The notes beneath the pieces were generated by a model, which made no database searches, had not been told where the DNA came from, and worked only from the letters and a program-made list of their open reading frames with translations. Both the position numbers and the translations under genes were made by a program. Shown piece by piece: positions 1-40,216 of a stretch of DNA of 40,216 nucleotides; positions within the stretch are counted from its first letter, which is position 1; every line of letters begins with the position of its first letter. The stretch is from positions 1 to 40,216 of the IMG/VR virus record IMGVR_UViG_3300049459_000161; one strand, 5' to 3'. This DNA is from a virus.

Positions 1-127
1 CACCCCATTGGAGCGAACACCATGGCAAAGAACCCACAAAAAGACGGCGACATCAAGGCCCGCGTACTGGTCGACTGCGACCTGGGCAAGTGCAACGACG
101 TCGTGCTGATCTCGGCGGCGCAGATCG
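1..127. repeat. Terminal direct repeat, copy 1 (contig circularises)
   Basis: Bases 1-127 are identical to 40090-40216. I read this as the overlap produced when an assembler closes a circular molecule, because 127 is a common assembly k-mer length. The unique genome would be about 40,089 bp. A genuine short terminal redundancy cannot be excluded from sequence alone. Confidence 0.93.
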
Positions 128-198
128 AAGCGCTGGCCGATGTCGTCGACACCGATCCAGCTGCTGTCGAGTACGCCGAATCCATCGCGAAAGAATAA
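22..198 (+). CDS. Small conserved protein downstream of major capsid (58 aa)
   Basis: A 58-residue acidic protein starts MAKNPQKDGD and ends AESIAKE. It begins at ATG 22 behind a GGAGCG ribosome site, and its stop lies two bases before the next ATG. Across the contig joint it follows the major capsid gene, and its first 106 bases reappear at 40111. Short proteins in this position are common in HK97-like head modules, where their role is usually unknown. I see no membrane segment and no catalytic motif. It has two cysteines (near residues 19 and 24), but the spacing does not convince me of a metal site. A minor head or assembly role is inferred from position only. Confidence 0.8.
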   Translation: MAKNPQKDGDIKARVLVDCDLGKCNDVVLISAAQIEALADVVDTDPAAVEYAESIAKE

Positions 199-200
199 CC

Positions 201-2285
201 ATGACCGTCCGCCTGCTGTGTGCATACGATAAATATCCCGGAAATGCCATCGTCACGCTGGCGGCCGGCACCGAGACGGGCCTGGTCAATGCCAAGATGG
301 CCTCGACCGACCTCACGGGGGGCGTCCCATTTTACGTCCAGGTCACGGCCCCGGCCCCGGTACGCGGCCTTGTTGGCGGCGGCCCGGTATCGCTGAAAAT
401 AGGTGAGCAGGCGACGTGCACGCTACCGGAAGGGCAGGCCCTCTCCGTGACCGGCGGAGCTGCAAGTTCTGGCACGGTTCAGCGGCTGGATGCATCCGGC
501 GCCGCCACCGGCACGCCATGGACTGTCGGCGCCGCCGCCCTGCCGCCTATTGGTCCCTTCGCCGGCATCCAGAAGATCCTGATCACCTGCACTGCAGGCA
601 GTATTGATGCGACGGTGGGGGATGCGGTGCTGGGGGCTGTCCTGCCACAATCTGATGTAAGCGGTGCTTTGCGTTCTTTGAACGCCGGCGGCGCCCCCAT
701 CCTTGGAAACTTCACCAACCCGCGACGCCGCATGGTCTATCTGGGTGACTCCCTCACATGGGGCGGCGCGCCCGGACGGGCCACCGGGTTCTATGATGGG
801 CGCACGTGGTACGTCCTCTCGACGCCCGTGCTCACCAACCTGGGTAATAACTTCTGGCTGATCTACTGTATGGTTGAGGGCACTGCCGGCACGGCGGGCG
901 GCACATTGCAGACGGACGGTACCGGCAAGCTGCAATGGAAGTACAGCACGGACAGCTACGGCCCGCTGGTCGATGTTTCACAGGGTGGGTTCTTTTACCT
1001 GTCCAGCGGAACGCTGCCTAACAGCGGCATCTTCGTGGCCGTGCGTGGAGCCACCGCTGCGCCATCGACGCCCGGAACAGGGGCCGTCACCACGACAGGC
1101 GTCCCCAACATTGGCGACTATAACCTGCTGGGCTGGGTGGCATGGGTGGCCGGCGCATTGGGTGAGACCTTCTCCGACCACCAGTCCTATGCGATCGCCA
1201 GCAGCACTTCCGCCGACGTGCTGAAGTTCGCGCCCCAAGCGCTGATTGGCGAGACGGAGGCCGTGTGTCTGCTGGCCGGCCGAAACGACCTGCCCACCAC
1301 AGCAGCCCAAGCCGCAGCGACCATCGCCAACATCAAGGCCATCATCGACCTGGCTCGCGTGAAGGCCAGGCGCGTCTATGTGCTGGACACTTTTCCCTGC
1401 CCCCTCGACTCCGCGACGATACAGAAGTTTCATGCATTGGTATCCAACGCAATCCGCGCCTACTGTCGGACAAAGTCGAACGTGCGCTTCTGCTCGGCCT
1501 ACGACAAGATGTTCGCGCCGAACGCCTCGTCCATCACCAGCTACACGAACGCCCGTGCAGGCGTCTACCACACGGACAGCTTACATCTCCTCCCGTATGG
1601 AGCATGGCTAGCCGCCCAGCCGGTCGTCGCAGCTGTGCGCCAGGATTACCCGCTGGAGCCTATTCGCCGTGCGGTTACAGACGTCTGGGACAGCACGCTT
1701 CAGGTCGGATCGCTCAATCTGAACCCAGCGCTGCGTGGCACTGCGGGCACCGTAACTGCGAGCAGCGGGATTACCGGCACGGTGCCCGACTCGTGGATCC
1801 TGTCGCGATCTGGCACCACTCAGACGTGCACGACCAGCTTCGATGCCGCGACGGACGGCGGCCTGGACTGGTGGAGCATGTCTGTTGCTGGGTCAACGCT
1901 GTCCGGTGACTACCACATGCTCAAGCAGACCGTGGCTATCCCGGCCGGCGTGTCGGCTGGCGACTATGTGCGCATCACCTGCGAGTTCCAGGTTTTCAGC
2001 ACGACGGCTCCGGGTCTGGGCACGCTCCAGGCGCAGATCAACAGTAACGGAAATATCCAGTCCGACTACCTGTTCCAGACGACCTTTGGCCGCAACGTCA
2101 GCACGTTCACGACAGAGTTGCCCACGCTTCGCCACACCAGCGAGCCAATGCTGCTGCAATCCGGAATCACCAGCTTCGATTGCATCATCCGTGTGGGCGC
2201 CGACCCGACTGGTGGCACCGGCGCCGGTAAAGTCGGCTTCCGTGAGTTCCGCCTCGAAAAAGTCCCTGGCCCAATCGCACCATGA
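201..2285 (+). CDS. Head-module protein fused to an SGNH (GDSL) hydrolase, 694 aa
   Basis: The first ~60 residues (MTVRLLCAYDKYPGN, then NAKMASTDLTGG) resemble the short stand-alone protein that often lies between capsid and connector genes. They are followed by a ~100-residue linker, an SGNH-hydrolase domain and a C-terminal beta-rich region (about 495-694). The catalytic blocks are visible: GDS with Ser184, GRND with Asn362, and DSLH with Asp459 and His462. SGNH enzymes are serine esterases, commonly de-acetylating glycans. The C-terminal part (aromatic, Thr/Ser-rich) could be a carbohydrate-binding sandwich. Its place between capsid and connector genes suggests it is carried on the head rather than being a tail spike; that is inference. 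The start at 201 is chosen because it sits two bases after the upstream stop; the open frame runs further upstream but overlaps the 58-aa gene. Confidence 0.85.
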   Translation: MTVRLLCAYDKYPGNAIVTLAAGTETGLVNAKMASTDLTGGVPFYVQVTAPAPVRGLVGGGPVSLKIGEQATCTLPEGQALSVTGGAASSGTVQRLDASGAATGTPWTVGAAALPPIGPFAGIQKILITCTAGSIDATVGDAVLGAVLPQSDVSGALRSLNAGGAPILGNFTNPRRRMVYLGDSLTWGGAPGRATGFYDGRTWYVLSTPVLTNLGNNFWLIYCMVEGTAGTAGGTLQTDGTGKLQWKYSTDSYGPLVDVSQGGFFYLSSGTLPNSGIFVAVRGATAAPSTPGTGAVTTTGVPNIGDYNLLGWVAWVAGALGETFSDHQSYAIASSTSADVLKFAPQALIGETEAVCLLAGRNDLPTTAAQAAATIANIKAIIDLARVKARRVYVLDTFPCPLDSATIQKFHALVSNAIRAYCRTKSNVRFCSAYDKMFAPNASSITSYTNARAGVYHTDSLHLLPYGAWLAAQPVVAAVRQDYPLEPIRRAVTDVWDSTLQVGSLNLNPALRGTAGTVTASSGITGTVPDSWILSRSGTTQTCTTSFDAATDGGLDWWSMSVAGSTLSGDYHMLKQTVAIPAGVSAGDYVRITCEFQVFSTTAPGLGTLQAQINSNGNIQSDYLFQTTFGRNVSTFTTELPTLRHTSEPMLLQSGITSFDCIIRVGADPTGGTGAGKVGFREFRLEKVPGPIAP

Positions 2286-2362
2286 CCCTCATTATCGAAA
2301 CCGGCGCCGGCCTGGCGAACGCCGAGAGCTACATCTCGGTGGCCGAAAGGACTTCCGTATGA
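2282..2362 (+). pseudogene. Truncated 5' end of a DnaT-like head-tail connector gene (26 aa)
   Basis: An ATG overlapping the stop of the hydrolase gene opens a 26-codon frame beginning MTLIIETGAGLANAESYISV. This is the characteristic start of the phage DnaT-like (DnaT_2) connector family, whose members are usually about 150 residues. Here it stops after RTSV. Its TGA overlaps the ATG of the next gene, a connector of the unrelated phiE125 gp8 type. I read it as the scar of a recombination that replaced one connector by another while keeping the original translation start. It may still be translated and couple ribosomes into the downstream gene. Confidence 0.6.
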
Positions 2363-2964
2363 CCAAAATCCGCACCGCGGCGCCGACTGTACTCGCGGTG
2401 ACGCTCGATGCCGCCAAGCTGGCGCTGCGCATTGACGGCGATGATATGGATGCGCTGGTGACTATCTGGACCAAGGGCATCATCGCCGACTTGGAGCAGG
2501 AGGTCGGGCAGTGCATGATGGAGCAGACGTGGGAGGTTCGCCTTCCGGGCTTTCCCGGTGTGCCGTGCTGGTCGATCGGACAGCCGGTGCCGAGCCGCCT
2601 GGCCATTGAGATCAGTCTGCCGCATCCAGTCATCGACATCACGTCCGTGAGCTACATCGACCAGGCAGGCACTACGCAGACGCTGGCGCCAGCCGCCTAT
2701 CGGCTCAACCGCACCCGCTACACCAGCACGCTGTCGCCCGCTCGCGGCACCAGCTGGCCGGCGACCGCCGAGGATGGCGCCGCTGTCGTGGTGGTGCTGC
2801 AATGCGGCTACGGCAGCGATCCGGTGGCCATACCGGAAGAGGTGCAGCTGTACATCCTGGCGAAGCTAGCCGAGCAGTTCGACCCGGCCGCGCGCATCGA
2901 GCGCGACACGGTGCAGTCAGCGTTTGTGTCGGGTCTGCTGGATCGTTGCCGGAGTTACGGATGA
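2359..2964 (+). CDS. Head-tail connector, phiE125 gp8 family
   Basis: A 201-residue protein with the pattern of the phiE125 gp8 / HK97 gp6-like connectors: an N-terminal helix (TLDAAKLALRIDGDDMD), helices with an EQEVGQCMMEQTWEVRL segment, a central beta part (PVIDITSVSYID), and a C-terminal helical stretch (PEEVQLYILAKLAEQF). Such proteins form the ring below the portal that connects head and tail. The start ATG overlaps the stop of the 26-codon relic (ATGA), and the stop overlaps the next ATG. The longer open frame upstream lies inside the SGNH hydrolase gene and is not coding. Family assignment is from remembered sequence pattern. Confidence 0.85.
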   Translation: MTKIRTAAPTVLAVTLDAAKLALRIDGDDMDALVTIWTKGIIADLEQEVGQCMMEQTWEVRLPGFPGVPCWSIGQPVPSRLAIEISLPHPVIDITSVSYIDQAGTTQTLAPAAYRLNRTRYTSTLSPARGTSWPATAEDGAAVVVVLQCGYGSDPVAIPEEVQLYILAKLAEQFDPAARIERDTVQSAFVSGLLDRCRSYG

Positions 2965-3278
2965 GCCTATCCCAGCGGCTGAACAAGCGCATCACGCTGC
3001 AGACCATGTCGGATGACCAGGCCGCCGACGGCCAGCCGGTGCTGATCGCCATCGACATCGCCACCGTCTGGGCCGAGATCAAGGACGTGAGCGGTAAGCT
3101 GCTCATCGACGCCGACCAGAAAGAGCGCAGCACGCAAACCGAAATGGTGATCCGCGCGCGCACCGACCTGCCGGAGAACCTGCTGGTGAGCTACAAGGGC
3201 GCGGCCTACCGCGTCGAGGCCGTGCTGGGCCAGGACAACCGCACGCAGAAGCTGGTGTGCGTCAAGGTGGAATCGTGA
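2961..3278 (+). CDS. Head-tail joining (head closure) protein
   Basis: A 105-residue protein starting MSLSQRLNKRITLQ. It has the usual small all-beta architecture of SPP1 gp16 / HK97 head-closure proteins (Phage_H_T_join), including the typical early TVWAEIKDVSG strand and the YRVEAVLGQDNRTQKLVCVKV end. It is expected to close the connector after DNA packaging and to bind the tail. Its ATG overlaps the stop of the preceding connector gene (ATGA), and it overlaps the next gene by a GTGA. Translational coupling through the connector block is therefore likely. Confidence 0.85.
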   Translation: MSLSQRLNKRITLQTMSDDQAADGQPVLIAIDIATVWAEIKDVSGKLLIDADQKERSTQTEMVIRARTDLPENLLVSYKGAAYRVEAVLGQDNRTQKLVCVKVES

Positions 3279-3736
3279 GCTTCACGGTCGACCTGTCCGG
3301 CTTGGCTGCGCTGGGCCAGAACATCCGCGACTTCGGCGAGGACGTCAAGGACCAGGTGGCCATGGCCGGCGCCGCGGCGGCTGCCAAGGTGATGTACGAC
3401 GAGGCGCGCATCCTGGCGCCGGAATCGGAAAAGGCGCACATCTTCTACGGCCGGAATTCGAAGCGCACCGGCGTGACCTACCTGTTCCAACCCGGGAACC
3501 TGCGCGCCGCGATCTACCGCGCCTACTCGCCCGAGAAGTCCGGCCCGAGCCGCAAGGAATACCGCATCAGCTGGAACCACATCAAGGCGCCGTACGGCCA
3601 CATGGTGGAGTTTGGCACGTCCGACGCGCCAGCCCACCCGTTCCTCGGCCCGGCGCTGTCGGTCACGCCGCAGGCATTCACCGCGGCCAAAGTTGAAATG
3701 GGCGCGAAGCTGATCACCCTGCAGAGGCGCCCGTGA
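3275..3736 (+). CDS. HK97 gp10-like tail-joining protein
   Basis: A 153-residue protein matching the HK97 gp10 family in its helical N-terminal part (LSGLAALGQNIRDFGEDV) and in the conserved C-terminal block (YGHMVEFGTSDAPAHPFLGPAL). These proteins sit at the head-tail interface or neck. I place the start at GTG 3275, overlapping the upstream stop (GTGA), because an AAGGTGG ribosome site lies four bases before it. An ATG further upstream at 3257 has no comparable site and would overlap the previous gene by 22 bases. It sits in the tightly coupled connector block. Confidence 0.85.
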   Translation: MSFTVDLSGLAALGQNIRDFGEDVKDQVAMAGAAAAAKVMYDEARILAPESEKAHIFYGRNSKRTGVTYLFQPGNLRAAIYRAYSPEKSGPSRKEYRISWNHIKAPYGHMVEFGTSDAPAHPFLGPALSVTPQAFTAAKVEMGAKLITLQRRP

Positions 3737-4098
3737 GCCTGGAGACATTGTTGTACGACACCTTGAAGGGCTTGGTGGCCAACCGCGTCTATCCGGCCGT
3801 GGCGCCGGAGGGCGCCGGTGCCGCACCGTACATCACCTGGCAGGCCGTCGGCGGCATTCCGGTCAACTTCATGGATGGCGGCCAGCCGAGCAAGAAGAAC
3901 GCCCGCATCCAGATCAGCGTGTGGGCGCCGACAAGCATCTTGGCTATGCAGATCGCCCAACAGGCGGAAACCGCGCTGCGCGCCGCCACGGCGCTGAGCG
4001 TGACCGTGCAGAGCGGCCAGCTCACGCGACATGAGGACGCCACCAAGCGCCACGGAACGTACCAGTTCTTCAGCTGCTGGGCGGACATCTCAGCATAA
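3733..4098 (+). CDS. Tail completion / terminator protein (DUF3168-like)
   Basis: A 121-residue protein beginning with GTG in a GTGA overlap. The sequence LETLLYDTLKGLVANRVYPAVAPEGA, PYITWQAVGG and the strand RIQISVW are typical of DUF3168 tail-completion proteins, the gpU-like hexamers that end tube polymerisation. It is the last gene before a double terminator and the tail-tube gene, the usual order in HK97-like genomes. I see nothing unusual in it. Confidence 0.82.
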   Translation: MSLETLLYDTLKGLVANRVYPAVAPEGAGAAPYITWQAVGGIPVNFMDGGQPSKKNARIQISVWAPTSILAMQIAQQAETALRAATALSVTVQSGQLTRHEDATKRHGTYQFFSCWADISA

Positions 4099-4106
4099 AA
4101 CACCCG

Positions 4107-4128
4107 GGCCCGCGCAAGCGGGCCTTTT
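4107..4128 (+). terminator. Rho-independent terminator after the connector block
   Basis: A 7-bp perfect stem GGCCCGC/GCGGGCC with a GCAA loop is followed by TTTT. It lies eight bases past the stop of the tail-completion gene. Together with the next hairpin it probably limits read-through between the connector genes and the highly expressed tube gene. Confidence 0.75.
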
Positions 4129-4160
4129 GCTTTCTGGCCCTTCACGGGTGCCATCAACCA

Positions 4161-4183
4161 GCCGCTCAACGCGGCTTTTTTTT
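4161..4183 (+). terminator. Second hairpin with T8 tract before the tail-tube gene
   Basis: The stem GCCGC/GCGGC with a TCAAC loop is followed by eight T. It lies 24 bases before the tail-tube start and after the first terminator, giving a tandem arrangement. It could equally be a processing or RNA-stability hairpin at the 5' end of the tube mRNA. Confidence 0.65.
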
Positions 4184-4206
4184 CGCCCATCGAAAGGAAT
4201 TATCTC

Positions 4207-4851
4207 ATGGCTGTCTCACTCCCCAATGGCATCATCCTGGCGCTCGCCACGGCGTACGCCTCCGCGATCACCGTCACCGCCGCTAGCAACGCGGCGGAAT
4301 GCGTGCTGACCGCCACCAACGCCCTCGCGCTCGGCGACATCGTCGAATACACCTCGGGCTGGTCGAACGCCAACCTGCGCCTGTTCCGCGTGAAGTCGCC
4401 CACCGGCACCAACCTGGTGCTGGAAGGCTTCGATACCACCAGCACTACGCTGTTCCCGGCCGGCAGCGGCGCCGGCTCGATCCGCAAGATCAACACCTGG
4501 ACGCAAATTCAGCAGGTGATGGACCTGACCAGCTCCGGCGGCGATCCGCAATACCAAACGTACTCCTTCCTGGAGGACAACTACGATCGCCAGATCCCCA
4601 CCACCACCTCGGCGCAGTCGCTGGCGATCAACATCGCCGACGATCCGACGCTGCCAGGCTACGCCGCGATGAAGGCCGCTGCGCTGAGCCGCGTCGTCAC
4701 CGGCCTGCGCGCCGCGCTGCCCCAAGGCGGCTTCCTGTTCTACAACGGCATCGTCGCCTTCGATGAAACTCCGACCATGTCCAAGGGCAACGTCATGCAG
4801 TGCAAGGGCGGCTTCGCCCTGCAGGGCAAGCCGGTCCGCTACGCGACCTAA
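4207..4851 (+). CDS. Major tail tube protein
   Basis: A 214-residue protein (MAVSLPNGIILALATAY) with an ATG start behind GAAAGGAA. Position, length and sequence character suit the tube protein of non-contractile tails: beta-rich, with the phrase VMDLTSSGGDPQYQTYSFLEDNYDRQIPT and the closing KGNVMQCKGGFALQGKPVRY. It polymerises around the tape measure. It is insulated by terminators on both sides, consistent with its being made in much larger amounts than its neighbours. The family call rests on position and pattern, not on a database search. Confidence 0.82.
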   Translation: MAVSLPNGIILALATAYASAITVTAASNAAECVLTATNALALGDIVEYTSGWSNANLRLFRVKSPTGTNLVLEGFDTTSTTLFPAGSGAGSIRKINTWTQIQQVMDLTSSGGDPQYQTYSFLEDNYDRQIPTTTSAQSLAINIADDPTLPGYAAMKAAALSRVVTGLRAALPQGGFLFYNGIVAFDETPTMSKGNVMQCKGGFALQGKPVRYAT

Positions 4852-4892
4852 GCCTGCCACCAGTGTCATGCCCGGGGACGATCCGGGTTTCA

Positions 4893-4924
4893 ACAGCCGG
4901 GATCGCTTCCCGGCTGTCTTTTTT
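4893..4924 (+). terminator. Terminator after the tail-tube gene
   Basis: A 10-bp stem ACAGCCGGGA/TCCCGGCTGT with a five-base loop is followed by C and six T. It lies about 40 bases past the tube stop and 25 bases before the tail-chaperone start. Confidence 0.8.
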
Positions 4925-4949
4925 CACCCACCTATATCGAGAAAACATC

Positions 4950-5360
4950 ATGGCTATCAAATTGGGCAGCAACCCCAAGCACTTCACCAAGGAAGTCCCC
5001 ATCATCAAGCTGGACGGCGCAACGGACATCCTCACCATCACCTACATCTACCGGACCCGCCGCGACTTCGCCAAGTTGCTGGACGAGCGTTTGGCGGCGC
5101 AGACCATGGTCGATGCCGCTGCAGAAACCACCGACGCCGCCGATGCTGCGCCGAAAGCGCCAGTCAGCGTCGAGGGCGCCTATCTGGAAAGCACGAAGCA
5201 AAGCGCTGAGAACGTGCTGCAGATCGCCAGCGGTTGGGACCTGGTGGACGCCTTCACTGCCGACAAGCTGCAGCAGCTGGAAGATGAATTCCCCGGCGCG
5301 CTCAACGATATCCAGATGGCCTATCAGAAGGCCGTTGCCGAGGTACGCACAAAAAACTAG
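4950..5360 (+). CDS. Tail assembly chaperone, short form (gpG-like)
   Basis: A 136-residue protein (MAIKLGSNPKHFTKEVPI) between the tube and tape-measure genes, the standard position of gpG-type chaperones, which coat the tape measure during tail assembly. It ends ...RTKN with the stop at 5358-5360. The codons just before the stop form the heptamer A-AAA-AAC, where -1 slippage opens the frame of the following partner. I chose ATG 4950 because an earlier ATG in the same frame lies inside the tube gene. An alanine-rich insert (about 50-75) looks like a flexible linker. Confidence 0.85.
   Translation: MAIKLGSNPKHFTKEVPIIKLDGATDILTITYIYRTRRDFAKLLDERLAAQTMVDAAAETTDAADAAPKAPVSVEGAYLESTKQSAENVLQIASGWDLVDAFTADKLQQLEDEFPGALNDIQMAYQKAVAEVRTKN
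5351..5357 (+). other. Programmed -1 frameshift site A-AAA-AAC
   Basis: The heptamer fits X-XXY-YYZ exactly in the zero frame of the chaperone gene (ACA AAA AAC TAG). Slipping back one base avoids the stop one codon later and continues as CTA GAA GCC GTC in the frame of the downstream chaperone domain. Such -1 shifts between the two tail chaperones are nearly universal in siphoviruses and myoviruses. Confidence 0.85.
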
Positions 5361-5674
5361 AAGCCGTCGCGACGGATTACTACACGCCCCCAGCCTCAGC
5401 GGAATCGCTCGCGGCCTGGGGGCTTTTGCCATCCGATGTCGCGGCGGTGGAAGTCTTCCAAGAAAACTGGCCGGTGTGGGATCTGTTCCGCTACATGGCC
5501 AGCCAGTGGCGCGTGGCGTTCGGCGGCGCCACCGGCTACGACTACAACGTCGCCCACCACAAGCTGGACCGGGAAAAGCTGGCTCCGGATGAATACGAGT
5601 GCCGCATGGACGACCTGATGGTCATGGAAGCCGCGGCACTCGCGGCGATGCGTAAGCAGCAACAGGAGAACTAA
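5357..5674 (+). CDS. Tail assembly chaperone C-terminal extension (gpT part of gpGT, by -1 frameshift)
   Basis: The -1 frame is open from the slippery site to 5674 and adds about 105 residues: LEAVATDYYTPPAS, then AAWGLLPSDVAAVEVFQENWPVWDLFRYM, ending KQQQEN. The block WDLFRYMASQW and the following YNVAHHKLD match the gpT-like DUF1799 partner. The fused product (4950-5674) would be about 241 residues. It is thought to bridge the tape measure and the tube subunits at a fixed ratio to the short form. The only independent starts inside are a TTG at 5426 and an out-of-frame ATG, so expression by frameshift is the better reading. Confidence 0.82.
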   Translation, partial: LEAVATDYYTPPASAESLAAWGLLPSDVAAVEVFQENWPVWDLFRYMASQWRVAFGGATGYDYNVAHHKLDREKLAPDEYECRMDDLMVMEAAALAAMRKQQQEN

Positions 5675-5676
5675 AC

Positions 5677-8600
5677 ATGTCTGATCAAATCGGTACCGCG
5701 TCAATCGGGCTGGCAGTAGATTCGAGCGGCGTCGATGCTGGTTTGAACCAGATGGAGGCGACCGTACAGCGCGCCGGCCGCAGTCTCAGCACCCTGGGCC
5801 GCACCGGCGCCGCCGCCATCGACGATATCGGCGCCGGGGCCGGCGCTGCGGCTGGCCGCGTTGACACGTCCACCCGCTCGATCCAGAACAGCATTCAGCG
5901 CGTGACGGCCGCCGCCGAAGCGGGGGAGCGCAACACGCGATCCTACTTCGAGGCCTTGGCCAACCAGCGCGGCGCCAACGTCAACGCCCTGCGACCCTAC
6001 CTCGACCAGCTTGACCAGGTGCGCGCGCGGCAGGACGCCGCCGCACAGGCCGCGCTGCGCGGCGGGAGCGCTTTTCAGAGCAACGCACAGTCGGCTGCTG
6101 CGCTGGCGGCCTCATTGCGCCAGGTGCCGGCCCAGCTCACCGACATCGTCACGTCGATCCAGGGCGGACAGCAGCCCTTGACCGTCCTCCTGCAGCAGGG
6201 CGGCCAGCTGCGCGACATGTTCGGCTCGGCCGGCGGCGCGGCCCGCGCGCTGGGTGGCTACCTGGTCAGCTTGGTCAGCCCGTTGACGGTTGCTGCGGCT
6301 GCTGTGGTGGTTCTGGGCGTGGCTTACAACCAAGGCAGCAAGGAGGCCGATGCCTATCGCAAGTCCATCATCCTGACCGGCAACGCCGCCGGGGTCACCA
6401 CCAGCCAGCTTTCTAGCATGGCCAAGCAGGCGTCGGAGGTGGCCGGCACGCAAGGCGCCAACGCCGAAGCGCTGGCCCAGCTGGTGGGTACCGGTAAGGT
6501 AGGCGCCGAGAATCTGGTGCGTTTCTCCGCTACGGCCGTCCAGTCCCAAAAGCTGCTTGGAATCGCCGTGGAAGACACCGTCAAGGCCTTTGCCGATCTT
6601 GCTAAAGACCCGCTTCAGGCCTCGCTCAAGCTGAATGAGCAGTTCAACTATTTGACAACGGCGACATACAAGCAGATTAAGGCGTTGACGGATCAAGGTC
6701 GCACCGCTGAAGCTGCAAAGGTGGCGCAGACCGCTCTTGCCGATGCCCAGGATGCGAACAACAAGAAGGTGGCGTCTTCGCTGAGCGCTCTCGAAAAAGC
6801 ATGGGCCAACACTGGCGACGTGGCAAAGAAGGCCTGGGACCTGATGTTGAACGTTGGTCGAGAGGACACGATTGACGAAAAGATCAGGAAGGCACAGGAC
6901 GCGCTCACCAAGGCTAATCTTGCACGCTACTCGTTCACCGGCGGGACGGCAGCCGAAAAAGACGCGGATGTGGCTGATCGTCAGCGTCAGCTTGACCGGC
7001 TGGAGAACATCAAGAAGGTTGGCGCGTTGGAAGCGCAGTATGCTGCTGAAGACACGAAGAGCCGCGATGCCGCCATCCAGTTCGACCAGCAGAGCGAGAA
7101 GTACCTCACCCGCAAGCAGCAGCTGGAGCGGGACATCGCCGCTGCGCGGAACCTTGGGCAGCAGGCCGCACAGCGTGGAGAGGATCCGGCTGTAACCGAG
7201 CAGCGAATCCAGGGCCGCATCAAGGCCATCCGTTCCACGTACGCCGATTACTTCAACCAGTCGATCGAAGGCCAGATCGCGGCCGTGCTGCGCCTTGGCG
7301 CTGTGCAGGAGGAGCAGGCGAAGCGCGCGCTCATCCCGGTCCAGGCGAACAATGATGCGGGTCTGAACAGTTCGCTGGACCAGCGCGCCGCCTACATCCG
7401 AACGATCGCCGATGCGGATGAAAAGTCCTTGGTCGCAGAGAAGGCGCGCCTCCAGCAGCGCCTTGCGCTGACGGCGCAGGAGACGGTCAGCATCGGCGGC
7501 CAAGCTGCCCAGCAACAAAAGCTGGCGGATCTAAAAGGCCAGATTGCGCTGAAGGATCAGCAGATCGCCACCCGCCGGAAGCAGACAGAGGCCGACCTGT
7601 TCGTATTGGATGTCAAGAATTACCGCGACATCGCGGAGTCCTACGCCGCGCTCTACGACACGCGGCTTGCTGACGTTGCGGCTATCGAGCAGCAAATTCA
7701 GGCGCAAAGTGACCAGAATGCTGCGATCGGCCTGACCGCCAAGCAGCTGGAGGTCCTTAATACCCGGCTGACCGAAGAAAAGGCTGTACGCCTCGAAAAC
7801 AAGGCTGAAATCCTCGACACCATTGTCGGCCGCGAAGATGAGGCGGAGTCCCTGCGGAAAGCCGCCCAGCGCATGCGTGAACTCAACCAGGCCCAGATCG
7901 AGGGGGTGCGCAAGGCCGCCGATGTCGAGGCCTACAATAAGTTCTGGGATTCGATCGACAGCGCCGCGCAATCGGCATTCTCCAATATCGACAAGGGTGG
8001 CAAGGCTGTCCGCGATCGGATCACGGACAGCTTGAAGTCGGGCTTCGAGGACGCCCTGTACCAACTGACGATCAAGCAGTTCATCATCAACGTCAAGGCG
8101 CAGGTCACCGCTGATTACCTCAGTAACGCTGCCGGCGCCGCCGCTGCCGTGGCGGGCAATGGCACCGCCGCTACCGCCGGCACCCCGGGCGTCATCGGCA
8201 ACGTCGCCAACGCCCTGAACATCTACAAGCTGACCAGCGGCGCCGGCGCGTCCATTACCGCCGCCGGCAATCTATTTGGATCTTCCGCTGTCTCAGCATT
8301 CGGCGCCGGCCTGTCGGGTGGTACGGCCACTGCGGAGGCGGCTGCGGCATACGCCGCGGCTGGCGAGACCGCAGTCGCGGGAGGGTTGACGGCAGGCGCG
8401 TCGGTGACCGCCGCGTTGGCAGCCATACCCGTTTGGGGCTGGGCCGCGCTTGGCGCAGCCGCTATCGCCAGCTACTTGGGCGTCTTCGATGGCGCCGGCC
8501 CTGAATCGAATACCAGCTTGACTTTCGGCTCGAACAACACAGCCGGCAACATCTCGATCAATCAGCGCGGCAACGAAGGCAAGAGCGATGCGTACATCGC

Positions 8601-10791
8601 CGGCTCTGGCGTGTCGGCCCTGGGCACCTTCGGGGTCACGCAGACCTTCTGGTCGAAGGCGGAATCCGACCAGGTACAGAGCTTCATCAAGACCGTCTCG
8701 CAGACCGACGACGCACTGGCCAGCTTCCTGACCACCACCGAGAAGGTCGGCGTCACCAGCGCGCTGACGTCCGTGAAGACGACCGTGCAGACCGGCGCCG
8801 AGGGCAGCGACCAAAACGCTAACGGTGCTCTGGACAAGGTATTCAAAGACCGTATCGAGGCGATCCTTGGCGCGGTCGACCCCGGCCTCGACAAGCTGGT
8901 GGAAAGTTTCAATGGCACCAGCCAGGCGCTGGCCACCGAGGCCGAATCGATTTTGCAGTACCGCCAGGCGCTGGACCAATCCGGCGAGTCTCTGTTCGGC
9001 GTCAAGGTCACACTGCAGGACATCGCGGCACTGCGCCAGCCCACCGAGCTGGCCTCGGCCGCGCTCAAGCGCGTCGCCGACGAGTTCACCGCCACCAACG
9101 CCGTGGCGACCGCGCTCGGCAAGACCAGCCTGCAAGCATTCGGCGCCGTCGGGCTGGCATCCGAGGAGACCCGCAAGAACCTGGTGACGCTGGTTGGCGG
9201 CCTGGATCAGCTGTCGAGCCAGACGGCGTCGTTCGCGCAGAACTACCTCACCGATGCCGAGCGCCTGGCGCCGGTGAGCAAGGCGCTCGATGCCGCGCTG
9301 GCGTCGATGGGGCTGAGCACGATCCCGCAGACGCGCGATCAGTTTAAGGCGCTGGTACAGTCGCTGGACCTGACGACCGAGAACGGTCAAAAGACCTTCG
9401 CCGCGCTGCTCGACGTGCAGGATGCGTTCGCGCAGGTGCATCCGCAGATCGACGCCACCGCGCAGGCCGTTAGCAATCTCGCGGACCGGCAGAAGGAGCA
9501 GCGCTCGCTCGATATCCAGCGGATGGAGGCGCTTGGAAATGCCGAGGGCGCCCTGGCCGCGCAGCGCGCCGACGCGCTGGCCGCATTATTGTCCGATCAG
9601 GCACGTATAACGCAAGCACAGATCTACGCGACGCAGGACGCCAAGAAGGCCTACGACGCGCTGGTATCGGTGGCCGACGATGCGCTAAGCGGCTTGACCA
9701 AGTCGATCGCCGCCGAGAAGGATCGGATCAATGCGGCCTACACCAGCCAGTCGGATGCGATCCGAAAGGCGACCCAGGCGTCGGTAGACAGCGCCCAGAA
9801 AAGCCTGCAGGCGGCGCAAACCCAGGTGCAGGCGCTGCAAACGGTCTTCGGCGCGCTCGACTCTGCACTTGGCTCGACCAAGATAGAATCGGACACCGCG
9901 ACCCTTGGTCGCCGCCTGGCTGCGCAGACGGTGCTCGGCACCGCCGCCGCAAACCCGGGGAACCTAGCCGATAACAAGGCCCTCACGGAGGCGCTATCGA
10001 CCATCACCAGTCAGTCTGATAGCCGCCTGTTCGGCACTTTCGAGGACTACGCGCGCGACCAGGCCAGGACGAACAATATCATCGCCTCACTAAAGGACAC
10101 GGCCGGCGACCAGGTGGACTTCGCGGAGCTGAGCGCGAAGCGGCTGAGCGATGCGATCGACGCCATCCAGAAGAGCGGCGAAGACCAGCTGCAGCAGCTG
10201 CAGCAAGGTACGCAAGATCAACTCAATGTGCTGGACCAGACGCTGGCCGTGCAGACCACTCAGCTCGACGCCCTGAAGGGAATCGATAACTCGGTGAAGA
10301 GCGTGAGCGCCGCGTTGGCATCATTCGGCGCCGCCGTTGGCAATCTCAAGGGTAATCCGACAGCCCAGGATAACGTCGAGACCCAGATCGAGAGCCTGTA
10401 CACCACGTTGCTGGGCCGCCACAGCGACGCCGACGGCTTGAAGTTCTGGGAGAACGCGCTGTCCTCCGGCGTCAGCCTGGAGAGCATTCGCGCCGACTTC
10501 CTGAAGAGCAGCGAATACCAGGGATTGCATCCATTGGTCAGTGCACCGCCGCAAGCGCAAAGCAGCATGCCGATCCAGGCCGCTGGCATTGATCAGGTCA
10601 GCGCGCTGATGGGGCGTATCTCCGACCCGGCGCAGAACAGCACAACGTTACTGCAGGAGATCCAGCGCCTGAACGGAATGATCGAAGCGCAGCAGGCCAC
10701 GTTGAACAGCATCGCGTCCAGCTCCGACACCGCCGCCGCAGTGCTCGATGCGGCCCAGAAGGGTCAGCCCCTGAAGACGGAGGCCGTATGA
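5677..10791 (+). CDS. Tail tape measure protein (1704 aa) with C-terminal DUF4214-like domain
   Basis: The largest gene of the window; 1704 residues predict a tail of very roughly 250 nm by the usual 0.15 nm per residue. The N-terminal part is helical and Ala/Gln-rich. Hydrophobic segments lie near residues 185-215 (YLVSLVSPLTVAAAAVVVLGV) and 900-930 (AALAAIPVWGWAALGAAAIA), as is typical of tape measures that later insert in the membrane. Long coiled-coil stretches follow. Near residues 1567-1625 the text SLYTTLLGRHSDADGLKFW and SLESIRADFLKSSEYQ matches a DUF4214 repeat, known from bacterial surface proteins. ATG 5677 follows AGGAG. Its end overlaps the next gene (ATGA). Confidence 0.92.
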   Translation: MSDQIGTASIGLAVDSSGVDAGLNQMEATVQRAGRSLSTLGRTGAAAIDDIGAGAGAAAGRVDTSTRSIQNSIQRVTAAAEAGERNTRSYFEALANQRGANVNALRPYLDQLDQVRARQDAAAQAALRGGSAFQSNAQSAAALAASLRQVPAQLTDIVTSIQGGQQPLTVLLQQGGQLRDMFGSAGGAARALGGYLVSLVSPLTVAAAAVVVLGVAYNQGSKEADAYRKSIILTGNAAGVTTSQLSSMAKQASEVAGTQGANAEALAQLVGTGKVGAENLVRFSATAVQSQKLLGIAVEDTVKAFADLAKDPLQASLKLNEQFNYLTTATYKQIKALTDQGRTAEAAKVAQTALADAQDANNKKVASSLSALEKAWANTGDVAKKAWDLMLNVGREDTIDEKIRKAQDALTKANLARYSFTGGTAAEKDADVADRQRQLDRLENIKKVGALEAQYAAEDTKSRDAAIQFDQQSEKYLTRKQQLERDIAAARNLGQQAAQRGEDPAVTEQRIQGRIKAIRSTYADYFNQSIEGQIAAVLRLGAVQEEQAKRALIPVQANNDAGLNSSLDQRAAYIRTIADADEKSLVAEKARLQQRLALTAQETVSIGGQAAQQQKLADLKGQIALKDQQIATRRKQTEADLFVLDVKNYRDIAESYAALYDTRLADVAAIEQQIQAQSDQNAAIGLTAKQLEVLNTRLTEEKAVRLENKAEILDTIVGREDEAESLRKAAQRMRELNQAQIEGVRKAADVEAYNKFWDSIDSAAQSAFSNIDKGGKAVRDRITDSLKSGFEDALYQLTIKQFIINVKAQVTADYLSNAAGAAAAVAGNGTAATAGTPGVIGNVANALNIYKLTSGAGASITAAGNLFGSSAVSAFGAGLSGGTATAEAAAAYAAAGETAVAGGLTAGASVTAALAAIPVWGWAALGAAAIASYLGVFDGAGPESNTSLTFGSNNTAGNISINQRGNEGKSDAYIAGSGVSALGTFGVTQTFWSKAESDQVQSFIKTVSQTDDALASFLTTTEKVGVTSALTSVKTTVQTGAEGSDQNANGALDKVFKDRIEAILGAVDPGLDKLVESFNGTSQALATEAESILQYRQALDQSGESLFGVKVTLQDIAALRQPTELASAALKRVADEFTATNAVATALGKTSLQAFGAVGLASEETRKNLVTLVGGLDQLSSQTASFAQNYLTDAERLAPVSKALDAALASMGLSTIPQTRDQFKALVQSLDLTTENGQKTFAALLDVQDAFAQVHPQIDATAQAVSNLADRQKEQRSLDIQRMEALGNAEGALAAQRADALAALLSDQARITQAQIYATQDAKKAYDALVSVADDALSGLTKSIAAEKDRINAAYTSQSDAIRKATQASVDSAQKSLQAAQTQVQALQTVFGALDSALGSTKIESDTATLGRRLAAQTVLGTAAANPGNLADNKALTEALSTITSQSDSRLFGTFEDYARDQARTNNIIASLKDTAGDQVDFAELSAKRLSDAIDAIQKSGEDQLQQLQQGTQDQLNVLDQTLAVQTTQLDALKGIDNSVKSVSAALASFGAAVGNLKGNPTAQDNVETQIESLYTTLLGRHSDADGLKFWENALSSGVSLESIRADFLKSSEYQGLHPLVSAPPQAQSSMPIQAAGIDQVSALMGRISDPAQNSTTLLQEIQRLNGMIEAQQATLNSIASSSDTAAAVLDAAQKGQPLKTEAV

Positions 10792-11708
10792 GCAATAAGC
10801 TGAGCTTGCTCGTTCCGACCGAAATCACAGATTCGGTGCTGACCAGCAGCACGATTGTGGAGAACGATTACACCGCGTATAGCGCTGCCACGACGTATGC
10901 GCTGGCGGCCCGGTGCATCAAGAGCCACCGCATCTACGAAAGTCAGATCGCCGGGAATATCAACCACGATCCGGACGACCCGATCAACCAGTTCGGCACC
11001 ATCGTCTACTGGCTCGACGTCGGTCCGACCAACAGGTGGGCGATGTTCGACAACGAGGTCAGCACGCAAAGCACCGCGACCACCAGCATGACCATCGTCA
11101 TCGAGCCAGGGAATTTCAACACGATCTACCTCGGCGGCCTGGACGCACTGCATTTGATTATTTCGGTAAAAAATGCGCCAGGCGGCACCGTCATCTTCAC
11201 CTATTCCGGCTCGCTGGAGTCCTCGAAGCCGCCGGACTACTACCAGTGGGCGTTCGACCCGTTCTCATTCCTGCGCAGCAAAATCGTATCGGACATTCCC
11301 GCCTACAACCTGATGGAGCTGACCGTCACGATCAGTGGCGCGATCGGCTCGACTGTGAAGTGCGGCGTGCTGGCCGTGGGCCTCATCCGGCGCCTTGGCC
11401 GGACGCAGCAGGGCGCCGAAGCGAAGCCCAAGACCTATTCGTATGTGGCCACCGACAAGTATGGCAAGACCACCATCAAGAAGGGTAAGGCCGCCACGGA
11501 CATGACCGCCAGCGCTGTGATCGATTCACGCGAGGCCCGGCAAGTACAAGAGGCATTGCAGGGGGCGATCGACACGCCCTGCATGGTGTCTTGCAGCGAC
11601 AACCCGGACTACTCCGGCCTCAACATCTTCGGCCTTGTCAGCGGCAAGGTCACCTATAAAACCTCCGAAACCAGCGAAGTCTCGGTATCCGTGGAAGGAC
11701 TCATTTAA
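10788..11708 (+). CDS. Tail-tip protein, distal-tail candidate (306 aa)
   Basis: A 306-residue protein directly after the tape measure, where distal-tail (Dit-like) or minor tail proteins are expected. The middle has a beta-sandwich look (FGTIVYWLDVGPTNRWAMFDN, then TSMTIVIEPGNFNTIYLGGL), and the C-terminus (VSGKVTYKTSETSEVSVSVEGLI) reads like a virion structural strand pair. It is the only gene between the tape measure and the fibre, so it may carry out the hub function that several genes share in lambda-like tails. I do not recognise it with certainty. ATGA overlap upstream and TAATG overlap downstream imply coupled translation. Confidence 0.6.
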   Translation: MSNKLSLLVPTEITDSVLTSSTIVENDYTAYSAATTYALAARCIKSHRIYESQIAGNINHDPDDPINQFGTIVYWLDVGPTNRWAMFDNEVSTQSTATTSMTIVIEPGNFNTIYLGGLDALHLIISVKNAPGGTVIFTYSGSLESSKPPDYYQWAFDPFSFLRSKIVSDIPAYNLMELTVTISGAIGSTVKCGVLAVGLIRRLGRTQQGAEAKPKTYSYVATDKYGKTTIKKGKAATDMTASAVIDSREARQVQEALQGAIDTPCMVSCSDNPDYSGLNIFGLVSGKVTYKTSETSEVSVSVEGLI

Positions 11709-13615
11709 TGGCCATCATCACTCCTCCGACAATCGATCCGGCACCGTTGCCGGCGGCGCAGCGAGGCGACCCCGATACCTTCTCGGACCGTGTCGACAGT
11801 CTGGTCACCTGGTGGGAAACGTCGCCGGCGCAGATCGGCGCCGTGGCCGATAATGTCGCGCACAATGCGACGGAAGCCCTCAACAGCGCAACCGCCGCGG
11901 CCGGCAGTGCAGTTGCCTCTGCTGGCAGTGCTACGGCATCATCGACCAGCGCCGGAAACTCCGCGAACAGTGCGGCCGCGTCGGCCAGCAGCGCCACGGC
12001 CGCTGCTGGCAGCGCTACTGCGGCGGCAAACAGCGCCGCCGCCGCCCAGGCCATCCAGCTTGTCGGCACCAGCACCTCGTCGGTACTCATTGGCGCCGGC
12101 ACCAAGACCTTCGCCACGCAGGCGGGAAAGCAATGGGTGCCGAACACACCAATCCAGGCGACCGACAGCACTAATCCGGCGAATTTTATTAATGGCACAG
12201 TGTCGACCTACAGTGGCACCACGCTCGTTATCGATTCCACCCTGACCGGCGGCACCGGTACGCTTGCCAGCTGGAATATTTCCGTTGTAGGCGCGCAGGG
12301 GGCGCAAGGTCCGGGCAACGCGGCCGGCAATGCGGCGGGGGCCATCAACGAGCTAAAGGGGGCGGCGCCGGCATCGAGCGCCACCCCGGACATTTGGGGA
12401 GCGGGTGGCAACTACATTCCGATCACGTCGACCACCACGATTACCGGTTTCACGAATGCACCGCAGGCCGGCGCCCGTCGCACGCTGCTGGCGCAGGCAG
12501 ATTTCACGCTAACCAACGGCGCCAACCTGGTGGTACGCGGCGGCACGCGGATTGTGCAAAGCGGAGACGAAGTTGAGATCGTCGCGGATACGATCTCTAC
12601 CTTCCATGCGACGATCAAGCGCGGCAGCGGCCGGGCAGTTTCGTCGCTGGTGTTCGCCCGCGCCGATCTGTTGCTGACCTCTGGCACGTTTACGGCGAAG
12701 GTCACCGGCCCGCACCGCGCATATCTGGTCGGGCCTGGTGGATCGGGCGCCGTTGTGAATGCGGCAACCGGCTCAGGCGTTACGGTCAGCGCAACCGGTG
12801 GTGGAGCTGGAGGTTTGGCGATAAAGGATTTCGATGCGATTTCCGGTGCGGCTTATACATTTTTGTCCGGAGCTCCGGGCGCTGCGCCAGTCGGGAATAT
12901 TGCGAATGGCAATGCCGGTTCCGCCTCGACATTTAGTGGAACTGGTGTAAGCCTGACCTGCAACGGCGGCAACGGAGGCGCGTATTCGCAGACCACCTCG
13001 ACGGCCATTGCTGGATCAACCGGCGGCACTGCAACTGGTGGGGACTTCAACTATCAGGGCGGCGGCTCGGGGAGTTGCGCTATCAACGCAATGACGGGCA
13101 CCGCGACCAATGTGCAAGCCACCGGCGGCGGTGCGGTTTCGTGGCGTGGCGCCATGTACAACAGCGGCAATGTGGCTTGTAGCAGTGGTGCGTTTGCCGC
13201 CGCAGTGGCTTCGGGCGGCGCCGGAATTGGAGGAAATAGTGGCACTGTGACGTTTACGAATGGCCTTGCAGCATCGAGCGGTGGCGGTAGTAACGGACCC
13301 AGTGCAAATGTCACCACCGCAGGCGTGGGCGCTACCGGACCCGGAGTTGTGGGGTTAAATCTGACCCCGATCAATACCGTTGGGGACGGCACCGGTGCAT
13401 TGCCTGGTGGCGGCTCTCCAGGCAGCTTCGGATCCGCCAACGCCACCACGTACAGCTTGGGCGGCACCGGTGGAATCGCGTGTGGTACCAGTGGCCCGAC
13501 TATGGTTGGCGCCGTACCTGGGTGGGGTGCTGGTTCTGGCGGCATGGCCTGCTACGGCGCCGGCAGCGCACCTGGCGCCGCGGGCGGCATTTCTTTTGTA
13601 CTTATTCTTTACTGA
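11708..13615 (+). CDS. Tail fibre / receptor-binding protein with glycine-rich tip (635 aa)
   Basis: The N-terminal ~60 residues (MAIITPPTIDPAPLPAAQ, DTFSDRVDSLVTWWETSP) match the attachment region common to many phage fibres. A ~65-residue Ala/Ser/Asn heptad-like stretch (about 60-118) follows, probably a trimeric coiled coil, then beta-rich shaft domains. From about residue 340 the protein is dominated by Gly with Ala/Ser/Thr (GGGAGG, GGNGGAYS, GGGSPGSFGS), resembling the polyglycine-helix sandwich of adhesin tips, and it ends GGISFVLILY. It probably binds the host receptor. It carries no copy of the retroelement variable repeat. Confidence 0.8.
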   Translation: MAIITPPTIDPAPLPAAQRGDPDTFSDRVDSLVTWWETSPAQIGAVADNVAHNATEALNSATAAAGSAVASAGSATASSTSAGNSANSAAASASSATAAAGSATAAANSAAAAQAIQLVGTSTSSVLIGAGTKTFATQAGKQWVPNTPIQATDSTNPANFINGTVSTYSGTTLVIDSTLTGGTGTLASWNISVVGAQGAQGPGNAAGNAAGAINELKGAAPASSATPDIWGAGGNYIPITSTTTITGFTNAPQAGARRTLLAQADFTLTNGANLVVRGGTRIVQSGDEVEIVADTISTFHATIKRGSGRAVSSLVFARADLLLTSGTFTAKVTGPHRAYLVGPGGSGAVVNAATGSGVTVSATGGGAGGLAIKDFDAISGAAYTFLSGAPGAAPVGNIANGNAGSASTFSGTGVSLTCNGGNGGAYSQTTSTAIAGSTGGTATGGDFNYQGGGSGSCAINAMTGTATNVQATGGGAVSWRGAMYNSGNVACSSGAFAAAVASGGAGIGGNSGTVTFTNGLAASSGGGSNGPSANVTTAGVGATGPGVVGLNLTPINTVGDGTGALPGGGSPGSFGSANATTYSLGGTGGIACGTSGPTMVGAVPGWGAGSGGMACYGAGSAPGAAGGISFVLILY

Positions 13616-13626
13616 AGGAGAAATTC

Positions 13627-13824
13627 ATGGACTATCCCGATCTCGATCCAGATGAGCCGCGCCGCATAGAGCTGCTCGATGCGGCCGGCAACGTCTTTCG
13701 CACCATCCTCGCATCGATCAATTTCTGCATCGACGTATTACCGACCTTGCCGTCGGAACTCTATCCAGAGGGCAGCACTTGGCGTGTAGAAGCGGCGCCC
13801 GAGGAGCCGGTGCCAGGCGAATAG
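13627..13824 (+). CDS. Small protein after the tail fibre (65 aa), fibre-assembly candidate
   Basis: A 65-residue acidic protein (MDYPDLDPDEPRRIELLDAAGN) eleven bases after the fibre stop, with a good AAGGAG site. Short genes here often encode fibre chaperones or decorations, but I do not recognise this one. It has no membrane segment. It is followed at once by a strong terminator, so it closes the tail block. Confidence 0.7.
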   Translation: MDYPDLDPDEPRRIELLDAAGNVFRTILASINFCIDVLPTLPSELYPEGSTWRVEAAPEEPVPGE

Positions 13825-13842
13825 CCCGCAACGCCAACCACC

Positions 13843-13865
13843 AACCCGCTCCGGCGGGTTTTTTT
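13843..13865 (+). terminator. Terminator between tail and lysis blocks
   Basis: A 7-bp stem AACCCGC/GCGGGTT with a TCCG loop runs into seven consecutive T counting the stem end. It lies 19 bases past the stop of the 65-aa gene. The lysis genes start 16 bases later. Confidence 0.8.
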
Positions 13866-13880
13866 ATTGGAAAGACCACT

Positions 13881-14228
13881 ATGACCGAGCCAGTCACCAC
13901 CACGGCAGCTATCATCGCCACCCTCGTCAAATCCGCGATCGAGTACCTGCCCGGCGCCGCCGGCGCCGCGCTGTCGCTCAAATTCCTCGGCGGTGCGCTG
14001 GGGCTGGGGCAGAAGCTGACATCCTTCGCGGTGGGCCTCACCTGCGCCGTCTATTTGGCACCGGCGGCGATCGAGCTGTGCGGCATCCAAGGCGAGCGCG
14101 TGCACGCCGGCATCCAGTTTCTGGTAGGCCTGTTCGCGCTGGCCACCTGCCGCGAGCTGTTCGTCGAGATCAATAACGCCGACCTGATCGGCGCCCTGAA
14201 GCGGCGCTTCCTGGGAGATCGAGTATGA
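13881..14228 (+). CDS. Putative holin (115 aa)
   Basis: A 115-residue protein with at least three hydrophobic stretches: around 25-42 (GAAGAALSLKFLGGALGL), 48-66 (FAVGLTCAVYLAPAAIEL) and 75-92 (GIQFLVGLFALATCREL). It has a charged C-terminus (ALKRRFLGDRV). As first gene of the lysis block, directly before another small membrane protein and the endolysin, it is the best holin candidate. Holins open the inner membrane to release the lysin. The exact holin family is not certain. Confidence 0.75.
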   Translation: MTEPVTTTAAIIATLVKSAIEYLPGAAGAALSLKFLGGALGLGQKLTSFAVGLTCAVYLAPAAIELCGIQGERVHAGIQFLVGLFALATCRELFVEINNADLIGALKRRFLGDRV

Positions 14229-14374
14229 ATGCCCAGGCCGTGCAACAACTGCTGGCCGTTGGTGTCCTCGGTGGCTGCATCTGGGGTGTGCTGAACCCGC
14301 GCCTGCCCACGCGCACCAGCGGGACGCTGGCGCTTTCCCTGATTGGTATCCTTGCCTTTATGAGTCTGATATGA
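14225..14374 (+). CDS. Small membrane protein, second holin or antiholin candidate (49 aa)
   Basis: A 49-residue protein (MNAQAVQQLLAVGVLGGCIW) with two hydrophobic helices (about 8-22 and 34-48) separated by a short turn with PRLPTRTSG. It overlaps the holin candidate upstream and the lysin downstream by ATGA each, which fits an accessory holin or antiholin adjusting the timing of lysis. No sequence family is recognised, so the role is inferred from size, topology and position. Confidence 0.65.
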   Translation: MNAQAVQQLLAVGVLGGCIWGVLNPRLPTRTSGTLALSLIGILAFMSLI

Positions 14375-15000
14375 CACCTGACCAACTGATCACCATCTTG
14401 CCCTTGGCCCGCCCTCGTGCGGGCTTTTTCTTGCCTATCGTTCTGGCAGCGTTTGCCGAGTTCGGCATCGCGACGTCCTTCGACCGCGCGGCGTTCATCG
14501 CCAACGTCGGCCATGAAACCGGGCAGTTGGCCAGTTTCTCGGAAAACCTGAACTACAGCGCGGAGGGCCTGCTCACGACTTGGCCGTCGCGCTTCACCCC
14601 TGAGCTGGCCGCGCAGCTGGCGCGCCGGCCGGAGGCGATCGCGAACCACGTCTATGCTGGGCGCTACGGTAACGGTGGGGAGGCAAGCGGCGACGGCTGG
14701 CGGTATCGGGGCGGCGGCGGCATCCAGACCACGTTCCACGACAACTACGCCGCCGGCGCCCACCATTTCGGTATGGACATCGGCGCCTTCGCTGACTGGG
14801 TACGCACGCCCGATGGCGCGATCCGCTCGGCCGGCTGGTTCTGGCAGGCGCATGGCATCAGCGCGCGCGCCAACGCTGGCGACTTCGACGGCTGTTGCGA
14901 CTTGGTGAACCTGGGCCACAAGACCGACAAGGTGGGCGACGCGATTGGCTGGCCGGACCGCCTGGCGATCTTCACGCGCGCGATGCAGGTTGGCCTGTGA
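14371..15000 (+). CDS. Endolysin, GH19 (chitinase-like) glycoside hydrolase
   Basis: A 209-residue single-domain lysin. GH19 hallmarks are visible: FIANVGHETGQL with catalytic Glu49, the NYSAEGLL and WPSRF blocks, NHVYAGRYGNGGE with the second acid Glu104, and GDGWRYRGGGGIQTT. The family usually has RGRG before the IQ of this last motif; here it is RGGGG. It cleaves the peptidoglycan glycan chain. No signal peptide is obvious, although the first 30 residues are rather hydrophobic (LPIVLAAFAEFG). It overlaps its neighbours by ATGA and GTGA. Confidence 0.9.
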   Translation: MTPDQLITILPLARPRAGFFLPIVLAAFAEFGIATSFDRAAFIANVGHETGQLASFSENLNYSAEGLLTTWPSRFTPELAAQLARRPEAIANHVYAGRYGNGGEASGDGWRYRGGGGIQTTFHDNYAAGAHHFGMDIGAFADWVRTPDGAIRSAGWFWQAHGISARANAGDFDGCCDLVNLGHKTDKVGDAIGWPDRLAIFTRAMQVGL

Positions 15001-15407
15001 GCGCGCTGGGCGAGTTGGCGGCGGAGGCCGGCGGCGTGGTCACGGGCGGACTGTGGAAAGTAGCTGCCATCGTGCTGTCCGTGCTGCTGGCGGCCACGGC
15101 CAGTAGCCTAGGCTTCGAGTGGTGGCTGGCAGCTCATGATCGCGACGTTGCGCGCACTGACCTGAAGGCGGAGCAGGGTGTCAGCGCCCAGCTGCGCGCC
15201 GGCATCGATACGCAGAATTTGCGCCTGGTGCAGCTCGGCCAGGAGAAGCTTGCGGCCGAGGCACGCGGCGTAGCGGCGCAGCAGCTGGCCGCCGCGAACG
15301 GCAAGCGTTTCGACGGCGCGCTTGCCAAGTTGGCCGGCGCGCACGCCGCCACGTGCGCCGAGGCGATGCCTGCCGTCAACCAACTATTGAAGGATGTGCA
15401 CCAATGA
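14997..15407 (+). CDS. i-spanin (Rz-like)
   Basis: A 136-residue protein from GTG 14997 (GTGA overlap with the lysin stop). It has an N-terminal membrane anchor (about 19-37, AAIVLSVLLAATASSLGF) followed by a long Ala/Gln-rich helical periplasmic part (DLKAEQGVSAQLRAGIDTQN and onwards). This is the architecture of Rz-type inner-membrane spanins, which fuse inner and outer membranes at the end of lysis. It overlaps the lipoprotein partner by ATGA. Confidence 0.85.
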   Translation: MSALGELAAEAGGVVTGGLWKVAAIVLSVLLAATASSLGFEWWLAAHDRDVARTDLKAEQGVSAQLRAGIDTQNLRLVQLGQEKLAAEARGVAAQQLAAANGKRFDGALAKLAGAHAATCAEAMPAVNQLLKDVHQ

Positions 15408-15652
15408 AAAAAATCCTACTGCTGGCCCTGGTGCTGGCCGGGTGCGCCAGCGCGCCGCCAGCGCCGCAGGTCGTCGACGTGCCGGTCTACGTGTCATGCG
15501 TGAAAGGCGACACGGCGCGGCCGGACTATGAGTTCGGCAAACTTGGGCTCGATGCCGCCGACGGTGAGAAGGTCCTGGCTCTGGCACGGGATTGGCCGCG
15601 CGCCCGGAAGTATGAGGATCAGCTGGAGGCAGTTATTGCGGGTTGTCGGTGA
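15404..15652 (+). CDS. o-spanin lipoprotein (Rz1-like)
   Basis: An 82-residue lipoprotein. The signal sequence MKKILLLALVLAGCAS carries the lipobox LAGC with Cys14, followed by a proline-rich start (APPAPQVVDVPVY), as in Rz1. Unlike the classical nested Rz1 it is a separate gene, overlapping the i-spanin only by ATGA, and it is longer than usual for Rz1. It should sit in the outer membrane and bind the C-terminus of the i-spanin. Confidence 0.85.
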   Translation: MKKILLLALVLAGCASAPPAPQVVDVPVYVSCVKGDTARPDYEFGKLGLDAADGEKVLALARDWPRARKYEDQLEAVIAGCR

Positions 15653-15663
15653 TTTGATATACT
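15636..15663 (+). promoter_or_regulatory. Candidate promoter for the 97-aa gene
   Basis: TTGCGG (15636-15641) and TATACT (15658-15663) are separated by 16 bases, with the -10 close to consensus. It overlaps the end of the spanin gene and lies 25 bases before ATG 15688. It could give the following gene expression independent of the late operon, for example in the lysogen. Confidence 0.5.
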
Positions 15664-15687
15664 GGGTTTTTATACAGGTAAATTGCC

Positions 15688-15981
15688 ATGCCGCTGGACA
15701 ATTTCAAACCCCCGATGACGACGGAGCAGCTGCGCGACATCGGGCTTCGCCGTGATCCGGCCGACATTATTCCCCTGCTTTGGGAGATCAAGAGGTTACG
15801 CGCATTGGTCATGCGCGCCGACCAGGTCGTCAGGCAAATTCGGGGCGGGGACTATATCGTCGAGACGTTTCGGGCCGAGCTGGTCGGCGAGCCGGTGCTG
15901 CTTGAAATGGAGGCGCTGCGTAATTCCGTGGATTTGCAGGCGCGACCGGAGGGAGGCTTGCGGCGACGGGATAAGCGTTAG
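15688..15981 (+). CDS. Protein of unknown function beside attP (97 aa)
   Basis: A 97-residue soluble protein (MPLDNFKPPMTTEQLRDIGL) with a helical middle (WEIKRLRALVMRADQVVRQI) and a basic tail (GLRRRDKR). It has its own candidate promoter at 15636 and is the last rightward gene before the attachment site, a common place for lysogenic-conversion genes. I do not recognise its family. Confidence 0.7.
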   Translation: MPLDNFKPPMTTEQLRDIGLRRDPADIIPLLWEIKRLRALVMRADQVVRQIRGGDYIVETFRAELVGEPVLLEMEALRNSVDLQARPEGGLRRRDKR

Positions 15982-15994
15982 CAGGCCGTCGGTT

Positions 15995-16027
15995 ATCTTC
16001 CAAAATTTGGAATATCATCTTCCAAAA
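15995..16027 (+). repeat. Direct repeats ATCTTCCAAAA, candidate integrase arm sites
   Basis: The 11-bp sequence ATCTTCCAAAA occurs at 15995-16005 and 16017-16027, exactly 22 bp apart (two helical turns). The first copy is part of the palindrome TTCCAAAATTTGGAA. They lie 60-90 bp from the putative attP core, as arm-type binding sites of tyrosine integrases do. Confidence 0.5.
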
Positions 16028-16033
16028 AAAGGA

Positions 16034-16070
16034 AAAGGGTCACAAGCCGAAACTTGCAACCCTTTGATTT
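16034..16070. terminator. Hairpin near attP, possible bidirectional terminator
   Basis: AAAGGGT pairs with ACCCTTT across an interrupted inner stem (CAAG/CTTG), followed by GATTTT on the + strand and an A-rich upstream flank. It would end rightward transcription from the lysis side and leftward transcription from the integrase. Confidence 0.5.
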
Positions 16071-16084
16071 TCCTACGAATTCGG

Positions 16085-16129
16085 TGGGGTGGCTGATGGG
16101 GCTCGAACCCACGACAACAGGAATCACAA
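16085..16129 (-). other. attP: attP core: 3' half of a tRNA-His(GTG) gene
   Basis: Read on the - strand, this stretch runs from the anticodon loop (TTGTGATTC, with GTG) through the TGTCGTGGGTTCGAGCCCC T-arm to the acceptor end GCCACCCCA. It matches the 3' portion of bacterial tRNA-His. No 5' half is present, so it is not a tRNA gene. Phages that integrate into tRNA genes carry exactly such a piece to restore the tRNA after integration. It lies 129 bases from the 3' end of the integrase gene. The exact crossover is not defined. Confidence 0.8.
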
Positions 16130-16257
16130 GCCCGTTTCCAAACTCATGTAACAGTATGATTTATAACATGTTTATATGAATTCTTTGGAATAGGCACCAC
16201 CGTCGAAACCCGCATGTATACGTGTCGGTTTTTCGCATCTTCCAGCGAAATTGACCA

Positions 16258-17355
16258 CTATTTTGTTGCTCTGGCGGACTTTGTCCTCCGTCGGTCGTAC
16301 ACCTGCGCCACCATCCGGCCATCCTTGTGGCCTGTGGCATCGGTAATTTTCGCGTCCCCTTCCTCCATTCTGTCGGTGACGGCGGCTGGCCGCATGTCGG
16401 CCAGTGTGAACCTGGTAAATGCGACACCATCCTTTTTCGCCTGAGTGGCGCAGTGCGCCATCAGGCGCCGCAGATTGGTGTTGAACCCACTTACCGTGTA
16501 CGGCTGCCCGCTCGTGTTGCCAAAAACGTAGATGCTCGTTGTGCGCTGTATCGCCAGCGCCTCAGCCACCGCGCTGCGCAGCTCCGGTGACCAGCGTATG
16601 AGCTTGTGCCGCTGCGCCTGACCGCCCTTGCGCTTGCCGATGGGTAGATGTATGCCGTCGTCCGTGACGCCTTGGCGCACGAGCCAACGCATTTCGTCCG
16701 GCCGACTGACCGTGAGGTAGGCGACCTGTAAGCACAACGCGACGGTCACATATGCGCCGCCACATGCGCGCGCCACCCGCATCAACATAGCCAGCTCGTC
16801 CGGGCCGACATATTTATCCTTGGGCCGCGTTTTGTTGTATTTGATCCCCCTGCACGGATTTTCTTCCAGTTCACCCAGCCGCCGGCCGTACTCCAATACC
16901 GCTGAGAGTAGTGCGATTTCTTTGTTAGCCTTGGCTGGCGCGCCTTTCGCAGCGCGTCCGGCCAAGTATTTATAAATGTGGACAGGTTTGATCTGACTTG
17001 GCTTCACTTTTCCGAATGACATAAGCAGCGGACGCTGCTCGTCCTTATTTACCTTCAGCGTGCTTGCCGCCTTCCGATCCTCGCTGTCGAGCGGCATGCC
17101 TTCTTGCCAGGCAAAATAGAGCTTGAACAGATTTTCCGTCGATCCGACCAACGGCACCTCGCCGTTCAGCAAATTTGCCCGCTGCATGGCGTCAGCCTTG
17201 ATTGCTGCAACGGCATCCTTGTCGGAAGTCGCCGCGCTCAACCGGAACGCCCAGGTGCCATCCGGCAGCTTGTAGCCATAGCTGGTTTTGAATTTCCCTT
17301 GGCGCGCATACAGGCGGAAAGGGAGCCCATCGGGCGATTTGCGCCGGCCGATCAT
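16258..17355 (-). CDS. int: Tyrosine integrase (365 aa)
   Basis: A site-specific recombinase with an N-terminal arm-binding part, a SAM-like core-binding domain (about 75-165) and a catalytic domain. Catalytic residues visible: Arg218 (TVSRPDEMRW), Arg322 (FTLADMRPAAVT), His343 (TGHKDGRM) and Tyr353 (QVYDRR). The first position of the HxxR box is Leu rather than His, a variant common among phage integrases. It is encoded beside the tRNA-His attP, so it is the integrase for the lysogenic cycle. Its start overlaps the stop of the upstream DUF4224 gene (ATGA), so both are co-translated. Confidence 0.92.
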   Translation of the reverse strand: MIGRRKSPDGLPFRLYARQGKFKTSYGYKLPDGTWAFRLSAATSDKDAVAAIKADAMQRANLLNGEVPLVGSTENLFKLYFAWQEGMPLDSEDRKAASTLKVNKDEQRPLLMSFGKVKPSQIKPVHIYKYLAGRAAKGAPAKANKEIALLSAVLEYGRRLGELEENPCRGIKYNKTRPKDKYVGPDELAMLMRVARACGGAYVTVALCLQVAYLTVSRPDEMRWLVRQGVTDDGIHLPIGKRKGGQAQRHKLIRWSPELRSAVAEALAIQRTTSIYVFGNTSGQPYTVSGFNTNLRRLMAHCATQAKKDGVAFTRFTLADMRPAAVTDRMEEGDAKITDATGHKDGRMVAQVYDRRRTKSARATK

Positions 17356-17582
17356 GCGGTAAACATGCTGAAATCGGGTTCAACGCCGTCGGTGGCCTGG
17401 GTCTGCTGGAGTGCGCCCGACATGCGGGCGTCATGATAGGCGCGGCTCACGCAGGGGAAGCCGCGCAAGTTCGGCTCAAACGGCCACGTGTTGCGTTGCA
17501 AATATCGACGCATGCAGGCGAAGCTGGTCGGCGCGCAGCCGATTAGCGTGGCTAATTCTTGCGCACTCAGATAGTTGTTCAT
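17352..17582 (-). CDS. DUF4224-like protein, excisionase candidate (76 aa)
   Basis: A 76-residue protein (MNNYLSAQELATLIGCAPTS) with the winged-helix-like start of DUF4224 proteins: an LSAQEL helix, FACMRRYLQRNTWPF, then a GFPCVSR strand. Genes of this family commonly lie directly upstream of phage integrases and probably direct excision, although that role is inferred. An AGAGGA site precedes the start. It overlaps the integrase start by four bases. Confidence 0.75.
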   Translation of the reverse strand: MNNYLSAQELATLIGCAPTSFACMRRYLQRNTWPFEPNLRGFPCVSRAYHDARMSGALQQTQATDGVEPDFSMFTA

Positions 17583-17658
17583 TACCTAATTCCTCTTATT
17601 TGTGACGTCTATGCGCCACCATTAATTTAATGCATACCTGCCTAGCGTCGGTCAGCGA

Positions 17659-17904
17659 CTAGGTTGCTTCCGGCGCTAGTGTTATTTCGCTGGCAGGAAT
17701 TGGGATGGGGTTGCCGCAGAGGTAGACAGTGGTTTCCACGTCGCCGCCTGAGAGTCCCGCCTGCATCTGCTGGATGAAGCACGGCTTACCGTCGTGCATG
17801 ACCCTCTGTGCCTTGTAGATCGCCCGCAGCAACATCTGATCCCTCGTGAAAGCTGCGGCCGTGGCCTGTTGCGACACGCTCATGCGCATTTCATTCGCTC
17901 CCAT
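17659..17904 (-). CDS. Protein of unknown function after the DGR reverse transcriptase (81 aa)
   Basis: An 81-residue protein whose start overlaps the end of the reverse transcriptase gene by 14 bases, so it is the last member of the DGR operon. It starts MGANEMRMSVSQQATAAAFT; in-frame ATGs at 17889 and 17883 are alternative starts, and 17889 has GGGAG eight bases before it. The middle (LLRAIYKAQRVMHDGKPCF) is helical and the end (TVYLCGNPIPIPASEI) beta-like. I do not recognise it. Conservation beside other phage DGRs would be needed to give it a role. Confidence 0.6.
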   Translation of the reverse strand: MGANEMRMSVSQQATAAAFTRDQMLLRAIYKAQRVMHDGKPCFIQQMQAGLSGGDVETTVYLCGNPIPIPASEITLAPEAT

Positions 17905-19003
17905 GGCTCCTCCTATAGGTTTTGGTCAGTGCCTTGTTGACGCTGTGGCCGCGCTGCAGCACGGCGCGCGCCAGGCGAGCGCGGTCGTAGTGACTGCTGG
18001 TCGACTGGCGCAGCAGACCGAAGTAGCTGTTGGCGGATGTGTAGACGTCGGCGGGATCGATGCCGGCAATGCGGCTGACGGCCTCGTTCACGGTACGGCG
18101 CCGCGTGCGGGTATTCCATGGCCGGATGACGTGGCCGACGAAATCAACGCCGCGCGTGACGGGCTGGAGAATGGTTTTGGTAGGGTTAAGCTTTGCGTGC
18201 AGTCGCTCGGGAAGGAACGTGTCGATGCGCGCTAGCGCGGCGCCGAGCCACTGCGGCGACTCGTGCAGCAGCACGAAGTCATCAACGTAGCGGACATAGT
18301 GCCGCGCGCGCACCTGGTGCTTCGCAAACTGGTCCAGCGCGTCGAGGTAGATGTTCGCGAAGAACTGCGACGACAGGTTGCCAATTGGAAGGCCGAGGTG
18401 GGCCGGCTGGTTGGTCAGTCGCTTATGCGGCGGAACGCGATCGAGCAGCTCGGCCGCGCCGCGCAGCTCGTAGTTCTCGCGCGGGTCATGGTGCAGCACC
18501 GTGCTGGCCAGCTGCATCCACCACGGTTCACTGACCCGGGCTTCGACCTGGGCATGCAGCACCCGTTTGTCGATCGCGACGAAGAAGTTCGCCAGGTCGC
18601 ATTTCAAATACCATAGCGGCTTGGACCAGTTCTCGCTGGCACTCCGGATCTTTGCCTCCAGGCGCTGGGCCGCGTACAGCGTGCCGCGTCCAGGGATACA
18701 TGCGCAGGTGTCGGCGATGAAGCTGCTGTAGAACCGAGGGGAAATCCGGTTGTACAGCAGGTGGTGCACTACACGGTCCCGGAAGTCGGCCGCCCAGACT
18801 TCACGCGCTTTTGGGCGCGTGACGACGAAGCAGATGGATTTTCCGGGGCGATACGAGCCGTCAGTGAGCTCGTCGTGTAGATCGATCAGGTTGCGCTCCA
18901 GGCGCTCCTCGAACAGCAAGGCGCTTCTGGAGTTGCGTTTGTTGCGGCGGCAATCGAAGTACGCGACCACCAACTCCTGCAGATCGAAGTCTGCAGGAAT
19001 CAC
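17891..19003 (-). CDS. DGR reverse transcriptase
   Basis: A group-II-intron-like reverse transcriptase of the DGR clade, about 370 residues from GTG 19003. It makes mutagenised cDNA from the template-repeat RNA. Motifs, numbered from this start: the N-terminal block VAYFDCRRNKRNSRSALLFE, EVWAADFRDRVVHHLLYN, catalytic CDLANFF (Asp136), the DGR-type GLPIGNLSSQFFAN (about 204-217) with SSQ in place of the usual QG, and YVDD at 239-242. The frame is open up to an ATG at 19330 and runs through the template repeat, so the true start is uncertain. GTG 19027 (AAGG eight bases before it) and ATG 19072 are alternatives. I prefer a start after the template repeat, as in other DGRs of the order target-avd-TR-RT. 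Confidence 0.93.
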   Translation of the reverse strand: MIPADFDLQELVVAYFDCRRNKRNSRSALLFEERLERNLIDLHDELTDGSYRPGKSICFVVTRPKAREVWAADFRDRVVHHLLYNRISPRFYSSFIADTCACIPGRGTLYAAQRLEAKIRSASENWSKPLWYLKCDLANFFVAIDKRVLHAQVEARVSEPWWMQLASTVLHHDPRENYELRGAAELLDRVPPHKRLTNQPAHLGLPIGNLSSQFFANIYLDALDQFAKHQVRARHYVRYVDDFVLLHESPQWLGAALARIDTFLPERLHAKLNPTKTILQPVTRGVDFVGHVIRPWNTRTRRRTVNEAVSRIAGIDPADVYTSANSYFGLLRQSTSSHYDRARLARAVLQRGHSVNKALTKTYRRSHGSE

Positions 19004-19293
19004 ATCGTTTTCATCTGCGGACGACACGCACCCGGCCTTCGTTCGACTTGTGGTTGTAGTTCTGGTTGCCATCGTTGAAGTTCTGGTTCCACGCGTTAGA
19101 GGGATTGGAGGCGTGCTGCGTTTATTCGTGCTATCTACGTCGCCCCGCCGAAGGCCTTGACCGATCAGCGGGAAAACTGCGCCAGGCCTGACCGGACTCC
19201 GCCGGGTGGTTCCTGTGGTGCGCATGGCGGTGGCCTTGTGAGCCAGCGGCACGACCAGATTTAAAAATCGCTCAGACATGACGGCCTTGACGG
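19003..19293 (-). ncRNA. DGR template RNA region (between avd and RT)
   Basis: This 290-base stretch between the avd stop and the reverse transcriptase start carries the template repeat and no credible independent gene. In studied DGRs the RNA containing the template repeat plus flanks on both sides, reaching into the RT gene, is the substrate for cDNA synthesis. The true RNA ends are not visible here. Confidence 0.5.
19013..19121 (-). repeat. DGR template repeat (TR)
   Basis: A 109-bp sequence aligned without indels to three copies at 19678, 22156 and 22855. On the - strand it is rich in AAC codons: read in the frame of the targets it gives SNAWNQNFNDG followed by NQNYNHKSNEG and RVRVVRR. 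There are about 32 adenines on that strand. In all three variable copies every substitution falls on one of them, and none falls on C, G or T. It lies between avd and the reverse transcriptase, the classic position. Confidence 0.95.
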
Positions 19294-19650
19294 TCACATA
19301 GCGGGCGACGATGCGGAGTGCTTGCGCCATCCACCGGCCTGCCGGCCGATCTTCGCCGTAATGCCGATCGCCTTGGCGTACTGACCTTTCGAGATAAGCC
19401 CCAGGTCGACGGCGAGCCGGAACAGCAGCTCGGTGACCTGTAGCCGCTCCAACAGCATGTCGAGGTGCGGCACCTTGTCCCGCGCGCAGTTCGCCTTATA
19501 GACGAGCAGCGAGAGGTCCAGGCATTCGGCGTTGATCTTCTGGCCGACCGTCGTCTTGTAGTCGCGGCGCATGTTCTTGATCAGCTCCATGGCCAGCAAC
19601 ATCAGTTCGTAGGTCAGCTTGTAGATCGGCAGTTCGGTGTGGAGGGCCAT
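19294..19650 (-). CDS. avd: Avd, DGR accessory variability determinant
   Basis: A 118-residue, almost wholly helical and basic protein (MALHTELPIYKLTYELMLLA, IKNMRRDYKTTVGQKINAEC, HLDMLLERLQVTELLFRLAVD, GQYAKAIGITAKIGRQAGGW). This is the four-helix bundle of Avd, which forms a basic pentamer, binds the reverse transcriptase and the template RNA, and is needed for retrohoming. It lies between the third target gene and the template repeat, as in the Bordetella phage BPP-1 cassette. I see no clear ribosome site before ATG 19650, which lies 13 bases after the stop of the target gene; coupled translation is possible. Confidence 0.9.
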   Translation of the reverse strand: MALHTELPIYKLTYELMLLAMELIKNMRRDYKTTVGQKINAECLDLSLLVYKANCARDKVPHLDMLLERLQVTELLFRLAVDLGLISKGQYAKAIGITAKIGRQAGGWRKHSASSPAM

Positions 19651-19663
19651 ATAAATTACTGAA

Positions 19664-20071
19664 TTACTGAATGATTAATCTGCGGACGACACGCACCCGG
19701 CCTTCGTGCGACTTGTGGCCGTAGTACTGGTGGCCATCGTGGAAGTACTGGCCCCACGCGGTAGAGGGAACGGAGGCGTGCTGCTCACCGGACCAATGCC
19801 AGTACGGCTCGAACTCCTCCTTCAGGTTCGCGAACAACAACGACTGCTCGCGGCGCGTCGGCAGCTCGCCGCCGGCATCGACCGCGAATTTCTTTGCTTG
19901 ATCCCAGGTCAGCTTTTCACCCTTGCCCGGCAACAGCACCAGGTGGATATCAGGCTCACCGTTCTTGCCGAGCAGCAGGCCGGCATACAGCTCACCTTCG
20001 CGCAAGTGCTGCGCCAAGAACTGCGCCTTCGCCTCGCGCATGCCCTGCACTACGTTCGTTTCTTTGTTCAT
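19664..20071 (-). CDS. DGR target protein 1, short C-type-lectin-like protein (135 aa)
   Basis: A 135-residue protein ending in variable repeat VR1. The N-terminal half (MREAKAQFLAQHLREGELYA, LLLGKNGEPDIHLVLLPG) leads into LTWDQAKKFAVDAGGELPTR and FEPYWHWSGEQHAS, the DUF1566/CLec-like scaffold that displays the variable residues. The C-terminus is HKSHEGRVRVVRR plus LIIQ. Compared with the other two targets it is shorter and lacks the GGGYFSG-type N-terminal domain. It has no signal peptide or membrane helix, so it is cytoplasmic or virion-bound. AAGAAG precedes the ATG. It sits directly upstream of avd. Confidence 0.85.
   Translation of the reverse strand: MNKETNVVQGMREAKAQFLAQHLREGELYAGLLLGKNGEPDIHLVLLPGKGEKLTWDQAKKFAVDAGGELPTRREQSLLFANLKEEFEPYWHWSGEQHASVPSTAWGQYFHDGHQYYGHKSHEGRVRVVRRLIIQ
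19678..19784 (-). repeat. DGR variable repeat 1 (VR1)
   Basis: About 107 bp aligned without gaps to the template repeat. Twelve substitutions, all at template adenines (coding strand). Homology ends two bases earlier than in VR2 and VR3, since the last two bases differ in a non-adenine way. The variable codons change Asn positions of the template to Val, Thr, Gly, Tyr and His among others. Confidence 0.93.
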
Positions 20072-20097
20072 AATCTTCTTTCGTTTTGGAAGATGGG

Positions 20098-20118
20098 CCG
20101 CCGCCCGTAGCGCGGCGG
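20098..20118. other. GC-rich hairpin upstream of target 1
   Basis: A 7-bp perfect stem CCGCCGC/GCGGCGG with a seven-base loop, without a T tract on either strand. It lies 27 bases upstream of the target 1 start and downstream of the small membrane gene. It may act as an attenuator or processing hairpin inside the leftward operon. Confidence 0.4.
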
Positions 20119-20147
20119 TGTTGGGTGCGGCAACTGCGAAATCGGTA

Positions 20148-20258
20148 CTACCACCAGTTCCAGATCACCAAGGCGATGAACAGGCCGTAGGTCAGGGCGA
20201 TCTCGATCCAGATGGTGCGGCGGTAGTTATGATCTTTCTCGGCCGGCGGCTTAGTCAC
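20148..20258 (-). CDS. Small single-pass membrane protein (36 aa)
   Basis: A 36-residue protein from GTG 20258: a charged start ([13 protein letters not shown]) followed by one hydrophobic helix ([19 protein letters not shown]) to the end. Its start overlaps the last codons of the HD-hydrolase gene by eight bases, suggesting coupled translation. No function is recognised; small tail-anchored proteins of this kind are frequent in early phage operons. Confidence 0.55.
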
Positions 20259-20850
20259 AATCGCCTCCCTCGGTATCAGGGAGATTGGCGTGCTGCAGGG
20301 CCACCAGTTCGTAGTAGCGCCGCAGGAACGCAGCCTTGGCCTCGCGCGGCGCCAGTGGTGCAATCGGATCAGGCAAGGGGTGGATGCCGACAAGACACGC
20401 CCACTGCCCAGCGCCGGCCGGCATCAGGTCGCGCTGCTCGGTGGCCAGCAGCACCATGTCTGCCGTCTTGATCTCGGCCGGCATGACCGGGCTGACGCCG
20501 AAGCGGGTGAGCACTGCGTACTCCACAGCCTTCTCGATCACCTTGTAGTCGGGCAGCATGGCCTTCAGCGGGCGGGAGACGTCGCCGATGAATGCTTCCG
20601 CCGCATCGTGCAGCAGGCCCGCCAGCGCGTGCTCAGGCGCCACAACATGGCTGACCAGCACCGAGTGCTGCGCAACCGAGTAAAACTCGCGCACGTGACC
20701 CGTAAAGCGGCACACGTGGGCCAGCGCGTGGGCGACGTCCTCGATGTCGAAAACGGAGTCCGCTGGCGTCACGAAGTTGAAGTAGTTGCCTGATTGGGTG
20801 AAGATGTCAGGGCGCATTGGCGCGCCGACGAAGTTGGCGTGGCCGCTCAT
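20251..20850 (-). CDS. HD-domain phosphohydrolase (YfbR-like 5'-nucleotidase family)
   Basis: A 199-residue protein with the HD metal-binding signature: His62 (QHSVLVSH), His81-Asp82 (LLHDAAEAF) and Asp131 ([11 protein letters not shown]). The context [17 protein letters not shown] is typical of YfbR-like enzymes, which remove phosphate from deoxynucleoside monophosphates. In a phage it could adjust dNTP pools or clear a signalling nucleotide; that choice is inference. The longer open frame upstream lies within rdgC. The ATG at 20850 overlaps the rdgC stop (ATGA). It is a member of the leftward operon that ends with the DGR reverse transcriptase. Confidence 0.85.
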
Positions 20851-21746
20851 GCCTTTGCCTCCCCGCCCAGCGCCTCGACCACCCCGGCCAGCAACTTGGC
20901 CAGCTCGCCGGTCATCAGCACGAAGTCGCCATCGAAGCGCTCGTCGTCGTTCTTGGTGCTCGATTCCTTTTCCGCGATCACATCCAGCGGCTTGATGCCC
21001 TTGATCGCCAGCGATTCGGTCAGCACGAAGGAGATCTTGCTGTCCCAGGTCATGGCCAGGCGGGTGCACTGCTTGCCGCCGGCGATGTGGCGGCGTACTT
21101 CGTCCGCTTCCAGCGTGTGGCGCACATAGCGCACGGCGGCCTTGCTCTCGCCGCTGGCGCGTAGTTCGGTGTCCATGTCGACCGTGAAGCCGGCCGGCGC
21201 GTCGTCCGCCTGCAGCCACTCGGTCATCACGCCCACCGGCGAGCGCTGCACGCGCAGGCTTTCCAGTGGCAGCTTGTCGACCGCCTTGAGCAGAAGTTTA
21301 ATCACTTCGTCAGCCTTGGCCGGGCTGGCCGCGTCGACCACCAGCCAGCCGTTGACCGGATCGATCCACACGTCGGTGGTGGCTGCGATGCTGAGCGCGC
21401 GCGGCAGCAGTTCATCAGCGATCCGCTCCTTCAGCTCCTTCATTGCCTTCTTGCCGGGCATGAAACCCTGCGCATCCTTCATTTCCTCGGCGCGCTTCGT
21501 GGCCAGCTGGTTGACCGCCTTGGCCGGGATCAGCTTCTTCTCGGTTTTCAGGCGGAGCAGCATCTGGCGGTTGACGCTATGCACCAAGTCTCCACCCTCG
21601 CGCGGCGGGACCCATCCTTGACGCATCAAGTCGTTGCTCTCGGCCGGCACGTACCAGTGCGGCGCCAGCGACTCGACCAGGTCGGCGACGGACATCGGCC
21701 AGTTTTTCGGCAGGCAGTAAATCTGTAAATTCTTGAACCAGGACAT
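20847..21746 (-). CDS. rdgC: Recombination-associated protein RdgC
   Basis: A 299-residue protein matching RdgC in length and pattern: [75 protein letters not shown]. RdgC forms a DNA-encircling ring and restrains RecA-mediated recombination. Phage copies may protect phage DNA or shape recombination during replication. In this genome it stands between the DGR target genes and the DGR core, so it may act on cDNA homing or keep the near-identical repeats from recombining with each other; both ideas are inference. The region GAGAGATCGCC before the ATG is a modest ribosome site. Confidence 0.88.
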
Positions 21747-21761
21747 GGCGATCTCTCTTCG

Positions 21762-21953
21762 TTATTTTTGCTTGAGGATTTGCTGCATGCGCTCTTCCGC
21801 TGCAACCTGGGCACGCAGGGCCTGAAGTAGCTCCGCGCCAACGCTGGTGTATTCCGCGCGCAGCTGGCTGCTGCGCTGGACGCTATTCCGATATGCCCGG
21901 CGAGCGTTCTGGCGCCGCGCCGCGCGGTAGAGCAGGTACACCCAACCAATCAT
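21762..21953 (-). CDS. Small membrane-anchored coiled-coil protein (63 aa)
   Basis: A 63-residue protein with a short hydrophobic start (MIGWVYLLYRAARRQ), then a basic and helical stretch rich in Arg, Gln and Glu (SSQLRAEYTSVGAELLQALR). It overlaps the upstream small gene by ATGA and ends 15 bases before rdgC. It may be weakly membrane-attached. I do not recognise it. Confidence 0.55.
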   Translation of the reverse strand: MIGWVYLLYRAARRQNARRAYRNSVQRSSQLRAEYTSVGAELLQALRAQVAAEERMQQILKQK

Positions 21954-22081
21954 GGTTGCACCATCGCGGTCACGCCCAGCGCGCCCGCGTCATACGCTGC
22001 ATCGATCAGCAGGCCAAGGTCGCCGATTGCTGCGTAGGTGCGCATGCCGTCGGCGGTGCGCTCGGTGATGAGAAATTTCAT
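21950..22081 (-). CDS. Small protein of unknown function (43 aa)
   Basis: A 43-residue protein (MKFLITERTADGMRTYAAIG) with a good GGAG site six bases before its ATG. Its TGA overlaps the next ATG. It lies between target gene 2 and the small membrane protein. No motif is seen. The clean ribosome site and coupled overlap are the support for its being real. Confidence 0.6.
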   Translation of the reverse strand: MKFLITERTADGMRTYAAIGDLGLLIDAAYDAGALGVTAMVQP

Positions 22082-22105
22082 GAACGTCTCCATCAGGTTG
22101 GCGGA

Positions 22106-22123
22106 CGCGCCGCTGCCGGCGCG
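22106..22123 (-). other. GC hairpin downstream of VR2
   Basis: A 7-bp perfect stem CGCGCCG/CGGCGCG with a four-base loop. It lies 32 bases beyond the end of VR2 on the coding strand and past the stop codon. A similar hairpin lies 31 bases beyond VR3. In the Bordetella phage DGR a hairpin just downstream of the variable repeat is needed for efficient homing. There is no T tract, which speaks against a terminator. Confidence 0.55.
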
Positions 22124-22144
22124 CAGTATCGAATTGATGAATGA

Positions 22145-22777
22145 CTAAATGGGCAATCTGCGGACGACACGCACCCGGCCTTCGTTCGACTTGCGGTTGT
22201 AGTACTGGCCGCCATCGCCGAAGCCCTGGTACCACGCGTAAGAGGGATTGGAGGCGTGCTGCGTGCTGGACCAGTACCACCAGTCTTCCACCGCATCAGC
22301 GCCGCCTTCGCGGAAGCTATCGATCGCGGTCTGCGTCGGCACCTCGTCGGCGTAGGCTTCGCCCATCGGCACGCTACTCGGATTGATGCCGTCCTCCCCA
22401 TCAGCGTAGTTTTCTTGACCGGTCGGCTTGAAGGCGCGGTATTGCAGCTCCTGTTCGTCGCGGCTTGGGATGTACCAGTCGCTGTAGCCGTTGATCGTCA
22501 GCGCCATGGCCGCCTGGGCCAGCTCGCTGCCGGCGCTGGCCAGCGCCTCGGTATTGGCCTGACCGTCGCCGCGGTGCTTTGCGCCGTCGACCATCGTCGG
22601 CTGCGACTGCAGCTTGCCGCGCAGCTCGCCGGCGGCGCCGGCCGTGATCAACGCGAATCCCTTGCCTCCGATCTGGGTGATGCCGGTGAAGAAGCCGCCG
22701 CCGAACGGCGTGCCGATGACGGTCGGGATGGCCTCGGCGACGAGGGCAGGGGATGCGGCGGCGACAGCAGTGCTCAT
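22145..22777 (-). CDS. DGR target protein 2, DUF1566/C-type-lectin-like (210 aa)
   Basis: A 210-residue protein ending in VR2. An N-terminal beta domain (IGTPFGGGFFTGITQIGGKG, FALITAGAAGELRGK) is followed by the DUF1566/FGE-like lectin fold: INGYSDWYIPSRDEQELQYR, then VEDWWYWSSTQHAS and the variable end RKSNEGRVRVVRRLPI. It is a paralogue of target 3, with nearly the same domain order. I chose the second ATG (22777) because GGAG stands six bases before it; the first ATG (22789) has no site. No signal peptide or transmembrane helix is seen. The ligand of the variable surface is unknown. Confidence 0.88.
   Translation of the reverse strand: MSTAVAAASPALVAEAIPTVIGTPFGGGFFTGITQIGGKGFALITAGAAGELRGKLQSQPTMVDGAKHRGDGQANTEALASAGSELAQAAMALTINGYSDWYIPSRDEQELQYRAFKPTGQENYADGEDGINPSSVPMGEAYADEVPTQTAIDSFREGGADAVEDWWYWSSTQHASNPSYAWYQGFGDGGQYYNRKSNEGRVRVVRRLPI
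22156..22264 (-). repeat. DGR variable repeat 2 (VR2)
   Basis: 109 bp aligned without gaps to the template. Ten substitutions, all at template adenines. It is the copy closest to the template, which may mean the most recent or least selected event. Immediately downstream it shares about 14 further bases with VR3 that are absent from the template, which may define the homing-initiation side. Confidence 0.95.
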
Positions 22778-22806
22778 GGTGTACTCCATAGGTTTGGCGA
22801 GGGAAG

Positions 22807-22823
22807 CCGGCGCGGCGCGCCGG
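22807..22823 (-). other. GC hairpin downstream of VR3
   Basis: A 7-bp perfect stem CCGGCGC/GCGCCGG with a three-base loop, 31 bases beyond the end of VR3 on the coding strand and after the stop codon. Its spacing matches the hairpin after VR2. No T tract follows. Confidence 0.55.
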
Positions 22824-22843
22824 GAAGGAAAATTACTGAAGGA

Positions 22844-23656
22844 CTAAATGGGCAATCTGCGGACGACACGCACCCGGCCTTCGTTCGACTTGCGGCTGCA
22901 GGCCTGGCTGCCAGCGTTGAAGCCCTGGAGCCACGCGGTAGAGGGATCGGAGGCGCGCTGCGTGCTGGACCAGTACCAGGCGTCAGCCAGCGCATCTACG
23001 CCGCCGGAACGGAAGTTCGCGGCGATGGTCTGGACCGGGAAATCCTTGGTGTACAGCGCGCCCACGGGGCTGCTGCTCGGGTTATCGCCGTCGCCGCTTG
23101 TGACGGCATTGCGCTGGTTGGTGGGCTTGAGGTTGCGATACATCAGCTCCAGTTCGTCACGCGATGGGATATACCAATCCTTGTGACCACCGATGGCGAG
23201 GTCCATCGCCTGCGCCGCCAGCACGCTGCCGGCCGCGACCATCGTCAGCGTGTTGCCGGCGCCGTCGCAGCGCGATACCGGGGCTGCAGGGCCGCTGTAG
23301 TCGCGGTTCCACACGCCGGTCAGCTCGCCCTCGGCGCCGGCCGTAATCAACGCGTAGCGCTTGCCCTCAACGGTGATGACGCCGGAGAAGTAGCCGCCGC
23401 CGAGTGGCGCGCCGAACAGCATGCCGTCGACCTGGTGTTCAATGCCGATGCCCAACTGGGCAATCAGGTCAGGGGATGCGGTGATGATGCGCTGGTCGGC
23501 GTCGAGCACGATCAAGTGCTGGCCAGCGCGGTCGGTGTACTTGGTGAAGCCTTCCCACGCCGAGGCGACGGCTAGGCCGGTTATGGTGCGGTTACCCAGC
23601 TTGGCGCTGTAGGTGCGTTCTTCGGTGAAGCGGAGTATTGCGGCTTGGTGGGACAT
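22844..23656 (-). CDS. DGR target protein 3, DUF1566/C-type-lectin-like with N-terminal extension (270 aa)
   Basis: A 270-residue protein, first gene behind the operator-controlled leftward promoter. Residues 1-75 (MSHQAAILRFTEERTYSAK, GLAVASAWEGFTKYTDRAGQ, LIVLDADQRIITAS) are an extension not found in target 2. The rest parallels target 2: FGAPLGGGYFSGVITVEGKR, HKDWYIPSRDELELMYRNLK, DAWYWSSTQRAS, then the variable end RKSNEGRVRVVRRLPI. ATG 23656 is preferred over 23668 because GGAG lies six bases before it, the same arrangement as in target 2. No export signal is seen, so the protein acts in the cell or on the virion. Confidence 0.88.
   Translation of the reverse strand: MSHQAAILRFTEERTYSAKLGNRTITGLAVASAWEGFTKYTDRAGQHLIVLDADQRIITASPDLIAQLGIGIEHQVDGMLFGAPLGGGYFSGVITVEGKRYALITAGAEGELTGVWNRDYSGPAAPVSRCDGAGNTLTMVAAGSVLAAQAMDLAIGGHKDWYIPSRDELELMYRNLKPTNQRNAVTSGDGDNPSSSPVGALYTKDFPVQTIAANFRSGGVDALADAWYWSSTQRASDPSTAWLQGFNAGSQACSRKSNEGRVRVVRRLPI
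22855..22963 (-). repeat. DGR variable repeat 3 (VR3)
   Basis: 109 bp aligned without gaps to the template. Fourteen substitutions, all at template adenines; the most diverged copy. Template Asn codons become Asp, Thr, Leu, Gly, Ser and Ala among others, and a Tyr codon becomes Cys. Confidence 0.95.
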
Positions 23657-23690
23657 CTTGTTCTCCATCGGGTGGTGAGTCGATGAGAGA

Positions 23691-23718
23691 ACTATACGCG
23701 AATGGATAATTATTGCAA
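23691..23718 (-). promoter_or_regulatory. Leftward promoter of the DGR target operon
   Basis: On the - strand TTGCAA (23713-23718) and TATAGT (23691-23696) are separated by 16 bases. The predicted start lies about 30 bases before the target 3 ATG, leaving room for its GGAG site. The -10 is inside one copy of the 19-bp operator and the -35 abuts a second, so bound repressor would block RNA polymerase. Confidence 0.65.
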
Positions 23719-23764
23719 TACGCGAATGAATAATTTGTTGTATTTTTTATCCATAGTCGTATAG
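23691..23764. promoter_or_regulatory. Three repressor-type operators in front of the DGR operon
   Basis: Copy B1 (23691-23709) is ACTATACGCGAATGGATAA, an exact reverse complement of the operator next to the Cro-like gene (25930-25948). B2 (23718-23733) is ATACGCGAATGAATAA. B3 (23747-23764) is TTATCCATAGTCGTATAG, differing from the switch copy at three of 18 positions. Three sites at one promoter resemble a lambda-type operator set. Confidence 0.75.
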
Positions 23765-23815
23765 CGGGCTGGTGGAGATGGTAGTGCCGATACCTCTAGA
23801 TCTGTGTCACTGGGC

Positions 23816-24397
23816 TCAATCCTGCGCCGCTTGGACCTGGACGGCTTCTATAAAAGCATTGATCTTTCCTTCAACGCCGGCGGCGCTGCGATCAAATGCG
23901 AAGACTTGCTTTCCTCGCGATTGACTCGCAAAGAACCATTGGCCGGATCCACGTGTCGGCTCAACCATGTAAATCACATCGGATCCCGTCGCCGGCGCGA
24001 TCGAGCCGGCCATGGTATCCATGTTGACCAGTTGAACCTCGCGATAGATATTTCGCTTTGTGATCGCTTCGTAGAAGACCTTCACTCCCCGGTAATTTGC
24101 CGAATTTATGTTTTCCAGCATTTCCTTGCCTAGGCCGGATGGAGGACTTCCGTTTTGAGCTTGGTACCAGCCACTACTTGCCGCATTCAGTGCCGCCAAA
24201 GTAGGCACTCCGAATAGTAGCTTTTTGTTGCTAAGCGGCTCAGAGAGGGGAGTAACGTGGCCCACGGCATCAGAGTAGGTTTTCGCGACTGCAGCTTGGA
24301 ACGCCTCCTGAGAATTGTACTTCGTACCTTCAAAGGTGTAATTCGCAGCGCACCCAGTCACAAACACTGCAACGAGAAGAAGAAACAATTTATTCAT
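23816..24397 (-). CDS. Putative lipoprotein, moron candidate (193 aa)
   Basis: A 193-residue protein with a lipoprotein signal MNKLFLLLVAVFVTGCAAN (lipobox VTGC, Cys16), followed by a soluble domain (YTFEGTKYNSQEAFQAAVAK, KVFYEAITKRNIYREVQLVN, AFDRSAAGVEGKINAFIEAV). It overlaps the upstream lipoprotein gene by eight bases. Base composition is clearly lower in GC than the flanking phage genes, and position and direction (behind the repressor gene) suggest expression from the prophage. A host-surface function in the lysogen is likely. I do not recognise the family; its reading as an envelope-associated factor rests on the signal only. Confidence 0.75.
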   Translation of the reverse strand: MNKLFLLLVAVFVTGCAANYTFEGTKYNSQEAFQAAVAKTYSDAVGHVTPLSEPLSNKKLLFGVPTLAALNAASSGWYQAQNGSPPSGLGKEMLENINSANYRGVKVFYEAITKRNIYREVQLVNMDTMAGSIAPATGSDVIYMVEPTRGSGQWFFASQSRGKQVFAFDRSAAGVEGKINAFIEAVQVQAAQD

Positions 24398-25076
24398 TTG
24401 ATGAGCCTCCGATTGATATGCATTTTTTAAGGCTGGTTTTAAATTTTGGAAGATTCGTTACTGAACATTCAACCATCTGATCGGTGGGCTTCGATTGCAG
24501 CAATTCTTTTGGGGCGTCTGTGAGCTCGGCGGTGAATCCCGTTACGTATCGTTGTCGAAAAATGTCCAAGGAGTCTTGGCACACGGACTGCGGGATCTTT
24601 TGAATCGCGGGAACTGAGACGCATACGCCTACAGGATGGCGGAAAGTATCGGATTGCACTACGTCGTAGTAGCTAATTTCCCCGTCTAAGCGTTTCACCG
24701 CGTAGCGGAAATGGAATTTTGACTGACCTGGTTGATCGAGAGCGGAGCCTAGTGCCGCACCTAGCAGAGTCATGCCGAGCTGATTTTTCGCGGAATAATT
24801 CCCTGACTTGAGGGCGTGATCGATGTAACCGGCATTTGCCCCTGCGGCGCCCAGCGCAGACCCCGCATTCGTTCCGGGCGTCGACTCGTCGGTTCCCTGA
24901 TTATCGATAATGACGCCGAACGACGTCATCGGTACTGGGGCCACGACGAACCGGGATTGCACAATATCGCGCTCTCGTTGGGAGAGATTTCGCCACACGG
25001 CCTCGTTAATTTGGAGCTGCTCCTGCGCAGTGCAGTTACTACAGAGGGTTGCCAGCAGAATTATTCTTCGGAGCAT
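24390..25076 (-). CDS. Exported or lipoprotein-like protein, moron candidate (228 aa)
   Basis: A 228-residue protein with a signal sequence MLRRIILLATLCSNCTAQ; a lipobox-like SNC places Cys15 after the hydrophobic core, though it is atypical. The middle has a glycine/alanine-rich stretch (GTNAGSALGAAGANAGYI, LGMTLLGAALGSAL) reminiscent of glycine-zipper lipoproteins. The end has several cysteines (CVSVPAIQKIPQSVC, MVECS, KKCIS) suited to disulfides outside the cytoplasm. It has its own promoter candidate and is co-transcribed with the next lipoprotein. Together they look like a transferred moron. Function unknown. Confidence 0.7.
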   Translation of the reverse strand: MLRRIILLATLCSNCTAQEQLQINEAVWRNLSQRERDIVQSRFVVAPVPMTSFGVIIDNQGTDESTPGTNAGSALGAAGANAGYIDHALKSGNYSAKNQLGMTLLGAALGSALDQPGQSKFHFRYAVKRLDGEISYYDVVQSDTFRHPVGVCVSVPAIQKIPQSVCQDSLDIFRQRYVTGFTAELTDAPKELLQSKPTDQMVECSVTNLPKFKTSLKKCISIGGSSNE

Positions 25077-25093
25077 GTGGGCTCACTACCGTA

Positions 25094-25143
25094 TTCACCA
25101 ATGAATAGTGATTATATGCAAATATATCGCGCCAACTCTCACG
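25094..25143 (-). promoter_or_regulatory. Candidate moron promoter
   Basis: On the - strand a consensus -10 TATAAT (25111-25116) sits in an AT-rich stretch (GATATATTTGCA before it) between the repressor stop and the first lipoprotein gene. A convincing -35 is not seen at the usual distance; TTGGCG stands 13 bases away. An independent promoter is typical of prophage morons. Confidence 0.45.
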
Positions 25144-25166
25144 AAATGTAACCGAGATGTCGTGGG

Positions 25167-25865
25167 TTAGATCCGTTCAGTTTCTCGCTTCACTATGCGG
25201 CCGATGATCATGCACTCGCCATCACGACAGCTCTTACGCTTGTGCCGAACCTGATCTGCGTTATCAGAAGTCAGCCACCATTCACCACGATCTCGTGCGA
25301 GCCTCTTCACCACAGCCTGGCCCTCGAAATTGAACGCGAACACTGCACCGTCTTCCATCTTGGTATCTGCCGTATTTATGATGACTTGATCACCTTCGTA
25401 AAGATTGGGTTCCATGCTGTCACCCTTGATCCTGATCGCGATAAGCCGCTCAGGTATGTAGCCGTGCCTATCGACCCAATTTCGGGAAATGCTGAGTTTG
25501 CTGCCGTCGTAGATTTCTGGGACTGTTTGGAAGCTTGTCATACCCGCCGAAAGAACTAACTGAACCTTGGGAATTTCGTAGAAGTCCGGATCGTTTGGTT
25601 CTGGGACAACGACGTTAGTAAATTCATGTGGCGAGATGCCTGCTGTCCGACGCTTTGGCTCCCTTCCTTCATGAAGCCATTCGAAGGTCACATTGCAGGC
25701 GTTTGCGAGCTGAATGATGGTTTGCGTTTCTGGGCCGCGCTTTCCACCACCCTTTAGTATGCGGTTTATCGTCGGCTGCGGCACACTTGATGCGCGCGCG
25801 AGTGCACTCTGCGAGTCGAAACCAGCTTCGCTCATTGCCTCATCTAGTCGGGTGGCGATTGTCAT
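25167..25865 (-). CDS. CI-like repressor with S24 (LexA-type) autoprotease domain
   Basis: A 232-residue repressor. The N-terminal helix-turn-helix spans about 5-55 (SQSALARASSVPQPTINRIL). The C-terminal S24 domain shows the Ala107-Gly108 cleavage site (LSAGMTS), Ser150 (KGDSMEPN) and Lys187 (VVKRLAR), so it should be inactivated by RecA-stimulated self-cleavage on DNA damage. I start it at ATG 25865: the upstream in-frame codons (from 25952) run through the operators. A -10 TATAGT ends six bases before this ATG and no ribosome site exists, so the message is probably leaderless. It is divergent from the Cro-like gene. Confidence 0.92.
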   Translation of the reverse strand: MTIATRLDEAMSEAGFDSQSALARASSVPQPTINRILKGGGKRGPETQTIIQLANACNVTFEWLHEGREPKRRTAGISPHEFTNVVVPEPNDPDFYEIPKVQLVLSAGMTSFQTVPEIYDGSKLSISRNWVDRHGYIPERLIAIRIKGDSMEPNLYEGDQVIINTADTKMEDGAVFAFNFEGQAVVKRLARDRGEWWLTSDNADQVRHKRKSCRDGECMIIGRIVKRETERI

Positions 25866-25871
25866 GCGCAA

Positions 25872-25901
25872 ACTATACGTGCGCGTATAGTCAATTCGCA
25901 A
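25872..25901 (-). promoter_or_regulatory. Promoter of the repressor gene (leaderless)
   Basis: On the - strand TTGCGA (25896-25901) and TATAGT (25872-25877), 18 bases apart. Six bases separate the -10 from the repressor ATG, so transcription should begin at or next to the start codon. Confidence 0.6.
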
Positions 25902-25920
25902 ATAGCTATTCATTCGAGTA

Positions 25921-25948
25921 TTGACTTGCTTATCCATTCGCGTATAGT
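25921..25948 (+). promoter_or_regulatory. Early rightward promoter (leaderless Cro-like mRNA)
   Basis: TTGACT (25921-25926) and TATAGT (25943-25948), 16 bases apart, with six bases to ATG 25955. No ribosome site fits, so the first gene is predicted to be read from a leaderless transcript. The -10 lies inside operator A3. Confidence 0.7.
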
Positions 25949-25954
25949 TCAATC

Positions 25955-26206
25955 ATGGATACCAAAATTACGAATCTCCTCCAGGAGATTAAGAAAGCTA
26001 CCGGTTGGAGCGAGCCGAAGATTGCCGCTGAACTGGGTACTTCGCAGCCGACGGTGAATCGCATTCTCAACGGCCAAGACGAGTGCAAGGTAAGCACGTT
26101 CCGTGCAATCACCGAATTGCACGCTTCCGTCGTGAAATCGAAGGCTGCATACCGCGCTTCCGATGCAGCTGGGACTAATGGCGGTGACCCAGTCGGCCCT
26201 CCATGA
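25955..26206 (+). CDS. Cro-like repressor (83 aa)
   Basis: An 83-residue DNA-binding protein: helix-turn-helix at about 12-45 (TGWSEPKIAAELGTSQPTVN) and a short flexible tail. It is the first gene of the rightward early operon and divergent from the CI-like gene, the Cro position. It should bind the same operators and shut down the repressor promoter after induction. The start codon lies directly behind the -10 element, so translation is probably leaderless. Confidence 0.85.
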   Translation: MDTKITNLLQEIKKATGWSEPKIAAELGTSQPTVNRILNGQDECKVSTFRAITELHASVVKSKAAYRASDAAGTNGGDPVGPP

Positions 26207-26226
26207 CCAATTTTGAGTAAAGCGAT

Positions 26227-26240
26227 CCTCTTCGAAGAGG
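26227..26240. other. Perfect 14-bp palindrome in the cro-cII gap
   Basis: CCTCTTCGAAGAGG lies 20 bases after the Cro-like stop in an otherwise AT-rich 153-base gap that also holds the ribosome site of the next gene. It could be a short terminator (it is followed by TTATT) or a regulator site. The centre TTCGAA is shared with the iterons at 30 kb, probably by chance. Confidence 0.4.
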
Positions 26241-26359
26241 TTATTCGTCACGATTAAAAAGTTGCATATTGGCATTTGTTTTATGGATGCATAGTTATCA
26301 GCAGCGCGAACTATCACATCTCTTTTCTTCAATCTTGCATTTGTTTAAAGGTTCTGCAA

Positions 26360-26803
26360 ATGAACATTCTCGACACCCTGTACAAGACCGCACACGACAG
26401 CCCGGGCGGATGTGAAGCGCTAGCGCGACGCCTGGGTATGTCCGCGCAGGTGCTGCGCAACAAGGTCAATCCGAACACTGCTTCGAATCGCGCAACGCTG
26501 GAAGACGTGGATCGAATCCTCGGCGTGACTGGCGACCACGCCGTGCTGCACTCCCTGGCGCGCAACCACGGCTATGTGTGCGTCCGTGTCGACGACACGG
26601 CGATCGCCTCCGACACCGCCGTGCTCGAACTCGTCATGAAGGTGTGGGCCGCGAGCGGCGAGGTGGGCGCCGAGGTGCACGCAACGCTGGCCGACGGCAT
26701 CGTCGAGCAGCACGAGATCGAGCGCGTCAAGGCGGCGGTGTATCGCGTCAACCGTTCGCTGAACGAAATGGTCAGTCGCCTCGAAGGCATGGTCCAGAAG
26801 TAA
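26360..26803 (+). CDS. CII-like phage regulatory protein (147 aa)
   Basis: A 147-residue protein of the phage regulatory CII family common in beta- and gammaproteobacterial phages: MNILDTLYKTAHDSPGGCEA, LARRLGMSAQVLRNKVNPNT, EDVDRILGVTGDHAVLHSLA. An N-terminal DNA-binding helix set is followed by a long helical C-terminus. It probably decides between lysis and lysogeny by activating the repressor. AAAGG lies eight bases before the ATG; the upstream part of the open frame is not used. It is the second gene of the early operon. Confidence 0.82.
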   Translation: MNILDTLYKTAHDSPGGCEALARRLGMSAQVLRNKVNPNTASNRATLEDVDRILGVTGDHAVLHSLARNHGYVCVRVDDTAIASDTAVLELVMKVWAASGEVGAEVHATLADGIVEQHEIERVKAAVYRVNRSLNEMVSRLEGMVQK

Positions 26804-26827
26804 TCCAATAACCGAAAGGAGAAGTGC

Positions 26828-27064
26828 ATGTCGAATTCCGAAACAACGATCGACCAGAACAAGCTGGTGGACTACCTGCTGAAGAAGATGCATCTGAAGA
26901 ACGATGCCGCCTTGTCGCGCCTGCTTGACGTGGCGCCGCCCGTCATCAGCAAGGTCCGCCACCATCGGCTGCTCGTTGGCGCATCGCTGATCATCCGCAT
27001 CATGGAAAAGTGCGACCTGCCGCTGGCCGAGATCAAGTCCTTCCTGGAGCCGGTCCCAGCATGA
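26828..27064 (+). CDS. Small helix-turn-helix protein (78 aa)
   Basis: A 78-residue protein (MSNSETTIDQNKLVDYLLKK) with a plausible helix-turn-helix (DAALSRLLDVAPPVISKVRH) and the end EIKSFLEPVPA. GAAAGGAG provides a strong ribosome site. It resembles small XRE-like regulators found between the cII and replication genes of temperate phages. Target unknown. It overlaps the next gene by ATGA. Confidence 0.75.
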   Translation: MSNSETTIDQNKLVDYLLKKMHLKNDAALSRLLDVAPPVISKVRHHRLLVGASLIIRIMEKCDLPLAEIKSFLEPVPA

Positions 27065-27192
27065 CGCAGCAGTCGACGACCCCGAATCCGCCGGTGCAGC
27101 AGTTCCCTGATGCGCGGCAGTTTTACCCGGTTCACGTGATGACCCGGATGCACTACGAAGCCCTGGCCCGCGAAGCAGCCGGCCAGAAATAG
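27061..27192 (+). CDS. Small protein of unknown function (43 aa)
   Basis: A 43-residue protein (MTQQSTTPNPPVQQFPDARQ, ending EALAREAAGQK) coupled to the regulator upstream by ATGA and followed by a strong hairpin. No motif is recognised. It is supported by the overlap and by the position between coupled genes. Confidence 0.6.
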   Translation: MTQQSTTPNPPVQQFPDARQFYPVHVMTRMHYEALAREAAGQK

Positions 27193-27194
27193 GA

Positions 27195-27217
27195 AAGGCC
27201 CGCGTGGGGCGGGCCTT
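27195..27217 (+). terminator. Strong hairpin in the early operon, possible terminator
   Basis: A 9-bp perfect stem AAGGCCCGC/GCGGGCCTT with a five-base loop starts three bases after a stop codon. No T tract follows, so it is at best a weak or factor-dependent terminator; attenuation or RNA protection is possible. Confidence 0.5.
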
Positions 27218-27242
27218 AGGTACAACAACTACAGAGGAATCC

Positions 27243-27716
27243 ATGTTATCACACTCGCCATCCACTACCCCCGAGGTCATCCCGCACTCGTTCCGCATGC
27301 AGCAGAACGAGCAGGCATGGTCCGCCATCGAATCCGTGCTGCGCAAGCGCACGGTGGCCACAACGAAGGAAATCGCTGACGCCATCGGCCTGTCGCCAGC
27401 CTCCGCAATTGCGCGCCTGCGTGAACTGCGCGAGCTGGGCGAGGTGCGCTTCGGCGCCGCGCGCGGCCGCTCGACGATCCGCACCTGGTCGCTGGGTGCC
27501 GAGGACTTCGCCCTGCGCGCCGAGCAGATGATGCCGACGATCATCAAGGCCACGCAGCTGGGCATCTTCCAACGCGACCCGCTGGTGGCGGCGCTGTTCG
27601 GCGACGGCCAGGCGCGTTGCGTTGGTTGCCGTCAAGCCCAAGGCGCTCCGCACATCGCAGGCTGCGTGTTCGTCGGCGTAAGCATCGATACCACCCAGCA
27701 GCGGGTGGCCGCGTGA
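27243..27716 (+). CDS. Winged-helix DNA-binding protein (157 aa)
   Basis: A 157-residue protein. Residues about 25-75 (WSAIESVLRKRTVATTKEIA, AIGLSPASAIARLRELREL, GEVRFGAARGRSTIRTWS) form a MarR/GntR-like winged helix with a beta wing. The C-terminal part contains two Cys (CVGCRQAQ) and an IAGC further on, perhaps a zinc site. ATG 27243 follows AGAGGAATCC. It overlaps the next gene by one base (TGATG). Likely an early regulator. Confidence 0.65.
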   Translation: MLSHSPSTTPEVIPHSFRMQQNEQAWSAIESVLRKRTVATTKEIADAIGLSPASAIARLRELRELGEVRFGAARGRSTIRTWSLGAEDFALRAEQMMPTIIKATQLGIFQRDPLVAALFGDGQARCVGCRQAQGAPHIAGCVFVGVSIDTTQQRVAA

Positions 27717-28009
27717 TGCCCGGCGCCGAAGTCATGATCGCTGGGGGGGGGCATCAGTTCCAGCACGGCCGCCTGCGCAGCGTGGACAGCAAATCGTTCA
27801 CTATTCCGTTCGCGCACGTGCAGCTGCGCGGCATCAAGGGCGCGTTGCTGAAAACGCGCTGGGCCTTCGTGCCGGAGAAGTATCTGGTGGAGTTCGACGT
27901 CGAAGCGTTGCGCGAGCAGACGATGCGCGAGACGGCCGAGAAGTTTGGTCTCGACTCGGCGCCGTACAAGCGACTACTCAAGCAGCTGGAGGCCGCCTAT
28001 GAAGCGTGA
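27716..28009 (+). CDS. Protein of unknown function with a G9 tract near its start (97 aa)
   Basis: A 97-residue protein (MPGAEVMIAGGGHQFQHGRL) coupled to the gene upstream by TGATG and overlapping the methyltransferase start by 11 bases. The end (ALREQTMRETAEKFGLDSAP, YKRLLKQLEAAYEA) is helical. Nine consecutive G (27743-27751) encode Gly-Gly-Gly at codons 10-12; such a tract is prone to slippage. The frame downstream is continuous as read here. Family not recognised. Confidence 0.65.
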   Translation: MPGAEVMIAGGGHQFQHGRLRSVDSKSFTIPFAHVQLRGIKGALLKTRWAFVPEKYLVEFDVEALREQTMRETAEKFGLDSAPYKRLLKQLEAAYEA

Positions 28010-29873
28010 CCTGATGACAATGCCGCTGGACCTGGGCAACGAGCTGATTATCGACAATTTTGCCGGGGGCGGCGGAACAAGTACGGGCCTGGAGCAGGCG
28101 TTTGGCCGGCACGTCGATATCGCGATCAACCATGATCCCGAGGCACTGGCTATGCACGCAATCAACCACCCGCGCACCCGGCACCTCTGCGAATCGGTAT
28201 GGGACGTTGACCCGATTGAGGTCACTGGCAATCAGCCTGTCGGGCTTGTGTGGCTCTCGCCTGACTGCAAGCACTTCAGCAAGGCCAAGGGCGGAACGCC
28301 GGTGGCGAAAAACATCCGTGGCCTGGCTTGGGTTGGCTTGCGCTGGGCCGCGCTGACAAAGCCACGCGTCCTCATGTTGGAAAACGTGGGCGAATTCACG
28401 ACGTGGGGGCCGCTGATCGTCAGGCCGGACGGAAAGGCGTATCCTGATCCCGCCAAGAAGGGGAGGACGTTCGACAGCTTCGTGCGCCAGCTGCGCGGCC
28501 ATGGCTACGAGGTCGACTACAAGGAGCAGCGTGCCTGCGACGACGGCGCGCCTACCATCCGCAAGCGCCTATTCCTGGTGGCCCGCCGGGACGCGCGCCC
28601 GATCTACTTCTCCGGCTTCTCGCATGGCGCGCCAAACAGCCCGGCCGTGATCGCCGGAAAGCAGCAGCCTTGGCGCACCGCCGCCGAATGCATCGACTTC
28701 AGCCTACCTTCGCGCAGCATTTTCGATCGTCCCAAGAGCCTGGCCGTCAATACGCAGCGCCGCGTTGCAAAGGGGCTCTGGCGCCACGTTCTGACCAGCG
28801 CCGCGCCGTTCATTGTCGGCGCCGGCGGCCCGGCCTACTCCGGCAAGCCCGTTCCCCTCGAGCAGCCATTGGGTACGCTGACGACGGAGAACCACCGCGC
28901 GCTTGTGGAGCCAGTACTCGCGCCATTTATTGGCGAACACGCCAATTCCAGCAACCTCGGCAGCATGCCCGCTGACAAACCATTGCACACGATCTGCGCA
29001 CAGGTCAAGGGCGGACACTTCTCCGTGGTCGCGCCGATGCTGACACCGATGCGCGGCACCAGTACCGCCCATATGGGCGGGCACGATATCCTGGCGCCGC
29101 TGTCGACGGTATCCGCCGGTGGCACGCACCATGCGATGGTCTGCGCGAACCTGATCACGCTGGGCTACGGCGAGCGCCTTGGCCAGGATGCCCGCGTGCA
29201 GTCGATCGAGCAACCGCTGAACACGATCGTCGCTGGCGGCATCAAGCAGGCCGTCGTCACCGCGTTCATGGAGCAAGCCAACGGTGGATTCTTCGCGGGT
29301 GACGGCCGCGCGATCGATGCGCCGTTCTCGACGATCACCGCCTCCGGCAGCAACCAGCAGTTGGTGATGGCCTACTGTGTCAAGTACTACAGCAACGGCG
29401 GGCAGTGGCAGGGCCTGCACGACCCCATGCATACGCTTCCCACCAAGGCGCGTATGGGCCTGGTGGAGACGGTCCAGGTGCCGGTGGATTACCTTGCGCC
29501 AGAGCATCGCGCTCGCGCGCGTCAATGCGCCGAGCTACTCCATACCTACATGCCGGAGCACTTCCCAGAACATGCTGAGATGGTGATTTTCGGCGGCTAC
29601 GTGCTGGTCGACATTCTGCTGCGCATGCTCAAGGCCCGGGAATTGTTCCGGGCCAATGGATTCCCCGAGAGCTACATCATCCACGAGATCCCGGACCCGG
29701 CATTGCTATTCAAGGATGGCAAGCAGGTCGCGGACCCGCTCACGGTCCCACGCATCGCGCTGTCCACGACCGCGCAGGTGCGGATGTGCGGCAACAGCGT
29801 CTCGCCATATCAGGCGAAGGCATTGGCACTGGTGAATTTTACGCACGAACAAGAAATCAAGAGGGTGGCATAA
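27999..29873 (+). CDS. C5-cytosine DNA methyltransferase with repeated recognition region (624 aa)
   Basis: A DNA methyltransferase using S-adenosylmethionine. Visible motifs: I FAGGGGTSTG (21-30), IV SPDCKHFS with catalytic Cys90, VI ENVGEF (Glu128), VIII APTIRKRLFLVAR, X MCGNSVSPYQ (about 596-605). Between VIII and X lies an unusually long region in which a unit of the form (A/Q/D)P(L/F/M)xTi followed by a glycine-containing turn and a hydrophobic strand recurs six times: QPLGTLTT, KPLHTICA, APLSTVSA, QPLNTIVA, APFSTITA and DPMHTLPT. ATG 27999 follows GGAGG at six bases. It may protect the phage from host restriction; no cognate nuclease is adjacent. Confidence 0.9.
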   Translation: MKRDLMTMPLDLGNELIIDNFAGGGGTSTGLEQAFGRHVDIAINHDPEALAMHAINHPRTRHLCESVWDVDPIEVTGNQPVGLVWLSPDCKHFSKAKGGTPVAKNIRGLAWVGLRWAALTKPRVLMLENVGEFTTWGPLIVRPDGKAYPDPAKKGRTFDSFVRQLRGHGYEVDYKEQRACDDGAPTIRKRLFLVARRDARPIYFSGFSHGAPNSPAVIAGKQQPWRTAAECIDFSLPSRSIFDRPKSLAVNTQRRVAKGLWRHVLTSAAPFIVGAGGPAYSGKPVPLEQPLGTLTTENHRALVEPVLAPFIGEHANSSNLGSMPADKPLHTICAQVKGGHFSVVAPMLTPMRGTSTAHMGGHDILAPLSTVSAGGTHHAMVCANLITLGYGERLGQDARVQSIEQPLNTIVAGGIKQAVVTAFMEQANGGFFAGDGRAIDAPFSTITASGSNQQLVMAYCVKYYSNGGQWQGLHDPMHTLPTKARMGLVETVQVPVDYLAPEHRARARQCAELLHTYMPEHFPEHAEMVIFGGYVLVDILLRMLKARELFRANGFPESYIIHEIPDPALLFKDGKQVADPLTVPRIALSTTAQVRMCGNSVSPYQAKALALVNFTHEQEIKRVA

Positions 29874-30815
29874 ATGCGCGGATATTCGAAAGTCGGCCCG
29901 AAGTTCTGGATCGGCGAGACAGGCAAGAAACTCCGCGCCGCCGGCGCGGATGCTCAGTTGGTGGCGGTCTATCTGCTGACATCGCCGCACGCGAACATGC
30001 TCGGCCTGTATTACATACCCAAATCCTTCATCGCTCACGAAACAGGAATGGGCTTCGAAGGGGCTTCGAAGGGGCTTCAAAGGGCCATCGAAGCGGGTTT
30101 TTGCGAGTATGACGAGGCAACAGAGATGGTGTGGGTGATTGAAATGGCAACGTACCAAGTCGCCGACGAGTTGAAGGCCAAGGATTTACGCGTCAAAGGG
30201 GTGCAAATCGAGTACGACTCGCTGCCCGCAAACCCTTATCTGGCGCGGTTCTTCGAGAAATATGGGCAACAATTTTGCATGTCGTCGAAGCGCGGTGAAT
30301 TGGTTGAAAAGAGAAGCCCCTTCGAAGCCCCTTCGAAGCCCCTTCGAAGCCAAGAGCAAGAGCAGGAGCAGGAACAGCAGCAAGAGCAGGAGCAGGAACA
30401 GCAGCAAGAGCAGCAGGCCGCCGCGCGCTCGACCAACGCCACCGATCTCAGCATCGTGATGCGCAAAGCCGGCGTCAACACGCAGCCTGCCGACCCCCGT
30501 CTGCTTGCCTTGGCCGCCCAGGGCGTTGAACCGGAGACGGCGGTGGCGGCGTGCGAGGAGGCGAAACGCGCCAAGCCGAACGAGCGCATCGGTGCCGGCT
30601 ACGTGTTCGCGATCCTGGAGCGCTGGGCCGCTGACGCTGCTGCGCTCCAGGTGTCCGGCGCTAAGCAGCCACCGACGCGCGCCTCACCCGGCTTCCAAAA
30701 CGCCGCCGAGCAAAGCCGCAACATCGCCGACCGCCTGACCCGGAGAACCCAGAATGCAAAACTTGACGGCAACATCATCGACATCAACGCTCGACCAGCA
30801 GCGACCGCTGCCTGA
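29874..30815 (+). CDS. O-like replication initiation protein (313 aa)
   Basis: A 313-residue protein (MRGYSKVGPKFWIGETGKKL) with a winged-helix-like N-terminal half (QLVAVYLLTSPHANMLGLYY, KSFIAHETGMGFEGASKGL), a linker of glutamine and glutamate (about 160-182), and a C-terminal helical part. Position before a P-like gene and the internal inverted iterons point to an initiator that binds its own coding sequence, as lambda O does. The repeat pair FEGASKGL and FEAPSKPL is encoded by the iterons. The start abuts the methyltransferase stop. Confidence 0.75.
   Translation: MRGYSKVGPKFWIGETGKKLRAAGADAQLVAVYLLTSPHANMLGLYYIPKSFIAHETGMGFEGASKGLQRAIEAGFCEYDEATEMVWVIEMATYQVADELKAKDLRVKGVQIEYDSLPANPYLARFFEKYGQQFCMSSKRGELVEKRSPFEAPSKPLRSQEQEQEQEQQQEQEQEQQQEQQAAARSTNATDLSIVMRKAGVNTQPADPRLLALAAQGVEPETAVAACEEAKRAKPNERIGAGYVFAILERWAADAAALQVSGAKQPPTRASPGFQNAAEQSRNIADRLTRRTQNAKLDGNIIDINARPAATAA
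30051..30083 (+). repeat. Iterons, group 1 (three 11-bp units)
   Basis: Three head-to-tail copies: GGCTTCGAAGG (30051-30061), the same at 30062-30072, and GGCTTCAAAGG (30073-30083). They lie inside the O-like gene. A second group in opposite orientation is 268 bp away, centre to centre. Candidate replication origin element. Confidence 0.7.
30319..30351 (-). repeat. Iterons, group 2 (three 11-bp units, inverted)
   Basis: Three exact copies of CCTTCGAAGCC at 30319-30329, 30330-30340 and 30341-30351. This is the reverse complement of the group 1 unit. A CAAGAGCAGGAG-type purine-rich tract encoding the Gln/Glu linker follows at once and may serve as the unwinding or spacer region. Confidence 0.7.
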
Positions 30816-31467
30816 GAGCTGGGTCGAGAAACTGTTCGAAAAAATGTTGTTCGACTACGGCAAGAAGTTCACGGACCAGTGGGGCGCCGCCGACTCCGAT
30901 GGCCTGATCGCGTACTGGTCCGCCTCGCTGGCGGGATTCACTGGCGCGGAGCTTGATCGCGGCGTCAAGGCCATGGAGGCGCTGGACTGGCCGCCAACGC
31001 TGCCGCAGTTCAAAAAACTGTGCCGTCCGCCGATGGACCCGATGGTGGCCTTCTTCGAAGCCCAGGCCGGCATGCTGGCGCGTGCCGCCGGTCGCATGGG
31101 CGAGTGGTCGCACCGCGCCGTGTTCTGGGCCGCGATGCAGCTGGGGACGGCGGTGACCGAACAGCAATACGCCACAATCCGCCCGCGCTGGGAAAAGGCC
31201 CTGGGGGACGCGCTGGCCCTCGGTAGCTGGGGTGATATTCCCCAGCCCGCGATCGCCTTGCCAGCACCCGGCAGAACGCGCCTAGCGATGTCTGTCGCCA
31301 AGGAACGCCTTAGCGATCTACAGGCGTCTGGCATTTTGAAGACCGCACCCGATCCGACGCGCCGCCTGGAGTGGGCGCATCGGATCGTCGAGCGCGAGGC
31401 GGCCGGTGACAGGCAGGTCGAACTGCATACGCTGAAGGTGGCCATGGCCGCCCTGGAGCGCGGGTGA
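30754..31467 (+). CDS. P-like replication protein, helicase-loader candidate (237 aa)
   Basis: A 237-residue protein (LPESWVEKLFEKMLFDYGKK, FTDQWGAADSDGLIAYWSAS, LAGFTGAELDRGVKAMEALD, WPPTLPQFKKLCRPP) resembling the lambda P / phage replication P family, which brings the host DnaB helicase to the initiator. It overlaps the end of the O-like gene by 62 bases; GGAG precedes ATG 30754. An inner ATG at 30845 would remove the overlap but also the conserved start. It overlaps the next gene by GTGA. Confidence 0.75.
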   Translation: MQNLTATSSTSTLDQQRPLPESWVEKLFEKMLFDYGKKFTDQWGAADSDGLIAYWSASLAGFTGAELDRGVKAMEALDWPPTLPQFKKLCRPPMDPMVAFFEAQAGMLARAAGRMGEWSHRAVFWAAMQLGTAVTEQQYATIRPRWEKALGDALALGSWGDIPQPAIALPAPGRTRLAMSVAKERLSDLQASGILKTAPDPTRRLEWAHRIVEREAAGDRQVELHTLKVAMAALERG

Positions 31468-32531
31468 GCGCTGAGGTCTTCAAGGTCGGCGCCGTCTGGC
31501 ACTACCGGTTCCAGGTGAAGCCATTCGCCCGCGTACAGCGCAGCACCCGCCTGCGCGATCGCAGCGCCGCCGGCCAGGTGGCGGCGAAGGCCTACGCAGC
31601 GGCGGTCGCCCGCGCCAATGGCGGCGACCCGGTGCCGACGCTGCAGCAGCTGCTGGCCGACTGGCTGGTGGTGCGCGGCCAGCACTCCAGCGCGCACCAC
31701 ATCCGCAGCGTCGAGACGTTCGGCCGCCTGCACACCTACGGCATGGACGAGCTGCTGATCAGCCAGCTCAACACCGACACCGTCGAGCGCGCCCGCAGCA
31801 AGCACCTGACCACTCACAGCCACGCCTCCGCCAACCACTGGCTGCGCGTGCTCAAGCTGCTGGTGCGCTGGGCGGTGCGGCGCGAGATCCTGCCGCGCCT
31901 GCCCTGGTCGGTCACGATGCTGCCGGTGCAAAAGCGGGTGCGCGCCATCCTGCCGTTGTCCGCCGCCATGGCGTGGTTCGCTGCCGTAGATCGGGCCTCG
32001 ACCCGCGCGCCCAACATTGGCGTCGCTGTGCGCCTGATGCTGTGGCTGGGCCTGCGCGAGTCGGAGGCGATCACGGCGCGCTGGGAATGGATCGACTGGG
32101 AGCGCCGCACCTACACCCCCGGCAAGACCAAGGGCAAGGAAGCCGATGGGCTCCGGATGATGCCGTGGCTGATCGATTACCTCACGCCTCTGCGCCAGCC
32201 GGAGGGGCTGATCGTTTGCCGTCCAGACGGGAGTCCCTACGGCGCCGGCCTGGCACGCGCTGCGATCCGGCTGGCCAATGCGACGTGCGCGACCAAGGGG
32301 ATCACGCCGCACCGCCTGCGCGGCACCATCGCCACCGTGATGAGCGAGAACGGCGCGCCGATCCAAAGCATCCAGGCCTACCTGCGCCACAAGGACGTGC
32401 GTACGACTATGGCCTACCTCGAAAAAAACACCGACCTGATCGACACCGCACAAGCAAAAATAGCCGAAAAAGCGGGTTTAACATGGCGAGAAAGTGGCGA
32501 AGACCTTGAAAGCGCGCCTTATGTAGCCTGA
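31464..32531 (+). CDS. Second tyrosine recombinase, in the replication operon (355 aa)
   Basis: A full-length tyrosine recombinase with a core-binding domain (about 58-145) and a complete catalytic set: Arg198 (LGLRESEA), Lys near 222-224 (GKTKGKEA), His283 and Arg286 (TPHRLRGT), His309 (LRHKDVRT) and Tyr318 (MAYLEKN). It is only distantly similar to the integrase at 16 kb and is translated with the P-like gene (GTGA). No att-like tRNA fragment lies nearby. Resolving replication multimers, acting on another site, or being a captured integrase are all possible. Confidence 0.88.
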   Translation: MSAEVFKVGAVWHYRFQVKPFARVQRSTRLRDRSAAGQVAAKAYAAAVARANGGDPVPTLQQLLADWLVVRGQHSSAHHIRSVETFGRLHTYGMDELLISQLNTDTVERARSKHLTTHSHASANHWLRVLKLLVRWAVRREILPRLPWSVTMLPVQKRVRAILPLSAAMAWFAAVDRASTRAPNIGVAVRLMLWLGLRESEAITARWEWIDWERRTYTPGKTKGKEADGLRMMPWLIDYLTPLRQPEGLIVCRPDGSPYGAGLARAAIRLANATCATKGITPHRLRGTIATVMSENGAPIQSIQAYLRHKDVRTTMAYLEKNTDLIDTAQAKIAEKAGLTWRESGEDLESAPYVA

Positions 32532-32629
32532 ATGTGCAGATTATTGAGGATCATCAGAAACAACCCAGCCCGACGCCACCAAAAAGCCGGGCGGAACAAC
32601 CGCAAGACCGTCAAAACTAGGGGAACACC

Positions 32630-33025
32630 ATGCTGCTGCGAGTGAAAAAACAAGACGTACAGGCCGATTCGTGGGTGCGCCCGGAGCCGCTCGACTACTG
32701 CCTGGCCGTCTGGAAAGACTGGATGGCCAGCACCGGACAGCGCAACCTCGGCGCCCGCATCATGGGCGGCCTGGTCGGCGAGACTGACGGCCACGGCCAA
32801 GACCTGCACGAGGCCCAGCATAGCCAAGATATGCAGATCGCCGCCGCTACCGACGCGATGATCGACAGCCTGGACCGAATCCATGTATGGGCTATTTACG
32901 CCAGCTGCCGTATCGCTACCGCCTGGCGCTTCCCCAACGCTGACTTGGTGACGACCGCTGCCGACGCGCGCGCCGAGCTGGTGATTAAGCTGAAAAAAAA
33001 TGAGTGCACACGGAATCTTTTCTGA
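32630..33025 (+). CDS. Q-like late antitermination protein candidate (131 aa)
   Basis: A 131-residue protein (WVRPEPLDYCLAVWKDWMAS, DAMIDSLDRIHVWAIYASCR, IATAWRFPNADLV, ending KLKKNECTRNLF). It is the last early gene. Directly behind it lie an extended -10 promoter and, about 40 bases on, a terminator, exactly the gene-promoter-terminator order of lambda Q. A Q-type function is inferred mostly from that arrangement; the sequence resembles short phage proteins in the same position. AGGGGAAC precedes the ATG. Confidence 0.6.
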   Translation: MLLRVKKQDVQADSWVRPEPLDYCLAVWKDWMASTGQRNLGARIMGGLVGETDGHGQDLHEAQHSQDMQIAAATDAMIDSLDRIHVWAIYASCRIATAWRFPNADLVTTAADARAELVIKLKKNECTRNLF

Positions 33026-33031
33026 TATAGT
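33023..33031 (+). promoter_or_regulatory. Candidate late promoter (extended -10)
   Basis: TGATATAGT is an extended -10 (TG-n-TATAGT) overlapping the stop region of the Q-like gene. No good -35 is present, which is normal for extended -10 promoters. Two copies of a GTGCACxCAC-like sequence flank it (from 33004 and 33031) and could be binding sites of an antiterminator. Confidence 0.5.
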
Positions 33032-33067
33032 GCACGCACACGGGGATTCGCTCGCCCGGAGAAAAGT

Positions 33068-33098
33068 AAGCCCACCACCGCAAGGTCGTGGGCTTTTT
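33068..33098 (+). terminator. Terminator just downstream of the late promoter (tR'-like)
   Basis: An 8-bp stem AAGCCCAC/GTGGGCTT with a 12-base loop runs into TTTTT. It stands about 37 bases after the candidate late promoter and 29 before the first late gene, so the late operon would need antitermination. Confidence 0.75.
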
Positions 33099-33126
33099 GC
33101 ATTGGCGCACTGATTGCGAGGCTGCC

Positions 33127-33291
33127 ATGACCGACACGACGCACCCTTCTAAGGAAACCGTCCGCGAGTACATGGAGCGCCGCACGCATGCGCCACTCTG
33201 CCCACCGCCAACACCAGACGAGATTCGCCGGCAGCTTGGTTGGCATCTGCTGCCAGCGGCACGCCAGCCGGACCAGGTCGAGCGCGATTGA
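33127..33291 (+). CDS. Small protein of unknown function (54 aa)
   Basis: A 54-residue protein (MTDTTHPSKETVREYMERRT, HAPLCPPPTPDEIRRQLGWH) with a helical start and end. It is the first gene behind the late terminator. No clear family. The ribosome site is weak (TGCGAGGCTGCC). Confidence 0.6.
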   Translation: MTDTTHPSKETVREYMERRTHAPLCPPPTPDEIRRQLGWHLLPAARQPDQVERD

Positions 33292-33308
33292 TTACGCACG
33301 AGGAACAC

Positions 33309-33503
33309 ATGCTCCAGCATCACTACCGCGATCTGATTCAGCGCGCTGTGCTGGCTAAAGATGATGTCCAGTTGGACCTGATCGCTACGGTCTTGGCTGA
33401 CTACCAGCGCGCTCGCGAGATCCTCCGCGCTAAGGGTTACGGCGCTACCGGCATGACGGCCAGCGCCACAGTGGCGCAAGTTCCCGACCTCATCACTACC
33501 TGA
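33309..33503 (+). CDS. Small helical protein of unknown function (64 aa)
   Basis: A 64-residue protein (MLQHHYRDLIQRAVLAKDDV, ADYQRAREILRAKGYG) that starts at ATG 33309 behind GAGGA. An in-frame TTG at 33288 is less likely. Helical, soluble, no recognised motif. Confidence 0.6.
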   Translation: MLQHHYRDLIQRAVLAKDDVQLDLIATVLADYQRAREILRAKGYGATGMTASATVAQVPDLITT

Positions 33504-33514
33504 AGGAAGACACC

Positions 33515-33676
33515 ATGTTCGGACTGCTGAAATCTGTTGTTGGCCTCGCCGCCGACGTTGCGCAGGTCGTGGTCGCGCCAGTCGAGATCGTTGCCGACCT
33601 GGCCAGCGCCGCCGTCAAGCCCGTCGCCGAAGCGGCAAAGTCGCTGGTCGCCGACGTCAAGAGCCTGAAGGACTGA
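33515..33676 (+). CDS. Small amphipathic/hydrophobic protein (53 aa)
   Basis: A 53-residue protein (MFGLLKSVVGLAADVAQVVV, APVEIVADLASAAVKPVAEA) with AAGGA well placed before the ATG. It is built of Ala/Val-rich amphipathic helices and probably associates with membranes. Similar short proteins occur in many phages and plasmids without known role. Confidence 0.6.
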   Translation: MFGLLKSVVGLAADVAQVVVAPVEIVADLASAAVKPVAEAAKSLVADVKSLKD

Positions 33677-33678
33677 TC

Positions 33679-34008
33679 ATGCGCATATCGTCCGACAGCA
33701 GTAGTCCCGACTATCGCTCGGACTACATGGGCGCCGCTGTGTATTTGAATGGACAGCTGCTTGATCAAGTCATGGTTGCTGATGATGTTGCTGGCGAGGT
33801 GGTCGTCGCACGTAAGAATGCGTTCGGTGAAGTTTATGTGGGCCGCGATGGCCTTATCGCTACTGAGGTGCGTAAGGGCACGGTGCAGATCGTGCAGTCC
33901 GGGTCATGGCCGTGTGCGAAGCAGATCGGCTTCGACGCATGGATGCGGATCCATACCGATGCGGCCCACGCGGCGTACATGACGCGGGTTGCCGCTCTGC
34001 CGCGCTGA
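33679..34008 (+). CDS. Protein of unknown function (109 aa)
   Basis: A 109-residue soluble protein (MRISSDSSSPDYRSDYMGAA, VYLNGQLLDQVMVADDVAGE, VVVARKNAFGEVYVGRDGLI). Predominantly beta in the first 70 residues, helical at the end (GFDAWMRIHTDAAHAAYMTR). It looks like a small phage protein of the pre-terminase region. Family not recognised. Confidence 0.65.
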   Translation: MRISSDSSSPDYRSDYMGAAVYLNGQLLDQVMVADDVAGEVVVARKNAFGEVYVGRDGLIATEVRKGTVQIVQSGSWPCAKQIGFDAWMRIHTDAAHAAYMTRVAALPR

Positions 34009-34011
34009 AGC

Positions 34012-34449
34012 ATGCCGCGCCTCCAGACCCTGAAGACACGCATCGGGTCAGCGCCGGCCCGACTGGCAACGATGCAGCCCGGTAGCTGGCGCACGGACAA
34101 GACAAGCAGCACCGCGCGCGGTTACGGCTACAAGTGGCAGCAAGCCCGCGCAGGCTACCTGGTCCTGCATCCGTTCTGCGCGTACTGCTTGCGCGAGGTG
34201 GGCATCAGCTACAACCAGGAGGCCGTGACCATCGGCCTGCAGTGCATCAAGGCAGGCATCGGCCTACCGCCCGCCAGCGTGGTCGACCACGTCATCCCGC
34301 ATCGCGGCGACATGAAGCTGTTCTGGGACTCGACCAACTGGCAGTCGCTGTGCTCGACGCACCACAGCCGAGACAAGCAGCGTGAGGAGGCGATGGGCAG
34401 CACGTTAGATGGTGCAGGGTTGGTGCGCGAGGTCCGAGAGCTCCGCTGA
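34012..34449 (+). CDS. HNH endonuclease next to the terminase genes (145 aa)
   Basis: A 145-residue HNH nuclease: CAYCLREVG with a zinc-binding CxxC, VVDHVIPHRGD with the HNH His, and FWDSTNWQSLCSTHHSRDK closing the beta-beta-alpha-metal fold. HNH proteins beside terminase genes (for example HK97 gp74) assist the terminase in cutting at cos. Its position just before the small terminase supports that role. It starts three bases after the upstream stop. Confidence 0.9.
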   Translation: MPRLQTLKTRIGSAPARLATMQPGSWRTDKTSSTARGYGYKWQQARAGYLVLHPFCAYCLREVGISYNQEAVTIGLQCIKAGIGLPPASVVDHVIPHRGDMKLFWDSTNWQSLCSTHHSRDKQREEAMGSTLDGAGLVREVRELR

Positions 34450-34690
34450 TCGGGCGGAACGAGTAGAAAAGTTATGGAGGCTAACCCTCTGTCCTGCTCG
34501 ATTTTTCGACCGACTGAATCCGAAAATGGTATCGAAAAGCAACATTGCACATGTGCATCAATGAGTGATGTTGAAATGAAACATTGCAATGATGCAAGGG
34601 GAGGGGGTGGTCGAAAGTCTGGCCGCCCCCTCCGTCTAGACCGCATGGTACCACACGCGCAGATTATTTCCCCGGTAGGAGATCGAGTTA
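34450..34690. other. Non-coding region before the terminase genes, cos/pac candidate
   Basis: A 241-base gap with unusual structure: a 12-bp palindrome TGCACATGTGCA (34546-34557), a direct repeat AACATTGCA (34541-34549 and 34580-34588), and a hairpin GGAGGGGGTGG/CCGCCCCCTCC (34600-34610 with 34623-34633). The hairpin lacks a T tract. Between the HNH gene and the small terminase this is the place for a packaging site. I see no gene here. Confidence 0.5.
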
Positions 34691-35143
34691 ATGGATTTAA
34701 CAGGCAAGTACAGGGCCTTTGCCGACGCCCGCCTTGCTGGGAAATCCAACAAGGAGGCGGCGATAGCGGCCGGCTATAGCGTGGCGACGGCTGGCCCGGC
34801 CGGATCGCGGCTGGCGAAGAATCCGGCCATCGCCGCCTTCATCGCGAAGTACCAGAAGCCGGGCGCCGAAGCGCCGCCACCGCCTGCCGCACCGCCGGCC
34901 ACCCCGTCGTTCGACGTCCAGGCCGCGATCATGCACTCGGACCCGAAGAATTTTCTGTTGGTGGCGATGAATGATCCGGCGGCGCCTGCGAAACTGCGAG
35001 TCGAGGCGGCCAAGGCGCTGATGCCGTTCATGCACAAGAAGCCCGGCGAGGCTGGCAAGAAGGAGCAGCGTGACACGGAAGCGAAGAAGGTCGCGGGCCG
35101 GTTCTCGCCGGCGGCGCCGCCGCAGCTCAAAGCAGTGAAGTAA
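34691..35143 (+). CDS. Terminase small subunit
   Basis: A 150-residue protein. The N-terminal helix-turn-helix (FADARLAGKSNKEAAIAAGY, SVATAGPAGSRLAKNPAIAA) is typical of terminase small subunits that bind the packaging site. A Pro/Ala-rich hinge (about 58-74) and a C-terminal helical part (FLLVAMNDPAAPAKLRVEAA) follow, with a basic tail that may contact the large subunit. GGTAGGAGATCGAGTTA precedes the ATG. It is followed by the large subunit after ten bases. Confidence 0.88.
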   Translation: MDLTGKYRAFADARLAGKSNKEAAIAAGYSVATAGPAGSRLAKNPAIAAFIAKYQKPGAEAPPPPAAPPATPSFDVQAAIMHSDPKNFLLVAMNDPAAPAKLRVEAAKALMPFMHKKPGEAGKKEQRDTEAKKVAGRFSPAAPPQLKAVK

Positions 35144-35153
35144 GGGTGCCGCA

Positions 35154-36833
35154 ATGGAATGGTCAACAGCCTGTGTCGACTGGGCCGACAGGCTGAAGGC
35201 TCGCAAGTCGATCATCCCACCGCCGATCTTCCCGGCGCAGGCGGCGCAGGCCCTGGCGGTTTTCAAGGAACTGCGCGTGGTGGATCTGCCCGGAAAGCCG
35301 ACGTTCGGCGAGTGCAGCGAGCAATGGGTGTTCGACTTTGTGGCCGCAATTTTCGGCGCCTACGAGTCGGAGACAGGGCAGCAGTTGATTCGCGAGTACT
35401 ACCTGCTGATCAGCAAGAAAAACACGAAATCCACGATCGCCGCCGGCATCATGCTGACCGCGTTGATCCTGTGCTGGCGCGAGGAAGAGGAACACCTCAT
35501 CCTCGCGCCGACGAAGGAAGTCGCCGACAACAGCTTCAAGCCCGCCGCCGGCATGATCCGAGCCGACGACGAACTGTCGGCGCTGTTCCACATCCAGGAG
35601 CACGTCCGCACTATCACGCACCGCGTCAACCGCGCCTCGTTGAAGGTGGTGGCCGCCGACACGGACACGGTCTCGGGCAAGAAATCGGGCAGGATCCTGA
35701 TCGACGAACACTGGCTGTTCGGCAAGCGCGCCAACGCGGACGCGATGTTTATGGAGGCCACCGGCGGCCAGGTTTCGCGCGAGGAAGGCTGGGTCATCTA
35801 CCTGACAACGCAGAGCCAGGAGCCGCCAGCCGGCGTCTTCAAGGAAAAGCTGCAGTATTACCGGGACGTACGGGACGGGAAGGTCGTCGACCGCAAGTCG
35901 CTGGGCGTGATCTACGAATTCCCGGACGCGATGATCAAGTCGAAGGGCTATCTGGACCCGGCCAACTTCTACATCACGAATCCGAACATCGGCCGCTCAG
36001 TCAGCGCGGTGTGGCTTGAGGACCAGCTGCGCAAGCAGCAGCACAAGACGGACGGATCGCTGCAGACCTTCCTGGCGAAGCACCTGAACGTGGAAATCGG
36101 CCTGAACCTTCGGACCGACCGCTGGCCGGGCGCTGACTTCTGGGAAGCGCAGGGCATCGAGATGCTGACGCTGGACGAGCTGCTGCGCCGGAGCGAGGTC
36201 GCGGTGGTCGGCATCGACGGCGGCGGCCTGGACGACCTGCTAGGCCTGGCGGTGATTGGGCGCGAGCGCAAGACGCGGCGCTGGCTTCTCTGGATCCACG
36301 CCTGGGCGCACAAGATCGTGCTGGAGCGCCGGATGGAGATCGCTCCGGCGCTGTTGGACTTCGCTGCCGACGGCGATCTGACCATCGTGGATCAGCCCGG
36401 ACAGGACGTCATCGAGGTGGCGGACATCATCTGCCGCGTGCGCGACGCACGGCGACTTCCGGACGAGAAGTCGATCGGCGTCGATCCGGCCGGCATCGGC
36501 GACGTCGTCGACGAGCTGACCGACCCCGACGTCTCGCGTGGCTTCACGATGGAGCAGATCATCGGCATTTCGCAGGGGTGGCGGCTGAGCGGCGCGATCA
36601 AGACGACCGAGCGCAAGATCGCCGGCAAGGAAATGGTGCACAGCGGTTCCCGGCTGATGGCCTGGTGTGTCGGCAACGCGAAGGTGGTCCCGTCTGGCAA
36701 CGCGACGCTGATCACCAAGCAGATATCCGGGACCGCGAAGATCGACCCATTGATGGCCGTGTTCAACGCGGTGTCGTTGATGTCGCTGAACCCCGAAAGT
36801 AACGCAATCGACCAAGGCTTCGTTTCCCTCTGA
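35154..36833 (+). CDS. Terminase large subunit
   Basis: A 559-residue packaging motor. ATPase motifs: an atypical Walker A (LISKKNTKSTIAAG) and Walker B GRILIDEHWLFG with catalytic Glu. The C-terminal nuclease domain has GIDGGGLDDLLGLAVIG as its first acidic strand and the VDPAGIGDVVDELTD block later. Length and order (HNH, small, large, portal) match HK97-like packaging modules. A start at 35154 is clear from the small-subunit spacing. It overlaps the portal gene by one base. Confidence 0.92.
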   Translation: MEWSTACVDWADRLKARKSIIPPPIFPAQAAQALAVFKELRVVDLPGKPTFGECSEQWVFDFVAAIFGAYESETGQQLIREYYLLISKKNTKSTIAAGIMLTALILCWREEEEHLILAPTKEVADNSFKPAAGMIRADDELSALFHIQEHVRTITHRVNRASLKVVAADTDTVSGKKSGRILIDEHWLFGKRANADAMFMEATGGQVSREEGWVIYLTTQSQEPPAGVFKEKLQYYRDVRDGKVVDRKSLGVIYEFPDAMIKSKGYLDPANFYITNPNIGRSVSAVWLEDQLRKQQHKTDGSLQTFLAKHLNVEIGLNLRTDRWPGADFWEAQGIEMLTLDELLRRSEVAVVGIDGGGLDDLLGLAVIGRERKTRRWLLWIHAWAHKIVLERRMEIAPALLDFAADGDLTIVDQPGQDVIEVADIICRVRDARRLPDEKSIGVDPAGIGDVVDELTDPDVSRGFTMEQIIGISQGWRLSGAIKTTERKIAGKEMVHSGSRLMAWCVGNAKVVPSGNATLITKQISGTAKIDPLMAVFNAVSLMSLNPESNAIDQGFVSL

Positions 36834-38104
36834 TGATCAACCCACTGAAAAAGCTGGCGGCCATGTTCGGCGCCGGACCCGTCACGTCCATCGAGAACAG
36901 CGTGACCGTGGTGACGTCTAATGATCCGCAGATCATCGCAACGTTGGGCGGCACCAGCTCCTCGTCCGGATTCACCGTCACGCCAGACAGCGCGATGCGT
37001 GTCTCGGCCGTATATGCATCGGTGCGCCTTCTTTCCGGCGCGCTCGCCTCGATCCCGGTGGCGCTGTACCGCGAGAAGGACGGTGTACGCGAAGCCATCA
37101 GCCCCGAGCTGTGGTGGTTGCTGAACGAAGAGCCGGCGCCCAGCTGGACGGCGGCGTCGATGTGGGAATGGATCATGTTGTCCATCTGCCTACGCGGCGA
37201 CGGCTACGTAGAAATCCGCCGCAGCGGCCCGGCCGTGAAGACGCTGCGACCGTTACACCCGGATCGCGTGTCCGCGCGCAAGATTGGCGACTACCTGCTC
37301 TACACCGTATGCGATGACGATGGCGGCATCCGGCCGGTCCACCAGGACGACATGCTGCATTTCGCCGGTTTCGGTTTTAACGGCATCCGCAGTATGTCGG
37401 TGATCCAATGGGCGGCTTTCCAGTCCGTGGGTGTCGCGCTCGCGGCCGACACGTTCGCCGGCAGCTTCTTCGCCAATGGCGCGGCGCCCAAGCATGTGAT
37501 CAAGACCAATGGCCGCATGGATGAGGAGCAGGTCGAGCTGCTGCGCGGCGAGTACAAGAAGAAGTATGCGGGAGCGAACAACGCCGGCACGCCCATGGTA
37601 CTCACGCAGGGGCTCGACCTCAAGGAAATGAGCATGACGGCAGACGATGCCCAGCTGCTGGAGACGCGCAAGTGGCAGGTGATCGATATCGCCCGCGCCT
37701 TCGGCGTGCCGCCGCACCTCATCGGCGCCCAGGAGACGACCAGCTCCTGGGGAACCGGCGTCGAACAGACGACCCTCGGTTTCATCAAGTTCTCGCTGCA
37801 ACCGCACATCATGCGCATCCGGCAGGAGTTGAACCGCAAGCTGTTCCGCCGCGCGTCGCCATTCGTCGAGCACAAGATGGAGGCCTTGCTGTCCGGTGAC
37901 TTGAAGGCCGAGGGCGAGTATATGCGCCAGTCGGTGGGCGGCTCGCAGGGGCCTGGCTGGATGACCATCAACGAGATCCGCAAGATCAAGAATTTGCCGC
38001 CGATTGAGGGCGGCGATGTGCTGTATCGGCCAGAAAAGCTGGCGCCACCAGCCAAATCTCCCAACAAGGACACCAATGAAGAAAATAGCCCAACTGCTGC
38101 GTAA
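36833..38104 (+). CDS. Portal protein, HK97 family
   Basis: A 423-residue portal. Family blocks: SSGFTVTPDSAMRVSAVYAS, VRLLSGALASIPVALYR, WWLLNEEPAPSWTAASMWEW, VLTQGLDLKEMSMTADDAQL, ARAFGVPPHLIGAQETTSSW, and the helical FIKFSLQPHIMRIRQELNRK wing. It forms the dodecameric vertex through which DNA enters. Its 3' end overlaps the protease gene by 29 bases. Confidence 0.93.
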   Translation: MINPLKKLAAMFGAGPVTSIENSVTVVTSNDPQIIATLGGTSSSSGFTVTPDSAMRVSAVYASVRLLSGALASIPVALYREKDGVREAISPELWWLLNEEPAPSWTAASMWEWIMLSICLRGDGYVEIRRSGPAVKTLRPLHPDRVSARKIGDYLLYTVCDDDGGIRPVHQDDMLHFAGFGFNGIRSMSVIQWAAFQSVGVALAADTFAGSFFANGAAPKHVIKTNGRMDEEQVELLRGEYKKKYAGANNAGTPMVLTQGLDLKEMSMTADDAQLLETRKWQVIDIARAFGVPPHLIGAQETTSSWGTGVEQTTLGFIKFSLQPHIMRIRQELNRKLFRRASPFVEHKMEALLSGDLKAEGEYMRQSVGGSQGPGWMTINEIRKIKNLPPIEGGDVLYRPEKLAPPAKSPNKDTNEENSPTAA

Positions 38105-38768
38105 TGGCGCAGGCGCCACGCCGGTGAAGATCGTCGCCGAGGGCGAGCCAGAGGTGCTGTACCTGTACGACATCATCGACCCATACTGGGGCGTCGGCGC
38201 GGCCCAGTTCAACAAGGCGCTGGCCGGTATGAGCGGGAAGAAGGTGACGCTGCGCGTCAATTCGCCCGGCGGCGACGTGTTCGACGGCCGCGCGATGGCT
38301 GCCGCCATCGCCCAGCACGGCGACGTGCACGCCGTCATTGAAGGCCTAGCCGCCAGCGCCGCCACTTACGTGACTGCGGCCTGCGCATCGGTATCGATCG
38401 CCGCCGGCAGCTTCTACATGATCCACAACGCCTGGACCATGGCCTACGGGAACAAGGACGACTTGGTGAAGACGGCGGAGCTGTTGGGGAAAATCGATGA
38501 CTCCATCATCGACGATTACGCCAAGAAAACTGGCAAGGCTCGCGACGAACTCATCGCCTGGATGAACGCGGAGACCTGGTTCACCGCCGACGAAGCCGTG
38601 GCCAACGGCTTCGCCGACAAGATCAGCGACTCGGCCAAGGTCGAAAACAAATGGGACCTGAGCGCGTACAACAACGCACCGAAACCACCGCCGCGCGACG
38701 ACGCCGCGGACTGGGAAGCTGTCCGCCAGCGCAACGCCAATCGCCTGCGCCTCCACGAAATCGGATAA
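38076..38768 (+). CDS. Prohead protease, ClpP-like
   Basis: A 230-residue serine peptidase of the ClpP/S14 fold: VNSPGGDVFDG, EGLAASAATYV with the nucleophile Ser in the ASAA turn, and YMIHNAWTMAYG with the catalytic His. Capsid-maturation proteases of this kind replace the U35 type in many siphoviruses. ATG 38076 follows AAGGA at six bases; the longer frame upstream is inside the portal gene. No separate scaffold gene follows, so the capsid's own delta domain probably acts as scaffold. Confidence 0.9.
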   Translation: MKKIAQLLRNGAGATPVKIVAEGEPEVLYLYDIIDPYWGVGAAQFNKALAGMSGKKVTLRVNSPGGDVFDGRAMAAAIAQHGDVHAVIEGLAASAATYVTAACASVSIAAGSFYMIHNAWTMAYGNKDDLVKTAELLGKIDDSIIDDYAKKTGKARDELIAWMNAETWFTADEAVANGFADKISDSAKVENKWDLSAYNNAPKPPPRDDAADWEAVRQRNANRLRLHEIG

Positions 38769-38790
38769 CGCACTCGCGCAATCCACCTCC

Positions 38791-38813
38791 AGCCGCCCCG
38801 AGCGGCTTTTTTT
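38791..38813 (+). terminator. Terminator between protease and capsid genes
   Basis: The stem AGCCGC/GCGGCT with a five-base loop ends in seven T. It lies 24 bases before the capsid ATG and, like the pair before the tail-tube gene, may set or stabilise the 5' end of a strongly expressed structural gene. Confidence 0.7.
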
Positions 38814-38836
38814 ACGCCCGTAGAAAGGGAAACGCA

Positions 38837-40054
38837 ATGAAATCGATTCAAGCACTGCGCGAGGAACGTCAGCAACTCGCCAAGGAAGCCCGTAACCAGA
38901 TGGAACAGAAGGGCGACCGCGTCTGGACCAAGGACGATCAAACTACTTTTGACGCCCGCGCCGACAAGATCGATGCGCTGGAAAACGAGATCGCCGCCGT
39001 CGAAAAACTGATGAAGTTCGAGATGGAAAACAACGCCACTGACGTCGAAGAATTCCGTCGCAAGCCGGAAAACAAGGCCGAATCCAAGGGCCGCGCGCTG
39101 TTTGCAAAGCTGCTGCGTAATGGCCCGAGTGGCATGACCCATGAAGAGCTGGTGTCCATTCGCAACACCATGTCGACCACCACGCCATCGCAGGGTGGCT
39201 ATACCGTGCAGACTGATGTGGCAAAGGAGCTGATCGACGCCCTGAAGGCCTACGGCGGCATGCGTGCAGTGTCCAGCAGCATCACCATGTCCCAGGGCAA
39301 TCCGCTGGGCTATCCGACTTCGGACGGTACAAGCGAGACCGGCGAATGGGTTGCCGAAAATACCCAGGCAGCGTCCGCCGACGTATCCTTTAGCACGGTG
39401 GCCCTGAACACCTTCAAGGCGAGCTCGAAGATCATCACCATCCCGATCGAGCTGCTGATGGACAGCAGCATCGACATCATCGCCATGGTGAACAAGCGCA
39501 TCCGTGACCGTATCGGCCGCACCATGAACGCTGGCTTCACCACCGGCAGCGGCACCGGCCAACCGAATGGTTTCGTTACGGCTGCGAGCGTCGGCAAGAC
39601 CGGCGCCACCGGCCAGACCGTGACGGTTCTGTTCGAGGACCTGGTCGACCTGCAGGAATCGATCGATCAGGCGTACCAGGATGCCGGCACCTGCCGTTTC
39701 ATGATGCACCAGCAAACGCGCAAGGTTGTCCGCAAGCTCAAGGACTCCGCGAACCGGCCGATCTGGGCCGAATCCTACGAGGCAGGCATCAAGACGGGCA
39801 TCCCCGCCCAGCTGCTGGGCTGGGATGTGGCCATCAACAACGATATGGCCGTGCCGGCCGCCAACGCCAAGACCATCGGCGGCGGTGACTTCTCGAAATA
39901 CATGATCCGCGACGTCCTGGACATCACCATGTTCCGGTTCGAGGACAGCGCCTTCGCCAGCAAAGGGCAGGTCGGCTTCCTGGCCTGGTCTCGCGCTGGC
40001 GGCAACCTGCTGGATACCAACGGCGTGAAGCTGTACCAGCACTCCGCGACCTAA
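38837..40054 (+). CDS. Major capsid protein, HK97 fold
   Basis: A 405-residue protein. Residues 1-85 (MKSIQALREERQQLAKEARN, FDARADKIDALENEIAAVEK) form the helical delta domain that serves as internal scaffold and is removed by the protease. The HK97-fold part starts near 110 (NTMSTTTPSQGGYTVQTDVA) with the E-loop, spine helix and the block RIRDRIGRTMNAGFTTGSGT. GAAAGGGAAACGCA precedes ATG 38837; an in-frame earlier ATG lies inside the protease gene. The last residues are GVKLYQHSAT. Confidence 0.93.
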   Translation: MKSIQALREERQQLAKEARNQMEQKGDRVWTKDDQTTFDARADKIDALENEIAAVEKLMKFEMENNATDVEEFRRKPENKAESKGRALFAKLLRNGPSGMTHEELVSIRNTMSTTTPSQGGYTVQTDVAKELIDALKAYGGMRAVSSSITMSQGNPLGYPTSDGTSETGEWVAENTQAASADVSFSTVALNTFKASSKIITIPIELLMDSSIDIIAMVNKRIRDRIGRTMNAGFTTGSGTGQPNGFVTAASVGKTGATGQTVTVLFEDLVDLQESIDQAYQDAGTCRFMMHQQTRKVVRKLKDSANRPIWAESYEAGIKTGIPAQLLGWDVAINNDMAVPAANAKTIGGGDFSKYMIRDVLDITMFRFEDSAFASKGQVGFLAWSRAGGNLLDTNGVKLYQHSAT

Positions 40055-40069
40055 TCCGATCAATCCCCA

Positions 40070-40090
40070 GCGGCGGGCCGGTCCCGCCGC
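40070..40090 (+). other. GC hairpin after the capsid gene
   Basis: An 8-bp stem GCGGCGGG/CCCGCCGC with a five-base loop, without a T tract, lies between the capsid stop and the 58-aa gene. It may dampen read-through from the capsid gene or protect its mRNA 3' end. Confidence 0.5.
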
Positions 40091-40216
40091 ACCCCATTGG
40101 AGCGAACACCATGGCAAAGAACCCACAAAAAGACGGCGACATCAAGGCCCGCGTACTGGTCGACTGCGACCTGGGCAAGTGCAACGACGTCGTGCTGATC
40201 TCGGCGGCGCAGATCG
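40090..40216. repeat. Terminal direct repeat, copy 2
   Basis: This is identical to bases 1-127. It joins the capsid end of the late operon to the gene that starts at 22, giving a continuous and sensible gene order, which supports a circular molecule or a circularly permuted genome. Confidence 0.93.
40111..40216 (+). CDS. Partial second copy of the 58-aa post-capsid gene (contig end)
   Basis: This is the first 106 bases of the gene at 22-198, cut by the end of the contig. It is not a duplicate gene but part of the terminal overlap. On the closed molecule there is one copy, starting 56 bases after the capsid stop. Confidence 0.9.
   Translation, partial: MAKNPQKDGDIKARVLVDCDLGKCNDVVLISAAQI

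Follow-up and report, generated by a model that had tools for sequence, protein, structure and literature searches.

The window analysed here is the whole 40,216-nucleotide stretch of the IMG/VR virus record IMGVR_UViG_3300049459_000161. It contains a diversity-generating retroelement (DGR) with a reverse transcriptase (RT), a template repeat (TR) and three target genes with variable repeats (VRs), located between integrase and immunity genes. The features, by position in the window, are:

16258..17355, minus strand: tyrosine integrase (Pfam PF00589)
17352..17582, minus strand: excisionase (PHROG 4764, 4.8e-13)
17891..19003, minus strand: DGR RT, probable GTG start at 19003, motifs GLPIGNLSSQ and YVDD
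19013..19121, minus strand: TR, defined by gap-free alignment with the VRs, 10 nt upstream of the RT start
19119..19310, minus strand: RT-15 structured RNA (Rfam match, RF03018), 5' leader of the template RNA
19294..19650, minus strand: avd (PHROG 3206 'Avd protein of DGR', 2.8e-32; Pfam bAvd 45.1 bits, cut-off 40)
19664..20071, minus strand: target 1, 135 aa, a single C-type-lectin-like domain, carries VR1
19678..19784, minus strand: VR1, 107 nt, 12 substitutions relative to TR, 12/12 at template A
20251..20850, minus strand: HD-type deoxynucleoside 5'-monophosphate phosphatase (PHROG 318, 1.9e-71), in the target operon
20847..21746, minus strand: RdgC recombination-associated protein (Pfam RdgC, 1e-105), in the target operon
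22105..22124, minus strand: GC-rich hairpin, 31 nt downstream of VR2
22145..22789, minus strand: target 2, 214 aa, Pfam Lcl_C 45.3 bits (over cut-off), carries VR2
22156..22264, minus strand: VR2, 109 nt, 10 substitutions, 10/10 at template A
22806..22824, minus strand: GC-rich hairpin, 30 nt downstream of VR3
22844..23668, minus strand: target 3, 274 aa, Pfam Lcl_C 48 bits (over cut-off), first gene of the operon, carries VR3
22855..22963, minus strand: VR3, 109 nt, 14 substitutions, 14/14 at template A
23691..23718, minus strand: predicted target-operon promoter, TTGCAA-N16-TATAGT, downstream half identical to P(cro)
23693..23763, minus strand: predicted OL operators, at 23693-23708 (21.3), 23717-23732 (19.6) and, weakly, 23748-23763 (10.5)
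25167..25865, minus strand: CI-like repressor (HTH and peptidase S24)
25874..25946, strand not assigned: predicted OR operators, sites at 25874, 25907 and 25931
25955..26206, plus strand: cro-like HTH regulator (PHROG 6831, 3e-9)

The RT is assigned to the DGR type by its match to PHROG 1423 (E 2.9e-120), its nearest solved chain (8ub7, 'Reverse transcriptase', E 4e-39), the SQ in its motif 4 and its similarity to brt of Bordetella phage BPP-1; it also exceeds the RVT_1 cut-off. Group II intron RTs follow far behind among the solved chains (3.5e-9), and a retron, group II intron or antiviral identity was ruled out by far lower family scores. The RT-15 match covers model positions 1-192 of 192 at 184.8 bits, against a gathering threshold of 82, and this RNA abuts the TR here, as it also ends at the TR in all seven relatives tested. 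Together with the TR, the VRs, the RT and Avd, it makes up a complete canonical DGR. The preliminary description had placed the TR, Avd, a DGR-type RT and three VRs at this locus; profiles and alignment confirm these elements and their coordinates, and the profile searches that it proposed for the RT and Avd return the matches given above.

On the minus strand, the TR aligns with the three VRs with 0 gaps, and 36/36 substitutions fall at template adenines (A>G 21, A>C 8, A>T 7). Re-alignment thus reproduces the counts of 12, 10 and 14 and the absence of indels described earlier, with VR1 aligned over 107 nt and its tally omitting two unmatched bases past its 5' edge; substitutions at non-adenines are absent, as had also been claimed. 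Template A accounts for 95 of the 325 aligned cells, and the probability of 36/36 at A by chance is 2e-22 (hypergeometric). The 3' ends of the TR and VRs are identical over about 30 nt, and a 32-nt stretch of this conserved end has four exact copies in the window and none in 100 shuffles; these shuffles and the p value rule out chance repeats as the source of the match. The VRs sit inside the 3' end of open target genes, the mutated bases occupy codon positions 1 and 2 in every case, and all three reading frames are open. A strong hairpin was not found within 70 nt of VR1. The suggestion of past retrohoming into three genes stands as a reading of the adenine-only footprint, with recent activity seen in relatives only; an identical TR for within-species comparison was sought elsewhere in IMG/VR and none was found.

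Target 1 scores below the cut-off for Pfam Lcl_C (E 1e-6, 29.4 bits, cut-off 34.9). Despite this, it shares the fold of the Lcl_C targets 2 and 3 as judged from its AF2 model (pLDDT 95.5), for which the best Foldseek match is the C-terminal domain of Legionella Lcl (8q4e, 2e-4). The AF2 model of target 3 has a low-confidence N-terminal stretch of 75 aa alongside the Lcl_C domain, and its Foldseek search against the PDB gave no strong match other than 8q4e. Legionella Lcl, whose domain is the nearest solved structure to the targets, is an adhesin. A search for export signals in 302 targets no shorter than 90 aa produced 8 borderline N-terminal hydrophobic segments and one chance lipobox; signs of signal-peptide or lipoprotein export of the targets were not found.

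The order of the map is int-xis-RT-TR-avd-target1-HD-RdgC-target2-target3-OL-(two genes)-cI-OR-cro-cII, which matches the left operon of lambda, and cII, the replication genes and the late structural genes are also at lambda-like places. The targets, which are minus-strand genes between 19.7 and 23.7 kb, are outside the tail module, unlike the target of BPP-1; the late genes occupy 35.2-40 kb and 2-15 kb of the plus strand. A PWM for a 16-base operator motif was built from the three OR sites between cI and cro alone, and its top two non-OR sites in the 40 kb are those at 23693 and 23717, before target 3; their scores of 21.3 and 19.6 bits compare with a peak of 15.5 in 30 simulated sequences. 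A 21-nt sequence, TTATCCATTCGCGTATAGTTC, is common to P(cro) and the target promoter with no differences. A single-site 10-base search allowing one mismatch gave 6 matches against 3.5 expected, which is no enrichment, and of the operator searches the 16-base test alone is informative. OL and OR thus appear to share CI operators, as expected of a lambda-type PL operon, and the target operon would be CI-repressed, expressed early and read as one transcript. The earlier picture of one template serving three targets in an early, non-structural operon of a temperate phage is supported, and the operator match strengthens it considerably.

It may instead be that the targets are lysogenic conversion proteins, which the lysogen would produce and either display on its surface or secrete. 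Genes near int are in a common site for conversion genes, and surface proteins are frequent among cellular DGR targets (PMC8144416). However, because the target promoter carries CI-type operators, repression in the lysogen is predicted, and the targets have neither signal peptides nor lipoboxes; lysogenic conversion is therefore quite improbable.

Comparison with 150 loci encoding related RTs, mostly Betaproteobacteria and Pseudomonas prophages, places these features in a lineage. Between two and five VRs are present in 129 of the 150, and several targets per DGR is the rule in this lineage. The preliminary description had regarded the multiple targets as a departure; these relatives and published surveys, in which multi-target DGRs make up about a seventh (PMC3521204) or 28.6% (PMC6642488), do not bear this out, and the early-operon placement is the less expected part. 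The operator beside cI recurs between cI and the RT, above all shuffles, in 16 of the 25 loci tested, 8 of which have it 39-89 nt before the first target; in 9/25 its recurrence is no better than in shuffles. At least five different operator sequences are represented among the relatives tested. Loci without a detected CI give a mixed result (5/9 above shuffles, including L086 and L007). The cI and RT genes share a strand in 27/28 relatives, and a same-strand integrase is located less than 12 kb downstream of the RT in 26/35. Judged from these sequences, the early-operon layout is common to many related phages, which raises the possibility that the mutated proteins function within the cell.

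Across the 150 loci, substitutions occur at 41% of template-A cells versus 0.4% of other cells. Two relatives, L008 and L013, have identical TRs, and their three VRs differ at 13, 16 and 15 positions (44/44 at A); another two, L071 and L072, have 14 VR differences, all at A, with 0% difference in the RT and a 300-nt flank. Such pairs indicate that retrohoming is recent in the relatives. In phage Medea1, an HNH gene is found in place of avd-TR-RT and a 3' RT remnant remains, with both targets intact; targets can thus persist without the DGR. This could suggest a decayed or selfish element whose old footprints no longer matter to the phage, but that is highly improbable given ORFs that are all open, the adenine-only footprint, the extent of adenine mutation across the lineage and the near-identical relatives with differing VRs. 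Medea1 is a natural DGR-minus phage and close kin of the DGR-bearing Cruim01, and the two are a ready-made comparison.

The reading that we favour, at a probability of roughly 0.6, is that of a canonical DGR that lies, in a lambda-like temperate phage, within a left early operon repressed by CI, with targets that are, less certainly, intracellular binders. Upon infection or induction, CI would leave OL, and a single leftward transcript would carry target 3, target 2, RdgC, the HD phosphatase, target 1, Avd, the RT-15/TR RNA and the RT. Avd-RT would copy the TR, inserting random bases opposite its adenines, and the cDNA made in this way would take the place of the VR in every one of the three targets. 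As a result, each replication cycle could yield progeny with new variants of three C-type-lectin-fold proteins. Because the targets are early, lack export signals and have no tail module context, they probably act inside the cell rather than on the virion, perhaps as hypervariable binders that help to take over the host, counter its defences or exclude rivals. The broadest form of this proposal, hypermutation of early non-virion proteins across a widespread lineage that supplies three fresh intracellular lectin-fold binders per burst against variable host or rival-phage proteins, is tentative and less likely than not to be correct.

An early promoter alone is compatible with incorporation into virions, and the targets could be virion adhesins like BPP-1 Mtd, encoded far from the tail genes, whose diversification alters adsorption. 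The C-type lectin fold, nearest to the adhesive Lcl domain, would suit that role, and homologous Lcl_C proteins adjoin tail-fibre-like genes in the lytic phage PMBT3. Most known phage DGR targets are tail proteins (PMC8144416), the authors of the Magia announcement suggested a host-range change (PMC7883833), and in DGR phages that are more distant (Bacteroides uniformis), targets of the DUF1566 kind have been linked to tropism (PMC8143477). Here and in relatives, however, the targets lie under OL with RdgC and the HD phosphatase, away from the late genes; they are 120-280 aa long, consist of a single domain and show nothing recognisable as a tail-attachment domain, and each phage has two to five different ones. 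A virion role is thus unlikely, if less so than the two alternatives above.

Phage DGRs are generally seen as tropism-switching devices that act on tail proteins. Should the genes with the greatest diversification in this lineage share the repressor switch of the early takeover genes, such an account does not fit them, and the role of a hypervariable protein after DNA entry becomes directly testable. Experiments are possible, as the lineage is present in cultured bacteria and isolated phages; its hosts include cultured Rugamonas, Duganella, Janthinobacterium, Massilia, Paraburkholderia and Pseudomonas.

A published account of CI operators at, or CI-controlled early-operon placement of, DGR targets was not found in a literature search of incomplete coverage, which is not proof of novelty. 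Mixed clade 3 of Roux et al. 2021 is viral and cellular, with many Proteobacteria and some non-structural targets, but early-operon control, as proposed here, is absent from its text (PMC8144416). The DGR of BPP-1 (mtd-avd-TR-brt) resembles this one in its target-avd-TR-RT order, adenine-specific substitution, C-terminal VR, C-type lectin fold and post-VR hairpin (here after two of three VRs), and the RT is about 31% identical to brt over 83% of the RT's length. BPP-1, however, has one target, a tail protein, whereas here there are three single-domain early-operon targets and an RT-15 RNA leader. The DGRs of Stenotrophomonas SKA14, whose targets are DUF1566 proteins (PMC6642488), and Treponema denticola likewise have several paralogous targets, but are reported as bacterial genome elements. 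In phage D3, the Lcl_C/PHROG 4245 protein orf68 is, like the targets here, encoded on the left side, as the first gene after cI, although the annotation of the 12.4-kb region examined shows neither RT nor Avd. The closest systems are those of Magia (Burkholderia), Cruim01, Haboob, LPPA56, SC_8_H2H8_2017 (Pseudomonas) and about 150 prophage loci, with RTs that are 62-72% identical. Relatives of the Magia/Cruim01 type also have short lectin-fold targets in an int-side operon, and differ in operator sequences, neighbours and target number. For Magia itself, the announcement already mentions a potential DGR whose targets lie in genes 47 and 57 (PMC7883833), and our scan of this phage detects three VRs, one of them in gene 46.

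The template repeat (TR) of the diversity-generating retroelement (DGR) and the variable repeats (VRs) of its three targets align without gaps:

19121-19013, minus strand: TR
19784-19678, minus strand: VR1 (target 1), 12 differences from TR
22264-22156, minus strand: VR2 (target 2), 10 differences from TR
22963-22855, minus strand: VR3 (target 3), 14 differences from TR

All differences (36/36) fall at template adenines, which account for 95/325 cells (p = 2e-22). The preliminary description had claimed these counts, adenine specificity and a lack of indels, and tabulation by template base yields no substitution at non-adenine positions in these VRs. The mutated bases occupy codon positions 1 and 2 of AAC-rich codons, and all three target frames stay open despite them. 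A conserved 32-nt piece of the repeat occurs four times in the window and never in shuffles.

Pairs of close relatives were used to distinguish VR change from backbone change. In one (L071 and L072), the reverse transcriptase (RT) is identical, as are the 300 nt leading up to the VR, while the VR itself differs at 14/107 positions, all adenines. In another (L008 and L013), the TR is the same and the three VRs differ at 13, 16 and 15 positions (44/44 adenines), against a flank difference of 2-6%. Pseudomonas phage Cruim01 and its close kin Medea1 differ by 1.2% in backbone, 15.4% in one VR and 3.2% in the remainder of that target gene.

Profile searches bear out the presence of a DGR-type RT and Avd: the RT matches PHROG 1423 (2.9e-120), and Avd is matched by both PHROG and Pfam. 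The closest solved chain to the RT is 8ub7 (4e-39), which we take to be the BPP-1 DGR RT complex; a group II intron RT reaches only 3.5e-9. The avd-RT interval contains an Rfam RT-15 RNA at full length (184.8 bits). Because its 3' end is the TR start, here and in 7/7 relatives tested, RT-15 appears to serve this lineage as the 5' leader of the template RNA. The RT frame is open across TR and RT-15 (19013-19330); automated annotation may therefore predict an RT of 479 aa that takes in the TR. Directly 3' of the TR, over the RT gene start, is a strong hairpin (18971-19002, minus strand, about -18 kcal/mol).

Scanning with this RT yields 338 relatives from IMG/VR and 120 from GTDB genomes, mostly in prophages of Oxalobacteraceae, other Burkholderiales and Pseudomonas; the best 80 of each were retained. 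When 150 non-redundant loci, several ending at a contig edge, were scanned for repeats with tolerance at A, 0 VRs were found in 10, 1 in 11, 2 in 87, 3 in 37, 4 in 4 and 5 in 1. Two or three targets are thus usual for this lineage, and outside it, too, DGRs with several targets are known (PMC3521204, PMC6642488, PMC10743442), so that the three targets of one template described earlier stand, but not as something unusual. Substituted cells across these loci number 4015/9780 at A and 91/22,645 at other bases, the latter ratio biased downward by the scan's leniency to A mismatches; the window's A-only result is independent of that scan. Unlike the rest of the lineage, three loci carry a VR on the strand opposite the RT (L035 and L037, 3041-3145; L036, 1455-1559; minus strand), in L035 6.8 kb from the RT. 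Burkholderia phage Magia has a third VR (7245-7335 of locus L083) in gene 46, whereas its announcement names genes 47 and 57 only.

The gene order in the window is int, xis, an ORF, RT, RT-15/TR, avd, target 1, HD phosphatase, RdgC, a small ORF, target 2, target 3 and promoter, followed by two genes, cI, and then rightward cro, a cII-like gene, methyltransferase and replication genes. This order is the map of the lambda left operon. A weight matrix built solely from the three 16-bp sites in the cI-cro interval was run over the 40-kb window. Its two best matches outside that interval, 23693 (21.3) and 23717 (19.6), lie in the promoter before target 3; the maximum in simulated sequences is 15.5. 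This promoter and P(cro) have 21 identical bases in common. The leftward early, non-structural placement proposed earlier for the targets thus agrees with the gene order, the CI-type operators and the location of late genes elsewhere, on the plus strand.

The two genes between these operators and cI (23816-25076, minus strand) have lipoprotein-like or hydrophobic starts and no family match; they occupy the position of lambda rexAB, and an operator-like site (25092-25107, 16.1 bits) precedes the first. A second tyrosine integrase-like gene lies in the rightward early region (31464-32531, plus strand); several relatives also have two integrase-like genes.

Relatives provide an independent test of operator placement, since their operators differ. 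When the 200 nt before cI were searched against the cI-RT stretch, cI-side sequence recurred above all 12 shuffles in 16/25 loci, though for two of them, L024 and L156, the margin was a single point. The positive loci include at least five unrelated operator sequences, but being partly related they are not 16 independent events. In 8/16 the first target begins 39-89 nt after the site; in the others the site is further upstream in the same direction. cI and RT share a strand in 27/28 loci, and a same-strand integrase follows RT in 26/35 records.

All three targets have an Lcl_C (DUF1566) domain, that of target 1 under the Pfam cut-off. The predicted model of target 1 (pLDDT 95.5) best matches the C-terminal domain of Legionella Lcl, then C-type lectins; that of target 3 is confident over the C-terminal 195 residues and poor at the N-terminus.

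Judging from sequence, the targets would be expressed from a CI-repressed early promoter. Such repression argues against lysogenic conversion genes, and a hydrophobic or lipobox start was found in almost none of 302 targets of related loci. It would also make a late structural role less natural. In relatives, the neighbouring genes belong to early DNA metabolism: Magia has RecT, an AAA ATPase and a nuclease, Medea1 has Erf, YqaJ and SSB, and Pseudomonas phage Haboob has Bet and a nuclease. A virion role nevertheless draws on a PMBT3 target homologue that adjoins tail-fibre-like genes and on DUF1566 targets of Bacteroides phages tied to tropism (PMC8143477). We consider intracellular action about two times as likely as a place in the virion.

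Medea1 shows that targets are kept after DGR loss: an HNH-type gene (8599-9240 of locus L166) has taken the place of avd, TR and most of RT, with 147 nt of RT remaining behind it and both targets intact. DGR-less target homologues also occur in other phages: in D3, where no RT or Avd is annotated in the 12.4-kb region covered, one directly follows cI, and the jumbo phage PA5oct has another in its terminal-repeat region.

We found no account of DGR targets under CI operators of a phage early operon in the open-access literature, in which coverage of the main papers is incomplete. The DGR itself belongs to a known kind. Short targets of a potential DGR are noted in the Magia announcement (PMC7883833), and targets that are non-structural are mentioned by Roux et al. 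(PMC8144416).

Follow-up and report, generated by a model that had tools for sequence, protein, structure and literature searches.

The DGR of the phage represented by IMG/VR record IMGVR_UViG_3300049459_000161 is, judging from its sequence and those of its relatives, very probably a cargo of the early leftward operon that is gated by the phage's own CI-type repressor. The earlier note on this DNA had proposed repressor control of the DGR operon, and the proposal is supported by the identity of the operators, their spacing, their overlap with the promoter and, above all, their co-variation with the repressor across relatives. The same wiring appears to recur in dozens of relatives with different repressors. 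The whole 40,216-bp record was analysed (hereinafter, the window). It carries a 127-bp terminal direct repeat (1-127 and 40090-40216) and thus is effectively a complete circular genome of ~40,089 bp, so that the operator scan described below covers the whole phage genome.

Operators in the immunity region and at the leftward promoter

Two clusters of three operator sites each were identified, one in the gap between cI and cro (OR1-3) and the other on the leftward DGR promoter (OL1-3), with nearly equal spacing of the sites (24 and 33 bp in OR, 24 and 31 bp in OL; Table 1). As previously noticed, the operator at the Cro promoter (25930-25948) is present as an exact inverted copy (23691-23709) on the -10 element of the promoter preceding DGR target 3 (TATAGT, 23696-23691). 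The identity in fact spans 21 bp rather than 19, TTATCCATTCGCGTATAGTTC at 25930-25950 on the plus strand being the reverse complement of 23689-23709. In 20,000 trials in which Markov-shuffled cI-cro DNA was compared with the OL region, the longest chance match was 16 bp and the mean was 7.5 bp.

With up to three mismatches, the operator motif occurs at four places only in the 40,216-bp record, namely, the two exact copies, 23716-23733 (2 mismatches) and 23747-23764 (3 mismatches), and the reversed control pattern, at the same tolerance, occurs at zero places in the whole record. Thus, of the two further variants reported near the target 3 promoter, the one at 23747 stands and the other starts at 23716, not 23718, whereas two sites between cI and cro (25906-25923 and 25873-25890) had been overlooked. 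A symmetric 18-bp weight matrix, which was derived from the six strong sites themselves, scores seven operator-like sites at 16.7-24.9 bits, compared to 10.6 bits for the best other window in the record; when the sites are left out one at a time, five of the six still fall within the top six windows, and OL3 ranks seventh. Confinement of the motif to two regions, as originally suggested, accordingly holds genome-wide at up to three mismatches, but not for the weaker matrix site at 25091-25108.

The S24 repressor retains the LexA-type self-cleavage residues, with both the Ala-Gly site and the Ser/Lys pair intact, a configuration consistent with SOS induction. Rightward from OR follow cro, the CII-like gene and other early genes. 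The two small lipoprotein-like genes located between cI and OL have no family match; possibly, these are lysogenic conversion genes subject to the same repressor via the seventh site. The GC3 value is 0.55 in the cI block vs 0.72-0.88 from target 3 to the reverse transcriptase (RT), which fits an imported immunity cassette.

Table 1 Features of the immunity region and the leftward operon (coordinates in the window).
Feature	Coordinates	Strand	Evidence or remark
CI-type repressor, HTH + S24 domains	25167..25865	-	AG 107-108, Ser of GDSM, Lys of VVKR present
Cro-like repressor	25955..26206	+	phrog_6831
CII-like activator	26276..26803	+	phrog_101, E=2e-35
Two small putative exported/lipoprotein genes, cI to OL (rexAB position)	23816..25076	-	GC3 0.55, like cI
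OR3 operator CTATACGTGCGCGTATAG	25873..25890	.	Weight matrix, highest window of record, 24.9 bits
OR2 operator CTATTCATTCGAGTATTG	25906..25923	.	24 bp centre to centre from OR1
OR1 operator TTATCCATTCGCGTATAG	25930..25947	.	On PR -10
PR promoter TTGACT-16-TATAGT	25921..25948		OR1 on its -10
Weaker seventh operator-like site GTATTCACCAATGAATAG	25091..25108	.	16.7 bits; just upstream of lipoprotein gene 24390-25076
OL3 operator TTATCCATAGTCGTATAG	23747..23764	.	31 bp from OL2
OL2 operator TTATTCATTCGCGTATTG	23716..23733	.	24 bp from OL1
OL1 operator	23692..23709	.	Exact inverted OR1; 21-bp identity 23689-23709
PL promoter TTGCAA-16-TATAGT	23691..23718	-	Covered by OL1/OL2
PL leader hairpin CATCG...CGATGGAG	23651..23687	-	Overlaps Shine-Dalgarno of target 3
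DGR target 3, Lcl_C/C-type-lectin-like, first operon gene	22844..23668	-	VR 22963-22855
DGR target 2 (Lcl_C)	22145..22789	-	VR 22264-22156
RdgC-like protein	20847..21746	-	PF04381, E=1e-105
HD/5'-deoxynucleotidase-like ORF	20251..20853	-	NF003009, E=0.004; weak assignment, start approximate
DGR target 1, short Lcl_C protein	19664..20071	-	VR 19784-19675
Avd accessory protein	19294..19650	-	PF22296, phrog_3206
RT-15 RNA (Rfam RF03018)	19119..19310	-	184.8 bits; directly 5' of TR
Template repeat (TR)	19013..19121	-	36/37 TR/VR mismatches at TR adenines
Reverse transcriptase open frame	17891..19330	-	PF00078, phrog_1423, E=2e-120; true start uncertain
Small excisionase-like gene	17352..17582	-	Position and size only
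Tyrosine integrase, last operon gene	16258..17355	-	PF00589, phrog_1
Intrinsic terminator, end of leftward operon	16034..16065	-	14-bp stem, then TCCTTTTTTT

Organization of the leftward operon

The genes follow one another leftward from OL in the order target 3, target 2, a small ORF, RdgC, the HD-like ORF, target 1 and Avd, after which come TR, RT, a small xis-like ORF, the integrase and the terminator (16065-16034). The xis-like gene shows no family match. The locus has the hallmarks of a DGR, that is, RT together with Avd, adenine-directed TR/VR differences, and C-type-lectin-like targets with the VR at the C terminus; the TR/VR pairs look active, with all but one of the mismatches between TR and the three VRs falling on TR adenines. 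All three VRs are located in the early left operon, and no further VR was detected in the record, tail genes included. Among the PADLOC and NCBIfam models, RT matched generic reverse-transcriptase models, and none gave a function for the DGR targets or the lipoprotein-like genes.

The RT frame runs through TR, giving an N-terminal extension; an extension of this kind, through TR, has been reported for the RT of phage ACA1 (PMC10612066). The RT-15 RNA lies between avd and TR and ends at the TR start, which suggests that this orphan motif forms the 5' portion of the template RNA of the DGR.

Consensus-only scans for promoters and terminators identified PL as the sole minus-strand sigma-70-like site (at least 9/12) in the 16.0-23.7 kb region and placed the U-tract terminators predicted on this strand beyond int, with none from PL to the int end, so far as consensus signals go; the operon would then be read as a single transcript. 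This layout, along with the tight packing of target 1, Avd and TR, argues against an arrangement in which the operators govern target 3 along with the early genes while an internal constitutive promoter also drives Avd-TR-RT, so that mutagenesis continues in the lysogen and only the upstream targets are gated. We consider such an arrangement unlikely, although it has some backing: the 180-bp gap before target 1 and the 191-bp gap that separates target 2 from the following ORF could house non-consensus promoters, in Burkholderia phage Magia a terminator is annotated just before the second target, the one nearest Avd, and DGR activity is seen in uninduced hankyphage cultures (this phage is also produced spontaneously; PMC12135933). 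Transcription of Avd-TR-RT in the lysogen could start from internal promoters that lack a sigma-70 consensus, which would count against repressor gating of the DGR.

The leader hairpin of the PL mRNA has a folding energy of -5.0 kcal/mol in this phage and of -7 to -12 kcal/mol in nine relatives, and the leader (CATCG...CGATGGAGA...ATG) is kept directly downstream of operators that change. Translational control of the first gene by this hairpin is possible. The 5'-terminal CCATCG...CGATGGAGA hairpin is also seen in L040, L041, L042, L045, L057, L061, L065 and L125, and it is present in stretches with no detected DGR (L005, L007, L010, L022, L028, L037 and L038). A 15-base pattern of the leader hairpin, tried in a scan of the viral collection, was too short for specificity and was discarded.

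Co-variation of operators and repressors across relatives

Relatives of the RT were drawn from IMG/VR and GTDB genomes. Among the 90 loci with a detectable repressor, the repressor gene upstream of the DGR shares the strand of RT in 85 cases and lies on the opposite strand in 5. Operator co-variation was assessed in 59 loci with independent cI-cro DNA (58 DGR loci and Pseudomonas phage D3), by comparing each phage's own cI-cro region with the 2.5 kb after cI and using the cI-cro regions of the other 58 phages as controls. The own cI-cro region gave the best match in 33 of the 59 loci and placed third or better in 42 (Fisher p about 3e-29); an earlier run with 42 loci gave the same picture. Most of the best own matches (26/33) are inverted, as divergent promoters predict, and a promoter-like pair (at least 9/12) directed toward the DGR is present at 19 of the 33 matched sites, compared to 0.8% of random windows. 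TR/VR pairs were detected in 58/58 DGR loci, with 1710 of the 1772 mismatches on TR adenines.

About 17 of the 59 loci (such as L060, L078, L171 and L181) show no convincing OL/OR match, and neither do the named phages Cruim01 and LPPA56 by this method, which operators of 14 bp or less escape and in which some contigs are fragments. Phage D3, in which no DGR was seen, scores low despite OL-like sites identical to its annotated operators at 12 and 11 of 14 positions. In about a dozen loci (this phage, L040, L041, L042, L065, L069, L076, L088, L096, L118, L120 and L160, with the OL match itself weak in L118 and L120), no more than 0.8 kb separates the first VR from the best OL match, and a target is therefore probably the first operon gene. 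In other relatives, several genes, in some cases several kb, separate OL from the first target. Some relatives, such as L057 (4152-9546) and L076 (6761-9487), contain four VRs in one leftward operon.

Several relatives represent natural immunity swaps. The Rugamonas aquatica prophage L124 is closely similar to this phage in Avd (99% identity), RdgC (91%), CII (94%) and target 3 (78%), yet its cI and cro have no similarity to those of this phage, and its operator, at the target-3 promoter as well as between cI and cro, is TTTATCTTTTTGGTAAAGT-like; the viral locus L040 agrees with this prophage in every value compared. Likewise, TTTAGCTAATCGCTATA-type sites occupy both places in Duganella flavida (L126) and the viral locus L041, and in Oxalobacteraceae strain BJB404 (L125), the sites before the target are of the AGTCCGACT type, the operator of its repressor group. 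Locus L042 is another such swap. The converse case is L065, where cI and cro are 68% and 60% identical to those of this phage and the operator of this phage is kept, with the target only 48% identical over 66 residues. Because of these swaps and the converse case, we conclude that the operators track the repressor rather than the DGR.

Wherever the operator was exchanged, cro was exchanged together with cI, and lambdoid Cro proteins bind the operators of CI. The site might therefore be bound mainly by Cro (or another regulator), and the operon shut late in infection rather than in the lysogen. This appears very improbable: CI and Cro share operators in lambda-type systems, so that Cro would add to the control by CI rather than replace it, and a triplet of sites over PL fits cooperative binding by CI. 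Finally, although the immunity block has foreign codon usage and is exchanged as a cassette, a process that homologous ends could aid, the readings of the inverted 21-bp repeat as a recombination scar or a chance similarity without a regulatory role are effectively ruled out by the co-variation of OL/OR with the repressor, given that unrelated phages have, on promoters in these two positions, pairs of sites that differ from phage to phage but match each other within a phage.

Structure and possible role of the DGR targets

The AlphaFold2 model of target 3 (mean pLDDT 81.8, mostly above 90 from about residue 81; the row for L122 was left out of the input alignment) is closest, among PDB structures, to the C-terminal domain of Legionella Lcl (8q4e, probability 1.00, E 6.7e-3). 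Hence target 3 is predicted, with good confidence, to be a C-type-lectin-like Lcl domain, with the VR at its C terminus. Among viral structure models, orf68 of phage D3 is close to target 3. No obvious signal peptide was seen in the targets on inspection by eye. These features, along with the place of orf68 as the first gene left of cI in D3, hint at an early, non-virion role for the DGR targets; some viral structural matches of target 3 are tail-fibre-like proteins that carry the same domain, so the targets may instead function in the virion. According to surveys, phage DGR targets are mainly tail proteins (Roux 2021, PMC8144416; PMC12629997), and second VRs near counter-defence genes have been noted (PMC12629997).

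A tentative generalization, which may well not hold, is that in an entire branch of phage DGRs the proteins diversified are not receptor-binding proteins but small early ones, often the first PL product, with an action inside the host cell or upon it (take-over, exclusion and counter-defence are examples). The repressor would then confine mutagenesis to infection and induction and freeze it in lysogeny, with one variant set per lysogen.

Proposed regulation of the DGR

Taken together, it seems highly likely that the two clusters correspond to OR and OL in an immunity system of the lambda type and that the DGR is a cargo of the PL operon, which CI silences in the lysogen and which is released on CI loss or in a new infection. 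In the lysogen, CI dimers on OL1-OL3 would occlude PL, keeping targets 3, 2 and 1, RdgC, Avd, the TR RNA, RT and xis-int silent. Once CI is cleaved after DNA damage, PL would fire alongside PR. Given that the site pair is the ordinary OL/PL of such a system, the DGR should also be on early in a new infection, when CI has not yet built up, so that variants could arise ahead of the establishment of lysogeny, which would then freeze them. Mutagenic retrohoming would be concurrent with early DNA replication, and the variants would then be packaged or frozen on return to lysogeny ('write when awake, lock when asleep'). Retrohoming efficiency has been reported to depend on the direction of replication (PLoS Genet 2026, PMC12875486).

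If this scheme is correct, the DGRs of a large group of phages are governed by a simple on/off switch, and an experimenter can flip it by removing the repressor, so that the timing of mutagenesis and the roles of early non-tail targets become testable. Such a switch would explain a mutator lying idle in the resident prophage and would place its activity in the replication phase.

Comparison with known phages and DGRs

In phage lambda, cI and cro are divergent around three operators, and a second cluster of three operators lies on the leftward early promoter; the PL operon includes a recombination-type gene, with xis-int at its far end, and rexAB is located between cI and OL. The phage described here similarly has divergent cI and cro with multiple operators, a second cluster of like sequence on the leftward early promoter (OR/OL triplets), a CII-like gene, a recombination-type gene, extra genes between cI and OL, and a leftward operon that ends with xis-int (int by family, xis by size and position). 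Unlike in lambda, the left operon carries a DGR with three C-type-lectin-like targets, and the PL mRNA opens with a hairpin that overlaps the first Shine-Dalgarno; neither an N antiterminator gene nor nut sites were noticed. In Pseudomonas phage D3, orf68, structurally related to target 3, is the first gene after cI and is preceded by OL-like 14-mers; no DGR was seen in the D3 stretch examined, so this protein type also occurs in PL operons lacking a DGR.

Bordetella phage BPP-1 resembles this phage in having Avd, adenine-directed TR/VR changes and a target of the C-type-lectin type. However, BPP-1 diversifies a virion protein, and a tropism-switching DGR of the BPP-1 type would be expected to have a tail or receptor-binding target in the late region, whereas none of the three VRs here is in a tail gene and all belong to the early left operon. 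The RT gene of vB_BbrP_003, a relative of BPP-1, lies ahead of a lysozyme gene within a same-strand gene run.

To our knowledge, DGR regulation has been little studied. In a literature search, with most subscription papers outside its reach, no report of a DGR controlled through OL/PL was found. The temperate Burkholderia phage Magia has a similar leftward array, consisting of the lectin-fold targets 57 and 47, a nuclease, RecT, Avd, RT and integrase (PMC7883833, MT701587), and weak repeats of its own operator precede target 57 (locus L120, 4333-4372). Magia differs in its repressor and in the terminator annotated inside the array; the paper describes the DGR in the leftward array and is silent on regulation (PMC7883833).

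In the Bacteroides hankyphage, also a temperate phage with a DGR tied to a CI-like repressor, silencing of this repressor, RepC_HP, raises the expression of most phage genes as well as DGR mutagenesis, with DGR activity found in the resulting virions (PMC12135933). Repressor-linked DGR expression is therefore not unprecedented, and the earlier statement that no described DGR was known to be under direct control of a prophage CI-type repressor was too strong. The hankyphage, however, is Mu-like and transposable, its target is a tail fibre, and no operator has been described at its DGR promoter (PMC12135933), whereas in the phage described here the operators sit on the DGR operon's own promoter. 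What is new is the direct OL/PL placement of the DGR, the conservation of this placement, and the targets outside the tail genes.
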